Part shown: piece after piece, positions 1-64,000 of the stretch
Position numbering within the stretch: position 1 is the first letter of the stretch
Layout: each line of letters opens with the position of its first letter
Assembly (NCBI GenBank): GCA_963575745.1
Contig: CAUYUJ010015724.1
Coordinates: forward strand, 62,001-126,000
Direction of reading: 5' to 3'
Source: Prorocentrum cordatum
Taxonomy: Eukaryota > Sar > Dinophyceae > Prorocentrales > Prorocentraceae
DNA: 64,000 bases
The notes under the pieces: model-generated
Databases searched by the model: none
What the model saw: only the letters and a program-made list of their open reading frames with translations
Told to the model about the DNA's origin: nothing
Made by a program: the position numbers and the translations under genes

Positions 1-525
1 GCGGCGGGCCGCAGCGCGCAGGCGCGGAGCCGCTCCGACACGCCGAGCGGGGGGTGGGTTCCCCGGATTGCGAGGTGCGGCATCGTGGACGTGAAGTGCG
101 GGACGGGCTGCTGCTCGGTGACCAGCACGTGCACCTCGGACCAGAAGTGCAAGCCGCTGTTCGGCGACGTCGTGGAGCCCACCCCGGGCAAGGTCGGGTG
201 CCCGATCGCCTTCAAAGACTTCGGCGACGGCGGCTGCTGTCCTGTAGCCACGCTCCTGGGCCCGCCAGAGACGTGCGTGGGGCTGACGTGCGAGAACATC
301 CTGCAATACAACTGCAACATCACCTCGGGCGGTTCGCCGACCTGCACGGAGGGCGGTGAGTGGCCCGCGGGCGCGTCGACTGGCATAACGATCAGTGGCA
401 AGACAGCGACGCCGACTGTCTCACAGACTTGCACGCTCGACGGGAAGAGCTGCTACAAGTACTCGGTGAACGCTGGAGGCATCAAGATATCGGACGGCAT
501 TTCCAGTCCAGATTGTAATTATTGA
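1..525 (+). CDS. Cysteine-rich secreted protein, copy A (5' end outside window)
   Basis: The reading frame is already open at base 1 and ends at TGA 523-525. It matches residues 42-215 of the complete copy at 14180-14827, and I saw no nucleotide difference over the shared 525 bases. The mature part is rich in paired cysteines (for example KCGTGCCS and DGGCCP) and ends in SSPDCNY. I do not recognise a named family. From copy B it should start with a signal peptide, so the product is probably secreted or surface-bound, cross-linked by disulfides. The start codon and signal peptide lie left of the window. Identity in the coding part with diverged flanks suggests recent duplication or gene conversion. 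Confidence 0.8.
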   Translation, partial: AAGRSAQARSRSDTPSGGWVPRIARCGIVDVKCGTGCCSVTSTCTSDQKCKPLFGDVVEPTPGKVGCPIAFKDFGDGGCCPVATLLGPPETCVGLTCENILQYNCNITSGGSPTCTEGGEWPAGASTGITISGKTATPTVSQTCTLDGKSCYKYSVNAGGIKISDGISSPDCNY

Positions 526-2007
526 TGGGGGCGATGATCATGCAGTCCCTTTTTGTTTGGAAGCCCCCGAGGCACTGAGTCAGCCGCCGGTGCCAGAGCG
601 CGCGTCCCCCTTGGGACTCCTCTCCCTTTCTCCCTCCTGCCTTCTTTCTCCTGTTCACACCTCCGCTCCTCCCCTTGCTCCCGCACGGGCGCCGCGCTCC
701 GGCACGGGTGGGCTGGCGCCGCCGGCCGCTTTTGACGGCGCTCCAGGCGCGAGAGGCGAAAAAAAAAAATATGGACCTTGCGAGTTATGCGAATTAGGGA
801 CCGCAGTTGGCGCGCGAGCCGGTCGAATGGGAAAGTCAGGTTCAACATGGCTTCTATTGACGGGAAGACCGAATGATGTCTCAAGCTTCTTGATAACCGC
901 GAAGTGTGCTAGTTGGAGCTTGTGGGCTGTCCGAGTGCCGAGCGCCAATGCGCGCAGGGAGTGTGGTCGCGATGTTGTGCAGCACGCTATAGTCGGCGTC
1001 GCGCCTTCATACTTCGAGGATCGAAGGAGTTGCCATCTCTTCCTCAGCGGAAGGCGCCGGAAGGGCGGCGGAAGGTCGGCCTCCGTTGGCGGAAGCCCGC
1101 GGAAGGCTGGCGGAATGTGGCGGAAGTAATAGATGCGCCCTCAAGAGATGAAAACGTTTTGGGGTTCAGGGTTCCCGAAATCGCCCATGTTTGCGTCACC
1201 CCCCCAGAGGGCAGCGCGCGCACCGAGAAATCTCATAGTAACTATATACGTCGTGGCGGGCGCTTGCTGACCACACCGCTCGGGAAACGATCTACTACAA
1301 GATGGGTATACCATGTGTTCGGGTCGGGCGCGCGCCTCCACGGAGGACAGTTATTGTACGTGCCTGTGTGTCCCGTATAGGGTTGCCCGCGCGGCCTCGG
1401 CAAGCTTGTCATGCTTATCGTCGCGGTCCTAGAGCCTTCATGGATGGCCCGCGTGATCCATGCTCGCCTGCTTCCTTTGCAGGAACGCCTGCCCCGCCTG
1501 GCGACACCAGTTACGTTGCATCTTCGGGGGGCCTCGTCTTTCCCCCAAATTGACGTTGTTTTTTCTGCCCGACCCGGGTTCGATGCGGACTCAACGTGGA
1601 TTTGACGTGGATTCGACGCGGATTCGACGAGTACGACATGGACTCGGCACGTATTCGACGCGGATAGGGACGCAACGGGGCCCCCAAAGATGCAACACAA
1701 TCAGAGCCCCGAATAATCAGGTGTAATTCGGGTCAGGGCGAACTCAGGTTCGTTTTTCGGGATTCAGAACCCGAGTTGCCCCAGGCCCGAGTTACCCCGG
1801 ATAATTCGGGCGCCCAAGCAACACTGGGGCTTGCTGTGTCATGCGTTCTTTATGTTCCCGCCTCCCGTCCTCCTCGTTGTCCCTGTCTTTTGCGCCGCCC
1901 CCCCACCCCCCGCGTGGCGACGACGAAAGGCAGGCGCCCGTCGCAGTGCTTTCTTCGTCGCTGGTTGGAACCCTACCCGCCTCTTCCTCCGCCCGTCGCG
2001 AGCGGCG

Positions 2008-2178
2008 AACATATCCGTATCCGCGCCGTCGCGGGCCTGGTCTCTGGGGCGCGATCCCGCGGATGCGCGGTCGCACGGCTACGTTCCGCGCGCGTGGCAG
2101 CCGCGAAGAGCGCCCCCGCATTTGCAGGATATCGCGGCCCCTGGGCCCGGCCCGCGCGGCCGCGGATACGGATATGTT
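2008..2178. mobile_element. MITE-like inverted-repeat element, copy A
   Basis: The segment begins AACATATCCGTATCCGCG and ends with its reverse complement, CGCGGATACGGATATGTT. The similarity continues inward for about 50 bases with a few mismatches, leaving a GC-rich centre. Its 171-bp length, lack of coding capacity and long terminal inverted repeats fit a non-autonomous DNA element. I could not identify a clear target-site duplication. The same element is at 16329-16499 in copy B. Confidence 0.65.
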
Positions 2179-2613
2179 GCTCGTCCTTGAGCCGCTCGCA
2201 AGACGGCCCAAGATACCCTTCATTTGTCGCTAGGATAGGCACCACGGGCTTGAGAATCGGGTTGGTAACCGCTCCGACCATGCAGCAACACTCATCTGCT
2301 GGACAATCTAGTTCGGCACTTCTGGGGGGAAACAATGGGGAAAGCAATCCATGCCATTGCTCGCACTGGGGCCATCGAGAGTGTGTGGGCGTCATGGTGG
2401 CAGATCAAATACCTTGGTTCCGATACCTGAAACAAGGGACATCAAGGAACAAAGTTTAATCAGACGTGTCTTACATCCAGAGGTCGGCTCGTGATGTCCT
2501 GGCCAAATCACGGAAACCAGGAGTTGCTCGCTGATTCGATCCAATTTGCTCAGAAAGTTTCAATGGTTGGACTTGTGTTCACCATGGTGGGTTCAAGATG
2601 GACCTAGCGAGTT

Positions 2614-2635
2614 CCCGTAGCCGTTTTGGCTCAAG
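2614..2635 (+). other. Relict dinoflagellate spliced leader
   Basis: The sequence matches the 22-nt dinoflagellate spliced leader at 20 of 22 positions: CCGTAGCC, then G instead of A, then TTTTGGCTCAAG, with C at the variable first position. It is followed by GCCTCT, not a GT splice donor, so it is not a functional SL RNA gene. In dinoflagellates such relics mark trans-spliced mRNAs that were reverse-transcribed and reinserted. No convincing gene body follows; the 74-codon frame around it is short. Confidence 0.75.
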
Positions 2636-4235
2636 GCCTCTGCAGGTGCGCGCCCCGCCCCCCTTCTCAGGTTACGACGTCTCAGCAATGAATCCTGGGT
2701 GGATTTCGAAATTGTTCGGCGGAAGCAAAGAGCCGGCGAGGCGCGATGGAACCGTGTTCGAAAATCGCAACGGAAATGTTGATTGCGCGTCCTTCCCAGC
2801 GGTCCTGCGTAGCATCGGCTAGTGTTGCCAGCGTTTCCCATGTGATTTCAACGCGTGCGCAGTGTGCAAAAAACCTACATCCTCCCTCTCCCCCTTCTTC
2901 GCCTGCTCGATATGTTCGTTCAGCTGTTGCTGATGTTGTTGTTACTCCTCATCCCCCTTATCCTCCCCAGTTCTTCGCTCCCCTCGTCCTCCTCCCGCTC
3001 GCGTTGCCCCCTCGTCAACGCACGCCTCCTCGCCCTTGGCATTTCCTTCATCATCCTATTACCCCTCCCCCCTCCCCCCTCATCAGCAACATCCTCCTCG
3101 CCCTCATCCTCCTCCGTTTTCCTTCCGCGTCATCTTCTCCCCTTGTGTTGCTGCTTCTCATTCTCGTGAATATCTTCCTCCCTCTTTTCTCCATTCACCC
3201 TCTCCCCCCATCCTCCCCCCCATCCCCCACGCCGCGTTCTGTCGTAACGCCATGTTCGGGGGTTTCCCGCGGGGTTCGATCCCCTTCTCCCCCCCCCGCT
3301 TCCAGCACAGACTAATTTCCTTCGCTCTCTTGGAACGTACCTTCTCCCTCCTCTTCTGGCACCCTGGCAGGGCACCGGTCGGGCGCAGCAGCAGCGAGCA
3401 AGATTTGTCGGTGGCAGACGGGGGGTGTTTTTTTGGTCGGGCTTTCCTCGGCGATGGGTCAATTTGTTTGGGATTCTTTCGTTCGCATTAGTTCCAGGCA
3501 GAGAAGTCACGGATCGGCGCGGCAATCCGCAGTGATCCAGGCAGTGTAGTTTTTGTTGACTTGCCGTCTCCAGGGTAAATTTGTCGGTTCGTCGTAACGG
3601 CGGCTCTTCGTCTGACGCGAGGCATGCAGATTCAACCATTTGTGGGTCAGAACGTTTCGTGCTCCATTCTTCCTCGCCCTGAGGTCATTGCAGCAGTTGG
3701 CATCCAATGTTATGGGCGGGGGGCGATTGTCATATTCTACGTTATCTTGCCGTCGGCCTTGGCCGACGTCAGACCGCCCAAATCTACATGTTGGTTTCGA
3801 GGATGCTTCTCCGACTTATGGGGGTGGATCAAGGAGGCAGCGGCGTTGTAGGAACGCCGGCGAGCGCAAGCCAGCAAACCAGCTGGCACTTCGAACGACC
3901 GAGCCGGCAAAACGATTATTGGAAGTTGAATTGGCCCCTTGCCCAATTCGGCAGTCTGTCGATTGGCCCTGGCAATTTTTTGGTCCAGGACCCCCAAGCG
4001 CCGAGTATTTCTCCATCGAGTCAGGGATCGTTTCTCCCGTCCCCCGTCTTTTATATCCCGCCCGTCTACCTCCTCTCCCCCACTTGGGTTCGGGATCGGC
4101 GGAGCCGAGGCAGAGTCGGCGACGTTTTGGGCTGAACCCCAGGGTCGGTTGCTTGTTGGCTGGCCGAGCCGCGCGTTTTTAGATGGCCCTGCGAAGCGAA
4201 GGCTATGCAGAAAATGCCCCCGTCCGTTTGGCGCA
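2636..4235. other. Non-coding stretch, pyrimidine-rich
   Basis: 2880-3300 is strongly C/T-rich on the + strand and gives open but low-complexity frames on both strands. The remainder has no frame with credible composition. I see no RNA gene and no strong repeat here. Confidence 0.5.
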
Positions 4236-4494
4236 CTCAGCGGAGGGGGGGGGGGGAGGAGGACGAGGGGGAGGAGGAGGAGGAGGGGGAGGAGGAGGAG
4301 GAGGAAGGAGAAGGAGGAAGGGGAGGACGAGGGCCAGGACGAGGACGAGGAGGAGGAGGAGGACGAGGAGGAGGAGGAGGAGGAGGAAAAAGAGGAGGAG
4401 GAAAAAGAGGAGGAGGAACAAGAGGAGGAGGAGGAGGAGGAGGAGGAGGAGGAGGAGGAGGAGGAGGAGGAGGAGGAGGAGGAGGAGGTGTGGC
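4236..4494 (+). repeat. (GGA)n/(GAG)n microsatellite
   Basis: A nearly pure purine tract on the + strand, about 260 bases, composed of GGA units with occasional GAC or AAA interruptions. Long Arg/Glu/Gly-only frames crossing it are artefacts. A second, shorter GGA tract lies at about 4660-4735. Confidence 0.95.
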
Positions 4495-5043
4495 AGGATC
4501 AATAACAATAGCAGCATAGTGAACAGATGGCGGAGGACGACGGGCAAAGGGCGAGGAGATAGGAGATGAGGGCGAGGAGGACGAGGAGGGGCAGGATCAC
4601 GGACAAGGGTGGGATGAGGGAGGAGGTGGTGGATCGGGGGTGGAAAGGGGGGCGGGGCGAAGGGGAGGGGCAGGAGGAGGAACGCCAGGAAGAACAGGAG
4701 GAGGAGGAGGAGGAAGAGGAGGAGGAGGCATGGGGAAGACTCGGGGGAGGGGGATGAGGAAGAGGAAAAGGGAAGGCGGGACGGGGAATACAAGGATGAA
4801 TAGGGGGAGGACGACGAAGCCAAAAGCGAGGAGGACGTGGAGGAGGAAGGGGGCGAGTTGTCGTCGGAGGGCGGGGGGGAACTGGAATGACAAATCGGGG
4901 TCTCGTTACCGCTCTGCGGAAATGCATGTCGAACTCGAGCGGTTGGCGCAGCCGCCGGCCCTCCCACAGGCGCCCACGATACTTGCAGTAGAATCCGCTG
5001 ATTGGGGACGTTGAGTCTGCATGTGTCACATTGCGCGGCTCGC

Positions 5044-5065
5044 TCCGTAGCCGTTTGGGCTCGAC
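5044..5065 (+). other. Relict spliced leader before the 5087 gene
   Basis: TCCGTAGCC is followed by GTTTGGGCTCGAC, matching the dinoflagellate spliced leader at 18 of 22 positions. It ends 21 bases before the first ATG (5087) of a 910-codon open frame. This is the arrangement expected if the gene's ancestor passed through a trans-spliced mRNA that was copied back into DNA. The spacing to the start codon makes chance unlikely, although the downstream gene now seems to contain introns. Confidence 0.65.
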
Positions 5066-5086
5066 ATTTTCGTTGTGGCTTCCGAC

Positions 5087-7816
5087 ATGCAGGGCGTGCT
5101 CAGCTGTAACGCCGCATCAAGCCAGACCTTGGCGGCACATGTGTTCCGATCATGCCGCCGCCTCACGGAGGTGGCGAAGTCTTTTTTTGCATCCCTGTAC
5201 GATTCGTTTGTCACTCGCGATGTAGATGCGACTATACTGCAAATTTATTGCAACGACGGCACGCCCATCCGCACTAAAGTGTATGCTCGACTGGCGTTGC
5301 AGGGCGAGAAATTTCGCCGCAGCGGGCACAGAGGATCTGAACTCCTTGTGCAGGGAAGCTTCTGTAGGAAACGGCACGGCGGCCTACTAGAGACGGCAAT
5401 AAAAATTACCGATCCGATGCCGCTGACTTGTGGCAAGTCGGCAGTTGCGATATTTGCGTGTTCTCTGCAAGCCTGGAAACCATTGCGTTCCCAAGGCCAC
5501 AAGGGCATTGCGCTGGAAGTGAGGGTGTTCGACCGCGCTTTGTATACCGCGTTGGACCGGCTGTTTCGGCAATACCTTCTCCGACAGCATCTTCTCGTCC
5601 AAGACGCCTCCCAGCAAGAGCTGCTGTACCTCACAGAATGGCCCATCACGTTGCCTTGTGTTTTGCATGACGTACAAAACGCACAAAAATGGGCCCTATA
5701 CCATTGGTCAGCTGAGCCAGAGTTGCTGCGTGATGTTCACATCGGTATCGAATCTTTGCGGAACGGGTACGACCTCATACTGGGTTCGGTTGCGCGATGT
5801 TTGGGGGAAGTCGTTGAATTCAAACCAGATGCCCATCTCCCGTGCCAGGGCGTGTTGCGGCAGGTGTGGATGAGTCTGGGAGTTCACGACAGCATATTAG
5901 AGTTCTTGGTGTCTCACCGGATATTCCGCGCAGGCGAAAAGCTAGTTGTTTCAGATTCGTCCTCCCAGCATGGGGGTTTTCTCGAAGAGTTGAGCGCAGC
6001 TTTGCTGGGCCTCTGGAAGTTTGTTCAGTTCAGCGAAAGCAGGTGGCTCACAGTAGGCCGCGCCTGCAGACCGATCACTTGCGGCTTCCTCTCCGGTCTC
6101 GACCTGGTGTGCCAGCGCATTATCGAAATGCCACACACGTCTACTTACTACATCGGAGGTTTTCGTCGCATTTTGCCGAACGTTCACCGCCGATTCATCC
6201 TCGTCGCGTCCCTGACAACGTGGCTGCCGGATGAGATATTCCAGCTCTTACTGAGGGACGACAGGTTGATGAAGCAGATCGACGCTGTGACCGAGGCAAT
6301 GGATGATGAGTTTGAGTACCTTTGTTCCATGAGCTCGGAGGTTTACGATCTCTTGGCTGTGGCGTGCCCTGGCATGAGCGGGTTCGATCTGCGGTGCGAC
6401 GTCTTGGGGGCTGCTCACGTGTTGCGAGCGTTCATATGGTTCAGATCTTTACGAAAGTTGAACGAGTATCCGCTCTGCTTGGCCATGGGTGACGTCAGGG
6501 CCAATGTCGGTGAGCTGCTGCAGGGCGATGAGCCCGACGAGGACGTGGCGGCCAGAATCTGGAGGCTCGGCCGGAAGAGGTTGGCACCCTTGCCGCGCAT
6601 CTGGTCCGCTCTGGAGTTGCTGAAGGAGACTAGCTTTTCGACTCGCATCGTTGAGCAGATGCACGCCCACGCAGCGGTGCATGCTCGGTTCCACCCCGAA
6701 TACGATCTGGAGACCGTGCGCGTCAGGGCTTTTTGCTCCCTCGTGAACGCGTTGATGCCGAGCCCGACCGCAGACGAGAAAGCGTTCGACAAGGAGAGGG
6801 CTACGTTAGAACGGCTTCGAGCAAAGCGCCCTCGGAGGCTCAACGCGCGATCGCTGTACATCAAGGACTTGATCGAGCTATGCACGCAGTGGCGCGCGCA
6901 GGGCAAGATCAAACGCCATTGCCCCAACCTGCAGCAGGATCTCCTGGCCAAAGGGGCCGCTATGTTTCAGAACATCAGTGCCGAGCGCCGCCGCGAGTAC
7001 GACGCTGTCGTAGTGCGGGCGCAGGCGGAGGCAATCCGCGCCACTTCCAACAGCATCGAGGAGAGCCAGCGTCGTCTTGCAGAGCTCACCGAGCGCCATG
7101 AGAAGGCCATGGAGGCGCTCAGAGCCGAAGGGCCGCCCTTGACCCTGGTCTCTGCGAAGTTGTCCACAGAGCAGGCCGCCAGACTTGAGGGCGCGTTCGG
7201 GGACCAGCGGCAGCTTCGCGACGTCGACGTGCTCGCTCGGAGGGCCGCGGTGCAAGAGGCTAGCATGCCCGGCGCTGCCTTCTTCCAGGCCTTGGGGGAG
7301 ATGCCCGTGGCGCCGCTGCCAGAGAGCAGCCGCCCTGCGCCCCCACCCTGGGCTTCTCGGGTCGCCCAGGAGCGCGCGTCCTTCCGGAAGACAGTATTCA
7401 AGGTCACTGTCGGCACCGACGAGCTGTACTTGTTGTTCCTGTTCGCCATGCAGAGTCCGGCCACGGTCGTGTTCGCTCGTCTCAACCACGCTGTGCGGCC
7501 GGCCTTGGTCGGCGTCTTCAATATGGAGGCGCTGGATGCTGCTTCTGGGCAGTGGCCGATCGAGTTCACCACCGACTTCGCCCAGTTCGCAAGCGCGGAC
7601 GACCTCCCCGACGTGCCTGCCTCCGACGTCGCCGTGCTCACGGGCGCCCGCTACCTGGGGGGCGCCAAGGTCGGCGCCAGATCGGGCTGGCAACCTCTCG
7701 ACGCCATGCTCGGACAGTTCCCCCCCCGCCCCGCGGCCCCGAAAAAGGAGGCGAGCGAGGCGTGGCACGAGGACCTGAGCAAGGTCAAGCCGTACTTGAA
7801 ACGCTTCTTGGAGCAG
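5087..7816 (+). CDS. Large protein with hAT/RNase H-like region, exon 1
   Basis: Open for 910 codons from the first ATG, which lies 21 bases after a relict spliced leader. The N-terminal half contains a conserved-looking HDVQNAQKWAL segment and, after about 100 residues, ESRWLTVGRAC. This pattern recalls hAT-type transposase relatives, but I cannot confirm catalytic residues. Later parts include a basic Arg-rich stretch, a region that resembles an HMG box (MFQNISAERRREYDAV) and a long charged helix with coiled-coil character. Codon use is strongly GC3-biased. The credible sequence ends at KRFLEQ, followed by CAG|GTTCGG, a good splice donor; beyond it the frame runs into (GGA)n and TATGC repeats. 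It could be a separate single-exon gene; the join to 8727 is inference. Confidence 0.6.
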
Positions 7817-8726
7817 GTTCGGGCTTGCCGCCGGAATGCGCCACGCAGTCTGGGGTTGGGGGCGTCTCCCGGGGGAAGGGGCGGCAGGGGGCGTTCTGGG
7901 AGAATTGCCCGCGCAAGCTGGCCTGTCGCCGAGGCTCCGTTCCCTGGGGGCGCCCGAGGGTCCCACGCCGTAGTGCCGAGTGCGCTACCTAGGCTTGCCT
8001 TGGTCTGCCATGGACCACGAGGGGCCCACCTGCGGCGCTCTGCGTTCCACGCGCGCCTCTCTGCTGGCTTCTTCTTGTTATTTTGCAGAGAGGTGGGGCC
8101 CTGGGAAGGGGGGGGGGCGGGGGGGCAGGGGAATGGCGACGAGGAGGAGGAGGTGGAGGAGGAGGAGGAGGACGAGGAGGAGGAGGAGGAGGGGGGGAGG
8201 GGGGGAACGGGGGAAGGCGTGCAGGGCCTTCGGTATGCTATGATATGCTGCGCTATGCTGTGCTATGCTATGCTGTACTGCGCTATGTTATGCTATGCTA
8301 TGCTATGATGTGCTAAGCTATGCTGTGTCATGCTGCGCTGTGCTATGCTAAGCTACGCTGTGCTATGCTAGGTTGCGCTATGGTATGCTATGCTATGCTG
8401 TGCTATGCTCATGCTATGCTCATGCTATGCTATGCTATGCTATGCTATGCAGTGCAGTGGGCGGCGTGCCGGGGCCTCGGGGCGCAGCGAATATTCTCGT
8501 GCCCGGAGGGGCTTCCAGGCACATCGTTTTGGCCATCCGATGTCGGGGGGATGAAGCCCTTGGAGGTCAGGCGGCCAGTTGTGGCTGCGTCAGGGATACT
8601 GCGAGCAACCAGCTCCGCGGTTCAGTGCCTAGGTGCGCCCTTTCGGGGTCTGCTCCTTGCTGCGTAGTGGAGACGCACCCCAACCACACGTCCGCTGGCA
8701 CAGGTCGGCGGCGGACCACCCCCCAG
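7817..8726 (+). other. Candidate intron 1 with (GGA)n and TATGC arrays
   Basis: The stretch starts with GTTCGG after CAG and ends with a C-rich tract plus CAG just before GCTCGC. Both boundaries fall in phase 0 relative to the flanking frames. Inside are a (GGA)n tract at about 8140-8200 and the TATGC array. The boundaries are predicted by eye; cDNA would settle them. Confidence 0.4.
8232..8456 (+). repeat. Degenerate TATGC pentamer array
   Basis: About 225 bases built from TATGC/TGTGC/TACGC pentamers. The pentamer period keeps all three frames open, giving Met/Cys/Tyr/Ala-rich pseudo-proteins that should not be annotated as genes. It lies inside the candidate intron. Confidence 0.9.
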
Positions 8727-9226
8727 GCTCGCTCGGAGCCCAGCTCGGCGTCTGCACGGCCTGAAGGCGCGGACGACCACGACGACTTCGGCGTGGGGGC
8801 CCTCAGCGACGAGGATTTGGATGAACTCTTCGCTGCTCTCAGCGAAGCGAGACAGCTCATCGTGGACACTGTGGAGGTGGACGAGGACTTCCACGTGAAT
8901 GTTTTGGGAGGCCTCTGGACGATGGTGCATCGTGGCGTCAGCCACGATGCGTATCAAGGGACAGTGATCAGGCGTCAGAGCCAGGCGAGCAAGTTTGCTG
9001 TATCTTACGGCTTCCAGGCGGCCCAGCGGTTTAATGTGACACTATACGGAGAAGAAGGCGCCCTCACCTTGGCTCAGGCATGGGTGCGCAAATCTCAGTT
9101 TTACTACAATATCTGGAAAGCACAGCCACTGCACGACTACATCTTCTCGGCGGCAGAGTTGCGTGCTTGGGAGCCACCTCCCGCACTGGTGGCCTTGATT
9201 GAGCGCCTGCCGCCGGGCCGGGCCAG
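8727..9226 (+). CDS. Candidate exon 2 of the 5087 gene
   Basis: An open frame of ordinary protein composition: an acidic start (ADDHDDFGVGALSDEDLDEL), a helical segment, then GVSHDAYQGTVIRRQSQASK and WVRKSQFYYNIWKAQP. It ends near ALIERLPPGRA at CAG|GTCGAG. The upstream frame reaches further left but becomes low-complexity, so the start is set at the C-rich CAG that gives phase 0 with exon 1. No family recognised. The stop codon of the raw frame at 9270-9272 could also make this a separate small gene. Confidence 0.45.
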
Positions 9227-9376
9227 GTCGAGGGCAGTTTCGTTGCGAGACTTTCGCCCTGCCCGCCCGTGATGCCCGGCGCGCCTGCCAGGCAACTGTA
9301 CACAAAAATCCATGCATGCCATTATTCCCTCTGTTGTCCGCTCACAGAATATTGCCATCCTGGGTGTCTTGAGGAT

Positions 9377-9605
9377 ATGTGAATTTCGAGGTGGATTTCG
9401 AAGTGGATTTCGAGGTGGATTTCGACGTGGATATCGAAAGTGGATTCCTACGTGGATTTCGACGGTGATTTCGGGCTCGATTTCGAAAGTGGATTTCGAG
9501 GTGGATTCGAAGTGGAAATCTGGGCCCGATTTTCTGGCACCCCTCACACACTTCACGGCCTCCCCAAATCCACATGAAATCCACATCGAAATCCACATCG
9601 AAATT
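9377..9605 (+). repeat. GTGGATTTCGA repeat, candidate intron 2
   Basis: A run of about 11-12-bp units (GTGGATTTCGA and variants) on the + strand, closing with three units in reverse orientation (TCGAAATCCAC) near 9565-9605, so the end can fold back on the body. A shorter relative occurs at 1590-1665 and in its duplicate. It separates two credible coding segments. Confidence 0.75.
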
Positions 9606-9622
9606 CAGCTACGCTATGGGAG

Positions 9623-9869
9623 AGAGCTGATGGAGTTTTTCAAGCGCTTGGACGTCCCGGCGCATTTCCCGGAGCAGACCGCCCTCATGTTGGACCTCTT
9701 CGACCAGGTCTTGGAGGCCCTCTACGCCAGCGCCCTCGGCGAGCACGCGAAGCCCAGCAAGTTCTTGGAGTCGCACTCGGACATCGCCTACCTCGTATTG
9801 CCGCGGGAGTCCGTGGAGCGCCTCCTCCAGGCGTCGACGTGGACGGAGGTCCACGGCGACTTGGCCCAG
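9623..9869 (+). CDS. Candidate exon 3 of the 5087 gene
   Basis: An open segment with normal composition, including ELMEFFKRLDVPAHFPEQTA, FDQVLEALYASALGEHAK and LLQASTWTEVHGDLAQ. The right edge is set at CAG|GCGTGC, a GC-type donor as often used in dinoflagellates; a GT donor at 9888 is an alternative. The left edge is uncertain. The raw frame continues into Gly-rich GGA repeat translation, which is not coding. Confidence 0.4.
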
Positions 9870-9989
9870 GCGTGCCTGTCTGGGAACGTACTCGTACAAA
9901 AACCATTCACTGCTGGGCGTCCCGGGGCGGTCCGGATCCCGAGGTCCGTGCCTTCTGCGGGCCTGGCCCCAGCGAAACGGGGAGGGAGA

Positions 9990-10075
9990 CGAGGAGGAGG
10001 GAGGAGGGTGGAGGAGGGAGGAGGGGGAGGAGGAGGAGGAGGAGGAGGAGGAGGAGGAGGAGGTGGTGGTGGTGG
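9990..10075 (+). repeat. (GGA)n tract
   Basis: A purine-only tract of GGA units ending in GGT units on the + strand, inside the stretch between the coding segments at 9869 and 11160. The rest of 10076-11059 has no credible frame apart from the hairpin described separately. Confidence 0.9.
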
Positions 10076-10495
10076 TGAAGCATCAACTGGTCCTGAATCC
10101 TGCTCGACGGATCAGCGGCGACCGATGGGCGGCGTGGGATCACTGTGTCCCCGCCGATGTCAAACAATCGCCATCCCCCGTGGCTCCCTCTCCAGGACGC
10201 ATGGCTGGAGTGGACGGGTCGAAATCAGACAACAAACACGAACTCAAGGCAGAGCTAAGGTGGCACATACGAGGAGGAGGCACAGAGGAAGGAAGGCCGA
10301 GAGGAGGGAGGACAAGAGGGACGAAGGAAGGTAGGCGCCACCGAAACTCATTCAGGCTAAAGAACTGCACGAAGCATTCGGGCACGTAATTGGCACGAAA
10401 CCTCAAAAAACGCACTGGCGAGCAGAACTGAATTGGCCGGCCGGGTTAACGTCACCACATTCAGGGGGAAGGGGAAGAGGAGAGGGACGAGGACG

Positions 10496-10569
10496 GGTCT
10501 GCAAAAAAGAGGCGTGTTTTTGCAGACCAGCGGGTTTTGGTGAAACCCGCGGGTCTGCAAAAACACGCC
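10496..10569. other. Two overlapping, mutually exclusive hairpins
   Basis: 10511-10537 and 10543-10569 form a 27-bp stem with one mismatch and a 5-base loop (TGGTG). The left arm starts GGCGTGTTTTTGCAGACC. Just upstream, GGTCTGCAAAAA (10496-10507) pairs perfectly with TTTTTGCAGACC (10517-10528), which is part of the same left arm. The two folds therefore compete. It could be a small inverted-repeat element, a small-RNA precursor or an RNA switch; the sequence alone does not decide. Confidence 0.7.
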
Positions 10570-11059
10570 CCCGCGGCGTCGCCTGGCGGTGCTGCCTCAG
10601 GTATTAAGTGGTCACTCGCCCCCGGCGGCCTTGTCCCAATCGTCGATGGTCGGCCATACGGGATCAGAAATGTGCCACTGCTGGTCGTGCCTGCCTTTTC
10701 GCCGCTCTCTTGTCCTCCTCCCCCTCGTTCTCCTCCTCGTCCTTGTTCCCCGACCGCACTTGCAGGCCGCATTTCGTGACATTTTGGTTGCGTGTTGTCG
10801 CATTTGCGGGGCTCCTCTTCCCGTTTCTGGGTGTGCCAGCCTATCCTCGATGTGAGGCCCGCCCCCGGCGTAGGTCGCGCTTGCCTGCTCAGCGTCTCTG
10901 TTTCCGTTGCCAGAATTTCGGCCACGGTCGCGGAGCAACTCTGCGGGGTGCTTGCCTCGTCGGCGGCGCGCGAGCCGTCGCGAGCCCTGCGGATGGCCCC
11001 CAATAGCGTTTAACAGTTTTAACGCCGAACCCCGCCAGACGCCAGCATGTGTAGATAGG

Positions 11060-11067
11060 AAAAAAAA

Positions 11068-11120
<53 letters not shown>
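11060..11120 (+). repeat. Poly(A) tract, 61 bases with one C
   Basis: An uninterrupted A run apart from C at 11068, followed at once by a G-rich tract. It is the longest homopolymer in the window. It may be the tail of an inserted cDNA or an expanded microsatellite. No gene body with a recognisable 3' end precedes it directly. Confidence 0.9.
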
Positions 11121-11123
<3 letters not shown>

Positions 11124-11159
11124 GGAGGGCAAGGGCTGGGTAGGCCAGGGCGGGGGCAG

Positions 11160-12407
11160 AGGGAAATGGGAGCAGTGAGTTACGTCATCGGAACCGCCTG
11201 CCAGGCCGTGGAGCGGAAGATCGGCATGAGCCTGTTCGGCTCTGGCCTGCGTTCGGTGCAGAACGAGGTCGTGGAGAGGACATTGGAGGAGTCGGCGGAC
11301 GCGCTTTTCAACAGCAAGGACAAGGTGACCCCGGCGTCGCTGCTCAAGGCCAAGCAGGCCGCGTACACCTTGCTCACCGGCAAAGACGTGCTGAAGAAGC
11401 TGGAGGACAAGAGGGTTGTTCAGATCACGTACCTGTTCCAGAAGTTGTCGATCCCCGTGAAAACTCTGAACGACCACATCGACCACGTCTTCGCGGCACG
11501 CTGGAAGAGCAACGCGGTCCGCGCGAAGATCGTCCCTGCCCTATTCGGCGAGATGGGCTTGAGCGGGGCCGCCCCGCTCGCTGACTACGCCGACCGCCTC
11601 GATAGCAAGCTGTACAAGGATAACAAAGTCGTGCGGGAGAGCATGGAGACCAGCTTCTCGGAGGACCTCACCCGGTCGGGCCCGGCGATCGTCCAGCACC
11701 TGCAAAAGTACCTGAAGAAGGCTCTGGGCAGCGACCCGACCTGGCGCATCGAGGTTGCGTTCTTCGAGGCCATGGTTGGCGCCAAGGGCTTGGAGAAGCT
11801 GAAGGGGGACGTGATGTCGTTTCTGCCGACGCAGGAGAAGCACGTGGAGATCGAGGACGTCGTGCAGAAGTTGGAGCTGCTGCAGTCCAGCGACGTGTAC
11901 CAGTTCTGCAGCGAGACTGGCCAGGGGCAGGTGCGCGCGGCCGTCGCCGCCGTGCACCAGGCCGCAGAGGGCCGCGCGCCGAAGTGGGACGAGCACATGA
12001 CGGACTTCCTGAACAAGGTGAAGCTCAGAATCCCCCTCTTCTGCCGCTTGCCGGGCCCCGACGGCGCCGCGTTCGTTGGCGAGCAGGCGGCCCAGCGTTG
12101 CGTCGACTTGGCGCACGAGAAGGGTAGCCAGTGCAAGTGGGAGGACCTGGACCTGGTGGGCCGTTTCGAGTGGCTGCTGCCGTCAGGCTCCGCCGAGAAG
12201 TACAGGAAGACCAAGGCCGCGGCTGAGAAGAACGCCGGCGCCTCCTCCGCCAGCTCGGCCGCCTGCGCCGCCACGCCGAGCTCCAAGAAACACGGCGCGG
12301 GCGAGCCGGCGAGCGGGGCGAAGGCGCCGGCGAAGAGGGGCCGGGCCAGTGAGGTCCAGAGTGCCCTGGACATGTTCTCTGTGAAGAGGAAGGCCAGCGG
12401 TCGTTAG
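11160..12407 (+). CDS. Helical hypothetical protein; candidate last exon of the 5087 gene
   Basis: A clean open frame to TAG, with an internal ATG at 11166 that could be the start if this is a separate gene (413 residues). If it is an exon, the CAG ending at 11159 gives phase 0 with the exon ending at 9869. The protein is charged and mostly helical (for example KQAAYTLLTGKDVLKKLEDK and FLPTQEKHVEIEDVVQKLEL), then Ala/Ser/Lys-rich, ending VQSALDMFSVKRKASGR. That tail resembles a PCNA-interacting motif (Q..L..F followed by KRK) but lacks the second aromatic residue. No family recognised. Strong GC3 bias matches exon 1. Confidence 0.6.
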   Translation, partial: REMGAVSYVIGTACQAVERKIGMSLFGSGLRSVQNEVVERTLEESADALFNSKDKVTPASLLKAKQAAYTLLTGKDVLKKLEDKRVVQITYLFQKLSIPVKTLNDHIDHVFAARWKSNAVRAKIVPALFGEMGLSGAAPLADYADRLDSKLYKDNKVVRESMETSFSEDLTRSGPAIVQHLQKYLKKALGSDPTWRIEVAFFEAMVGAKGLEKLKGDVMSFLPTQEKHVEIEDVVQKLELLQSSDVYQFCSETGQGQVRAAVAAVHQAAEGRAPKWDEHMTDFLNKVKLRIPLFCRLPGPDGAAFVGEQAAQRCVDLAHEKGSQCKWEDLDLVGRFEWLLPSGSAEKYRKTKAAAEKNAGASSASSAACAATPSSKKHGAGEPASGAKAPAKRGRASEVQSALDMFSVKRKASGR

Positions 12408-14179
12408 GGGTAGGCGTTCGCCGGAGGCACCCGTCCGAGGATTCCGCAGCATTGAAGTACGTACGTGTGATCATAATATGGTATATGGCACGATGCTCTG
12501 AACATGTTTACTGTTGTCGTGTGTGTGTGTGTACGAGACTACGTGTCACATGTGCCTCCGCGATCGAGAGCCGTGCCGCCTGTTTCTGACGGGGCCGCAG
12601 GCGGCGCGAACGGCCTCGAAGCGGGCCCGCGCAAACACTCCGCCCTCTGTGGGGCCACTGCCGGGGCCAGCGGATGGGGGAAACGCTGGCGAAGCTACTG
12701 GGCGTCGCGCTCTCGCAGGAGAAACGGTCTCTGCTCTCTCGCCAGGGGCTGCCGACGCTAGCAGCAGCAGGGGCGGGAGGAACTGGCGCAGGCGCCGGGG
12801 CAGGGTTGCGAGGGGGAAGAGAGGGGCGGGGAGGGATGGGGGCAGGGGGAGGAAGGTGGAGGAGGAACGCCTGCCAGCGCCGGTCGGCGCCCGTGGTCGC
12901 TTGGGAGTGGTTGCCAACGCTGGCGGGGCACTTGCGTTCGCCCGCCAGCGCCCGTGGGCGGTGCCCGTCGGCGCCGGCGACCGCTTCCCGAGCGCGGGGC
13001 GCGAGTCGGAGCCGGGGCAGAGACGGCGGCAGCAGCGGGGTCAGGGGCGCGGCCTGCGCGAGAGGGAGAAGGGCGGAGGAGGGGCGGAAGGGAGGGAAAG
13101 GAAGGGGCAAGGGAGAAAAGGGGGCGGGGGCCGGGAGGGAGGGGGGACCAAACGGGGGAGGAAGAAGGGGGAGGGAGGGCGGGGGAGGGGGGGGGGAGGG
13201 CAGGAGGGAGGAGAGCGCGGAGGAGGCGGAGGAGGCTCGGACCAGTTTTTTTTTTGTTTGCTGCAGCACGAGCCAATCGCGAAATCGGCCCACGACCAAA
13301 TACTTCTCGAAAGCATGGCGCGGGCCAGGCATGAATCCGCAGGCCGGATCTGTCGCAGTGGCGTTTCTGGGCAGTTTCGCCCCCCTGGGGCACTGCCCAG
13401 TTGCGCCCCATTGGCGCCGAAGCAGTGGGCAAACCGAAGCGCCGCGCCCTCGGGGCCGCGCGCCCAAACTGGAGAAGGCCAAAACTTTTGTTCGAATGTG
13501 CCGCGCCGTGGCTCCAACCTTGCAGGCGCGGGGGTTCTAAAAGTGCCTCGTTGCGAGCGCCTCGTCGCAATCTGGCGGCCGCCGCATGTGAACAATAATG
13601 CCGCCGCGCCATGCCTTTCGGCGCGCCCGCCCGCCTAGCGGCGCGTGCACCAGAATGCCGCGCGGACGTCTGGGGTCGCGCGAGCCCCGCCCGTGGTCGA
13701 AACTGTCCTGCAGGTGCGGGGGCGCCGTTCGCAAGTGGCCGCAGGCCACCGCGTGCTGCTTTTTGGCGCTTTCGCACACGCTGGGGCGAACGCCTCATAG
13801 TGCCAGGCGGGCGTCTGGAGGCTTGGGATATCCCGCGCTGGTCGCGATTTTGAAGCAGGCGCGGCGGCGCCGCATGCAGGCGAGCCGGACTGCCGGAAGG
13901 CGACGGGTGCTTCGGCCAGCGCAAGGCGCAACTGTTCCTTTCGCCGCGTTTCGATCGTTTCCATCGCCGTTGGCGCGTGTTCGCGCGAGCGGGGCCGTTC
14001 GTTAGATAGGCCCCCGTGGTGGTGACGCGTGTTACCTGGGCGGCGCGCCCGTGCGCGTCCGCGTCTTCATAGCGCCCGCGCTCGGGCAGGCGAGGTTTTC
14101 ATTTTCCAAGACGCAAGAAATATTCTCGCAATGCTTGCTGAGACCTGGCAATCTGACCCTTCGCGCGGCAGACCGCCCG
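12408..14179. other. Non-coding GC-rich spacer
   Basis: 12770-13240 is purine-rich with many GGGGGA runs; 13250-14000 is GC-rich without a credible frame. Overlapping frames on both strands are Arg/Pro/Gly-rich shadows. The last 100 bases lead into copy B of the secreted-protein gene. Confidence 0.5.
14096..14110 (+). promoter_or_regulatory. Candidate trans-splice acceptor for copy B
   Basis: A T-rich stretch (TTTTCATTTTCC) leads to AAG at 14108-14110, 69 bases before the ATG at 14180. In dinoflagellates mRNAs receive the spliced leader at such a pyrimidine-plus-AG site. Assigned by position and composition only. Confidence 0.4.
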
Positions 14180-14827
14180 ATGGCGCTCCCCACCCGGGTC
14201 GCCGCGGCCATGGCGCTCGTCCTGGCGGCGGCCGGGGCGGCGCCCCCCCCCGAGGGCTGCGCCGCGGCGGCCGAGGAGAGCGACGGGGTGGGGCTGCTGC
14301 AGGCGGCGGGCCGCAGCGCGCAGGCGCGGAGCCGCTCCGACACGCCGAGCGGGGGGTGGGTTCCCCGGATTGCGAGGTGCGGCATCGTGGACGTGAAGTG
14401 CGGGACGGGCTGCTGCTCGGTGACCAGCACGTGCACCTCGGACCAGAAGTGCAAGCCGCTGTTCGGCGACGTCGTGGAGCCCACCCCGGGCAAGGTCGGG
14501 TGCCCGATCGCCTTCAAAGACTTCGGCGACGGCGGCTGCTGTCCTGTAGCCACGCTCCTGGGCCCGCCAGAGACGTGCGTGGGGCTGACGTGCGAGAACA
14601 TCCTGCAATACAACTGCAACATCACCTCGGGCGGTTCGCCGACCTGCACGGAGGGCGGTGAGTGGCCCGCGGGCGCGTCGACTGGCATAACGATCAGTGG
14701 CAAGACAGCGACGCCGACTGTCTCACAGACTTGCACGCTCGACGGGAAGAGCTGCTACAAGTACTCGGTGAACGCTGGAGGCATCAAGATATCGGACGGC
14801 ATTTCCAGTCCAGATTGTAATTATTGA
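14180..14827 (+). CDS. Cysteine-rich secreted protein, copy B (complete)
   Basis: A 215-residue protein from ATG 14180, chosen because it gives a clear signal peptide (MALPTRVAAAMALVLAAAGA). Around residue 38 it has GVGLLQAAG, resembling the LLQ-type segment common after the signal peptide of dinoflagellate secreted proteins. The mature region has many cysteines in CC and CxC arrangements (KCGTGCCS, GDGGCCP, VGLTCENILQYNCN), suggesting a compact disulfide-bonded fold. No named domain recognised. The 3' part is duplicated exactly at 1-525. Dinoflagellate genes are often tandemly repeated; here the copies are about 14.3 kb apart with another gene between them. Function unknown; extracellular or cell-covering role is inference. 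Confidence 0.8.
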   Translation: MALPTRVAAAMALVLAAAGAAPPPEGCAAAAEESDGVGLLQAAGRSAQARSRSDTPSGGWVPRIARCGIVDVKCGTGCCSVTSTCTSDQKCKPLFGDVVEPTPGKVGCPIAFKDFGDGGCCPVATLLGPPETCVGLTCENILQYNCNITSGGSPTCTEGGEWPAGASTGITISGKTATPTVSQTCTLDGKSCYKYSVNAGGIKISDGISSPDCNY

Positions 14828-16525
14828 TGGGGGCGATGATCATGCAGTCCCTTTTTGCTTGGAAGCCCCCGAGGCACTGAGTCAGCCGCCGGTGCCAGAG
14901 CGCGCGTCCCCCTTGGGACTCATCTCCCTTGCTCCCTTCTTCCTTCTTTCTCCTATTCACACCTCCGCTCCTCCCCTTGCTCCCGCACGGGCGCCGCGCT
15001 CGGGCACGGGTGGGCTGGCGCCGCCGGCCGCTTTTGACGGCGCTCCAGGCGCGAGAGGCGAAACAAAAAAGATGGACCTTGCGAGTTATGCGAATTAGGG
15101 ACCGCAGTTGGCGCGCGAGCCGGTCAAATGGGAAAGTCAGGTTCAACATGGCTTCTACTGACGGGAAGACCGAATGATGTCTCAAGCTTCTTGATAACCA
15201 CGAAGTGTGCTAGTTGGAGCTTGTGGGCTGTCCGAGTGCCGAGCGCCAATGCGCGCAGGGAGTGTGGTCGCGATGTTGTGCACAGCACGCTATAGTCGGC
15301 GTCGCGCCTTTATACTTCGAGGATCGAAGGAGTTGCCATCTCTTCCTCAGCGGAAGGCGGCGGAAGGTCGGCGGCAGTAAAGCGAGGCCGCCTCCGTTGG
15401 CGGAAGCCCGCGGAAGGCTGGCGGAATGTGGCGGAAGTAACAGATGCGCCCTCAAGAGATGAAAACGTTTTGGGGTTCAGGGTTTCCGAAATCGCCCATG
15501 TTTGCGTCACCCCCCCTGAGGGCGACGCGCGCACCGAGAAATCTCATAGTAACTATATACGTCGTGGCGGGCGCTTGCTGACCACACCGCTCGGGAAACG
15601 ATATACTACAAGATGTGTATACCATGTGTTCGGGTCGGGCGCGCGCCTCCAAGGAGGACAGTATGTGTACGTGCCTGCGTGTCACATATAGGGTTACCCG
15701 CGCGGCCTCGGCAAGCTTGTCATGCTTATCGCAGCGGTCCTAAAGCCTTCATGGATGGCCTGCGTGATCCATGCTCGCCTGCTTCCTTTGCAGGAACGCC
15801 TGCCCCGCCTGGCGACACCAGTTACGTTGCATCTTCGGGGGGCCTCGTCTTTCCCCCAAATTGACGTTGTTTCTTGTGCCCGACCCGGGTTCGATGCGAA
15901 CTCAACGTGGATCTGACGTGGATTCGACGCGGATTCGACGAGTACGACATGGTTTCGGCACGTACTCGACGCGGATAGGGACGCAACGGGGCCCCCAAAG
16001 ATGCAACACAACTCAGAGCCCCGAGCAATCAGGTGTAATTCGGGTCAGGGCGAACTCAGGTTCGTTTTTCGGGATTCCGAACCCGAGTTGCCCCAGGCCC
16101 GAGTTACCCCAGATAATTCGGGCGCCCAAACAACACTGGGGCTTGTTGTGTCATGCGTTCTTTATGTTCCCGCCTCCCGTCCTCCTCGTTGTCCCTGTCT
16201 TTTGTACGAGGAGACATTCCCGCCCCCCCCCCGCGTGGCGACGACGAAAGGCAGGCGCCCGTCGCAGTGCTTTCTTCGTCGCTGGTTGGAACCCTACCCG
16301 CTTCTTCCCCCGCCCGTCGCGAGCGGCGAACATATCCGTATCCGCGCTCTCGCGGGCCTGGTCTCTGGGGCGCGATCCCAGGGATGCGCGGTCGCACGGC
16401 TACGTTCCGCGCGCGTGGCAGCCGCGAAGAGCGCCCCCGCATTTGCAGGATATCGCGGCCCCTGGGCCCGGCCCGCGCGGCCGCGGATACGGATATGTTG
16501 TTCGTCCTCGAGCCGCCCGCCAGTT
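14303..16525 (+). repeat. Segmental duplication, copy B
   Basis: Pairs with 1-2205. The true left boundary may lie further left, because copy A is cut by the window start. The coding part appears identical; the 3' flank differs by scattered changes and small indels, such as extra bases near 15367 and a different stretch near 16201. Homology ends shortly after the inverted-repeat element, near 16520. Confidence 0.9.
16329..16499. mobile_element. MITE-like inverted-repeat element, copy B
   Basis: Same 171-bp element as at 2008-2178, with outer arms AACATATCCGTATCCGCG and its reverse complement. It entered before the duplication, since both copies have it at the same relative place. Non-coding. 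Confidence 0.65.
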
Positions 16526-16875
16526 CGTTCCTCGTCCAATGGCGGCCCCAGGTTTCCGGTCGGCGTCTTGCCCGCGGCGCATGGCATTCGATTCGATATC
16601 CATGCGTAGAAGAGCGGAGATGCGCTCTGCGGCCTTCCGCCCCTCATTCTTCCCTCCTCTCGTCTTGCCCCTCAGACCCCCCTCCCTCTACTCCCGCCTC
16701 GACCGTACTGCTCCTCCTGCTCATCACGGCGGTAACCTAATCTTGCCGAGCGCATGTTCCAGTGGCGGGCAGGTATCGACAGCAACGGCGACGGGATCCC
16801 AGACGTCTTGCACCAGCAAAGACTGGCCACCTTGCCGCTCTCCGCTGCTGCACTGTAGACAGACACGGAGTGGGA

Positions 16876-17345
16876 GGAAGAAGAGGAGGAGGAGGAGGAG
16901 GAGGAGGAGGAGGAGGGTGGCAGATCATGTTCACCCCTAGGCTTGTTTAGTTTAATTGGGGAGGGTTGGCCACCCTGCCCAGCAGTCAGAGTTCGACGGG
17001 AGCGTCAAAACGGCGGCATTGATGTTTTCGTTAGTCCTACGCGGGCGACGTTTTGGTTCAGGAAGCAGTTCAACGAATTCAGATGTAGACGCGCCATCAC
17101 GCAGTAACAGGGAGGAATTAGAAGGGGGAGAGAAATGACAGATGGAGGTGAAGGGGAGGATAGTTAACGAGAAGGAGGATCAGGGTGTGATCAGGATGGT
17201 GAGCATGCGGAGGGGATGGAGGAAGGACGGGGGAAAGAGGGAGGAGAGCGAGCAGAATGGGCGGAGCAGGTGGCATAACAGGAGGAGGAGGAGGAGGAGG
17301 AGGAGGAGGAGAAGAGGAGAAGAGGAGAAGAGGAGAAGAGGAAGA
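16876..17345 (+). repeat. Two (GGA)n tracts with unremarkable spacer
   Basis: GGA tracts at about 16876-16918 and 17279-17345 (the second turning into AGAGGAGAAG units). The 360 bases between them and the 16526-16875 flank show no credible gene. Confidence 0.85.
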
Positions 17346-17594
17346 GGAGCCGTTGGAGTCGGATGCGGAGGAGAAGGGAGGGGGGAGGGGAGAGGAGAGA
17401 GGACGTGAAGGAGTTGGTCCTCCAGGCGGCAGGCTGGCAGCGTCTGCGCCTCGGGCCAGACGCGCAGCAGGCCGGCGGCGCCCGCGCGAGCGCACCCTCG
17501 CGGCCTCGCCGCGAGGGCCCGCACGGGCGCGGCAGCGCCGTGGGCCCGAGCCGACGCCAACCCCCCGTGCCGGAGGCACGCGGTGGCGCAGAGG

Positions 17595-17775
17595 AGGAAA
17601 AGGTACCCATACCCCATACCCCCACCGCTACCCTTCGCCCGTTTTCCCCTTTTTGGGCCTCCTGGGAGGCCCTCGTCGCCACCGCTGGATTCGCCTCGAA
17701 ATCCTGGTCAGAACGCGCCCCGAGAGAGGTCCGGGGAGTGGCGGTATCGGTACTTTTGGTTTCCCCAGTAGCGCA
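17595..17775. mobile_element. Dispersed inverted-repeat element, family 2
   Basis: The core GATTCGCCTCGAAATCCTGG recurs in altered form near 18391-18420 (within about 18365-18480) and near 28905-28930. The left end (GGTACCCATACC) is similar to the reverse complement of the right end (AGTACCGATACC), suggesting degenerate terminal inverted repeats. Related copies at three places support a mobile, non-autonomous element. Exact ends are uncertain. Confidence 0.45.
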
Positions 17776-20089
17776 GAAGGGGGGCGAGCAGGCGACGCGT
17801 ACAGTGGGGGCGCGCATCAAGAAACCATATGTTATTCTTCTCATGGCATCCGGGGCTTCTTCGCTCCGAGGGCTGCGGCGGGCTGCGCGGTGACTTCCAG
17901 CAGCCGTTGAAGAAGCTGCTGCGTGCAGGGTGCGCTGGGCTTCCCCTCGGGTGCACCTCGCGGGGCTTTCCGGGTTGGGCTTCCTGCGAGGGTTTCTCGC
18001 GGCCGCGCCCGCACTGGAAGAGTGGCCCTTCGCAGGCGTGACCCGCAGCGCGGGCCTGGGGCTCCCGCCACCACCGGCTGCCGCGCCTGGCAGGCTCGCC
18101 TCTGGCCTCGCACCCGAGGCCGCTCGAGCGCCGCGCGCCAGAGGCCGCTCGAGCGGCTCCCCCTGCGGCCCTCGAGCGCCTCGCACCGAGGGCCCCTCCT
18201 GCCCAGGGGCCGCTCACGCGTGCGTGTGGCCGGGGCGGGCAGGCAGCAGCAGCGTTGGGCCCCCCGTCCCGTGCCCGCGGCCGCGGCCGGTCCGACCCTG
18301 GCGGGCGGCGACCTCTCCTGCGGAGCCCTGGCCTCCACCGCGCATCCTCTGCCCTTCGGAACCCCGCTGTTCCCCCTTTTCCGGCCTTCCTGGATTCGCC
18401 CCGAAGCCCCGGTCGGAATGCACCTCGGGAGAGAGTGGCGGTGTTGGTGCCTGTTGGCTTCCCCAGCCTCAGACGGCGGCGTCGCTCGCGCTGCCCCGAG
18501 CCCTCCCGCCTGTCCCTGCAGGTCGGGGGCTCTGGTGCTCCCCCCCTCGGCTCCGTGCGGGGCACACGGGGCGACGAGTCTGGGCGGGAGCCCAGGGCCA
18601 CCAGCGCAGGCCCAACGGGCCAGGGAGCGCGCACCCGCGGAGCCTGCCCCACCAACCTAGGGTCAGGAACTTTGGCTCGGCGTGCCGCGCCTCCAGTTCT
18701 GGTTTAAACGCTATCCACTTCCCGGTCCCCAGCGTCAGCGTCCCGCGCTTTCCCCCGCGTCCCGCACCGCGGAGCGGAGCGAGACGCTACCCGCTCGCAG
18801 GGCATGGCGTGTCGCCGGGGCCGCCGCCTCTGGCGCGTGGAGCAGAAGCTCCCGGCCATGCCCCGCCGACCTCTGTCGGTCAGGGTGTCGCGGGCACCCT
18901 GCTCCTCCGTAGGCCGGGGCACGGGGCATGCGGCACAGGAGGATCAGGTTTCCCCGAGCCGTCGCGGGGGTGGAACCTTGGCTGTGGCAGCGCGGCTCTG
19001 CTTCCAGGAGCCTCCGTCGTGCCGTGCAGTCTGTGCTTCCCATGGGTGCAGACTGCTGGACTTACGAGGAGATGCCGTCCGAGCAAAAAAACACTCGACA
19101 CCGGAGGGCGCGGACGCGGCACGAGGGGGAGCGTTGGTCGCGCGCAGGGCGCGACACCAGGGAGCGGTGCTCCTCGCCGTGGCCAGGTCGCGCCCGTCAG
19201 GCGGACCCTGACAGAGGAGGCGCCCAGCAGTGCAGACGTCCCCCGCCCCTGGCAAGGGCGGCGGGTGACATATAGCGAGGCCCTCCCCCCCCCGCGATAG
19301 TGTTTTTGTTGTGTGCAGGCACGACGTGATTCCGCTCTTCCCCCCATGGGCGAGAGGGGTTCTCGTGCAAATCTCTGGGTCCCCCAGGGCACCGCGCGGG
19401 TGCCGCTCCAGCCCGGCCAGCCCCTGCACGTGGCGGCAGGTGGAGGGGGGGCGGGGAGAGGAGCTGGGAGGAGGAAGACAGGGGAGTAGGGGGGGGGGAG
19501 GAGGAGAGGAAGAGGAAGCGGGATGTGGGGTCAGAGGGGGGGGGCTGGGTGGTACACCGCTGAAGCGAGGCATGCTGCGCAGCGGAATGGCGAGGGCCGC
19601 TGCGGGCGTTCTTCTTGCCCCCGCGCCATTCGAGCTCGACAGTTTTGGCCTTGTCTCCAAGAGCGATCTCTTCCTGGGCAGGAAGAGGAGAAGGAGGAAT
19701 AGGGTAAGAGAGGGGGAGGATGGGACGCAAGGAGTTTTGCAGGTAAGCGGCGGCACTTGTATGTTGTCTCGTTGATGCCCGCAACTCGTCTCAGACATTA
19801 CTCCTGGCAATCAGCCCAGAGTCGTGTACGCTCCAGCGCTGGAAATCACAGTTTCTTTGTGTCTCACGGCTGGAATATTCCCACAACCGATCGGGGACGG
19901 AAGGGGCGTTCTGATAATTATTAGTGTTTCCTTGACCGCCCACTAAATAATGTCTCCAGCCAGCTGCAGTCTTCCAGAGAGGTGGGTACACATGACGTGG
20001 CCAGTCTGGGCGAGAGTTGGATACAAGAGGAGCTCCAAACCATGTGCATACGTTCGCTTCGATTTCGTCCATATCCGCTCAGCGGCGCG
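17776..20089. other. GC-rich stretch without credible genes
   Basis: A 456-codon + strand frame (17930-19300) is open only because the region is very GC-rich. Its translation is Pro/Arg/Ser/Gly-rich, changes character along its length and is crossed by a dispersed repeat at 18365-18480. I do not call it a gene. 19480-19520 is a G-rich purine tract. Confidence 0.5.
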
Positions 20090-21640
20090 AACAATCGCAG
20101 CGTGGCATTGTGACAGCGTGTCTTCATCACACAGCGTGACATCTCTACACAGTCCGGCATCATCAGCGTGGTTTTGCTACACATCGTGGCATCAAATGCG
20201 TGGCAGTACCACACAGCGTGGCATCAGCAGTATGGCATCACCACAGCGTAGCATCACTACAGCGTTCCACGATGTGTGGTGATGCGTAGATGTAGTGATG
20301 CCATGTTCTGTGGTGGTGCCACGCTGTGTATGCAGTAGATGCCACGCTGTGATTGTGCCACGCTATATAGAGACGCCACGCTGCATCGCGTGGAGTCTTG
20401 GATACCATGCTGTCGGATGCCACGTGCTGTAGTGATGCCACGTTGCGTAGTAGTTGCAACATTCTGGGGATGTCACATTGTGTGGTGATGCCGCGCTGTG
20501 TGGTGATGTCATGCTGTTCGGTGATTCCACGCTCTGGTGATGGCACGCCGTGAAGTGATGCCGCGTGATTGATGCCACTCTGTGTGTTGATGTCACGTTG
20601 GTCAAGCCACGCTGTTTAGTGACGCCACTCTCCTGAAGCCACGGTGTGTAATTGGTGATGCCGCGCTGTGCAGTAGATGCCACGGTGTGTTGATGCCACT
20701 TGTGTTTGATGCCACGTTGTGGTGATGCCACGCTGTGCAGCAGCGGCCACGCTGTGGTGGCTGTGGCTGTGGTGATGCCACACTGTGGTGATGCTGCCCA
20801 ATATGTGCAGTGATGCCACGATTTGTAGTATGTAGATGACGCGCTGTGGTGACTGTTGTGATGCCGCGTGTTTTTGATGCCACGTTGTGCAGCAGCGGCC
20901 ACGCTGTGGTGGTTGTGGCTGTGGTGATGCCACGTTGTGGCGATGCCACACTGTGGTGATGCTGTCCAACGTGCACAGTGATGCCACGATTTGTAGTGTG
21001 TAGATGACGCGCTGTGGTGTCTGTCGTGATGCCACGCTGTGGTGATGCCACCTTGAGGTGATGCCACGCTGAGGTGTTGCCACGCTATGGTGATGCCACG
21101 CTGTGGCGATGCCGCGCTGTGGCGACGCTACGCTGTCGGATGTCACGTTGTAGTGATACCACGCTGTAGTGATGCCACGCTCGGGGATGCCACCCTGGGT
21201 TGATTTCACGCTGTGGTGATGCCATGCCGTAGTGAGGTGATGAAATTTTCCTTTCCACATCTGATCACTACACAGCGCGGCATCATCACCCAACGTGGAA
21301 TCACCACATCGTGGTATCCCAGAGCGTGGCATCTACCCCAGCGCGGCATCTTCACATCCTAGCACCCTAACATCTTAACATCACCACTGCGTGGCGTCAC
21401 CACAGCGTGGCATCACACCAGCGCTGCTGTACCACAGCGTGGCATCGCCGTGTAATAATGCCACGGTGTGATACCACGCTATGCCACGCTGTTGATGCCA
21501 TACTGTGTAGTGATGCCGTTCTGCCGATGCCACACTATGTTATGATGCCACGTGGTTGATTCAACGCTGTGCAGCGATGCCGCCCTGCTGACACCACGAT
21601 GTGCAGTGATGCCACGGTGTGATATTTCGACCGGCTAAGC
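20090..21640. repeat. Strand-switching satellite of TGATGCCACGCTGTG
   Basis: About 15-16-bp units. From about 20090 to 20280 they read CACAGCGTGGCATCA; from about 20285 to 21240 they read as the reverse complement, TGATGCCACGCTGTG. From about 21265 to 21445 they return to the first orientation, and the last part is mixed. Units are degenerate and sometimes separated by unrelated bases. Within 20690-21060 a roughly 170-bp block (the GCAGCAGCGGCCACGCTGTG region) is repeated. Long His/Ser/Thr-rich frames are by-products. Confidence 0.85.
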
Positions 21641-22350
21641 GTAATCCGTCGCACGATTATGACATACGTTCGCAGGATGCACGTGTGGCCGCATGCGTTC
21701 CAGCCCTCTGCCTTTGTGGTGCGACCGTTTACGCCATCCCTCCGCTTGTATAGCCAGCCCAATTTTCTGGTGTGGGCTCAGAATTATCGCGGAATCTGAG
21801 CGGATCGAGGCCCTCGGCAATTGGAGGAGGAGTTTTCCAGCCATTCGTTGGTCTGCGAAGCAGTATCTCCAGGCCACTGCTATCCTCCCAGAATGTCCGC
21901 TAGGAAGACAAGTGAGGAGGCATTGGGCACCTTGTCAAGGCTGAACACGCTTCTACAGCCCACCAGACATCAGGCGGCAGATCGCGGCAAGCTTCCAGAT
22001 CACAGGCCGATACCGTAGGCACGTCAAATAAGGAATGGGCCGACCAGCAGGTACACCACGAAGGTTTTGAATCACACGATGGCCCTAGGGACCCACAGAA
22101 GCTCTCAGGGCACCCTGAGGACTCTCAAGGATCGACGAATGTGTCCCAAGAGTTCTCGTAGCAAGAGAATTATCATCGCACCTGTCTGCGGCTAATACGC
22201 TGAAACAGGGACTGCTTTCTGTTCAGCAGGGGCTGTGCTTGTTCGGCCGTGCCTCAGATCGGGGAACCTGTCAGTGGCATGGGCTCGCCGTGGCCAGAAA
22301 CCACCCTCCGTACCTTTTTTTCAGCGTTCCCTGGTGTAGCTCGATGGCTG
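21641..22350. other. Unique stretch, no gene seen
   Basis: Moderate GC, short frames only, no repeats recognised. A short ALGNWRRSFPAIRWSAKQ-like frame near 21800 is not long enough to support. Confidence 0.4.
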
Positions 22351-22543
22351 TACACGCCGGTCGTTGAAAGCAGGTATTTTTGGGTTCCCAGATCCCAATC
22401 TACTTCAAGCGCCTTCCTACTTCAAGAATCGGCGCGCTTTTGCTGTGTTTTGTTATTCCCTGGGGGGGCCCGGACCCCATCATCTCAATCCGCCTCCCTA
22501 CCTCATACTTTTTACCCACCTCTTCCGACCGACGTGCAGTGTA
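22351..22543. mobile_element. MITE related to the 37.4-44.1 kb foldback element
   Basis: 193 bp bounded by TA on both sides. The left end has TACACGCCGGTCGTTGAAAG; the right end, read in reverse complement, has GTCGGTCGGAAGAGG with a 5-base insertion near the tip. The first 80 bases closely match 37419-37498 and the last 43 closely match 44090-44132. It therefore looks like the same element without the long internal array. TA boundaries fit insertion of the Tc1/mariner type. Non-coding. Confidence 0.7.
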
Positions 22544-22664
22544 CGTGATTCTTGTCAGAGCGCGGGCGCCCGAGCGGTCTTACCCTCTTCCTGCGCGCGC
22601 GTGGCTGCCTGGAGGTGTCGGCCTCTGGGTGCGACACTCGGTGCCGATTCCTCCTTCTCCCCCT

Positions 22665-22785
22665 TTGTCTCCTCCTCCTCCTCCTCCTCCTCCTCCTCAT
22701 TGTCCCCCTCATTCTCCTCCTCCTTTCTCCTCCTCCTCCCTCTCCTCCTCATTCTCCCTCTCCCCCTCCTCGTCCTCCTCGGACT
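22665..22785 (-). repeat. (TCC)n tract
   Basis: A C/T-only tract on the + strand, that is (GGA)n on the minus strand. The adjoining 22790-23520 has no credible gene; 23340-23520 is rich in CACA/GCACAC dinucleotide-type repeats. Confidence 0.85.
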
Positions 22786-23524
22786 CGGGGCTCGGATTTC
22801 GGACTGGGGGCGACACGCGCGGGGTCGACACGCGGGGGCGGTTCACCCGCGCCGCCGTCCCCCCGCTCGTCATCCGCAGGCCCACTGCGTGCTCGGGAGG
22901 CGTGCCCACGCCAGCCCAGGATGCATCGGAGACCCCTGCCAAGAGCCACCCCGCCTGCCTCCAGGGCGCCCTATGGGCTCCTGGAGTCCCCATGGCTCTG
23001 CGGTGGAGCGCGCGGCGCTCCCACACCGGAGAGCCATGGACGCCCGGGGCTCTCGGGGCTCTCGGAGGTTTGCTGCGGACCCGCCTCCACGCTACAGTGA
23101 GCGGCTTGAAGAAGGAACACGTACTTTTCAAAAGGGGCTCGGTCGTTCCTTAGGCTTGCATGCGTTATTTACAGTTCCTTATGCGTTATTTGTTATTCCC
23201 CACATGCATAGTGGGGTTCTGGTTTTCTTTCCCTGCCGCGTCGCACCCGCGTTTCTCCTCTTCCTCCTCACCCCTCCTTCCCTCTTCCCTCCACACATCC
23301 AGGGGCTGGTGTGATGATTCCCTCTCTCTTTTTCTGGTTCCCCACATCAGCACAAGCAGACACATGAGCACACAGCAGACACACATCCACAGTCGACATC
23401 ACAGTCATCACATACATCCACCATACACGCAGCACACAGACACACAGCACACAAACAGCACCCGTACACAATACCAGCACAAACAGACACAGCACGCACA
23501 CGCAGCAAACAGGCAAACAGCACA

Positions 23525-24535
23525 CAGACGTGCAGGGGGTGGTCTCTCACCGCGGTTCTCTATCCGTCTCAGGGTCGCGGGGCGTGGCAGGCGTGGCACT
23601 TTCTCGACGCCAGAGAGGGTGCGCAGGGGGTGGTCTCTCACTGGTCTCTCTATCCGTCTCAGGGTCGCGGGGCGTGGCAGGCGTGGCACTTTCTCGACAC
23701 CAGAGAGGGTGCGCAGGGGGTGGTCTCTCATTGGTCTCTCTATCCGTCTCAGGGTCGCGGGGCGTGGCAGGCGTGGCACTTTCTCGACACCAGAGAGGGT
23801 GCGCTGGGGGTGGTCTCTCACTGGTCTCTCTATCCGTCTCAGGGTCGCGGGGCGTGGCAGGCGTGGCACTTTCTCGACACCAGAGAGGGTGCGCAGGGGG
23901 TGGTCTCTCACTGGTCTCTCTATCCGTCTCAGGGTCGCGGGGCGTGGCAGGCGTGGCACTTTCTCGACACCAGAGAGGGTGCGCAGGGGGTGGTCTCTCA
24001 CTGGTCTCTCTATCCGTCTCAGGGTCGCGGGGCGTGGCAGGCGTGGCACTTTCTCGACACCAGAGAGGGTGCGCACTCACTGGTCTCTCTCCATCCGTGC
24101 GCTCTGGGTCGCGGGGCGTGGCAGGCGTGGCACTTTCTCGACACTCAGAGAGGGTGCGCAGGGGGTGGTCTCTCACTGGTCTCTCTATCAGTCTCAGGGT
24201 CGCGGGGCGTGGCAGGCGTGGCACTTTCTCGACACCAGAGAGGGTGCGCAGAGGGTCGTTTGTCATTGGTCTCTCTATCCGTCTCAGGGTCGCGGGGCGT
24301 GGCAGGCACTTTCTCGACACCAGAGGGGGTGCGCAGGGGGTGGTCTCTCACTGGTCTCTCTATCTGTCCCAGGGTCGCGGGGCGTGGCAGGCGTGGCATG
24401 TTCTCCACTCCACAGGAGGTGCGCAGGGGGTGGTCCGCCACCGCGGATTCTATCCGTCCCAGGGTCGCGGGGCGTGGCAGGCGTGGCATTTTCTCCGCGC
24501 CACGGGGGGTGCGTAGGGGGCAGGCATCGCGGGTG
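23525..24535 (+). repeat. 90-bp tandem repeat, about 11 copies
   Basis: The unit contains GGTCGCGGGGCGTGGCAGGC, then TTTCTCGACACCAGAGAG and GGTGGTCTCTCACTGGTCTC. The central copies are nearly identical; copies after 24070 carry indels and substitutions. Because 90 is a multiple of three and the unit lacks stop codons in several frames, frames of 250-490 codons appear on both strands. There is no sign that any is translated. Confidence 0.95.
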
Positions 24536-25217
24536 CATTCCATCAGTTGCACTTGCATGGGTTTGCGCAGTATCCAGATCTGTAAGTACTCTGGCTCAAG
24601 CCAGCTCGGAGCGCCAGGGTACCTAATCGAAGGCCGCAGTTGGTTGTTGCGCAGGCGCGCTAGCCATGCCGCCTAAAACTGCCATGGGCGAGCTGCCGCC
24701 TCCGTGCTCGTCGCTGAAGAAATCAGGATGGCGGCGAGGTAAGCTTGGCAGGCTTACGCTGCTGCTCTGAAGCGACGGTGGTCCCCGCATTTCACGCGTA
24801 CCGCCGCCAGCTGAAAAATTGGTGGCCCAATACCTTGCACGTCCAGGGCACAGCGGTATCGGCGGGGCAACGGCCACCAACATCATTCTCACATGCTTCA
24901 CTTCAGCTCTCATCACTCCAGCCATAATATAAGTATGTGGGGTTCCTCGGTAGCGTAATTTATCGTTCCTTGTGCGTTATTCCTTGGGAAAAAAAAGGGG
25001 CTTCGTTCCTTATTTATCGTTCCTTTGGTCAGGCCGATGACTGTACACCCACAGAGGCAGCACAGCTGGACGTTGCCGCCTGCGCACGGCGCGCGGGCGC
25101 GCACGCCTCCCGCAAGGCCGCGCGCGGAGGGCCGGGGCTGCCCCGCCTCCCTATCGAGCTCCTGGCGTGGCAGTGTCTCGACACCGGGCGCGTGCGCCTG
25201 GCGTCGGGCCCCGGAGC
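24536..25217. other. Mixed spacer with a possible short first exon
   Basis: 24665-24738 reads MPPKTAMGELPPPCSSLKKS... and is followed by GAG|GTAAGC, a good splice donor, but no matching downstream exon was found. 24935-25045 contains a motif (CGTTCCTTATTTATCGTTCC) that recurs in altered form near 23130-23190 and 27045-27075, so it is dispersed repeat DNA. Confidence 0.3.
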
Positions 25218-25345
25218 CTCCTCCTCCTCCGCCTCCTCCTCCTCCTCCTCCTCCGCCTCCTCCTCCTCCTCCTCCTCCGCCTCCTCCTCCTCCTCCTCCT
25301 CCTCCGCCTCCTCCTCCTCCTCTTCCTCCTCCTCCTCCTGCTCCG
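25218..25345 (-). repeat. (TCC)n/(CCG)n tract
   Basis: A run of TCC units with regular CGC interruptions on the + strand. It encodes only Ser/Ala, Pro or Leu runs in the three frames. Immediately after it (25346-25928) there are CAGGATCNTGCAGGATC-type short repeats at about 25680-25775 and no gene. Confidence 0.9.
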
Positions 25346-25928
25346 GCTGGCAGAATGCCTCGGAAAGGCGGGGCCTCGGTGTCGGGTCGTGGGTTTCTCG
25401 CGAGGCTGCAACGTTTCCGTGATGTCGGGTCTCAGCGTCTTCTTTCCCCTCTTCCCTCGTCATTCGTCGCCTGGCGCGTTCCTCTCCCTCCTGCCTTCCC
25501 CACCATCCTGCCCGTCCTCCCCCTCCTCCTCCTGCTCCTCCTCCTTCCCTGAGCGTTCCCAGGCCCAGGCCCGCTGCGCGGTCTTGCTTCGGGGGCATCG
25601 AGACGGGGGTCAATGCCAACGAGGGTCGGCCAGAGCGCCCGATCCTGCAGGTGCAGGGCCAGGGTCCAATTGGCCCGGGCTTGGGTGCAGGATCCGGCAG
25701 GATCTTGCAGGCTCCTCCGCGTTGGCCCTGGCTTGGGCGCAGGATCCTGCAGGATCTTGCAAGATTCTGCAAGGCCTGATGGACCCGGGTCTGGGTTGAC
25801 CCGGGTCGGAAGGTCTCCGATTGCTGCTCGCGTGCAGGCGCGGGCATGGGCCGCGGCTGGCCCCTGCCGGCCGGCGCGCGCCGTCGGAGGGCGGTGGGCC
25901 CTCGTGTCCACCTCTTCGTTTCGTGGGC

Positions 25929-26117
25929 ACGGTAGGTTTGCGTCGTGTCGACCAGCGGCGACCCCAGCGTGGCGTTCAAGGTTGAACGCCGCTGGCGACC
26001 CAGAATCGATCGACGTTGAACGATCGGACGTTGCGGCAGCGGCCGATCGTTCAAGGTTGAACGATCCCTGCGGTGTCAAAAACCAACGCTGGGGTCGGCA
26101 CGACACAAACCTGCCGC
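25929..26117. mobile_element. MITE-like element with nested inverted repeats
   Basis: The ends are near-perfect inverted repeats of about 23 bases (left starts GGTAGGTTTGCGTCGTG; right ends CACGACACAAACCTGCC), flanked by GCAC on both sides as a possible 4-bp target duplication. Inside, CGTTCAAGGTTGAACG-type palindromes are repeated. Part of the interior and the right end recur in altered form at about 28585-28740. Confidence 0.6.
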
Positions 26118-26139
26118 ACCCGGGTGGGCGATGTCCTGA

Positions 26140-26680
26140 TCCCAGAGGCTTGCGCCACTCCGTTGGCCCCCAGAAGAGGGAAGAGGTCCACGGTGAGGCT
26201 TTGGGGGCACTGTGGAGACCGTCCGGAGCCCTTGGGGGGCTCTTCTGGGCCGCTTGGGGCCTTTCGGGAGGTTCTTGGGCGCCTGCTGGCGGTCTCGGGG
26301 GCCCTGTTGAGGCGGAGGGTTCGAAATTTCAGCTTCTGTTACCCCTCTTGGGCCCCTCTTGAGCCCTGCTCTTGGGCCGTCTTGTAGCCCTCTTGGGCCG
26401 TCTCGGGGCCCTCTCGGGGGCTGCTTGGGTCGTCTTGGAGCAATCTCGGGGGATTCTTGAGCCGTCTTGGACGCGTTTGCCCTTTTTGGTGGGAATTTGA
26501 CGATCTGTGCGTCTAAAGGCCCTTCTGGTGATCCTCTTGAAGAAATATTGGGGTGTCTTGGAGGCTTCTTAGGCCGTCTTGAGGTCATATCTGGTGTGCC
26601 TGAGGCCCCCTCGGCGTGTTCGAACCCAGCTTGAGCCAGCCTCGATGGCACCTTGGGCATCTGGGAGGCCACGGAGTGTA
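26140..26680 (-). repeat. Degenerate CTTGGGCCGTCTTGG-type satellite
   Basis: Loose units of about 15-30 bases (CTTGGGCCNTCTTGGNGC and similar) repeat through the stretch. The reverse complement of similar units (CCNAAGANGGCTCCNAGAG) occurs at about 45845-46225, so the two blocks are opposed in orientation. No coding. Confidence 0.6.
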
Positions 26681-27179
26681 GACTTCGAGGCTCCGGAGGC
26701 CGCCTGAGGCCTCCCGGGTGCGTTGACGAGCTCGGCCCCCCTCCTCCTGCTCCCTTCGCAACGGCAGTTCGGACCCCAGGGGAGGGGGCGAGGGGAGGGG
26801 GACAGCCAGTTACCTCGCACGCCTTCTCACCCCCGGCAAGCGGGGGGCCTGCGGATTTGTGCAGTGCGGCGTCCCCGAGGTCCCACGGCCTCTTTTCTCG
26901 GGGACCGGCTCTGCCTACAGTCGGGGCGCTGAAGAAGGACCCCTTTCCATTGGGGAGGGGCTCTGTGTTCCTGAATTGTTTCGCAGCTTGCCTTAGGTCT
27001 TCCTCAGATGTTCGATATGAAATCGAAGTTTAACTTATGGGAAATAGGGGCCTCGTTCCTCATTTAGGGTTCCTCAGGTCAACGCCCCGACTGTACTGCG
27101 TCGATGCTTGACGGCCCCTGGGCCCGGGAGGTGCCGAGTCCGCCCTGATCTGCGCTGGCGCGAGCACGTCCGGGCCTAC

Positions 27180-27382
27180 ATCGGGCCTGTGCCTCTTACA
27201 GGAGGCATATCCGAGAGTGGTCGAAGAATAGTCTGGGGACGATTTTTTGGTTCGTGCTGGACTATTCGGGAGGGTTCTTGGGGGACGATTCTTTGATGAG
27301 AGGCTGGACTGTTTGGGAGCATCCTTGGGGGTCTTCTCCATCTCTCGTCCCGAATCCGCCTGTGGGGGGACCTGCCCGACCG
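27180..27382. mobile_element. MITE family 1, copy 1
   Basis: The left end (TCGGGCCTGTGCCTCTTACAGGAGG) resembles the reverse complement of the right end (GTCGGGCAGGTCCCCCCACAGG). The right-end motif CCGCCTGTAGGGGGACNNNCCCGAC recurs near 28380 and 31510. The interior contains diverged GACTATTCGGGAGGGTTCTTG repeats. Non-coding. Confidence 0.55.
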
Positions 27383-27794
27383 AAGCCTGGGCCTCCCTGA
27401 TGCCAGAAACCTCAGGATGGGAAAAACACACAGACACAAGTAATCCTAGATCCCCAGGAAAATATAGGAAAGTACGGGAAGTGGGGGGGAAGACAGAAAC
27501 CCAGAAAAAATATGGGAAAATATAGGGGGATCATCTTATTTGTGTGTATTTACCTGTGTGCCCCAGGGCCCCTTCGAAACCATTCCTGCGGCGGTGCTGC
27601 CGTCGTCCCCCTCTGCGGGCGGCCTCGCGCTGCGCCCCGAGGCCCGCCCGCTGCCGGGCCCCCGCAGGCGGGCGCCAACCTCCACATCGAGCCCGCCGTG
27701 CACCTGCCCGGGGTGCCCCCGCCGCCGTACCTGGGGAGGCCGCGGCCCAGCCAGGGGGGGGGAGCGCTGGGCCCTCCCCACCTACTCGCAGCCG

Positions 27795-27955
27795 AGGAGG
27801 AGGAGGAGGAGGAGGAGGAGGAGGATGGAGAGAGGAGGAGGGAGGAGGAGGGGGGAGGAGGAGGAGGAGAGGAGGAGGAGGAGGAGGAGGAGGGGGAGGA
27901 GGGGGAGGGGAGGAGGAGGAGGAGGAGGAGGAACAGAGAGGAGGAGGAGGACGAG
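27795..27955 (+). repeat. (GGA)n tract
   Basis: A purine-only tract of GGA units on the + strand. The flanking 27540-27790 and 27960-28260 are very GC-rich with open but low-complexity frames. The phrase GCCCCCGCCGCCGTACC occurs on both sides of the tract (about 27714 and 28009), a short direct repeat. Confidence 0.9.
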
Positions 27956-28260
27956 GAACATCAGGGTAAGGGGGGTGTCGCTTCGCTCGGGCGCCCCCGG
28001 GCAGAGGGTGCCCCCGCCGCCGTACCCGGGTAGGCCGCGGCCCGGCCGGGCCGGGAAGAGGACCGCGGCGGAGAGGAATTGTCGACTGCACGCAGGAGTG
28101 ACCTTTCGCCGGCGGGCCCAAAGAGCTCCCCCGATCGCGGAGCGCGAAGCGGCAGCAGCCGCTTGCGCGCCCAGCTTCGGCCACCCCGCGTCCCCCGTGA
28201 AGCCGCGCACCAAAGGTCACTCTTACCCAGGGTCACTCGCACGTGTAGCCGAAAGCTTGA

Positions 28261-28383
28261 GTCGGGAGTGTCGCTCTTGTCGGGGGACGATGTTGCTGCC
28301 ATGTTGAACTATGTTTGAATATTCGTTCGACTGTTCTTGAGTTTTCTTCCAAAATCCGCCTGTAGGAGGACATTCCCGACCTA
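28261..28383. mobile_element. MITE family 1, copy 2
   Basis: Left end GTCGGGAGTGTCGCTC, right end in reverse complement GTCGGGAATGTCCTCC, about 120 bp apart. Shorter than the other two copies. The family is supported by shared ends and a shared A/T-richer centre with ATTCGTTCGACTGTTC-type sequence. Confidence 0.5.
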
Positions 28384-28851
28384 AAATGATTCCCTGAAAC
28401 CTTGGCGTTGCGATTCGTTCGCGCCGGGCCTGGTTTCACAGATCGATCTGGCTCGAAACATGCTTTCGAAAGATGGGATCTAGGGCTACCTTTGCGAATT
28501 TTCGTGATGATTTGGTTCGCAACGTCGGATCTCAGGGTATGGTAGAATTGTATCGTGCCGGCGCAGCAGAGAACCCGCCGCGGGCGTTTAATGTTCAACG
28601 CCGTCATTGGCCCAGAATCGGCCAGCCTGGATCGACCTGGCGATTGAAAAAAGCCGTGGGTCGTTCGAGGCTTGACCGACCCACGCGATGTTAGAGACCA
28701 ACGCCAGGGTCGTCAGTCGTCACGACACAGCCTGCCTAACAGTCAGAGGTGGAGCAAGCGGTTTGGCGTGCCGACGACACATCAGGGAGGAGGGGCTCTG
28801 AGCTGAGCCACCTGTTCCCAGGAAGCCGACCAGGGTCTCGTTGCCACCTAG

Positions 28852-28985
28852 AGGAGGACAGAGTACCGATTCCCGCCACCCATCCAGCGACGGCTCGGCT
28901 GGTTCCGCCTCGACATCCTGGCCAGGACGCGCCCTTGGAGAGGCCTGGGGAGTAATTAGCCAGATCGGTATCTGATTGTCCCCCC
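28852..28985. mobile_element. Dispersed inverted-repeat element, family 2, second copy
   Basis: Shares GCCTCGACATCCTGGCCAGG and the following GAGAGGCCTGGGGAGT with 17700-17745. The ends (GAGTACCGATTCCCGCC and the reverse complement of CAGATCGGTATCTG) are weakly inverted. Non-coding. Confidence 0.4.
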
Positions 28986-29429
28986 CAAGCAGGCGCCAGA
29001 GGAGACAGCGGCCCAGAGAGAAGGAGCCCTGCAGACGCTTCGGGAGTCGGGCAAGTTGATCGTGCCGTCATCGACGACCCCTGCGGACCGTTGCGGGGCT
29101 CCTGCTGCAGCGTGTGAGCTCAGACTGCGCTCCGCCCCCTCTCCGCCTCCACGCCTGCTCAACTTGAATGCTACGGGCTCGGAAGTGATTCTCACTGCGC
29201 CACACCATGGCCCCAAGAACGCACGACACACAAATGAAGGCTTCTGCGCCCAACCCCGTCCGCACCAGCGGGCGCGCGGTCCAAACGCCCCCCCTTGTAA
29301 ATTGTTCAACGGGCTTCCGCCTGCGGGGGGGGGCCATGGGTGATCTATTTCTTGAATGCGAATTCACAAAGGAGAGTGGATGGACCCTGGTTTATGCGAT
29401 TCTGCTTGGGCCGTTCACGAAATCTGCCT

Positions 29430-29750
29430 GGTTTGGCCTCTGATTTGGCCTGGTTTGGCCACGCGCCCCGCCAGAGACATCCTCAGAATTTGCCTGGTTT
29501 GGCCCCTGGTTTGGTCTGGTGTGGGCCCAGTTTCGCCTGAGGCGTCCTCGACATTTGCCCGGTTTGGACCTGGTCTGGCCTGGTTCTGGCCTGGTTTCGT
29601 CGGAAACATCCTCAGCATTTGCATAGTTGTGCCATGGTTTGGCGGAATGTGGGTCCGGTTTCGCTTGAGACGTCCTCGCAAGTTGCTTTGTGTGGGTCTG
29701 TATTGCATGGTTTCGGCTCAGTTTCGCTTGAAACGTTCTCAGTATTTGCA
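29430..29750 (+). repeat. Degenerate TTTGGCCTGGTTTGG / ACATCCTCAGNATTTGC repeat
   Basis: About four units of roughly 80 bases, each with CCTGGTTTGG phrases followed by GANACNTCCTC and NNATTTGC. Units differ by substitutions and insertions. The 29001-29429 stretch before it has no supported gene. Confidence 0.7.
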
Positions 29751-29841
29751 TGATTGTTCTTTCATGTGGTCGTATCCGTCATGGTCGCAGTGTGGTCCCA
29801 ACACACAGTGGGATGTGTCACGTTTTCCTCGACATGGTGAA

Positions 29842-29869
29842 TTTACACGCGTCGTGGTGCGCGTGTAAA
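29842..29869. other. Perfect 10-bp hairpin
   Basis: TTTACACGCG and CGCGTGTAAA flank an 8-base loop (TCGTGGTG). It stands in otherwise unremarkable sequence; no adjacent gene was found, so a terminator or RNA-processing role cannot be argued. Confidence 0.5.
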
Positions 29870-30504
29870 ACAAAAGTAATGGCACGGCGTCGTGAGTACA
29901 CATTGTGGCCCACATGTAACTCGACTGCGCTTCAAAATGGCGGGCGGCATTGACGCGGACATTCCCAGCACGATGCGGATCGGCATGGGCGTATGTGGTG
30001 GCTTTAGGAGAAAACCTTTCCGAGGCTGATGTTGTCTCTCACCCCAGTCCGCGTAGGCTTTTGCACGCAAGATGTCATTATTCGGTCTTTTCGATGTTTC
30101 TTCACACCCCGTTCGTTTGCGGTCCTTGAAAATGGTGTTGCCTCTGCGGCGTGGGCTTCATTTTTGGATCGGCGCTCTGCTCCCGTCTTTCAGAATGACG
30201 ATTTGGCCCCAGTGTGGGCCTCACTTCTGGGTCCGAGTGATTCCTCGTCGTTGTCGCCCCGCTCATTTCCCCTTTCTTTGTCGTGCTGCTCGTCCCGCTT
30301 CTCCCACTTCAGCTTCTGTTGCTGATGTTCATCCTCGTCGTCCACTTTCCTCATCCTCCTTTTTCTCCTGCTCATCCTGTTGCTCATTCGCCGCCTCCTC
30401 GTCCAGTGTACGCAGCTCCCCTTTTGTTTCCGATTCTTCAGAATTCCAGATCCGATATGACGCGCGTAGGTGGCTAGAGAAAGTATCAGCGCAATGGGAA
30501 GACA

Positions 30505-30558
30505 TGGGTGGGAGGGGTAGGATGTCAGATATGGCGCGAGCGCGCCTAGCTGCCTAGC
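30505..30558. repeat. Dispersed 45-bp sequence with GGCGCGAGCGCGCC palindrome, copy 1
   Basis: Contains AGATATGGCGCGAGCGCGCC and following CTAGC; the same about 45-bp block is at 34175-34220 with one or two changes. The core GGCGCG-AG-CGCGCC is a perfect 6-bp inverted repeat. The surrounding 29900-31318 holds C/T-rich stretches and no supported gene. Confidence 0.6.
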
Positions 30559-31318
30559 TTGATTCCCCCTTTCACCCGTTCCCACCTCAGCCCTCTGAAC
30601 GTGCCGCCCTCCCCCCGCCGTCACGCAGTTACACCTCATGATTACTGCTCCCCGCTCTCCCCCGACGTCATCCTGACGGTCGCGCGCCCCCCTCCGCGTG
30701 TTGTTTTTTTTGCACACCGGACTGGCACGGGTGCGTTGCCTTACGTGCTTTTCCAATCCGAATGCTGGGGGCCGGTCCTCTTCACCTCTCTCGAGAATCG
30801 TACGGGGGGGGTGCTTGGGAGAGGTTTGGCCGCTGTCGATCACCCAGGGGGCTGCTGGGCCTGCCAAAGTACCGTCTCCGCTGCAGCGCTGGCCTGAGTT
30901 CAGGATCGACGCCTTGCCCCCGTCGTCCAGAGTGGCGCTCTTCGCGCTCCAGAGGCGGGCCTCGCTGCTGATCGGAGTCTTCTCTGTTCGCTGTCGCCCC
31001 CGTCCCCGCCTTCGCCTGCCCCTGGTTTTCCAGCTCGTCCTGCTCCTCCTGCCCCTGGTCCTGCGGAGGCTGCTGCTGCTGCTGCTCCTCCTCCTCTATG
31101 CTCACCCTCCTGCTCATCATCCTGCGCGTTCTCCTCGTCGTCCGCTGCCTCCCACACCTTCTCCAATGCGCACAGATCATTATATGCTTGTGCACAACGT
31201 GTTGGAGTCATCTGGGGGGGTCCAGTACTTGGTGCGCCGCGGCCGGGGGAGGGAGGATGAATCCTGTGCGATACCACAGCGCCTGTGTGCGGCGGAAGCT
31301 CGCCTGCGACTACCGTTA

Positions 31319-31511
31319 TGTTGGGCGCGTCCCCCATACAGGGAATGTCAATGAAAAACACCCCCAAAATATTCAAACATACACCAAAAATGTCAGAACA
31401 GATTCCAAAAATGGTCCCCCGACTATTGTTGGACTATTTTTTGACTATGTCTGGGGTATTTGTTTTAATGCTTCGTCGAAAATCCTCCTGTAGGGGGACA
31501 GGCCCGACTGG
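31319..31511. mobile_element. MITE family 1, copy 3
   Basis: Left end GTTGGGCGCGTCCCCCATAC, right end in reverse complement GTCGGGCCTGTCCCCCTACA; about 190 bp. The interior is the A/T-rich centre of the family (ACAGATTCCAAAAATGGTCC). Three related copies within 4.4 kb support the family. Confidence 0.55.
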
Positions 31512-33399
31512 TGGAGAGACAAAGTGCGGATGTGGACCAAGCGGCTCCCGCAACGGGATTGGGACAACCGCGACGTATTTGATGTGCGTGGCGCAATGGA
31601 CCGACAGCGGGGCACAACGGCAGGTACCAACGGATGGTCTAGGACAGATGTGGCTAGCCTTGGTAGCTGTGGCCCTGGCCGTCGCCGTGGTGTTTGACGC
31701 CTTTGAGATGGCAAGGGCCTTCCCCAGTCTGTGGTCAGAGGCGCGACAGATCCACCTCCCTCAGGAGAGCCCGCTGGCGGGGGGAGGGACCATCCCAGTC
31801 CCGCAGCTCCGACCGATCACGGTGTTCAAGCTCGTGGTACAGGGTCTGGGCCACAGCTTGCCTGCGATCTTCCTGCTGCGCCGTCTGGTGCAAGGAGTGG
31901 TGGCCGCAAAAGGCCCACGGGGCAAAGAAGGGCGCTGCGGTGCACGACGCGGCGGCGCGGGTCATCGCTCTGGAGGCCGGCTAACTCGGCACGCCTTGGG
32001 ACTGCAACTTGGCGTTCGGCCGGGTACATCCTACGGCAGTAACGGCAGCAACGGAGCAGGTGTGTATGCCCAACCATTTCGCGAATATGCTGGGGAGGCA
32101 CTGGACCAACCAACGGCGGTGGTTACAGCTACATAGGCCATGCCAAGCAGCCGGAAAGCGTGACCACCCTCCCCCCCACAGGGGGATTGGTCCGTCTTGG
32201 CCATTGCCGTTGTGCTCGCGGGTCCGCTGCGAGGCTGCCGCGCGGGAGCCGGGGGTCAGCGCGGCCTTGCACGTCGACGAACGTACGTGGACGTGTCGCA
32301 CTCTCAACGGTACGCTTGGCTCCGCGTCCATGAACATCTGCAAACAGCAGGGGGCGCGCCGTGACCCGCGGAAGCGGCGGCAGTTGCAGGCGTGGGGTGT
32401 CCGCGCGGACATGATCTCCCCAAACTTGACAATCTTGGGGAAGAAACTCACTGGAGGAAAGCACAGGGCCGCCAGCGCCAATGACCCGAAACGCATGTCC
32501 AAAGCACAACGACAGGTGGAACGCGCACGGTTGCTGCCGCTCTCTCCCCGACAGCGACAGGAGTTGATAGCTGCAGGGCCGCTGTCTTCGTCTCAGTGCG
32601 GGCGGTTCAGTTCCACGCCGCCGCGCGCGGCCACGGACAAACTCCAGGCCGCCGTCCACGGCGCCACTGGAGTACCGCGACGGTCGTTGCCGCACCTCAA
32701 CTGCCTGGTCGTGGGTCACAGAGTCGACGCGCGATTCCGCGCCCAGCAGGAAACCCTCGTCACCGCAGCGCGGGTTTCATCCAGAGGATCGAACGACGGC
32801 AGCACGCTGGGTGGTTGGGCGACGGGACGGATCCTGGCAGGCAGCATCCAACAGCACCTCAGTTGGACGGGGTGGAGGATTATGCCACAGTGGAAATGGC
32901 CCACCACGGGATCGACGAGACGATCTCCCTGGACAGCACGGATGAACACTGGCACTCGCCCAAGGTGCCTGGGCCAACATACTACGGGAAGGGTGGCGGC
33001 ATCACAAATTCCACAGCTGGTTGGGCACGACGCGGAACAACGCGCAGGCGTGCCAGATTGCGCACTGTGAGCGAAGCGGTCCAAGTCCGTCATCGTTCGT
33101 GCGCAGGAGCAGTCGTCGATTTGGGCGGCGTTTATGGGGGGCCTTGTGTCACCTGCCGCCTTCGAGTGGGGCCAAGTGAACGACCCTTCGATGGAATGCC
33201 CGTGGCGCGCAGGCGCTGCGCATACGGCTGACCACGTGGTGTGAGAGTGTCAAAGTGGGGCGTTCCGGGGCCGGCCTCGCGCCCGCCCCAAGGACGCCCC
33301 CCAGAGACGCCTGGGCTGGCCCACGGGCGAAATACGACGGAAGGAGGTGGACAGGCGGTTGTTGTTGTGGGTGGCAGATGTCAGGACCACGCTCTTGGA
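31512..33399 (+). other. Possible decayed coding region, unassigned
   Basis: Frames of moderate length (to 353 codons, 32009-33070) have more even composition than the repeats around them, including a hydrophobic segment (MWLALVAVALAVAVVF, about 31650-31700) and NICKQQGARRDPRKRRQLQ. They shift frame repeatedly and match nothing I recognise. They may be fragments of an old element or gene. I do not assign a product. Confidence 0.25.
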
Positions 33400-34040
33400 T
33401 CACAGGTACGGTGGGGCACGTTTCAGGTACGATTGTGCCGACGGGGACCTCCAGCCGCCAAGTTGTTCACAGGTGCGGCGGTGCTCGTCGCAGGTGTTCT
33501 TGTGCCGGCGCCGACCTCCAACCGCAACGTTGGTTCACAGGTGTGGCGGCGGTCATCGCAGGTATTTTGCGCCGCTGGGACCTCGAACCACAATTTGTAC
33601 TGGTTACAGGCTTGCGCTGACGGGGACAACCTACCGCAATGCTGGTTCGCAGTTACGGCGGTGCTTATTACAGGCATCATTGTGCCAACGGGGACCTCTC
33701 ACCACCGTTGGTGCTCGTCACAGGTATTCTGCGCCGACGGGGGCCTCCGACCGCAATGTTGGTTCACGCGTGGGGCGGTGCACGTCGCCGATATTTTGGC
33801 GCCGACTGGGACATCCCGCCACAGGGGATTTCCTACCGGAACTTTGGGTCACAGGAGTGGCGGTGTTTTTCACATGTATGTTTGCGCCAATGGGGACCTC
33901 TGACCATGGCCTTTGGTTACAGGTGCGGTGTTGTTGGGCAGTTCATTGCCTTCGATCAGAATTGTGAGTAAGAGGTACGGCGGTGCTCGTCACATGTGTA
34001 TGTGTGTTTGCGCCGACGGACCTCTCCCCTACGGGCCCAA
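33400..34040 (+). repeat. Degenerate tandem repeat of about 66 bp, about 9 units
   Basis: Each unit contains CACAGGTGCGGCGGTG, a short spacer, CACAGGTNTTNTTGCGCC and GACGGGGACCTC. Unit length varies by a few bases. Reading frames through it give repeated VLVTGIL...GPPTA peptides and are considered non-genic. Confidence 0.75.
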
Positions 34041-36074
34041 AGTTACTCTGCTTGGGGCTTTCCTTCAAGCGAGGTCATCGTGAAGGCCTTCGTCTTTGCC
34101 AACATACTGGGGGGCCCACATATGCTACGACATTCTGCGGCGGACAAGGCCAACGCCGTAATGGGAAAAGGGTTCGTGGGAGGGGTAAGATGTCAGATAT
34201 GGCGCGAGCGCGCCTAGCTTGACTCACCCCCCGTCCCTTGTCCCCCCCCTTGACACTCGACCATGCCCCCGCACCCCATCCGCCTTCCCTCCTTCCATTC
34301 CTACTCTCACCAGTCTTCGGCGCAGGTTTCGACACGCTCCCACTTCTGGAGCGCGCTGCCCTTGGGCAAAGGTATGTTGGCACAGTCTTGTCCAGAAGTG
34401 ATTCGGCCGACATCGGCACTCTCGAGTCCGCTCCCACTGACGCTTCCCTGTTCCTCTCCACACTCCTGACCACGTTTCCTTATCCTGTCCTTCTCGCCTG
34501 TTGATGTCCCATCCCTTGACGTATCTGCCCTGTCGTTGCCGTCCTTTTCTGTGTTGTGAGGGCGATTGCGCTTTATGCGCGTATCGAAAGCACACAGACG
34601 CCTACATACGCAGAAAGAGGACTTACATGTCATGCATACGGTGTGCTTCAAACAGACGTCCTCCAGTTCGCTGGGTACTACGATGCTGTCCCCGGGCTAC
34701 AACGCACTGGCCTCAGCGCTCCGTGGCTCGCCCATCGCAGCCGCGAGTTGTCCAGCGCACAAGAGATTGAGGGGGAAATGTGTGACCCGGAGCTGGAGGG
34801 ATGTGGAGGGGGAGGAGGAGGAGGAGGAGGAGGAGGAGGAGGAGGAAACGGAGGAGGAGGAGGAGGAAACGGAGGAGGAGGAGGAGGAGGAGGAGGAGTG
34901 GAAGAAATCTCCGGAGTCAGGACAGGCGGATAAAGATGGGGAGGGGGAGGAGAAGCAGAATACAGAGTAGGAGCATGAGGATGAGCTTCAGAAGGAGGGC
35001 CATAACGAAGACGAGGTAGTCAGGGGGATGAGATGGACGGAGCTTGGGAAGACGACACCTCCTGACCACTGGCCTGCCGGGAAGAATTGCTTGGGCAAAC
35101 CGGATTCCGCATTCTTGCCTCTGGATTGGCAGGGCTCGGTTGCCCTTCTCACCTGGTCTGCTCTCGGGTCTTCTGCAAGAGGAGGGCGGTAGCCTTCTAG
35201 AACTTGTGATCCAAACACACTGCGATTACACCGTGGCCACTTGCTCATTTCTGTGATTACGCAGCGTCAGCTGTCCTAGAATATCGTGGACCACCTACTG
35301 GTACTCGTGATGGCACTCGCAGGGGAATTTGCTGAGGTAGTGGTGCTCCGCTCGGGACAGTTTGTGGGGGCTGCGCTTCATAGATTGCACCGTCTGAGAA
35401 GTGGTATTGATTGAGTGTTCGGTGGCGTGTGCTACAGTTGACACCCAAACCCCGCCGCCGGATTCGGTTGCAGCCTTTCCACTGTTGATGACGCCGGACC
35501 CACCCCCTAATCTTGGAGTTGTTGGAACATATGATGAGTCTGCTTCTGGACGAGGTTCCTGGGACCTCCGCTGCACAGCGGGGGCTTGGGCGTGGCCCTG
35601 CCCTGGGACGTCTCTCCGGATGTCGGCCAGGGCCGACAGCCTTGCCGATCAATGCTTGGCGGCCAACTACAAGCCTCGCTGGGTGCTGTATGCGCAACCT
35701 GCTCATGACCATGCACATGCACAACGGTGAGGACTGAGGAGGACTGAGGAACGGCCGAGGAGATTAAGTGACGACTACCGAGAACAGGAGCGGGACGGGG
35801 ACTAGCACCGTGAGCAAGAGGAGGAGGAGGAGGAAGAGGAGGAGGAGGAGGAGTACAAGGAGAAGGGAGAAGGGAGAAGGGAGGATGAGGGGGAGGAGGG
35901 CCAGAGTAAATGCAGGACACATCAACGATTTTGCCACAGACTCTCTTGTCCAAGGGCTCTCTGATATCAAAGATATCCTTTCCACTATGGGGAGCGCCCC
36001 TTCTTAAACGAGTGCCCCACTGACCTGCCATTAGAGCGATAGTTTATGTCCTAACCATCCTGTGGTGTTGGGTC
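34041..36074. other. Spacer with repeat fragments, no gene seen
   Basis: Holds the second copy of the 45-bp palindromic block (34175-34220), a (GGA)n tract at about 34798-34900 and a GGA-rich purine tract at about 35815-35890. Between them I see only short or low-complexity frames. Confidence 0.5.
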
Positions 36075-36480
36075 CTCGTTTTGAAGGGACAGCGCCCCGC
36101 GTACCGAAGGCCCCCAATGGCAGCGTTCGCATGCGTCCCCGCCACCCACTTCGGCACACCCTTCACGTGCGTCGTGGCTTCATGGGGAGCTCCACCGAAA
36201 GGCCCCAGTTGGCGGTGTCCGCACGCGTGATACATGTCGGCACACACCTCACGCGCTTTGTGGCCCCATGGGGAGCTACACCGAAGGCCCGCAATGGCGG
36301 TGTTCGAATGCGTCCCCGCCACCCATTTTGACACACCCTTCACGCGCTTCGTGGCTCCATGGGGAGCTCTACCGAAGGCCCCCAGTGGCGCTGTTCGCAT
36401 GCGTCCCCGCCACCCACTTCGGCACATCCCTCACACGTTGCGTGACCCCATATGGATCTCCAGGGAAGCCCCCCTTGCCT
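36075..36480 (+). repeat. Tandem repeat of about 90 bp, 4-5 units
   Basis: Units begin at about 36102, 36193, 36280 and 36371 with ACCGAAGGCCCNCAATGGC, then GCGTCCCCGCCACCCA, then CATGGGGAGCTC. The second unit is the most diverged. Non-coding. Confidence 0.85.
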
Positions 36481-36559
36481 TGCGGTATTCGCATCCGCAT
36501 ACGGTTAGGTCCTTCGCCAGGATAATTTGAAACGGGGCCGCCTACGCCCTTCTGGGCAT

Positions 36560-37403
36560 GAGAGGTGCCAAAGTGATGCAGGGTCATAAAATGCAAAACA
36601 TGCTAGCGAGGGCTCCCAGTTTGAAAACAAACCGCCTTCTACCCGTGAAGCCGTGGCACATGTATTGGTTGCGGGTCGTGACGATTGTGAACATCGCAAA
36701 GAGGTTGCGTATTGAAAGGCAACGAATTCCATTTGTGCAAGTGTGAAAGGGTTGCCGAGTTCGTGGCAATATGTTTTGAGCTCCCAAAGGAGAACCCAAC
36801 TTCGGAAATGAGGCAACTTGCCATCCATATTGTAGCTGGGAACGTGTCAGAAGAATGCGCGCGGCACAAGACGCGAGTCACACGTTTTACAACAAGCGCC
36901 TACGACCCATCTGTGTGCGCGTGGGAAGCGTTTAGTTACGACAACGGTGTGTGACGCAAGAGCAAAAGCCACCATTAGAAATCCATGTGCGCTGCACGCG
37001 TGAATTTAGACGGAAGTATGAAAGCAGTGTGTGCGGCGCCAAGGTTAGAAAGGCGGCCGTTTTTCATCCGCGCAGTTGTTTGGACGTTTTAGACGAATGT
37101 GCACAGAGCCAGGGCGACAGCCACGTGTTGAAAGCGGGACGCTTCCCATCAGAACAGTTGACAGAGATCCCAAGATTCGAGAACATTATTTGTAGCGGAA
37201 GTTCAGGCGGGACGGCAAGTCTTCCAGGCAATCTTCACAGCACGCTTGGTGCGAGGAAGGGAGATGGAGGAGGAGGAGGAGAACAGGGAGCCGGAGGACA
37301 ACATTACATCTGGGACTCATGTGTTGCAACACGCCTGGTCGCAGGATCTGTCCTTACAAGTTCTTGCGAACATGTGTTTCATTGCGGGAAGCGCCCCCTT
37401 TGA
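36560..37403 (+). pseudogene. Possible fragment of a Cys/His-containing gene, left of the foldback element
   Basis: This stretch has lower GC than the rest and protein-like frames that break: VTIVNIAKRLRI, then in another frame GNEFHLCKCERVAEFVAI, CFELPKENPTSEMRQLAIHI and, from 36951, CTREFRRKYESSVCGAK. A frame right of the element (44344-44568, CKRCTRLLYCVNGACES) has a similar Cys pattern. The 6.7-kb element at 37419-44132 may have inserted into or beside this gene. Weakly supported; product unknown. Confidence 0.3.
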
Positions 37404-37551
37404 AAGGCGGGCGCCCCGTACCCACCGGTCGTTGAAAGTAGGTATTTTTGGATTCCCAGATCCCAATCTACTTTAAGCGCCTTCCTATTTCAAGAATCTA
37501 TATTTTTTGTTTTTTTTGGGGGCGGGCGCAAACCTAATCTACTTCTAGGGT

Positions 37552-39856
37552 TTGGTTGTCACTTCCCTGGGCGACGCTGGTCGCTCGGCCCCTCGGCTGG
37601 CCCCATTCCTTGGTTTTGATTGTTTTGTTTGTTTTCGCTTGTCCGTCGGCTGCACTGGTCGCCCCAGTGTCGCCCGCCGCCCCGCGGTCGCTCGGCCTGG
37701 CCCCACTATTTGGTTTTGTTTGTTTTTGTTTGTTTTCGCTTGCCCGTCGGCTGCACTGGTCGCCCCAGGCTCGCCCACCTCCCCGCGGTCGCTCGGCCCC
37801 TCGGCTTGCCCCATGCAATGGTTTTGTTTTTTTTTGTTTTGTTTTTTTTCGCTTGTCCGTCGGCTGCACTGGTCGCCCCGGGCTCGCCCACCTCCCCGCG
37901 GTCGCTCGCCCCCTCAGTTTGCCCCATTCCTTGGTTTTGTTTGTTTCTGTTTGTTTTCGCTTGTCCGTCGGCTGCACTGGTCGCCTCAGGCTCGCCCGCC
38001 GCCCCGCGGTCACTCGGCCCCTCGGCTGGCCCCATTCCTTGATTTTGTTTGTTTTTGTTTTTTTTCGCTTCTCCGTCGGCTGCACTGGTCGCCCCAGGCT
38101 CGCCCGCCGCCCCGCGGTCGCTCGGCCCCTCGGCTGGCCCCATGCACTGGTTTTGTTTGTTTTTGTTTGTTTTCGCTTGTCCTTCGGCTGTACTGGTTGC
38201 CACAGGTTCGCCCGCCGCGTCTCGGTCGCTCGGCCCCTCGGCTGGCTCATTTTTTTGTTTTGTTTGCTTTTGCTTGTTTTCGCTTGTCCGTCGGCTGCAC
38301 TGGTCGCCTCAGGCTCGCCCGCCGCCCCGCGGTCGCTCGGCCCTTCGGCTGGCCCCATTCCTTGGTTTTGTTTGTTTCTGTTTGTGTTCGCTTGTCCGTC
38401 GGCTGCACTGGTCGCCCCAGGCTCGCCCGCCGCCTTTCGGTCGCTCGCCCCCTCGGCTGGCCCCATTCCTTGGTTTTGTTTGTTTTTTGCTTGTTTTCGC
38501 TTGCCCGTCGGCTGCAATGGTCGCCCCGGGCTCGCCCGCCGCACAGCGGTCGCTCTGCCTTTCGGCTGGCCTCATTCCTTTGTTTTGTTTGTGGTTGATT
38601 GTTTTCGTTTGTCCGTCGGCTGCACTGGTCGCCACAGGCTCGCCCGCCGCCTTTCGGTCGCTCGACCCCTCGGCTGGCCCAATTCTTTGGTTTTGTTTGT
38701 TTTTGTTTGTTTTGGTTTGTCCGTCGGCTGCACTGGTCGCCTCAGGCTCGCCCGCCGCCCTGCGGTCGCTCGGCCTCTCGGCTGGTCGATTTCTGTGTGT
38801 TTGTTCGTTTCGTTTGTTTTCGCTTGTCCGTCGGCTGCACTGGTCGCCCCAGGCTCGCCCGCCGCCCCGCGGTCGCTCGGCCCCTCGGCGGGCCCCATTC
38901 ATGGTTTTGTTTGTTGTTGTTTGTTTTCGCTTGTCCGTCGGCTGCGCTGGTCGCTCCAGGCTCGCCCGCCGCCCCGCGGTCGCTCGGCCTCTCGGCTGGC
39001 CCCATTATTTGGTTTGGTTTGTTTTTGTTTGTTTTCGCTTGTCCGTCAGCTGCACTGGTCGCCCCAGGCTCGCCCGCCGCCCCGCGGTCGTTCGGCCCCT
39101 CGGCTGGCGCAATTCGTTGGGTTTGTTTGTTTTTGTTTGTTTTCGCCTGTCCGTCGGCTGCAATGGTCGCCCCAGGCTCGCCCGCCGCCCCGCGGTCGCT
39201 CGGCCCCTCGGCTGGCCAGATTCGCTGGTTTTCTTTGTTTTTGTTGGTTTTCGCTTGTCCGTCGGCTGCACTGGTCGCCCTGCGCACGCCCGCCGCCTTT
39301 CGGTCGCTCGGCACCCCGGCTGGCCCCAGTCCTTGGTTTCGTTTGGTTTCTGTTTGTTTTCGCTTGTCCGTCGGCTGCACTGGTCGCCTCAGGCTCGCCC
39401 GCCGCCTTTCGGTCGCGCTGCCCTGCCCCTCGGCTGGCCAAATGCTTAGTTTTGTTTGTTTTTGTTTGTTTTCGCTTGTCCGTCGGCTGCGCTGGTCGCT
39501 CCAGGCTCGCCCGCGGCTTTTCGGTCGCTCGGCCCCTCGGCTGGCTCATTTCCGTGGTGTTGTTTGTTTTGGTTTGTTTTCGTTTGTCCGTCGGTTGTAC
39601 TTGTGGCCCCAGGCTCGCCCGCCGCGTTTCGGTCGCTCTGCCCCTCGGCTGGCCGAATTCAATTGTTTTCTTTGTTTTGTTTGTTTTCGCTTGTCCGTCG
39701 GCTGCACTGGTCGCCCCAGCCTCTCCCGCCGCTTTCCGGTCGCTCGGCCCCTCGGATCGCCAATTCATTCACTGGTCGCCCCAGGCTCGCCCGCCGCCTT
39801 TCGGTTCGGCTGGCCCCATTCCCTGGCTTTCTTTGTTTCTGTTTGTTTCGCTTGTA
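37552..39856 (-). repeat. Left arm: ~108-113-bp tandem units
   Basis: About 20 units, each with CGCTTGTCCGTCGGCTGCAC, TGGTCGCCCCAGGCTCGCCC, GGTCGCTCGGCCCCTCGGCT and a TTTGTTTTTGTTTG spacer. Differences between units are mainly point changes and changes in the T/G spacer length. The absence of stop codons in the unit creates frames of hundreds of codons in several frames on both strands; these are not genes. Confidence 0.95.
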
Positions 39857-39872
39857 GGGAATGGGGCCAGCC
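39808..39872. other. Centre of symmetry of the foldback element
   Basis: GGCTGGCCCCATTCCC (39808-39823) is followed, after a 33-base spacer, by its exact reverse complement (39857-39872). Here the repeat units change orientation. The spacer is a truncated unit spacer ending CGCTTGTA. The whole element could therefore fold into a stem of more than 2 kb. Confidence 0.9.
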
Positions 39873-42800
39873 GAGGGCTCCGAGCGACCGAAAGGCGGCG
39901 GGCGTGCGCAGGGCGACCAGTGCAGCCGACGGACAAGCGAAAACAAACAAAAACAAACAAAACCGATGCATTTGGCCAGCCGAGGGGCCGAGCGACCGAA
40001 CGGCGGCGGGCGGGCCTGGGGCGACCAGTGCAGCCGACGGACAAGCGAAAACAAACAAAAACAAACAAAACCAATGAATTGGGCCAGCCGAGGGGCCGAG
40101 CGACCGAACGGCGGCGGGCGGGCCCGGGGCGACCAGTGCAGCCGATGGACAACCGAAAACAAACAAAAACAAACAAAACCAATGCATTTGGCCAGCCGAG
40201 GGGCCGAGCGACCGAAAGGCGGCGGGCGAGCCTGAGGCGACCAGTGCAGCCGACGGACAAGCGAAAACAAACAGAAACAAAGAAAGACAGGGAATGGGGC
40301 CAGCCGTGGGGCCGAGCGATCGAAAGGCGGCGGGCGTGCGCAGGGCGACCAGTGCAGCCGACGGACAAGAAAAACAAACAAAACCAGTGAATTTGGCCAG
40401 CCGAGGGGCCGAGCGACCGAACGGCGGCGGGCGGGCCTGGAGCGACCAGCGCAGCCGACGGGCAAGCGAAAACAAACAAAAACAAACAAAACCGATGAAT
40501 TGGGCCAGCCGAGGGGCCGAGCGACCGCGGGGCGGCGGGCGAGCCTGAGGCGACCAGTGCAGCCGACGGACAAGCGAAAACAAACAGAAACAAAGAAAGC
40601 CAGGGAATGGGGCCAGCCGAGGGGCCGAGCGACCGAACGGCGGCGGGCGCGCGCCGGGCGACCAGCGCAGCCGACAGACAAGCGAACACAAACAAAAACA
40701 AACAAAGCCAGTGAATTGGGCCAGCCGAGGGGCCGAGCGACCGAACGGCGGCGGTTGGGCCTGGGGCGACCAGTGCAGCCGACGGACAAGCGAAAACAAT
40801 CAACAACCAACAAAACCAATGCATTTGGCCGGCCGAGGGGTCGAGCGACCGCGGGGCGGCGGGCGAGCTTGAGGCGACCGCTGCAGCCGACGGACAAGCG
40901 CAAACAAACAGAAACAAAGAAAGCCAGGGAATGGGGCCAGCCGAGGGGCCGAGCGACCGAATGGCGGCGGGCGTGCGCAGGGCGACCAGTGCAGCCGACG
41001 GACAAGCGAAATCAAACAAAAACAAGCAAAACCAGTGAATTGGGCCAGCCGAGGGGCCGAGCGACCGCGGGGCGGCGGGCGAGCCTGGGGCGACCAGCGC
41101 AGCCGACGGACAAGCAAAAACAAACAAAAATAAACAAAACCATGGATGGGGCCCGCCGAAGGGCCGAGCTGCCGCGGGGCGGCGGGCGAGCCTGGGGCGA
41201 CCAGTGCAGCCGACGGATAAGCGAAAACGAACAGAAACAAAGAAAGCCAGGGAGTGGGGCCAGCCGAGGGGCCGAGCGACCGAAAGGCGGCGGGCGCGCG
41301 CAGGGCGACCAGTGCGGCCGACGGACAGGCGGAATCAAACAAAAACAAACGAAACCAATGAATTGGGCAAGCCGAGGGGCCGAGCGACCGAACGGCGGCG
41401 GGCGGGCCCGGGGCGACCAGGGCAGCCGACGGACAAGCGAAAACAAACAAAAACAAACAAAACCAATGCATTTGGCCAGCCGAGGGGCCGAGCGACCGCG
41501 GGGCGGCGGGCGGGCCCGAGGCGACCAGTGCAGCCGACGGACAAGCGAAAAACAAACAGAAACAAAGAAAGCCAAGGAATGGGGCCAGCCGAGGGGCCGA
41601 GCGACCGAAAGGCGGCGGGCGTGCGCAGGTCGACCAGTGCAGCCGACAGACAAGCGAAAACAAACAAAATACAAACAAAACCAGTGAATTGGGCCAGCCG
41701 AGGGGCCGAGCGACCGAACGGCGGCGGGCGGGCCTGGGGCGACCAGCGCAGCCGACGGACAAGCGAAAACAAGCAACAACAAACAAAACCAATGCATTTG
41801 GCCAGCCGAGGGGCCGAGCGACCGCGGGGCGGCGGGCGAGCCTGGGGCGACCAGTGCAGCCGATGGACAAGCGAAAACAAACAAAAACAAACAAAACCAA
41901 TGCATTTGGCCAGCCGAGGGGGCGAGCGACCGCGGGGCGGCGGGCGTGCTTGAGGCGACCAGTGCAGCCGACGGACAAGCGAAAACAAACAGAAACAAAG
42001 AAAGCCAGGGAATGGGGCCAGCCGGGGGGCCGAGCGCCCGAAAGGCGGCGGGTGTGCGCAGGGCGACCAGTGCAGCCGACGGACAAGCGAAATCAAACAA
42101 AAACAAACAAAACCAGTGAATTGGGCCAGCCGAGGGGCCGAGCGACCGAACGGCGGCGGTCGGGCCTGGGGCGACCAGCGCAGCCGACGGACAAGCGAAA
42201 ACAAACAACAGCAAACGCAACCAATGCATTTGGCCGGCCGAGGGGCCGAGCGACCGCGGGGCGGCGGGCGAGTTTGAGGCGACCACTGCAGCCGACGGAC
42301 AAGCGAAAACAAATAGAAACAAAGAAAGCCAGGGAATGGGGCCAGCCGAGGGGCCGAGCGACCGAAAGGCGGCGGGCGTGCGCAGGTCGACCAGTGCAGC
42401 CGACGGACGAGCGAAATCAAACAAAAACAAGCAAAACCAGTGAATTGGGCCAGCCGAGGGGCCGAGCGACCGAACGGCGGCGGGCGGGCCTGGGGCGACC
42501 AGCGCAGCCGACGGACAAGCGAAAACAAGCCGAAACAAACAAGACCAATGAATGGGGCCAGCCGAGGGGCCGAGCGACCGCGGGGCGGCGGGCGGGCCTG
42601 GGGCGACCAGTGCAGCCGACGGACAAGCGAAAACAAACAAAAAACAAACAAAACCAATGAATTGGGCCAGCCGATGGGCCGAGCGCCCGCGGGGCGGCGG
42701 ACGAACCTGGGGCGACCAGTGCAGCCGACGGACAAGCGAAAACAAGCAAAACAAACAAAACCAGTGAATTTGGCCAGCCGAGGGGCCGAGCGCCCGCGGG

Positions 42801-43975
42801 GCGGCGGGCGAGCCTGGGGCGACCAGCGCAGCCGACGGACAAGCGAAAACAAACAAAAACAAACGAAACAGTGGAAAGGGGAAAGGGGCCAGCCGAGGGG
42901 CCGAGCGACCGCGGGGTGGCGGGCGAGGCTGGGGCGACCAACGCAGCTGACGGACAAGCGAACACGAACAACAACAAACAACATCAGGGAATTGGGCCAG
43001 CCGAGGGGCCGAGCGAGAGAACAGCGGCGGGCGAGCCTGGGGCGACCAGTGCAGCCGACGGACAAGCGAAAACAAACAAAAACAAGCAAAACCAATGTAT
43101 TTGGCCAGCCGAGGGGCCGAGCGACCGCGGAGCGGCGGGCGAGCCTGAGGCGACCTGTGCAGCCGACGGACAAGCGAAAACAAACAGAAACAAAGAAAGC
43201 CAGGGAGTGGGGCCAGCCGAGGGGCCGAGTGACCGAAAGGCGGCGGGCGAGCCTGGGGCGTCCAGTGCAGCCGACGGACAAGCGAAAACAAACAAAAACA
43301 AACAACATCAGGGAATTGGGCCAGCTGAGGGGCCGAGCGACCGAACGGCGGCGGGCGGGCCTGAGACGACCAGTGCAGCCGACGGACAAGCGAAAACAAA
43401 CAGGAACAAAGAACGCCAAGGAATGGGGCCAGCCGAGGGGCCGAGCGACCGCGGGGCGGCGGGCGGGCCTGGGGCGACCAGTGCAGCCGACGGACAAGCG
43501 AACACAAACAAAAACAAACAAAACCAAGGAATGGGGCCAGCCGAGGGGCCGAGCGACCGCGGGGCGGCGGGCGTGCGCAGGGCGACCAGTGCAGCCGACG
43601 GACAAGCGAAAACAAACAGAATCAAACAAAACCAGTGAATTCGGCCAGCCGAGGGGCCGAGCGACCGAACGGCTGCGGGCGGGCCTGGGGCGGCCAGTGC
43701 AGCCGACGGACAAGCGAAAACAAACAAAAACAAACAAAACCAATGCATTTGGCCAGCCGAGGGGCCGAGCGACCGAAAGGCCGCGGGCGGGCCTGGGGCG
43801 ACCAGTGCAGCCGACGGACAAGCGAAAACAAACAGAAACAAACAAAACCAACGCATTTGGCCAGCCGAAGGGCCGAGCGACCGAAAGGCTGCCACTGCGA
43901 TCGACGGACAAACGAAAACAAGCCAGAACAACCGAAACCAGCCAAGGAATGGGGCCATCCGAGGAGCCAAGCGAC
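39857..43975 (+). repeat. Right arm: ~108-bp tandem units with a three-unit higher-order pattern
   Basis: About 37 units in reverse orientation to the left arm. Three unit types alternate: one with GCCAGGGAATGGGGCC and GAAAGGCGGCGGGCGTGCGC, one with AGTGAATTGGGCC, and one with AATGCATTTGGCC. Type 1 recurs near 40285, 40600, 40920, 41245, 41570, 42002 and 42328, so the dominant period is about 325 bp. The arm is nearly twice as long as the left arm. Long open frames are artefacts. Confidence 0.9.
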
Positions 43976-44343
43976 CTAGCGCTACTGCGCGCCGCTGAGA
44001 CAGGGCCCGGAAATTTGCAATCTACTTCTTGTAATTGCTGTTGCTGTTGTTTTTTTGGGCGGCCCCGAATGCAATCTACTTCTTCCGCCTTCCTACTTCA
44101 TGTTTCTACCTACTTCTTCCGACCGGTGGGTAATTTCGACATATAGGCCGGAGCCACGTTTTGAAAATGACTCGTTTTTGTCACCAGCACTCGAAACATT
44201 CCGACAGGTAGGGCCGCAAATGTCAAGAACGTATCCGTTGATGGCCATTTTGTGGAAACGAAGCGTCCTCCCGTGCAGTTGCTGCGCAATGTTCAATCCC
44301 CGGCATCGATCACCCAGGGTCCTATGACAAGCAGAAGGGCTTA

Positions 44344-44568
44344 TTGTATGTGTGTAAGCGCTGCACACGCTTGCTGTATTGCGTGAACGGTGCTTGCGAA
44401 AGCATGAGGGGACGTCTTCTCTTTTACAAGGACCCCCCTGCATCCCCGTCGCAGTTGAGAATGTTGAAAACCTGTGTGGGCGGCGCTGAGGCAAGAACAT
44501 TCTGCAAACGGCATGAACTCCATATGCGTCACCGCTTCAACCAATCAGGTCGAACGCGCGCGAGCTAG
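44344..44568 (+). pseudogene. Possible Cys-rich gene fragment, right of the foldback element
   Basis: A short frame, starting MYVCKRCTRLLYCVNG and containing TFCKRHELHMRH, with a zinc-binding look and lower GC than surrounding DNA. It may belong with the fragment at 36560-37403, the element lying between them. Too short and isolated to assign. Confidence 0.25.
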
Positions 44569-46844
44569 ATGTATTCGTAAGATGCCTTGCTGGCAGACGT
44601 ATCAAGGAACATGCGCCGTCCACACTTAGCCTTTCTTAGCGCCTCAAGACTTCTGTGGAACCCCAGGGCCGTCGACAAACAAAACTCAAACTGCGGGGCA
44701 CCAGTAGACAAGCCATTTTGTCGTTGGACGCGCCTGTTGTAGTGAGGAAGCCTGAAGCGAAATAGTCAGATCGCCCAACCGACACGTCCGGCGGTGCGAC
44801 GAGGAGGAGTTCCTTATCAGGAGAAGAGAAGGAGTTGGAGCGCGGAGTGAGGACGAATCAGAGGGGAGCCCCACCAGCCCTCCCGGCGTAGGTGGTTTAA
44901 CTAATTTTGTTCCCTCTCTGCCAGAGCTCCCTCCTCCCCCTGCTCGGGGGAGGGGTTTACCACTGCTCCCTATCTATATACACCCCCTCCCCCACTCGGC
45001 CGGCGGCCAGCCCAGAACCATGCCGACCCCATGCGGGCCACCACCACCCCACCATCTTGATCAACAAACCATACAAAACGCATGCTGCCTCCGCATTTGG
45101 AGCATGCCCGACCAACCCGACGCGCCCGCCCCCCCACCATCCCTGTCAAAGACCCATGCACAGTGCACTTTGGGGCAAAGTCTTGAGTCATGTTCGTGAG
45201 GCCCGCGAGCACTTTGTATTGCTTTTGACAGGGACGGCGGGGATGTCAGCATATTCCCTGCTGTGCGGAGGGGTACCATCCCTCGCGGCTACATCTGGAT
45301 CGTGCGCGGCGATCCCGATCACTACCAAGTGGTTTCTGACAGGGGCGGCGGGGGTGGTGGCGCGTGTCCTATTGCGCACAGGCACACCAAGCACAATGAT
45401 GGGCGTTGGTTTTCGACAGGGATGGTGGGGGCCGACATGTTTCTCGATGTTTGCTCTCACGTGCGCAGGCGCGCCTGACGCACTCTGCACGTGCCCCGAA
45501 CGTGGCGCACTTGGCGCGGGTGCAGTGTGCGGAGCACGTGGCGCATCTGACGCACCATGCGTGCCTGGCACGTTCGGGCCCCAGGGGTGCCTGGCCCGCG
45601 TGGCGCCCCTGGCACGCGTGGCGCACCTCGCCCAAGCGTCGCGCACTTGGGGTCAGCGTTGGTTCCCAGTAGCTGCCCATCCAAAGACGACCGCTGAACA
45701 TGGTCAGGCTCGGGTGTTGCTGATGTGTTGGGAGGGCGGGTGGGAGTGAGCTAGACGGTTTGCGGGCGGGCGGGTAGTTTGACCCCTTCCCTTACCCCCG
45801 CTCCTGTGCCTGGGAGTGGGGGGAGGGGCGTAGGTAGTTAAAGCGCCCAAGATGGCTCCGAGAGGGCCTCAGGGAGCCGAAGATGTCCTCCCAAATGGCC
45901 CCAGATACCTCAAGATAGCTCAAGATAGCCTCCGACATACATCCAAGAGGCTTCCAGACGACCCCAAGACGGTTTCAAGTGCCCTCCGAGCCGAGCGCCC
46001 TAAGAGGGCCTCAAGGCATCATGTTTGAGCCTTTTGAGGTGGGGACCTGAATTCATTACCCCCCTCTTTTGAGCCATGTCACCCAAAACGGCCCAAAGAG
46101 GCCTCCCAGACCCCCCAAAAGAGCCCCAAGAGGGCTCCAAGAAAGCCCCGAGAGAGCTCCAAAAAGGCTTGAGGACCCCACAGAGCCAAAAGATGGCTGC
46201 AAGAGGCCTCCGAGAAATTGCTTCCAAGGCGGTTGCCACACTGTATGCTTCTACGTTGCCCTGACCACGGCAACTCGCCTGGCGATCTGTTTCTGGATGG
46301 GCTGGTGTGGTTACTTTTTTGGTCGGCGGCCGCGCGACAACGGTCTGGCGGCAAAGGCAATGTCCGGGGCAGGCGGCACAAAGCGAATTGCACAACAAGC
46401 GTGCAGTTGCACATGCACTGAACAAAATTGCTTTGCATTCAGAAACAGAAGGAAAACCGAGGGCAGTACAGGCGTAGCAGGCTGAACCACACGGCGCCCA
46501 GACCTCAGTAATCCGCCTCCCAGTGCCAGGTGGAGCCATGCGGCTGTGCCCAAGGCGCAACTGCGATGCCGATCCCTGAAGCGAAGAGATCCGCAGGCGT
46601 GGGGGGAACCGCCGTCTAGTGGTGAAGCGCTTGCGCAGCCTGCCAGGGGGGGTCCTGCTGCCGTGGAGGCAAGTGAGAGGCCGGTGGAGTGAGTCGCTGT
46701 GGGGCGCCAGACTCCGAACGCCCGCGACGACGTCGGCAAGCCAAGCGGCTGTCGCGGAACTGGTGCGGCGCACTGGCCGGCAGCTGGTGGGGGCCCGGGT
46801 GCTGTCTTGCCGCGGAAGGCGGAACCGCTCCGTGGCGACCCAAC
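44569..46844. other. Repeat-derived spacer, no supported gene
   Basis: 45100-45480 has degenerate units around TTTGACAGGGACGGCGGGG; 45480-45660 repeats GTGGCGCACNTG-type words; 45845-46225 is the inverted relative of the 26.1-26.7 kb satellite. A 280-codon frame at 44907-45749 runs through these and is not considered real. Confidence 0.5.
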
Positions 46845-47010
46845 TCACCACCCACCAAACCACCCCAACCCAACCCGAAGGCTCAGATTTGCCCTCCATT
46901 TCCAGTGGGGGGGGGGGTCGCGGAACATCGAAAAAACACGTATGGAACCCTTACCCCCCCCAACCCGAAATTCGGGCCTTCGGGTTGGGTTGGGGTGGTC
47001 TGGTAGGTAG
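46845..47010. mobile_element. MITE-like element with ~40-bp terminal inverted repeats
   Basis: Left arm includes ACCACCCCAACCCAACCCGA; the right arm includes its exact reverse complement, TCGGGTTGGGTTGGGGTGGT, with similarity extending outward. About 165 bp. The 47011-47590 flank is GC-rich without a credible gene. Confidence 0.6.
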
Positions 47011-47630
47011 TCACCAACACCCGAGTGACCACTCCACAGGGCAAGGGGGGAACAAGCGACCGTGGGCCACGCAGCGCGTGCCGGCACGGCGCTAGGCCTC
47101 AGAGAGGGGGCGGAGGGTCCGCAGGCGGGGGCGCACCGCCAGCGGAGGAGCGAGGGGAGGGGCGGCACGGGTGGTAGTGCTGCCTCCTGCGGTGTCAAAG
47201 GGCGAGGCGCCTGGGGGAGCTGCACTGTGGAGGACACGAGGGCCAGGAGGCAAGCCAGGCCCAGTCCGCCGAGAGGCACCGTCCCCCAGATCCGAGACCC
47301 AACACACACCACGAGGTCCTCCAGGGCCGAAGCACACTCCGCAGAGAGTGGGAGCCAGACCACGAAGCGCAGAACACGGGCGGCCCTGGGAGGGGGGGCA
47401 ACCACCCCGACGTCGGATAGCACGTCTGGCAGGCCCCGAGGCCGAGGGCGGGGGACACCCGCCAGGCCCGAGAGGGGAGAGGCGAGGAGAAGCACCGCCA
47501 CACCCCTCGGCCAGGCCCCGAATCCGAGGGCTAGGGGCCAAGGTCATCTCGTGGGTTTCCCTTAATCCGAAAGCCCTTATAACGGCGACGATGGAACACA
47601 GTGCCGGGGAACTGCTTTGAACATCACCAG

Positions 47631-47666
47631 TCGTTCAAAGCAGTGCCCCGGCACTGCTTTGAACGA
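47631..47666. repeat. 36-bp palindrome, relative of the 55.7-kb array
   Basis: TCGTTCAAAGCAGTGCC, then CC, then the exact reverse complement of the arm. A partial copy (GTGCCGGGGAACTGC) lies just upstream at about 47601-47615. The core TTCAAAGCAGTGCC is the same as in five tandem palindromes at 55745-55950. Confidence 0.85.
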
Positions 47667-47809
47667 TGCGGAAATGCGATCAGCAGGAGCCTTCGTCTGT
47701 TCCTTCTCCTCTTCTCGTCGCTGTATGCTCTTCCTTGTCCTCCCTCCTCCCCCGTTCCCTCTCTAATTAATTACCTCGTTCTCCCAGTCTCACGCGCACT
47801 CTTCCTCCC

Positions 47810-48120
47810 CCCTCTCCTCCTCCTCTTCCTGCTTCTCCTCCTCGTCCTCCTCCTCCTCCGCCTCCTCCCCCTCATTTGTTATATTTCTCCGTCCTTGTCC
47901 TCCTGTCCCCGTTCTCCTTCTCCCTCTCCTCCTCCTCCTCCTCCTCGTCGTCGTCGTCCTCCTCCTCTTCCTCCTCCTCCTCCTCCTCCTCCTCCTCTCC
48001 TCCTCCTCCTCCTCCTCCTCCTCCTCCTCCTCCTCACCTTCTTCCTCCTCCTCCTCCTCCCCCTTTTCCTCTCCCTCCTCCTCCTCCTCCTCCTCCTCCC
48101 CCTTCCCCCTCTTCCTCCTC
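47810..48120 (-). repeat. (TCC)n tract
   Basis: About 300 bases of mostly TCC units on the + strand. Pyrimidine-rich DNA continues in patches to 48377, just before the first gene of the right-hand cluster, and may provide the trans-splice acceptor tract. Confidence 0.9.
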
Positions 48121-48374
48121 TGCTATCACTCCTCCATAATTCCTGTCCGCTCCTCCCCTTCACTGATCTTCCTCTTCGTCATCATCATCCCTTTCGTCGC
48201 ACGCCTCTTAATCCTCAATCGGTTCCCAATCTTCTCGACTTTCTTGTCATCCGCGTCCTTGGCTGTTGGAGGGGCCTCAGGAATTCTCAGGGCTCTTGTG
48301 TTGCACGCGAAGGCACACCTCCCAGGAACGCATCATCCTCCTCACATTCACCCTCCTCCTCCTCATCCTCCTCC

Positions 48375-48395
48375 TCCATGCACGTTCGGCTCAAG
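48375..48395 (+). other. Weak relict spliced leader before the 48470 gene
   Basis: TCC-ATGCACGTTCGGCTCAAG aligns with the spliced leader at about 15 of 22 positions, including the last eight (GGCTCAAG). It follows a pyrimidine tract and lies 74 bases before the ATG. Suggestive, not proven. Confidence 0.35.
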
Positions 48396-48469
48396 CCCGC
48401 GCCGACGGTAGGTTTCACGGCGGTTGGGCGGGCTCGCGCCCGCCTCCGCGGCCTGCAGTCGGGGCAGAG

Positions 48470-49636
48470 ATGCGTGCAGGGTGGGATGACAAAGCGGAAG
48501 AGGAAACACGGGCCGCAGTTGCGGATTCTTCAAAGAGCAGCGGCGGCGGTTGGGGAACAAGTGGGGGTTGGGGCGGCCGCAGTGGCGGATACGGCGGCGG
48601 AGGTGACCGCAGTGGCGGCTGGGGCGGCGGAGATTCTCTTGGCGGATGGAGAGGAAAAGCGCAGGATGGCGGCGACGGAAGTGACCGCAGTCGCGGATGG
48701 GAGGGCGGCGGATGGGGCGGCAACGGATGCGAGGGTTGGGGAATGGAGGGCGCCCGCTGGTGGGACGACGAGGGTGGCTGGTGGAATGCATGGGAAGGTG
48801 GCCGCTCGAGTGCCTCGGCAGGTTCTCCTGCCGCGGAGCCCGCGGCCGCAACAGCGGCGGGCAAAGGAGGCGGTCCCCTGCTTCCCCCAGGGCGCGAAGA
48901 ACAAGGCGCAGTTGCGCTGTTTCAAATTGTGCGCAATGAGCCGCTGCCAATTTTCAAGTTGGAATTCTTCGAGAACTTCAGGGCGAACTGGAACGGCAAT
49001 TATAAGCAGCACAACGCGGCCTTGAAGTGGTTCCGAGACGAGTACGAAGACCGAGAAAACCCTTTCGGCAGCCGCACGCCCGTCTTCGGAGGTACCGCAG
49101 TTGCGGAGGAAATTTCGAAGATCCTTAAGTACCGCGCAAAGGGGAAGGCGCAGGACAACAGGGATTGGGACTGGGACCACACTGTCAAAGTGCCGTGGTC
49201 TTGGCTGGAGATGGTCGCGCAGATGGATGGACCTACAATGCTGCGCGTCGTGTGCGGCCCTGACAATGACCGCAGTCGCGGGTTGGTCCGCTGCGAGTGC
49301 CGCCCGTGCCCTAGCAGTCTCGACAACATGAGGCACACGAAAGGGGTGGACAGAGGACAGGCGCAAAGAATCCCTCTGCCCCAGTGGGATTTCGTCCTCA
49401 TCCGCGACGACGGCTCGGGCATTCGCGTCCACCCATCCTGGTCTAGCCCGAAGTTCAACACGTATGAGGTGGAGCCGCACTCGCATCCCGTGCGGGGCCC
49501 GAGGGCAGGTCTCGGCAAGAGCGATGGCCACGGAACGTTCACGTTCTGGAAGATGCTGCACGCCCATCCGAATCCTGGGCGGTTCGACGCGAGCAAGGGG
49601 GCGCAGCTGCAACCGCGGTGGTCCGCGCAGCCTTGA
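48470..49636 (+). CDS. Gly/Trp-rich hypothetical protein
   Basis: 388 residues from ATG 48470. The frame is open further upstream but only through pyrimidine-tract translation, and the ATG follows a pyrimidine tract and possible relict leader. Residues 1-150 are Gly/Trp/Asp-rich (GGGWGTSGGWGGRSGGYGG, WWDDEGGWWNAWEGG), probably disordered and RNA- or protein-binding. The rest is a normal globular domain (EFFENFRANWNGNYKQHNAA, WFRDEYEDRENPFGSRTPVF, VPWSWLEMVAQMDGPTMLRV). No family recognised. It contains six exact CCGCAGTNGCGG dodecamers, encoding AVADS, GRSGG, DRSGG, DRSRG, TAVAE and DRSRG. First of six + strand genes. The C-terminal region of the 61930 gene is also Trp/Gly-rich. Confidence 0.75.
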   Translation: MRAGWDDKAEEETRAAVADSSKSSGGGWGTSGGWGGRSGGYGGGGDRSGGWGGGDSLGGWRGKAQDGGDGSDRSRGWEGGGWGGNGCEGWGMEGARWWDDEGGWWNAWEGGRSSASAGSPAAEPAAATAAGKGGGPLLPPGREEQGAVALFQIVRNEPLPIFKLEFFENFRANWNGNYKQHNAALKWFRDEYEDRENPFGSRTPVFGGTAVAEEISKILKYRAKGKAQDNRDWDWDHTVKVPWSWLEMVAQMDGPTMLRVVCGPDNDRSRGLVRCECRPCPSSLDNMRHTKGVDRGQAQRIPLPQWDFVLIRDDGSGIRVHPSWSSPKFNTYEVEPHSHPVRGPRAGLGKSDGHGTFTFWKMLHAHPNPGRFDASKGAQLQPRWSAQP

Positions 49637-50225
49637 CACCGCAGTTGCGGGATTGCGCAGCCATGGAACCGCAGTTGCGGGGACCGATCGCGTGACGCCG
49701 CGCTCGTTTGACTCACTATGCGCGCTTTCGGCCGCAGTTGCGGCGCTGCCTTCTAGCGACTTCATACAGCTTGGCCGCAGTTGCGGCGCTCCCACGACTG
49801 ACCGCTGTAATTAGGTGCTTCGGGCGCGCATCACCTCCGTTGAAGCACTCGTGACGTTAATTAGCGCGGCCGCAGTTGCGGAGACAGGTACTTAAACAGA
49901 TGGATCCGCAGTTGTTCGTCGTCCTCGTCGCCCCTTCCCCGTCGTCCTCGTCGCAGTCTCCTCCCTCCGCCTTTCCTCCTCGTCGCAGTTCCTTCCGTTG
50001 GCCGTAGCCCGCCTCCGTTGGCCGAGTCATTTCCCGTCGTCCTCGTCGCAGTCCCCCCCGAGGGCCGCAGTTGCGGACTTTGTTGATTCCTCCTCCTCCG
50101 TTTCTGCCCCGTCATCCTCGTCGCAGTCCCCTTGCTCCTTTCACCCTCGTCTGAGCTCTTCGCGCCATCCTCTTCCGTCGCGTCCTCTCCATCCTCCTCT
50201 TCGCCTTCCTCGTCCTCATCCCCGC

Positions 50226-50255
50226 CGTCTCCCTCGTTGCCCTTCCTCTCCCAAG
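50226..50255 (+). promoter_or_regulatory. Candidate trans-splice acceptor for the 50302 gene
   Basis: A pyrimidine tract (CCCTCGTTGCCCTTCCTCTC) leads to CCAAG with AG at 50254-50255, 46 bases before the ATG. Similar leader length to that inferred for the 57487 gene. The 49637-50225 spacer holds six dodecamers and C/T-rich DNA. Confidence 0.45.
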
Positions 50256-50301
50256 CCGGCCGCAGTTCCCCCGTCGGACGGGGGCCGCGCGCGGCCACGC
50301 C

Positions 50302-52128
50302 ATGGACCCAGGTCGCAAAGCCGAGGTCGACAAGCGGTTCGCCGAGCTGAAGCAGCAACTGCGGGAAAGGTTCGGCCTGCAAGGGGCTGCCGCGGATGCC
50401 GCAGTCGCGGAGCCGACGGAGGACCGCAGTTGCGGAAGCCCCGAGCGACCGCCGCGCGAGGCCTCCCCGCAGTCGTCTAGCTCCTCGCGGGAATATCGGC
50501 CGCCGCCGCCGATAAGCGCTGCGAGTGGGAGCTCTGCTGGTGGGAGGCGCGAAGAGGCGCAGTTGCGCAGGGCGCACTTGACCCCCAAGGCAAAATGGGG
50601 GCCTCGGGCGCAGACGCCGACGAAGCAGCAGGACCAACCAGCAGTGACGGGAGCCGCCACCGAGACCGCAGTTGCGGGGGTGGCCGGCGAGCCAGGTGCC
50701 GCGCGCGGCTCATCTGGGAGCAGCGCGCCCTCGGCCGTGCTGCTCGCAGCCGAGTCCAAACGAGGCGCCCAACCCGAAGACGAGGCCGCCTCCCAGGAGA
50801 AAGCCGCCGAGACAACCGCCTCGGCCGATTCGCGGCCGAGGAAAAGGCCGCCTCCCACGGAAGACTCGCCGCTGTCAGAACCGCAGTCGCGGGGTCGCGC
50901 GGGGCCTCCGTCGGAACCGCAGTTGCGGGAAGATGCGGGAGCACCGCGGAAGAAGCAGCGGACCAGGTCCCCTCCAGGGATAAACTACTTTGGGGAACGC
51001 CCCAAGTGGAACGAAGGATTCCTTCGTACAGAAGACGGCAATCGGGTTCCGTCCACCATCGCTTTGGTGTTCAACGTGGTGGTCATCACGAAGGTGGCAA
51101 CAAAGGAAGATGTCTTCAGGTGCATCTTGCACCAAACTGCGGCGGTCGTCTTCGTCGTATGGGACCCCGAGCTGTTCCGCACGGGGAACGTCGAAGGCGC
51201 TTGCAGCTACGACGTTCCCGTTGGACTCAGGACTGCCGTCGAAGACGCTGTCACTTTGAAAAACAACACCGCGGAGCCTTACTGGACGACGGTTGGCCTG
51301 TTCAGAGACACGGGCGTGGTGCTCGTGCGCCCGCACATCATCGCAGAGACCGCAGTTGCGGGTCATGTTGTTGGGGCCACCCACGCCGTCACGATCCTGC
51401 GCTTTCGCCTGAAGGGCTCCGACATGAATCCTGCCGCGGTGATCCGTTTTGCCGTCGTGTCCAGACACGCAGTCACCGAACGTCTCCAACAGAAGATCAC
51501 GCAAACAGAACAAACAGCGTGGCAGCCAGGTTTCTTCAAGGACGCGGTTGCTTCCATCCATAAAAATGATGTGCGGTTCTTGTGCGGCCTGTTTGACATC
51601 CCGCCTGAGCAGCTCGCAGCATTTGGCCGCAGTTGCGGAGCCAGCTACACCTGCCCGGTGGGGGTGGTGTTCAGGGCTGGACCCGCCCTGTTCGGAGGCA
51701 TTGTGGAGGGCACACGCGTCATGCATCCGAATTACGTCCTCCCCATTGGCCCGTGCGACGTGCGCATTGCGGACTACAACCTGGATTTTGCAGGGAGGCC
51801 GTCGAAGAACGATCCCCAGTGGCTCCCTGATTGGATGCATCGAACAAGCGACTCCATCATCTCTCGGCGCTGGGTCCCAGCGAAGTACATGCCCAAGTGG
51901 GAGGATGACCCTGACCGCAGTAGCGGAGTCAGAGAAAAGCTCGGCTTGGCAGCGCTGCCCCCAATCGGCAAGGTCATTCAGAAGGAGCTCAACGAGAAGA
52001 CCTTCAGCACGCACTGGTGCGAGGGCATCCACCAAAACGTCGTCTTCGTCGGCCACGGACGCCAGAGTCGGGCGAGCAAGCGGAAGCACGAAGAGGCGCG
52101 ATCTGCCGCAGTTGCGGACGAGCGGTGA
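50302..52128 (+). CDS. Hypothetical protein with EEP-like C-terminal half (tentative)
   Basis: 608 residues from ATG 50302. The N-terminus is a short coiled-coil-like helix (KRFAELKQQLRERFG). Residues about 30-230 are Ala/Pro/Glu/Ser-rich and contain many dodecamer-encoded peptides (DAAVAEP, DRSCGS, TAVAGV). From about 240 on the protein is globular: FNVVVITKVATKEDVFRCIL, VVFVVWDPELF, TILRFRL, IRFAVVSRHA, RFLCGLFDIPPEQL. The order and spacing of TILRFRL, IRFAVVSRH and RFLCGLFDIP recall VRVHL, MAVHVHH and CMGDFNM in the EEP-like protein at 61930, so it may be a diverged, catalytically dead relative. That link is inference. A basic tail (RASKRKHEEARS) ends the protein. Confidence 0.75.
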   Translation: MDPGRKAEVDKRFAELKQQLRERFGLQGAAADAAVAEPTEDRSCGSPERPPREASPQSSSSSREYRPPPPISAASGSSAGGRREEAQLRRAHLTPKAKWGPRAQTPTKQQDQPAVTGAATETAVAGVAGEPGAARGSSGSSAPSAVLLAAESKRGAQPEDEAASQEKAAETTASADSRPRKRPPPTEDSPLSEPQSRGRAGPPSEPQLREDAGAPRKKQRTRSPPGINYFGERPKWNEGFLRTEDGNRVPSTIALVFNVVVITKVATKEDVFRCILHQTAAVVFVVWDPELFRTGNVEGACSYDVPVGLRTAVEDAVTLKNNTAEPYWTTVGLFRDTGVVLVRPHIIAETAVAGHVVGATHAVTILRFRLKGSDMNPAAVIRFAVVSRHAVTERLQQKITQTEQTAWQPGFFKDAVASIHKNDVRFLCGLFDIPPEQLAAFGRSCGASYTCPVGVVFRAGPALFGGIVEGTRVMHPNYVLPIGPCDVRIADYNLDFAGRPSKNDPQWLPDWMHRTSDSIISRRWVPAKYMPKWEDDPDRSSGVREKLGLAALPPIGKVIQKELNEKTFSTHWCEGIHQNVVFVGHGRQSRASKRKHEEARSAAVADER

Positions 52129-52334
52129 GTGCGGCAAGACCGAGGAGCCGCAGTTGCGGAACAGAGCTCGGTACTACTGGGCGCCTGCTGCCTGCGTAGT
52201 GCATCCCATTAGCGATGGAGTGCATGTTGCGGTGTAGGATAGCCCGCAGTTGCGGGGTTGCGGTTGCCAAGCCGCAGTTGCGGTTGCGTATAATAGGAGA
52301 GCACGCGGTTGCGAAGCCGCAGTTTGCAATAAGT

Positions 52335-52660
52335 GTGCGCGCGCTGGGTCATCATCATCGTCGTCGTCCGTCCTCGTCGTCGTCGCTGCCGTCGTCGTCG
52401 TCGCGTCTGTCGTCTGTCGTCAGCAGTCGTCGTCGGTCGTCGTCGTCGTCAAGTCTGTCGTCTGTCGTCAGCAGTCGTCGTCGTCGTCGTCCCTCCTCCC
52501 TCCTCCCTCCTCCCTCCTCCCTCCTCCCTCCTCCCTCCTCGTCCTCCTCCAGGCCGCATCCCCCCGCCACCTCCGTCCTAGCTCTCCTTCCCCTTCCCCT
52601 CCTCGTCCTCCTCCAGCTTGCACCCCCCTCCCTCCTCCAGCCTGCGCCCCCCCCAAGCTC
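52335..52660 (+). repeat. GTC/CGT and CTCCCTC simple repeats
   Basis: 52335-52495 is built of TCG/GTC triplets, with a ~47-base block (GTCTGTCGTCTGTCGTCAGC...) present twice. 52496-52545 is CTCCCTC repeats, followed by pyrimidine-rich DNA with several AGs that may serve as trans-splice acceptor for the 52830 gene. Confidence 0.85.
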
Positions 52661-52829
52661 TCGCCCGATATTTTGGATTAAAACTGAGCCTTCAGTCGTC
52701 CGCAGGCATTCGGCTCAGCAGGTCGTTGGGCTCCTGGCACACACGCCTCCACCCTGAGCGACGGACGTCGTGCCATAGTCCGCCATATCGGAGCTCCGGG
52801 CCGCAGTGGCGGACAGCGTCGGCACAGAT

Positions 52830-55254
52830 ATGAACGACAGCGTCGGCACAGATAATGCCGCAGTGGCGGACAAGAAAGCCGCAGTGGCGGACGAGACAGC
52901 CGCAGTTCCAGGCGGAACGCAAGGGATCTTTCAGAGGGCCAACGCCTTGAGGTCTAGATTCAGGACAGGGGACAAGGTGCGCCTCCCTGTGCTCATGCTC
53001 GCCCCGCACACGGGCAACCGAGGCGGGCACTACCCTCAGCAGGAAAGGGTTCGGGAACTCGCTGTGAAAATCTTCCTGGCTGGATTCACGCAAGCCGAAG
53101 CTGACCACGAAGGTGTCTGCGTTCAGATGTACCCAGCACAAGAGCTGGTGCTGAGAAAAAAGGAGGACCCGAAGTTCCAGACGTACACAGAGTACAATCT
53201 GGAAAAAGCGACCGGCCACCTCGCTGCGTGCTTCGACCGCAGTTGCGGAACAGACGTTGCGTATGGGACGTGTTCGCACTCCCACTTGTGCCTCGTGTTG
53301 CGGGCGTGCGCCCTGGGAGCCAAGTGGCCCATCCCCCAAGGCATGGAGTTCACGGAGGACGAGAGCGCGAGGCTGAAGCGCGTGCTCGATAAGGACGGCA
53401 ATCTCGACATGGCCGCAGTGGCGGAACATGACCCTGTCGCTAAGAAACTCGTGCAGGGGGGTATGCTCATGGAAGTGCTTAGCTGGAAAATCATGGACGA
53501 GGAACCCACTGGTGCTTCGCTCATCAGCCAGTCCCTCAATAAAGGAGCCGATTTTGCGTTGCGAACGACTGAACTCACCGCGCTCCGTGTTCTGTGCAAG
53601 GCTGTTGACGCGGAGCTGCACGCCGCAGTTGCGGATCAGGTTGCCTTTGAAAGGTCAAGCTCTCCGTCATGCACGAACTCGATCGAGTCGTTCAGGACCC
53701 AGACTTCATTGAGCTGTTCTCGTTCGTTGTTGGGCTCGGGAGCACGAAAGCGCAGTTCATCCCCTTGCTGCTCCAGTTCTGCGAGGTCTACGTGAACTCC
53801 AGGAGAAGGGCCCTTCGGCTCGGTGCCTTCGGGGCAGCCAGCGAGCTTCCCGACGAAGTGCCGTGGGTCAAGGTTGCCGTGGTGATGCGATGCTACAGGA
53901 ACGCGCCTGCGAGGAAGAGGGGCGTTGACACTCCTGTGTGGTGCCCTGACCAGAACAATCGTGGAAGAAGAAGGAGTTCCGAGACTTCCTCATCGACATG
54001 AACTCGGCTCTCCGTTTGTACTTGTTCACGCTGAGCAAGGCCATCGACGGCATGGGCCCTGAGAAGGCGATCGAGTTCAAGGCGAACCTGTGCATACTGA
54101 CCGCAGACGGCTTCATGCAGTACCTGAAGGACACCCACGTCAAGGAACGAAGTATCCCAGGACATCGTCAGGCGCTCCTCCGCGCTTGCGCGGAGGCCAC
54201 GGGGAAGGTGGAGCCGAAGTCCAATCGGGACGCCCTTGAGAAGGCCCTCGGCGAAGTGGGAGTCGGAGGCGGGAAGCCCGATTGGTTCGATTTCAACGCG
54301 TTGCCGCGCCCAGAACCGAATGAGCCCGCAGTGGCGGGGAAGACAAAGGCTTCCGCAGAGGAGCACGAGTTGATGCCGACGGTCATTTCCTTTGACCCCA
54401 CGACGCAATTACCAACGAACCACCAGCGCAGCAGGGACACGACGGCCATTCCACGCGGATCCTTCCCTTTGCCAATCGCCGAATGGAGGCGTTCAGCGGC
54501 AGCGAAGGAGCTGGGGCGGGAGCCTGCTTTGGTCAGCGCAGTGTTGCTGTGCCTTTGGGCGCGCCACATGTCCGCAGTTGCGGAAGCGCAAGTAGAGGTG
54601 TTGCAAGACGCTGACACAGAGAAACGCACCGTCAAGGCAACCGCTGCAAACGACGAAAAATGCATCGAGTTGTGGCCGTGCGTCCCAAAGGCATCCAAGG
54701 TGCACGCCGCAAGCACGCACCCCGAGAGGGTGGCCGTGCAAGTCTGGGTGAAAGGAGATCCAAATGGGGCCACGCCCACGACCTTCTACTTGCACCCCGA
54801 GTTCAAGCCGCCTGCGGACAAGACGCCCGCCGACGTGGCTGACCACGATGTGCGGTTGAGAGCATGGAAGTGGGATGCGCAAGAGACAATGCACGTCTTC
54901 TGGGCAGTCAACAGAGTCACGGAACAGGAGATCCAGCAGAGAAACAGCCGTAATGAAAGCGCAGTTGCGCGCATCAACATGGAGCTGGAGACGAAAGAAT
55001 TGGCGGTGTGCGTGCCTGGGACAGGCGGGGTCGTGCTCGCCGTGAATGTCCCTGTGCTGGTGAATACCACGGCCGTGAAGAAAGGAGAAGAGCTCCTGTG
55101 GGAGGCGAGACCCAAAACCGCACCGAAGAAGAAGGCGGCCGAGGAGACGTGGAAGACGGACGCGGCCAAGAGGGCCAAAGGGAAGCCTTCGGGCCAGCCC
55201 GCGCCGAAGAAATCGAAGAAAGGGTTCGACGAAAGCGGGAAGATGTCGCTCTAA
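52830..55254 (+). CDS. Large hypothetical protein, frame broken twice
   Basis: Starts at ATG 52830; the frame is open to GTG 52806 but no ATG is further upstream. The N-terminus is a run of dodecamer-encoded AAVAD peptides, then a globular part (FRTGDKVRLPVLMLAPHTGN, CVQMYPAQELVLRKKEDPKF). At about 53648 the credible frame moves from VAFE to KVKLSVMHELDRVVQDPDF, and at about 53955-53965 from CPDQNN to KKKEFRDFLIDMNSALRLYL. Each break is repaired by assuming one missing base (in GAAAG and near AATCG). The rest is uninterrupted to TAA and ends in a Lys/Ala-rich tail (KAKGKPSGQPAPKKSKKGF is approximate in character). About 808 residues if intact. No family recognised; the basic tail suggests nucleic acid or nuclear function. 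Confidence 0.65.
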
Positions 55255-55554
55255 TTAAGAAAGCCGCAGTGGCGGCAGTCAGGGCGGCTTGCTCGCGTGA
55301 CCGCAGTTGCGGGCAACAGGCCGAAGGGGGGGGCGCACGCGTGACCGCTGTTGCGGAGCGCTCGTGTAGTTTGCAGTGTCACTGCTTCTGTTAGCTGATG
55401 CCGCAGTAGCGGACCGCTGACGATCGAGCACGGAGGTTCGAAACGGACCTCCTCCCTCCCTTCTCCCTCTCCTCCCTCGCCCTTCCTCCACTTCCTCCCT
55501 CTCTCCTCCTCCTTTCTCCCCTTCCTCCCAAGTTGGAAGCCGAAACTACTCATT

Positions 55555-55742
55555 TCCTCACTCCCTCCCTCCCTCCCTGGAGGCCCTGGAGGGCCTCCGC
55601 CCTGGAGGGCCTGGAGGGCCCTGGAGGCCCTGGAGGGCCTCCCTGGAGGCCCTGGAGGCCCTGGAGGGCCTCCCTGGAGGCCCTGGAGGGCCTGGAGGGC
55701 CCTGGGCTGAGGGCGGAGGCCCTGGAGGGCCTCCGCCCTCAG
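55555..55742. repeat. GGCCCTGGAGGGCC nested palindromes
   Basis: Words CCCTGGAGGCCCTGGAGGGC and GGAGGGCCTCC are repeated many times and are largely self-complementary. The end GGGCGGAGGCCCTGGAGGGC followed by CTCAGAATGC is mirrored after the next array (CATTCTGAGGGCGGAGGCCC, 55947 on), so the two sides can pair across the array. Confidence 0.85.
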
Positions 55743-55744
55743 AA

Positions 55745-55950
55745 TGCTTCAAAGCAGTGCCGCGGCACTGCTTTGAAGCACCAATGCTTCAAAGCAGTGC
55801 CCGGCGGCACTGCGTTTGAAGCACCCGGGTGCTTCAAAAGCAGTGCCGCGGCACTGCTTTGAAGCACCCGGGTGCTTCAAAGCAGTGCCGCGGCACTGCT
55901 TTGAAGCATCCGGGTGCTTCAAAGCAGTGCCCCGGCACTGCTTTGAAGCA
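55745..55950. repeat. Five tandem 36-bp palindromes
   Basis: The first (55745-55780) is perfect: TGCTTCAAAGCAGTGCCG joined to its reverse complement. Four more follow, separated by CCAA or CCGGG spacers; the second and third carry small insertions, and the last has CC at the centre. The spacer CCCGGG is itself palindromic. Frames reading QCRGTALKH through it are not protein-coding. Confidence 0.9.
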
Positions 55951-56021
55951 TTCTGAGGGCGGAGGCCCTCCAGGGAGGCGCGAGGATCGCAGGGACCGAG
56001 GGAGGCCCTCCAGGGAGGCGT

Positions 56022-56043
56022 TCAGCTCGCCATCTGGCTCAAC
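56022..56043 (+). other. Very weak relict spliced leader before the 56114 gene
   Basis: GCCATCTGGCTCAA matches GCCATTTTGGCTCAA of the leader with one gap and one change; the upstream part does not match well. Its position 71 bases before an ATG is the reason to mention it. Confidence 0.2.
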
Positions 56044-56113
56044 CGCGCGCGGCCCCACTGCCCGCACCCCCGCCTTGCCCGCAGTTGCGGCTGTGTCCAG
56101 CGCAGTAGCACAC

Positions 56114-57111
56114 ATGCCGACTTCGAGCGAATGGAGCCCTGTGTGCGTTGAGAAGGTCTCGTGCATCCGTGGAGGTTGGCTTGCGCAGACCACCCCCATC
56201 CCCGAAAAGGATGTCAAGGTGCTCCACGCAGGGCCCCTCGGAGAGATAAGCTTCGTGCACGTGAACATGCAAAAGGCTTGGCTGCTCAAGGTGTGCGCCA
56301 AAGGTAAACCGACCGCAGGGGCCTTGAAGGCCTCCAAGGCCTGGGACGCGCTGAAGAAAGAAGTCGCGAAGCAGGGCGGCGCCGCAGTTGCGGACGATGA
56401 GAGCGACGGCGACGCGGGGGACGAAGCAGATGACCCCATGTCGGCCCTGGTCAGCTCCACGGACGCCACGAAGAAGCAGGCAGCGACCCCGACCAGCGCC
56501 AAGAAGCAGAAGACTGGAACGCGTGCGGCGACTACTGGCCTGCCCAGGGGCGAGGCCGTGGAGTCGGCCATAGCCACTGTGCACTCCGTACAGATGCCCG
56601 CAAAGAGCCCCATGAAGTTTCCGCACGACACGGCCGTTCGAAACGTGCGGGTGGCCAGCTTCAAGCGGAGGACGTTGTGGCTGGACGCTGCAGACCTTGG
56701 GTGGCTGATCGACATGATCGTGGACGACGTGAGCCTCGGCGGTGTCCCCGACATCGGCGACGGCGACAAGGACGAGGCCGCAGTGGCGGACAGGGACTGG
56801 GCAACGGCGGTTGACCCTGCCACCCCGCTGGCGAAGCAAAAGGAGGTCGACCCCCCGTGGCGCAGGGGAGCGGCTCTGGCTTCACCGTCGTTTGGGACTT
56901 CAAGGGCGCTTGGGTCGCGACCATCACGCGAGAGTGTGCCAACAAGGGCAAAAGGATCGAGATGGATGTGAAGAAACTTACAAAGAAGAAGTGGCAGTCG
57001 GCGCAGTCGGTGAAGGGCTACGACTACGAGTGGGAGGGCATGACGCAGCACCAGCGCAAGCAAGCGGCTCTGGATTACCTCGAGCTCCAAATCCCCAGTC
57101 TGTTCGACTGA
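56114..57111 (+). CDS. Small hypothetical protein, frame broken once
   Basis: Starts at ATG 56114 (MPTSSEWSPVCVEKVSCI); the frame upstream runs through the palindromes and is not credible. A globular N-terminal part (GGWLAQTTPIPEKDVKVLHA, ISFVHVNMQKAWLLKVC) is followed by an acidic linker with AAVADDESDGDAGDEADD and a Lys/Thr-rich stretch. At 56852-56857 the frame shifts within CCCCCCG: KEVDPP continues as VAQGSGSGFTVVWDFKG to TGA 57109-57111. One missing C restores about 332 residues. FTVVWDFKGAWVATITREC and YDYEWEGMTQHQRKQ look well conserved, so loss of the tail is unlikely to be real. No family recognised. Three bases short of nothing else: no introns seen. Confidence 0.65.
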
Positions 57112-57403
57112 GGCCCGAAGCCGTATGGGCCGCAGTTGCGGTGGGGCTACTGAGTGCCCGCAGTTGCGGGGTGGCTGGGTGCGCGTGAACACGCGGAGGG
57201 CGAGGCGGTGTGAGGAGGCAGGCGGAAGGTTTAGGGTGTTCCACGGGTGCACGCCTTAGTGCGCCAACTTGTGTGGGCGAGCGTTTTTCTTAGAGAAGCA
57301 TGGAGTGAAGCATCGAAACCCTGTGCGCGCGATGATTGGGGCTTCCGCGCGTGCGTTGTTGAAAAGTACCTCCTTCTTCGCCCCTCCGCATCGTCTTCAG
57401 TTG

Positions 57404-57432
57404 CTCCTCCCTCCTCCCCTCCCTCTTCCTAG
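57404..57432 (+). promoter_or_regulatory. Candidate trans-splice acceptor for the transposase gene
   Basis: A 27-base tract of C and T (CTCCTCCCTCCTCCCCTCCC...) ends in TAG at 57430-57432, 54 bases before ATG 57487. This is the cleanest acceptor in the window. Confidence 0.55.
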
Positions 57433-57486
57433 TTCTGTAGCCCGCAGCCGAGTGCCCGGCCCGAGTCGTTCGCCACGCGACCGATC

Positions 57487-60400
57487 ATGGATGTTCCCGT
57501 GGGGCGGACATGGTATGGCGAGGAGGACGGAACGCATTTCGAGGTGGAGTGGCTCCATTACGACAGCGGCTGCGCACCGAGGAAAACGAAGTATGGCACC
57601 ACTGGGCTCGCCAACATCTTGGGCCGCAGTAGCGGCGTTCCGTGCCCCAAGAAGATAAAGGTGCACGCATGTGCGGATTTTCCGTGCCTAGCGAAGTGGC
57701 CCGCGTCGCAGTACGGCCTTGTTGAGCCGCCTCGCTTTCATTTGCGGCCGTCTGCTTGGCGACCGGGCGCGACGCCACCCCCCGCAGTTGCGGCTCCAGG
57801 CGGCACCGCAGTTGCGGCTCCCTCGGCCCCTGCACACATAGCACCAGCAACACCAGCAGAACTCGCAGCTCCTGCGCAAGAAGGACACGCAGCTCCAGCA
57901 CCAGAAGCACCCGCAGAACCCAAACCTCCAGCAGCCCCTGTGCCCGAAGCACCCGCAGCAGCAGTCCCTCCAGCTCCTCCAGCTCAAGTGCACGCAACAC
58001 CAGACCCGCCTGCTGCGCAGGAGACCGCGATTGCGGTTGAAGCTCCTGAGGGAGTGGAAGCGGACAAAGACACACCACTTCCAGCACGCTTGCCACCAGC
58101 GCGGCCGCTGCCAGAGAACTGGTCGAAGACGCAGGTCGCATTCTTCCCGTGCCCAGACCCAAAGGCTGCAGCACGAGTTGCGGCGCCTGTTGGCGACGCC
58201 TTGCGGCCACGAGTCGCGGCGCCACCCCTGGCGCCAGAGAAAGGTGTACCTGTGGAAGACGCGCCAAAGATCCAGGCCGCAGTGGCGGCGACGGTGCCTG
58301 ACGTCGTGATGGCTCTCCTGAGGCAGATTCTGTCCGAGAATTCCTACATAGGGTATTCAGCTTTCATGCTGTTTGCCTTGCGGTTCGGGCGTCGACCTTA
58401 CGTGTGGGAAGGCGAGAACCGCAAGGACCTCCTTGACTTCTACATGCCTTGGGCAAAGGAGAAGTGCACTGAGCCATGCGCCGTCGACGGCGTGGCGTGC
58501 GTACTCGCCGCTGCTGAGGATCTGTTCGGGGAATGGACAACGGTGGAACTCAGGCCCGTGACTCCCGAGAACCCTCTCCATGAGGTGCGCCACTGGGTGG
58601 CCGCAGTTGCGGTGGGTGGCGTGTGCTCTGAGGGGGCGGACGCGTTGAACAGGTTCTACGGTCCTCTGGGACAATGGGTCCTAGGGACTGTTTGCGATGG
58701 AAACTGCGGCATTGACCTTATGGCGATGATGTTGCAGAAACCGCAAAATGCCGAGACGCGCAAATGGCTTCGGGAGGAACTGTACGATTTCGGGGTGCGC
58801 CGCTGGGACGAACCGTGGTTGCACGACATGCTCGTTGTCACGCAGGAACTAACCTTGGAGGAGGTGCGGGCGTACCGCAGTTGCGGGGCCAGCGGCCCTG
58901 CTGGACCCATGGTCCTGCACGACTCCGAGGGCGAGGGCGAACCAGCAGAGGCGCCGAGAGAGGCGAGCGCGCCACGCCCCGCTCTCATGGCGGCGTTAGA
59001 GTGGCAGACGGGCGTGCAGGACATGGGTATATTGCTTGCCATGGCTGAGGCTATGCCCGAGGCGTTGCAGGAGGAGCAGATCAGGGCGCACGCACTGGCC
59101 AGCGCACGCCCAAAACCCGAAGTTGCGGAACAGAAGCGGCGCGTGTGCCCGCACATGCTCAGAGACCGCGAACTGGTTTGCAAAGAACTGGAGGCGCACG
59201 CACGCAGTTGTGGTTGGATGGGCGAGGGCGTTCTGCCACGGAATTCAATCGCGTCTTTTTGCGGGCGGTTCACGTGGCCGAAGGGCATGGGGGTCGTCCA
59301 GCAGCGCCAGGCCGTCTCCAAGTGGTTTCAAAACTGGCGCACACAAGGTGGACATGGCACGGCGGGCGTGCATGGCCGACGCCGCGCGCGGGGCAACCAA
59401 GGGCGCCCGAACAAGGCTCCATGGCTGGAAGCCGCTCTGTACGAGTGGTGGTCCCACATGAGGTACTCCGTGGACTGGAAGGCGGTGGCCAAGCGAACCG
59501 CAGTTGCGGAGGAGAGGCCCAAGATGTTGGCCAGGTTCTCCCAATCCCTGCTGGTTACGAAGGCGAAGCAACTCGTCGCGGACTACTGCGTGGAGACAAT
59601 GAAGCGGGGAGGCAAACCGATGGTGCCGCAGTTGCGGCCTCGGTGGTGGGTGAAGTGGCGGCGCTCCTACGGCCTGAGCATGAAGAAGCCGAACCGCAAG
59701 TACAAGGTGCCAAAATGGTTGCTCCAATCTCGTTTTGAGACTATGATCTTGAACGTGGCCAGGGTCCGCGCAGCTGCAGAGGAGCTTCTGGGGTACGACC
59801 CGCACATCCTGAACTGGGACCAGTCGCCCTTTCACCACAACGAGTCGTCGTCGGCCTCGAAGCCGACCTTGGCTGTGAAGGGTGGCATTGTCCCGCTTGT
59901 CGAGGCGCATGACGACAGCAGGGCTCGGTGGACAGCGAACCTGACGGTGTCGAGCGACGCGGAGGACATCCGCAGTTGCGGACCACCGCCGGCGGAGCTA
60001 ATGTTCAAGGGGGGATCTGTCATCGCTGAGGGCTTGGCCGCACATGCCCGCAGTCGCGGCTATCCGTCTTGGGTGAGCACGGCGACGTCCGAGAAGGGGT
60101 CCTACCGCGCAGACGACGTTGTATCATTCTTGCAGCGGCACTTGCGGGCCTGGCCCGACGACCCGCAGTTGCGGGGAAAGTGGCGCATCCTCATGGCCGA
60201 CGACCATTCCCCGCACAAAGCAGACGCTGTGCGGAGACTCGCCTGGCAGCGCGGCTACGTGCTGATCATTCACGGCGGGGGGACGACCGCAGTTGCGCAG
60301 CCCGTGGACACGGACTTGAACCAGCACGTGAAGCGCCGGTACATTGCCCTCGAGACCAAAGCGCTGGTGCAGCAAATGGCGTTGGGGAAGCACGTGCCGC

Positions 60401-61602
60401 AGTTGCGGCGTTCCGATTGCGCCGACTTGATGCTGTCAGTGTTGGAGAATGTGCAGTTGCACTTGGACGCCGCGAAAGGTTTCCTGAAAGTGGGAATTCG
60501 AGCGCCCTTCGACAAGTCAGGAGATCTCGAGATTTGCCGAGAGGCGGCGGAACTCTGGGAAGCAGGGGGGCTGCGAGCAAAAGTGGACACCGCAGTCGCG
60601 GAGGTGAGGGAAGAATGCGAGCAGAAACGTTTGAAATGGTCCTACAATGACGTGCTGCGTCTCATACACGAATACGAGAAACACGACGCCACAGATTCCG
60701 TGTTGGAGAAGCTCGGCGACGAAGCGCTAGGCCAGGAGCCAGGCCACGAGGAGGGCGATGAGGAGGGCGGGGAGGAGGAGGAGGAGGAGGTGCACGAGGA
60801 GCACGAGGAGGACGAAGAGCAAGAGGAGGCCTCGTGGGCCGAGGCTCTTGCGGAACAGTGCGATGCCGCAGTTGCGGCACCTGGGCCTCAAGGATCCTCG
60901 GTATCCATGGACTGCGTGGTCGACGCAGAGGCGGCCGAGCAGGTGGCAGTGGCGACGTCCTTGGCAGAAACGCTCCGCGAGGCGGAAGATATGCTGCGCC
61001 AAGTGGGCATGGAGAAACTAGCGCAGGATTGCCGACAGCAACGACACAAACAAAAGAAGCGGTTGAGAGAGCTGGCGCGGGAGGACAACGAGGTCCTACG
61101 AGCGTTGACTGCCCAGCGAGACCACGAAGCCGCAGTGGTGGCGAAAAAGCGGCGCCTGGCTCTGGAAGCGAACGACAGGACGAAGGCGTTGCACGATCTC
61201 AAGAAGCAGATTCGAGAGGCCGAGGCCGCCTTGAGGGCAAAGAAGGAGGCCGCAGTTGCGGTGGAAACGGCTTTGGCTAACAAACACGCCCTAGCGCAGT
61301 GGAATCCCGAGGAGTTCAAGATCAAGAAAAACAGGATGGCAGCTCTGGATCGCCTGGCTCGCGGAAAAGGCGTCCTCTCAGACGAGCAGAGGGGGGAGTG
61401 GGCATGGTTCAAGACGCATTGGGACGAGGAGATGTGCAAGCAGCACAAGGAGCAATGGCCGCTCACGTTTGCTGGGTGGCTGCAAAAAGTCGCGAACGAC
61501 GCGGCGTCTGGGAACCGTTCGGCGCTGTCGCAGTTCGTGCATTCGGAAACAGTGAGAACCCTGGGAGGGCAAATGGCGCTGGTAATCCCAGCCCTAGCGT
61601 GA
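57487..61602 (+). CDS. DDE-superfamily transposase with OTU-like motif, 1371 residues
   Basis: Residues about 1-95 form a small domain (WYGEEDGTHFEVEW, GTTGLANILG); 95-230 are Ala/Pro-rich. Residues 402-420 read VCDGNCGIDLMAMM, resembling the DGNC active-site loop of OTU cysteine proteases, as fused in some algal transposons. A helix-turn-helix-like region with WPKGMGVVQQRQAVSKWFQN precedes the catalytic core. The core has NWDQSPFHHNE (D778), ILMADDHSPHKAD (D905/D906) and QPVDTDLNQHVKRRY (D941). D906 to D941 leaves 34 residues, as in the pogo/Tc1-type DDE_1 group. An acidic run and a long charged coiled coil follow. No frame break in 4.1 kb, so it may be active. At least 14 exact dodecamers lie inside, one variant encoding TAVAQ directly before the third acidic motif. 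Confidence 0.85.
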   Translation: MDVPVGRTWYGEEDGTHFEVEWLHYDSGCAPRKTKYGTTGLANILGRSSGVPCPKKIKVHACADFPCLAKWPASQYGLVEPPRFHLRPSAWRPGATPPPAVAAPGGTAVAAPSAPAHIAPATPAELAAPAQEGHAAPAPEAPAEPKPPAAPVPEAPAAAVPPAPPAQVHATPDPPAAQETAIAVEAPEGVEADKDTPLPARLPPARPLPENWSKTQVAFFPCPDPKAAARVAAPVGDALRPRVAAPPLAPEKGVPVEDAPKIQAAVAATVPDVVMALLRQILSENSYIGYSAFMLFALRFGRRPYVWEGENRKDLLDFYMPWAKEKCTEPCAVDGVACVLAAAEDLFGEWTTVELRPVTPENPLHEVRHWVAAVAVGGVCSEGADALNRFYGPLGQWVLGTVCDGNCGIDLMAMMLQKPQNAETRKWLREELYDFGVRRWDEPWLHDMLVVTQELTLEEVRAYRSCGASGPAGPMVLHDSEGEGEPAEAPREASAPRPALMAALEWQTGVQDMGILLAMAEAMPEALQEEQIRAHALASARPKPEVAEQKRRVCPHMLRDRELVCKELEAHARSCGWMGEGVLPRNSIASFCGRFTWPKGMGVVQQRQAVSKWFQNWRTQGGHGTAGVHGRRRARGNQGRPNKAPWLEAALYEWWSHMRYSVDWKAVAKRTAVAEERPKMLARFSQSLLVTKAKQLVADYCVETMKRGGKPMVPQLRPRWWVKWRRSYGLSMKKPNRKYKVPKWLLQSRFETMILNVARVRAAAEELLGYDPHILNWDQSPFHHNESSSASKPTLAVKGGIVPLVEAHDDSRARWTANLTVSSDAEDIRSCGPPPAELMFKGGSVIAEGLAAHARSRGYPSWVSTATSEKGSYRADDVVSFLQRHLRAWPDDPQLRGKWRILMADDHSPHKADAVRRLAWQRGYVLIIHGGGTTAVAQPVDTDLNQHVKRRYIALETKALVQQMALGKHVPQLRRSDCADLMLSVLENVQLHLDAAKGFLKVGIRAPFDKSGDLEICREAAELWEAGGLRAKVDTAVAEVREECEQKRLKWSYNDVLRLIHEYEKHDATDSVLEKLGDEALGQEPGHEEGDEEGGEEEEEEVHEEHEEDEEQEEASWAEALAEQCDAAVAAPGPQGSSVSMDCVVDAEAAEQVAVATSLAETLREAEDMLRQVGMEKLAQDCRQQRHKQKKRLRELAREDNEVLRALTAQRDHEAAVVAKKRRLALEANDRTKALHDLKKQIREAEAALRAKKEAAVAVETALANKHALAQWNPEEFKIKKNRMAALDRLARGKGVLSDEQRGEWAWFKTHWDEEMCKQHKEQWPLTFAGWLQKVANDAASGNRSALSQFVHSETVRTLGGQMALVIPALA

Positions 61603-61884
61603 TGCAGGCCGCAGTTGCGGACCCACAGGAAGTCCAGAGGGAAGTTGTTTTTCCAAGCGGCTCCCGCGCGGGCAGGAGATGAGGCAAAACCGCAGTTGCG
61701 GTCTTCCTGCTGCTGTGAAAATAATCCTTTCACAGTCCCTTGCAATCGTCGCCCTCCTTCTGCTTCTCCGCCAGTCCATTTGTTGTTCTTTCGGTTCCTT
61801 TGAGTCCTCGCCCTCCTTCTGCCACTCCTCGAATCCTCTTTGTCTCCTCCCTCCATCCGACCCCATGCCCATTCACGATCCATT

Positions 61885-61906
61885 TCCGTAGCCACCGTGG
61901 CTCGAG
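61885..61906 (+). other. Relict spliced leader before the EEP-like gene
   Basis: TCCGTAGCCA, then CCG in place of TTT, then TGGCTCGAG: 18 of 22 positions match the dinoflagellate leader. It ends 23 bases before ATG 61930, almost the same spacing as at 5044-5065. Pyrimidine-rich DNA (61801-61860) lies just upstream and could carry the current acceptor. Confidence 0.65.
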
Positions 61907-61929
61907 GTGGCGCACGCGAAGACGCAAGC

Positions 61930-63914
61930 ATGTGGCCGCCCGCGCGCCCGAGCGCATCCTCAGGGAGTATGGACCGTGGACTTCGATTCGCCAGAACGGT
62001 GTTCATCCACAACGCTGAGGAGGAGGAGGGAGGCAAAGACGAGGAAGCCGCAGTTGCGGATGATGACGACGACCAGCGGACGCAAGATGGCGACAGCACC
62101 GTCGCGTCCTCGGCTGCCTCCGCTGACGAGGCTGAGTCCCGGGGAGGTGCGGGAGCCGCAGTTGCGGCAGCACATGACTCCTACATGCCGAGAGTGTTGT
62201 CGTCGCGGAGACCCTGGAAACGGGTGCCCATCATCGAGACAAGCAATCTGTCGGAAAACAAAGAGCTCTTGTCGACGCATGGGAGGAGAAAACGGAGTTC
62301 GAAGCGGGACGGGTCGGCTTCTACGTGGCCAACTTCGGAGGGACTGCAGCTAGACCCACGCAACGCGCGGACGAGTGGGCGCAGCTCCGCGCGAACCCTG
62401 CCCAGATCATCGCCCTCTGCGAGTGCGACGACGAGACCTGCGCGGTACTCAGTGGGGAGCACGACGCGAGGGACAGTGCAGCCGCAGTTGCGGACGATAG
62501 GTTTCGGAGTCGGACTCAATACAACTACCTGTGCGTTAAGGGCGGCGAGCCATCAGGGACCCTCCTTGTTGGCATGAGGGACCGCAGTGGCGGCCACATT
62601 GAACACGTAGACTTTGCGAGACTCTTCCACAAGCAGGAGAAGTCCAAAACGAAGAAGAAGAAGAAACAGTCCGCAGTTGCGGAGGCTCCTGCGCCAAAGC
62701 TGCACAACAAGTACTCCAGGGCGATGGTGGTGCGCGTCCACCTGGACCAGGCCGTGACCCATTTGGGGGGCTCCTTCAACGTCATGGCGGTGCACGTCCA
62801 CCACAGCTTGGCCAACCAAGACTGGGGCGTCACGAAGCTCCATGAGTTCTACAACTGGTTCGTCGCCTACGTCAGGGAATGGGACGTGAAGGTCTGCATG
62901 GGGGACTTCAACATGTGCATGTTCCAGCTTGTGTCCTGGTGCCGCAATTGCGGCCTGACTGTGGACGTCGCCGCGTGGACCCCCTGGAAGACAGCAGGCG
63001 GCCAGCCCAGGGCAGACAGCATGGCGATTTTGTTCATAAACTGTCCTGGGCAGTACAAGCTTCACCATGGCCTGAGTGTTCTGCACGACCGTGAGGGCGG
63101 ATTCTTGACGACCCAGCATGATCCGTCTTTCCCTGTCTTCGACTACACGAATGGCCCTGGGAAGATGCTTCAGACTTACGTGCCCAAGGCTGAGCCCGTT
63201 GAAAACAAGATGCGCGCCTTCCTGACGCCATCTGGCGAATCCTTGACCGCAGTTGCGGAGTTCGAGCAAAGGATGGCGCGCAGGGAACGCGACGATTGGG
63301 TGCGCCATCCCTTCAGAGTGAAGCAGGGCAACCTCGACGACAAGATATGGCATGGCGCCTTCGGCAGGGCGAGGCACGGAGCGCACTTCCCTCTGGTGGC
63401 TTTCACGCACAATACGTGCCGCAGGTCACCTGAAAGACTCGCCGCGAGGTTGGAACGCAGGAAGGGCGGCAGGAAGGGCGGCAAGAAGGGCGGCAAGAAG
63501 GGCAGCTACGCGGACACCGCAGTTGCGGGGAAGGGCGTCCGACCCCAGATGGGAACCGCAGTTGCGGGGAGAGACGCTGGGGCTGAGCGAGCTGGGAACA
63601 CGCCACCGCCGCAAGCTGCCAACGGCGACGATGCGACCCCTTCTTGTGCCGCAGTGGCGGCTGGGTCCTGGGACGCCAGCGGCAGCGGCGCATGGGAGGC
63701 GCGCAGTCCCGCCACGAGATGGCAGGGCTGGTCCTGGTGGGACTGGAGCTCGAGCGAATGGGGCGCTGATGGCGCGCAGTGGTGGCCCTCTGATCATGCC
63801 GCAGTTGCGGACAATGCCCCTGAGGGCTCGCCTCCTCAGCGTGAAGTCGAGTGGGGCTCGAGCGGGCGACCTGCCGAGCGCCCTCCGTGGAGCTTCGAGG
63901 CGCAGCGTTGGTGA
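61930..63914 (+). CDS. Endonuclease/exonuclease/phosphatase-like protein, frame broken once
   Basis: ATG 61930 follows a relict leader. The N-terminal part (FARTVFIHNAEEEEGGKDEE, AAVADDDD, RRPWKRVPIIETSNLSENKE) is in one frame; from about 62268 the frame is VDAWEEKTEFEAGRVGFYVA onward. One missing C in GAGCTCTTG restores ELLVDAWEEK and gives about 661 residues. The core has IIALCECDDE, FNVMAVHVHHSL and VKVCMGDFNM (62901-62912), the GDFN motif of the EEP fold used by AP-type and retrotransposon endonucleases and by deadenylases. A clear C-terminal SDH motif was not seen; WPSDHAAVAD occurs in the tail but may be chance. The tail is Gly/Lys- then Trp-rich. Substrate unknown. Confidence 0.7.
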
Positions 63915-64000
63915 TGGCCGCAGTTGCGGGCAAGTGGAGCATGATGTTGATTGCCGCAGTTGCGGACAGTGTACGCTGGAAAAATCATCATCATCATCAA

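What the first reader, a model, noticed from the sequence alone, without database searches (positions are those of the whole stretch)
48513..63965. A one-directional field of about 69 CCGCAGTNGCGG dodecamers
The sequence shows about 69 exact copies in 15.5 kb, all on the + strand, none in the preceding 48.5 kb, and no exact reverse-oriented copy. They lie in six genes and in all spacers. A near-palindrome should not care about strand, so strict orientation points to something acting on transcripts or tied to transcription. It differs from known dispersed short palindromes such as cyanobacterial HIP1, which is fully symmetric. It is the best candidate for an undescribed system in this window.
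Basis: seen in the sequence. Interest (0 to 1): 0.95.

Follow-up and report, generated by a model that had tools for sequence, protein, structure and literature searches.

The report
Oriented hairpin tags in transposon genes
A cluster of jumping-gene-type genes in a marine alga carries the same 12-letter hairpin word, always in the reading direction and about every 230 letters, which looks like an undescribed way of tagging one family of messages.

Summary
In detail: 69 exact CCGCAGTNGCGG on +, 0 on -, all from 48513 on; shuffles give 0.12. The host is the dinoflagellate Prorocentrum cordatum. The words fill seven + strand gene models; 68 of 69 lie in coding sequence, within 250 nt after a stop codon, or between a spliced-leader-like site and an ATG. 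They use all three frames (A-V-A 31, R-S-x-G 13, P-Q-x-R 5); synonymous shuffling gives 1.1 against 49. One gene is a Mos1-like DDE transposase. In 97 homologues the sense-strand peptides are strongly enriched (AVA 735 against 110 expected); the antisense counterpart is not (ATA 72 against 68). The one host gene available as a control, with its relatives, shows no enrichment. Words overlay existing codons and are not insertions. Best reading: a multivalent mRNA-level hairpin tag (CCGC-AGUN-GCGG), read by an unknown RNA-binding or RNA-modifying protein, marking mRNAs of one mobile gene family. My literature searches, of an open-licence library, found no such system.

The parts
48513..63965 (+). 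Field of 69 CCGCAGTNGCGG words (4-bp stem CCGC/GCGG, loop AGTN); it runs to 35 nt before the window end
47740..48380 (+). Pyrimidine-rich tract (mostly CTC) upstream of the first gene; no words
48385..48395 (+). Weak spliced-leader-like site (score 9), 75 nt before ATG 48470
48470..49636 (+). Gene 1, no known family; 6 words; 5 more words within 250 nt after its stop
50302..52128 (+). Gene 2 (P0002), no known family; 9 words
52700..52717 (+). Weak spliced-leader-like site (score 10) before gene 3; the word at 52801 lies between it and ATG 52830
52830..53795 (+). Gene 3, no known family; 5 words
53998..55254 (+). Gene 4 (P0003), no known family; 2 words; next word 9 nt after its stop
56029..56042 (+). 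Weak spliced-leader-like site (score 10), 72 nt before ATG 56114; the word at 56079 lies between
56114..56971 (+). Gene 5, no known family; 2 words in this model; 3' end unsure
57487..61602 (+). Gene 6 (P0001, 1371 aa): DDE transposase, 15 words in all three frames
61886..61906 (+). Spliced-leader relict, 17 of 21 positions, 63 nt before ATG 61969
   Evidence: leader sequence checked in PMC6050394
61969..63914 (+). Gene 7 (P0004; P0105 in another assembly, 648 aa), unknown function, 10 words; the window's reading frame switches at about 62257 relative to P0105
5075..8308 (+). Host gene used as internal control (P0005): no word; identifies Prorocentrum cordatum

Best explanation
The words are a sense-strand RNA element: a short stable hairpin (CCGC, loop AGUN, GCGG) repeated along the mature mRNAs of a family of mobile, transposase-linked dinoflagellate genes. 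A trans-acting protein that reads the AGU loop on a G+C stem binds many copies per mRNA and so sorts these mRNAs from host mRNAs (for stability, translation, protection from silencing, or preferential copying back into DNA). Shown: the word, its orientation, its distribution over coding, early post-stop and pre-ATG stretches, its excess at the nucleotide level in three frames, its sense-strand peptides in homologues, and its origin by substitution at aligned sites. Inferred: that these stretches are the mature mRNA, that the word acts as RNA, that a protein reads it, and what the mark does.
For: Orientation 69:0 although only the four loop bases break the symmetry, so the loop matters and not only the palindrome. 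68 of 69 words in CDS, within 250 nt after a stop, or between a leader-like site and an ATG; 17 of 19 spacer words within 250 nt of the stop. In the gene models 31 of 37 AVA, 13 of 14 RS[CGRS]G and 5 of 5 PQ[LSW]R are exact words; synonymous shuffle mean 1.1, maximum 6, against 49. In 97 homologues AVA 735 against 110, RS[CGRS]G 216 against 7.5, PQ[LSW]R 53 against 3.0; antisense ATA 72 against 68. Flanks of AVA in two halves of the homologues fit CC and G of the full word: preceding S/P/T/A 0.75 and 0.84 (background 0.27, 0.28; controls ATA 0.43, 0.41, ALA 0.12, 0.22, AIA 0.35, 0.41, VAV 0.68, 0.59), following G/A/V/D/E 0.87 and 0.88 (background 0.39, 0.38; controls 0.24 to 0.74). Words kept at 19 of 22 aligned sites in the nearest relatives, 10.6 expected from the same alignments, P 0.0002. 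Overlay without length change, e.g. RSCG against RENG. P0011 has RNCG at three separate columns and no AVA, as if its loop had changed to AATT at several sites together. Hairpin energy about -5 kcal/mol.
Against: All seven genes share one strand, and in the homologues I see one gene each (two for two contigs), so element orientation and transcript sense are confounded. The antisense hairpin is as stable alone (-5.0). In +-75 nt context the stem is predicted above 0.5 probability for only 24 of 69 words, about as with shuffled flanks (23) and fewer than on the antisense strand (28). The stem does not extend beyond 4 bp, and stem covariation is thin (4 of 7 variant sites fully paired). In a further relative, P0009 (54% identity), only 2 of 12 words are kept, about the 2 that background identity predicts, so maintenance shows only in the nearest relatives. 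No reader protein is known and no transcript data were available. Antisense P[QLPR]LR (24 against 9.7) and R[YHND]CG (6 against 1.6) are raised, in part by PQLR (19) and P0011's RNCG (3). In one 12-row clade of distant homologues the word shows almost only in the AVA frame (135 AVA, 23 RSxG, 2 PQxR), so there the nucleotide word is less certain. Two of 97 homologues have no AVA.
Confidence: 0.5

Rival explanations
1. A specific form of the best reading: the hairpin is a substrate of the unknown writer of N1-methyladenosine in dinoflagellate mRNA, the loop A after C being the methylated base.
For: Dinoflagellate mRNA carries abundant m1A in an NNCA context, 81.4% of mapped sites in 3'UTRs, with more stable 3'UTR structure in marked genes, made by an unidentified enzyme (PMC11549093, passages and section 8; comment PMC11549392, first of two parts). 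The word has A after C at the loop start, and spacer words cluster just after stop codons.
Against: NNCA is a very loose context; only 14.2% of reported sites are in CDS, whereas 49 of 69 words are; the data are from Amphidinium and nothing was measured here.
Confidence: 0.12
2. A DNA-level array: an element-encoded or host protein binds the double-stranded word, as VANC proteins bind motif arrays in Arabidopsis VANDAL transposons to undo silencing.
For: VANDAL21 motifs are short, dense, in one orientation and highly enriched in that family (PMC5735166, passages); here too the word is confined, in this window, to mobile-type genes and may have changed in concert in one lineage (P0011).
Against: VANC21 motifs lie mainly in non-coding DNA and accumulate by tandem repeats; here 49 of 69 are in CDS, spacing is irregular (CV 0.80) and aligned words arise by substitution, so duplication cannot explain one orientation. 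The distribution around stop codons has no obvious DNA-level reason.
Confidence: 0.15
3. A mutational or repair bias that writes the word, as proposed for HIP1 in cyanobacteria (methylation-dependent mismatch repair), without a function for each copy.
For: Words appear by substitution at arbitrary places and near-misses are few (4 single mismatches outside N against 69 exact); alternate HIPs replace HIP1 in some cyanobacteria (PMC4390886, abstract); words turn over to background level in P0009.
Against: A duplex repair bias should act on both strands and on neighbouring DNA; here 69:0 and none in 48.5 kb; words are kept above background in the nearest relatives.
Confidence: 0.07
4. Scars of introners (intron-like transposons): splicing left CCGCAG|TNGCGG in mRNA, which was copied back into the genome.
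For: Would explain sense orientation, the near-palindrome and confinement to mRNA-like DNA; P. [quoted passage not shown]
Against: Needs 12-nt insertions; in the aligned homologues most words replace residues with no length change (TAVAE/TPDRE, IRSCG/LRENG, ARSRG/ARGSG). In 104 homologue pairs 222 AVA sites do have a gap at or near, so insertions at some sites are not excluded.
Confidence: 0.04
5. Artefact of assembly or of the organism's codon or peptide preference.
For: None found for the words; the assembly may hold small indels.
Against: Other assemblies carry the same peptides; three frames and spacers; shuffles.
Confidence: 0.02

Closest known systems
VANDAL/VANC anti-silencing motif arrays (Arabidopsis)
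   Same: Short dense motif in one orientation, tied to one transposon family
   Different: VANC21 motifs are DNA targets mainly in non-coding parts, accumulated as tandem repeats; here CDS plus flanks, no tandem growth, near-palindrome with a fixed loop
HIP1 and alternate HIPs (cyanobacteria)
   Same: Frequent G+C-rich palindrome-like word; lying inside genes and arising by substitution are recalled, not from a call
   Different: HIP1 is symmetric and genome-wide; this is oriented and, in this window, element-restricted
Rnt1p-type AGNN tetraloop hairpins
   Same: Loop AGUN on a stem; a eukaryotic enzyme that reads such loops exists (PMC4334505, passages)
   Different: Rnt1p cleavage needs the first 5 base pairs (same passages); here 4, no extension
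Dispersed packaging signals of RNA viruses (recalled, no call)
   Same: Many sense-strand hairpins with one loop motif spread over coding RNA
   Different: Those signals are degenerate (recalled); no capsid gene recognised here
Dinoflagellate m1A sites (NNCA)
   Same: A after C, 3'UTR-rich, structured
   Different: No 12-nt word reported in the passages and sections I read

Membership tests
DDE transposase (Tc1/mariner-like) | RNase H-like DDE catalytic fold | tested here: met
DDE transposase (Tc1/mariner-like) | Conserved acidic triad | tested here: met
   D778, D905 and D941 invariant in 16 sequences and in 65 (as D239, D366, D402); assignment as catalytic is my reading
DDE transposon | Terminal inverted repeats and target duplication | not tested
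   The right end lies outside the window
HIP1-like iterated palindrome | Strand-symmetric word | tested here: not met
   69 to 0
HIP1-like iterated palindrome | Spread over the whole genome | tested here: inconclusive
   0 in the first 48.5 kb of this window; the genome was not available
VANC-type motif array | Dense motif in one orientation, element-specific | tested here: met
   for this window and one control family
VANC-type motif array | Motif mainly in non-coding parts, grown by tandem repeats | tested here: not met
   49 of 69 in CDS; substitution at aligned sites
Rnt1p AGNN hairpin substrate | AGNN tetraloop | tested here: met
   Loop AGTN in 69 of 69, by definition of the word
Rnt1p AGNN hairpin substrate | Stem of at least 5 bp below the loop | tested here: not met
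   Fifth pair 18 of 69 Watson-Crick against 13.1 by chance; further pairs at or below chance
Dinoflagellate SL-tagged retrogene | Spliced-leader relict upstream of the start codon | tested here: inconclusive
   Clear for gene 7 (17 of 21), weak (score 9-10) for genes 1, 3 and 5, none for genes 2, 4 and 6
m1A site | Methylated A in NNCA | not testable with these tools
   Sequence context fits; no modification data
Introner splice scar | 12-nt insertion relative to word-free homologues | tested here: not met
   No 4-residue gap at the words of gene 6 that align to P0008 and P0009

The most novel reading that the evidence does not exclude
A mobile gene family in dinoflagellates writes a multivalent RNA identity code into all of its mRNAs, paying for it with amino acids in three reading frames, and a co-evolving reader protein uses it to tell its own messages from the host's; the loop can change in concert in a lineage (P0011).
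Probability: 0.35. Interest if true: 0.95.

Novelty: categorically new. Interest (0 to 1): 0.86.

Why it matters
Dinoflagellates rely mainly on control after transcription (abstract of PMC12787238). A 12-nt word at 4.5 per kb that overrides protein sequence would be an unusually strong cis-acting signal, and its sharpness gives a direct bait for the reader protein. It could also bear on two open questions: which enzyme and motif lie behind abundant mRNA m1A, and how mobile genes persist in these very large genomes.

Tried and rejected
HIP1-like DNA word: rejected on symmetry. Peptide or codon effect: rejected by three frames, spacers and shuffles. Insertion or introner scar: not supported by ungapped alignment at gene 6 words. 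Stem longer than 4 bp: no clear extension. Better folding in context: no signal. Regular spacing: none, mean gap 227, CV 0.80. Known families: 20 ORFs had no Pfam hit at 0.01; for the transposase alignment DDE_1 only at 0.094 for P0001 and 0.063 at best; PHROGs gave only weak hits, none useful; no Rfam match at gathering scores and no tRNA gene; the PDB sequence search gave four weak unrelated hits for the transposase profile and none for gene 7; no near match in the phage collection. Gene 7 resembled an endonuclease/exonuclease/phosphatase protein to my eye, but Pfam found nothing and the model was useless (pLDDT 29), so I do not claim it. Relatives in viral contigs: none confirmed for genes 6, 7 and 2. 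A clade-wide N = C word looked promising, and N = C rows cluster on the tree (8 changes, 1 of 500 shuffles as low) while N = T and N = G rows do not (186 and 235 of 500), but one search shows that it rests mainly on two conserved columns, so it is only suggestive. Self-dimerisation of the RNA word (duplex -18.2 kcal/mol for N = T; antisense -15.8) is possible but does not explain the fixed AGT.

Corrections to my own calls: began gene 7 at 61968, while its ATG is 61969 with a frame switch at about 62257. That mislabelled two words (62048, 62156) as RSxG; the counts quoted come from one search, which repeats both analyses on corrected models. One search gave the same picture (30 of 37, 15 of 16, 5 of 5; 1.1 against 50). 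Weak leader-like sites are common: at score 9 or more one search lists 23 places in the first 48.4 kb (15 on +, 8 on -) and 8 in the field (5 on +, 3 on -).
Full report
Observation. The window holds 69 exact CCGCAGTNGCGG, all on the + strand and all from 48513 on; dinucleotide shuffles give 0.12. The fourth loop base is T 48, G 12, C 6, A 3. The core GCAGTNGC occurs 76 times on + and once on - in 48501-64000; 73 of the 76 have a full 4-bp stem, four of them with changed but still complementary outer bases. The first 48.5 kb have 7 core sites on each strand and no word.

Host. ORF 5075-8308 matches a protein named 'unnamed protein product [Prorocentrum cordatum]' at 100% (rounded) over 71% of the query (P0109). 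A near-exact dinoflagellate spliced leader lies at 2615-2635 (20 of 21; leader checked in PMC6050394, passages). The G+C content, 0.58 to 0.67 in 4-kb blocks, fits P. cordatum (59.7% genome, 65.9% genes; PMC10666404, passages), where most genes are unidirectionally encoded.

Genes. I use seven + strand gene models; they are mechanical ORFs and no transcript supports them. Gene 6 (57487-61602) is a DDE transposase by fold with invariant acidic residues. Gene 7 follows it. The same pair appears to lie together elsewhere: P0007 and P0105 report a 6,730-base contig, P0008 and P0106 an 11,273-base contig; that they are the same contigs is inferred from equal lengths and sources. The other five genes match no Pfam family at 0.01, and I had no search left for their homologues.

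Where the words lie. 49 of 69 are in coding sequence, 17 within 250 nt after a stop, 2 between a spliced-leader-like site and an ATG, 1 elsewhere. In the spacers the density is 11.1 per kb within 250 nt of the stop and 1.4 per kb beyond, where several spacers turn pyrimidine-rich before the next gene; composition may explain part of this. The next word after a stop comes at 2, 19, 9, 6 and 3 nt for genes 1, 2, 4, 6 and 7, but at 158 for gene 5 (3' end unsure) and 530 for gene 3. On the + strand of the field 5 sites resemble the leader at score 9 or more, and 4 of them lie within 200 nt before a start codon; the - strand has 3, and the first 48.4 kb have 15 on + and 8 on -, so a single weak site means little. 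Only the one at 61886-61906 is strong. So the words mark what would be mature mRNA, and at least gene 7 looks like a copied-back mRNA.

Nucleotide-level excess. In the gene models 31 of 37 AVA, 13 of 14 RS[CGRS]G and 5 of 5 PQ[LSW]R are exact words; synonymous shuffling keeps 1.1 of 49 (maximum 6 in 1000). Codon-order shuffling gave 0.017 of 50 on the earlier models. The word's codons GTT and AGT are minor ones elsewhere in these genes (14.3% of Val, 7.2% of Ser).

Homologues. The search returned 98 relatives of the transposase (only the 7,993 candidates sharing most words were scored). P0007 is identical, so 97 are counted. AVA 735 against 110 expected from composition, the tripeptide with the largest excess by z; ATA, its antisense counterpart, 72 against 68. 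RS[CGRS]G 216 against 7.5; PQ[LSW]R 53 against 3.0; antisense R[YHND]CG 6 against 1.6 and P[QLPR]LR 24 against 9.7. AVA falls in 179 different columns of 65 aligned rows. These are clusters, many of them related, so the counts are not independent events. The control family of the host gene, P0109-P0113, has AVA 4 against 4.4; the gene 7 relatives P0106-P0108 have 15 against 1.3. Two homologues, P0011 and P0104, have no AVA.

Turnover. Against P0008 (80% identity) 10 of 12 alignable words of gene 6 are kept (3 of its 15 could not be aligned); against P0106 (75%) 9 of 10 of gene 7; 10.6 of 22 would be expected from the same alignments, P 0.0002. Against P0009 (54%) only 2 of 12 are kept, as background predicts (20% of 3-mers, 15% of 4-mers), against P0012 (45%) 4 of 11 with about 1 expected. 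At most aligned sites of gene 6 gains and losses are substitutions in place. In 104 homologue pairs of 60-97% identity 692 AVA sites (with flanks fitting the word) were kept, 174 substituted, 222 had a gap at or near, and 161 were unaligned (pairs overlap). P0011 has RNCG at three columns where, or next to where, others have RSCG, RSGG or RSRG, which suggests a changed loop (AATT).

Mechanism. The hairpin is stable alone (-5.0 kcal/mol, the antisense equally so) but not favoured by its context. The fixed loop and one orientation argue for reading as RNA or another single strand, and the distribution over mRNA-like stretches argues for mRNA. I rate an mRNA tag with a protein reader at 0.5, with the m1A writer as a separate specific candidate at 0.12 (PMC11549093, section 8). 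The nearest analogue in logic is the VANC motif array of VANDAL transposons (PMC5735166, passages), which differs in being mainly non-coding and tandem.

Print. A full-text search for the word with N = T, its RNA form and its reverse complement found one paper, on Bdellovibrio (listing only). Searches on dinoflagellates with palindromic or dodecamer, with short motif and hairpin, on genome features, on mariner or transposase, and on spliced-leader relicts listed no paper whose title or shown start of abstract describes such a word. In one genome paper and two reviews I read only passages around motif terms. The library holds open-licence papers only.

Limits. No genome-wide count, no transcript data, no DNA of the homologues, one strand of genes, one control gene family, right end of the unit outside the window.

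Noticed in passing
window 37691-43889: Two long arrays of the same 108-bp unit (about 19 and 37 copies) in opposite orientation, forming a large inverted repeat.
   Followed up: no
window 55745-55950 and about 47600-47670: Palindromic repeats TGCTTCAAAGCAGTGCC / GGCACTGCTTTGAAGCA, about five tandem units in one place and a related stretch at the other.
   Followed up: no
window 2615-2635 and 5045-5062: Spliced-leader relicts outside the field; the second lies just before the host gene at 5075, so that gene too may be a copied-back mRNA.
   Followed up: partly
window 20113-21620 and 23532-24520: Dense arrays of 16-18 bp units and an 11-copy 90-bp array.
   Followed up: no
window about 62257: The reading frame of gene 7 switches relative to the protein P0105 of another assembly; an assembly indel or a real frameshift.
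   Followed up: partly
P0011 (homologue of gene 6): Three RNCG and no AVA: a lineage whose word seems to have changed its loop from AGTT to AATT at several sites.
   Followed up: partly
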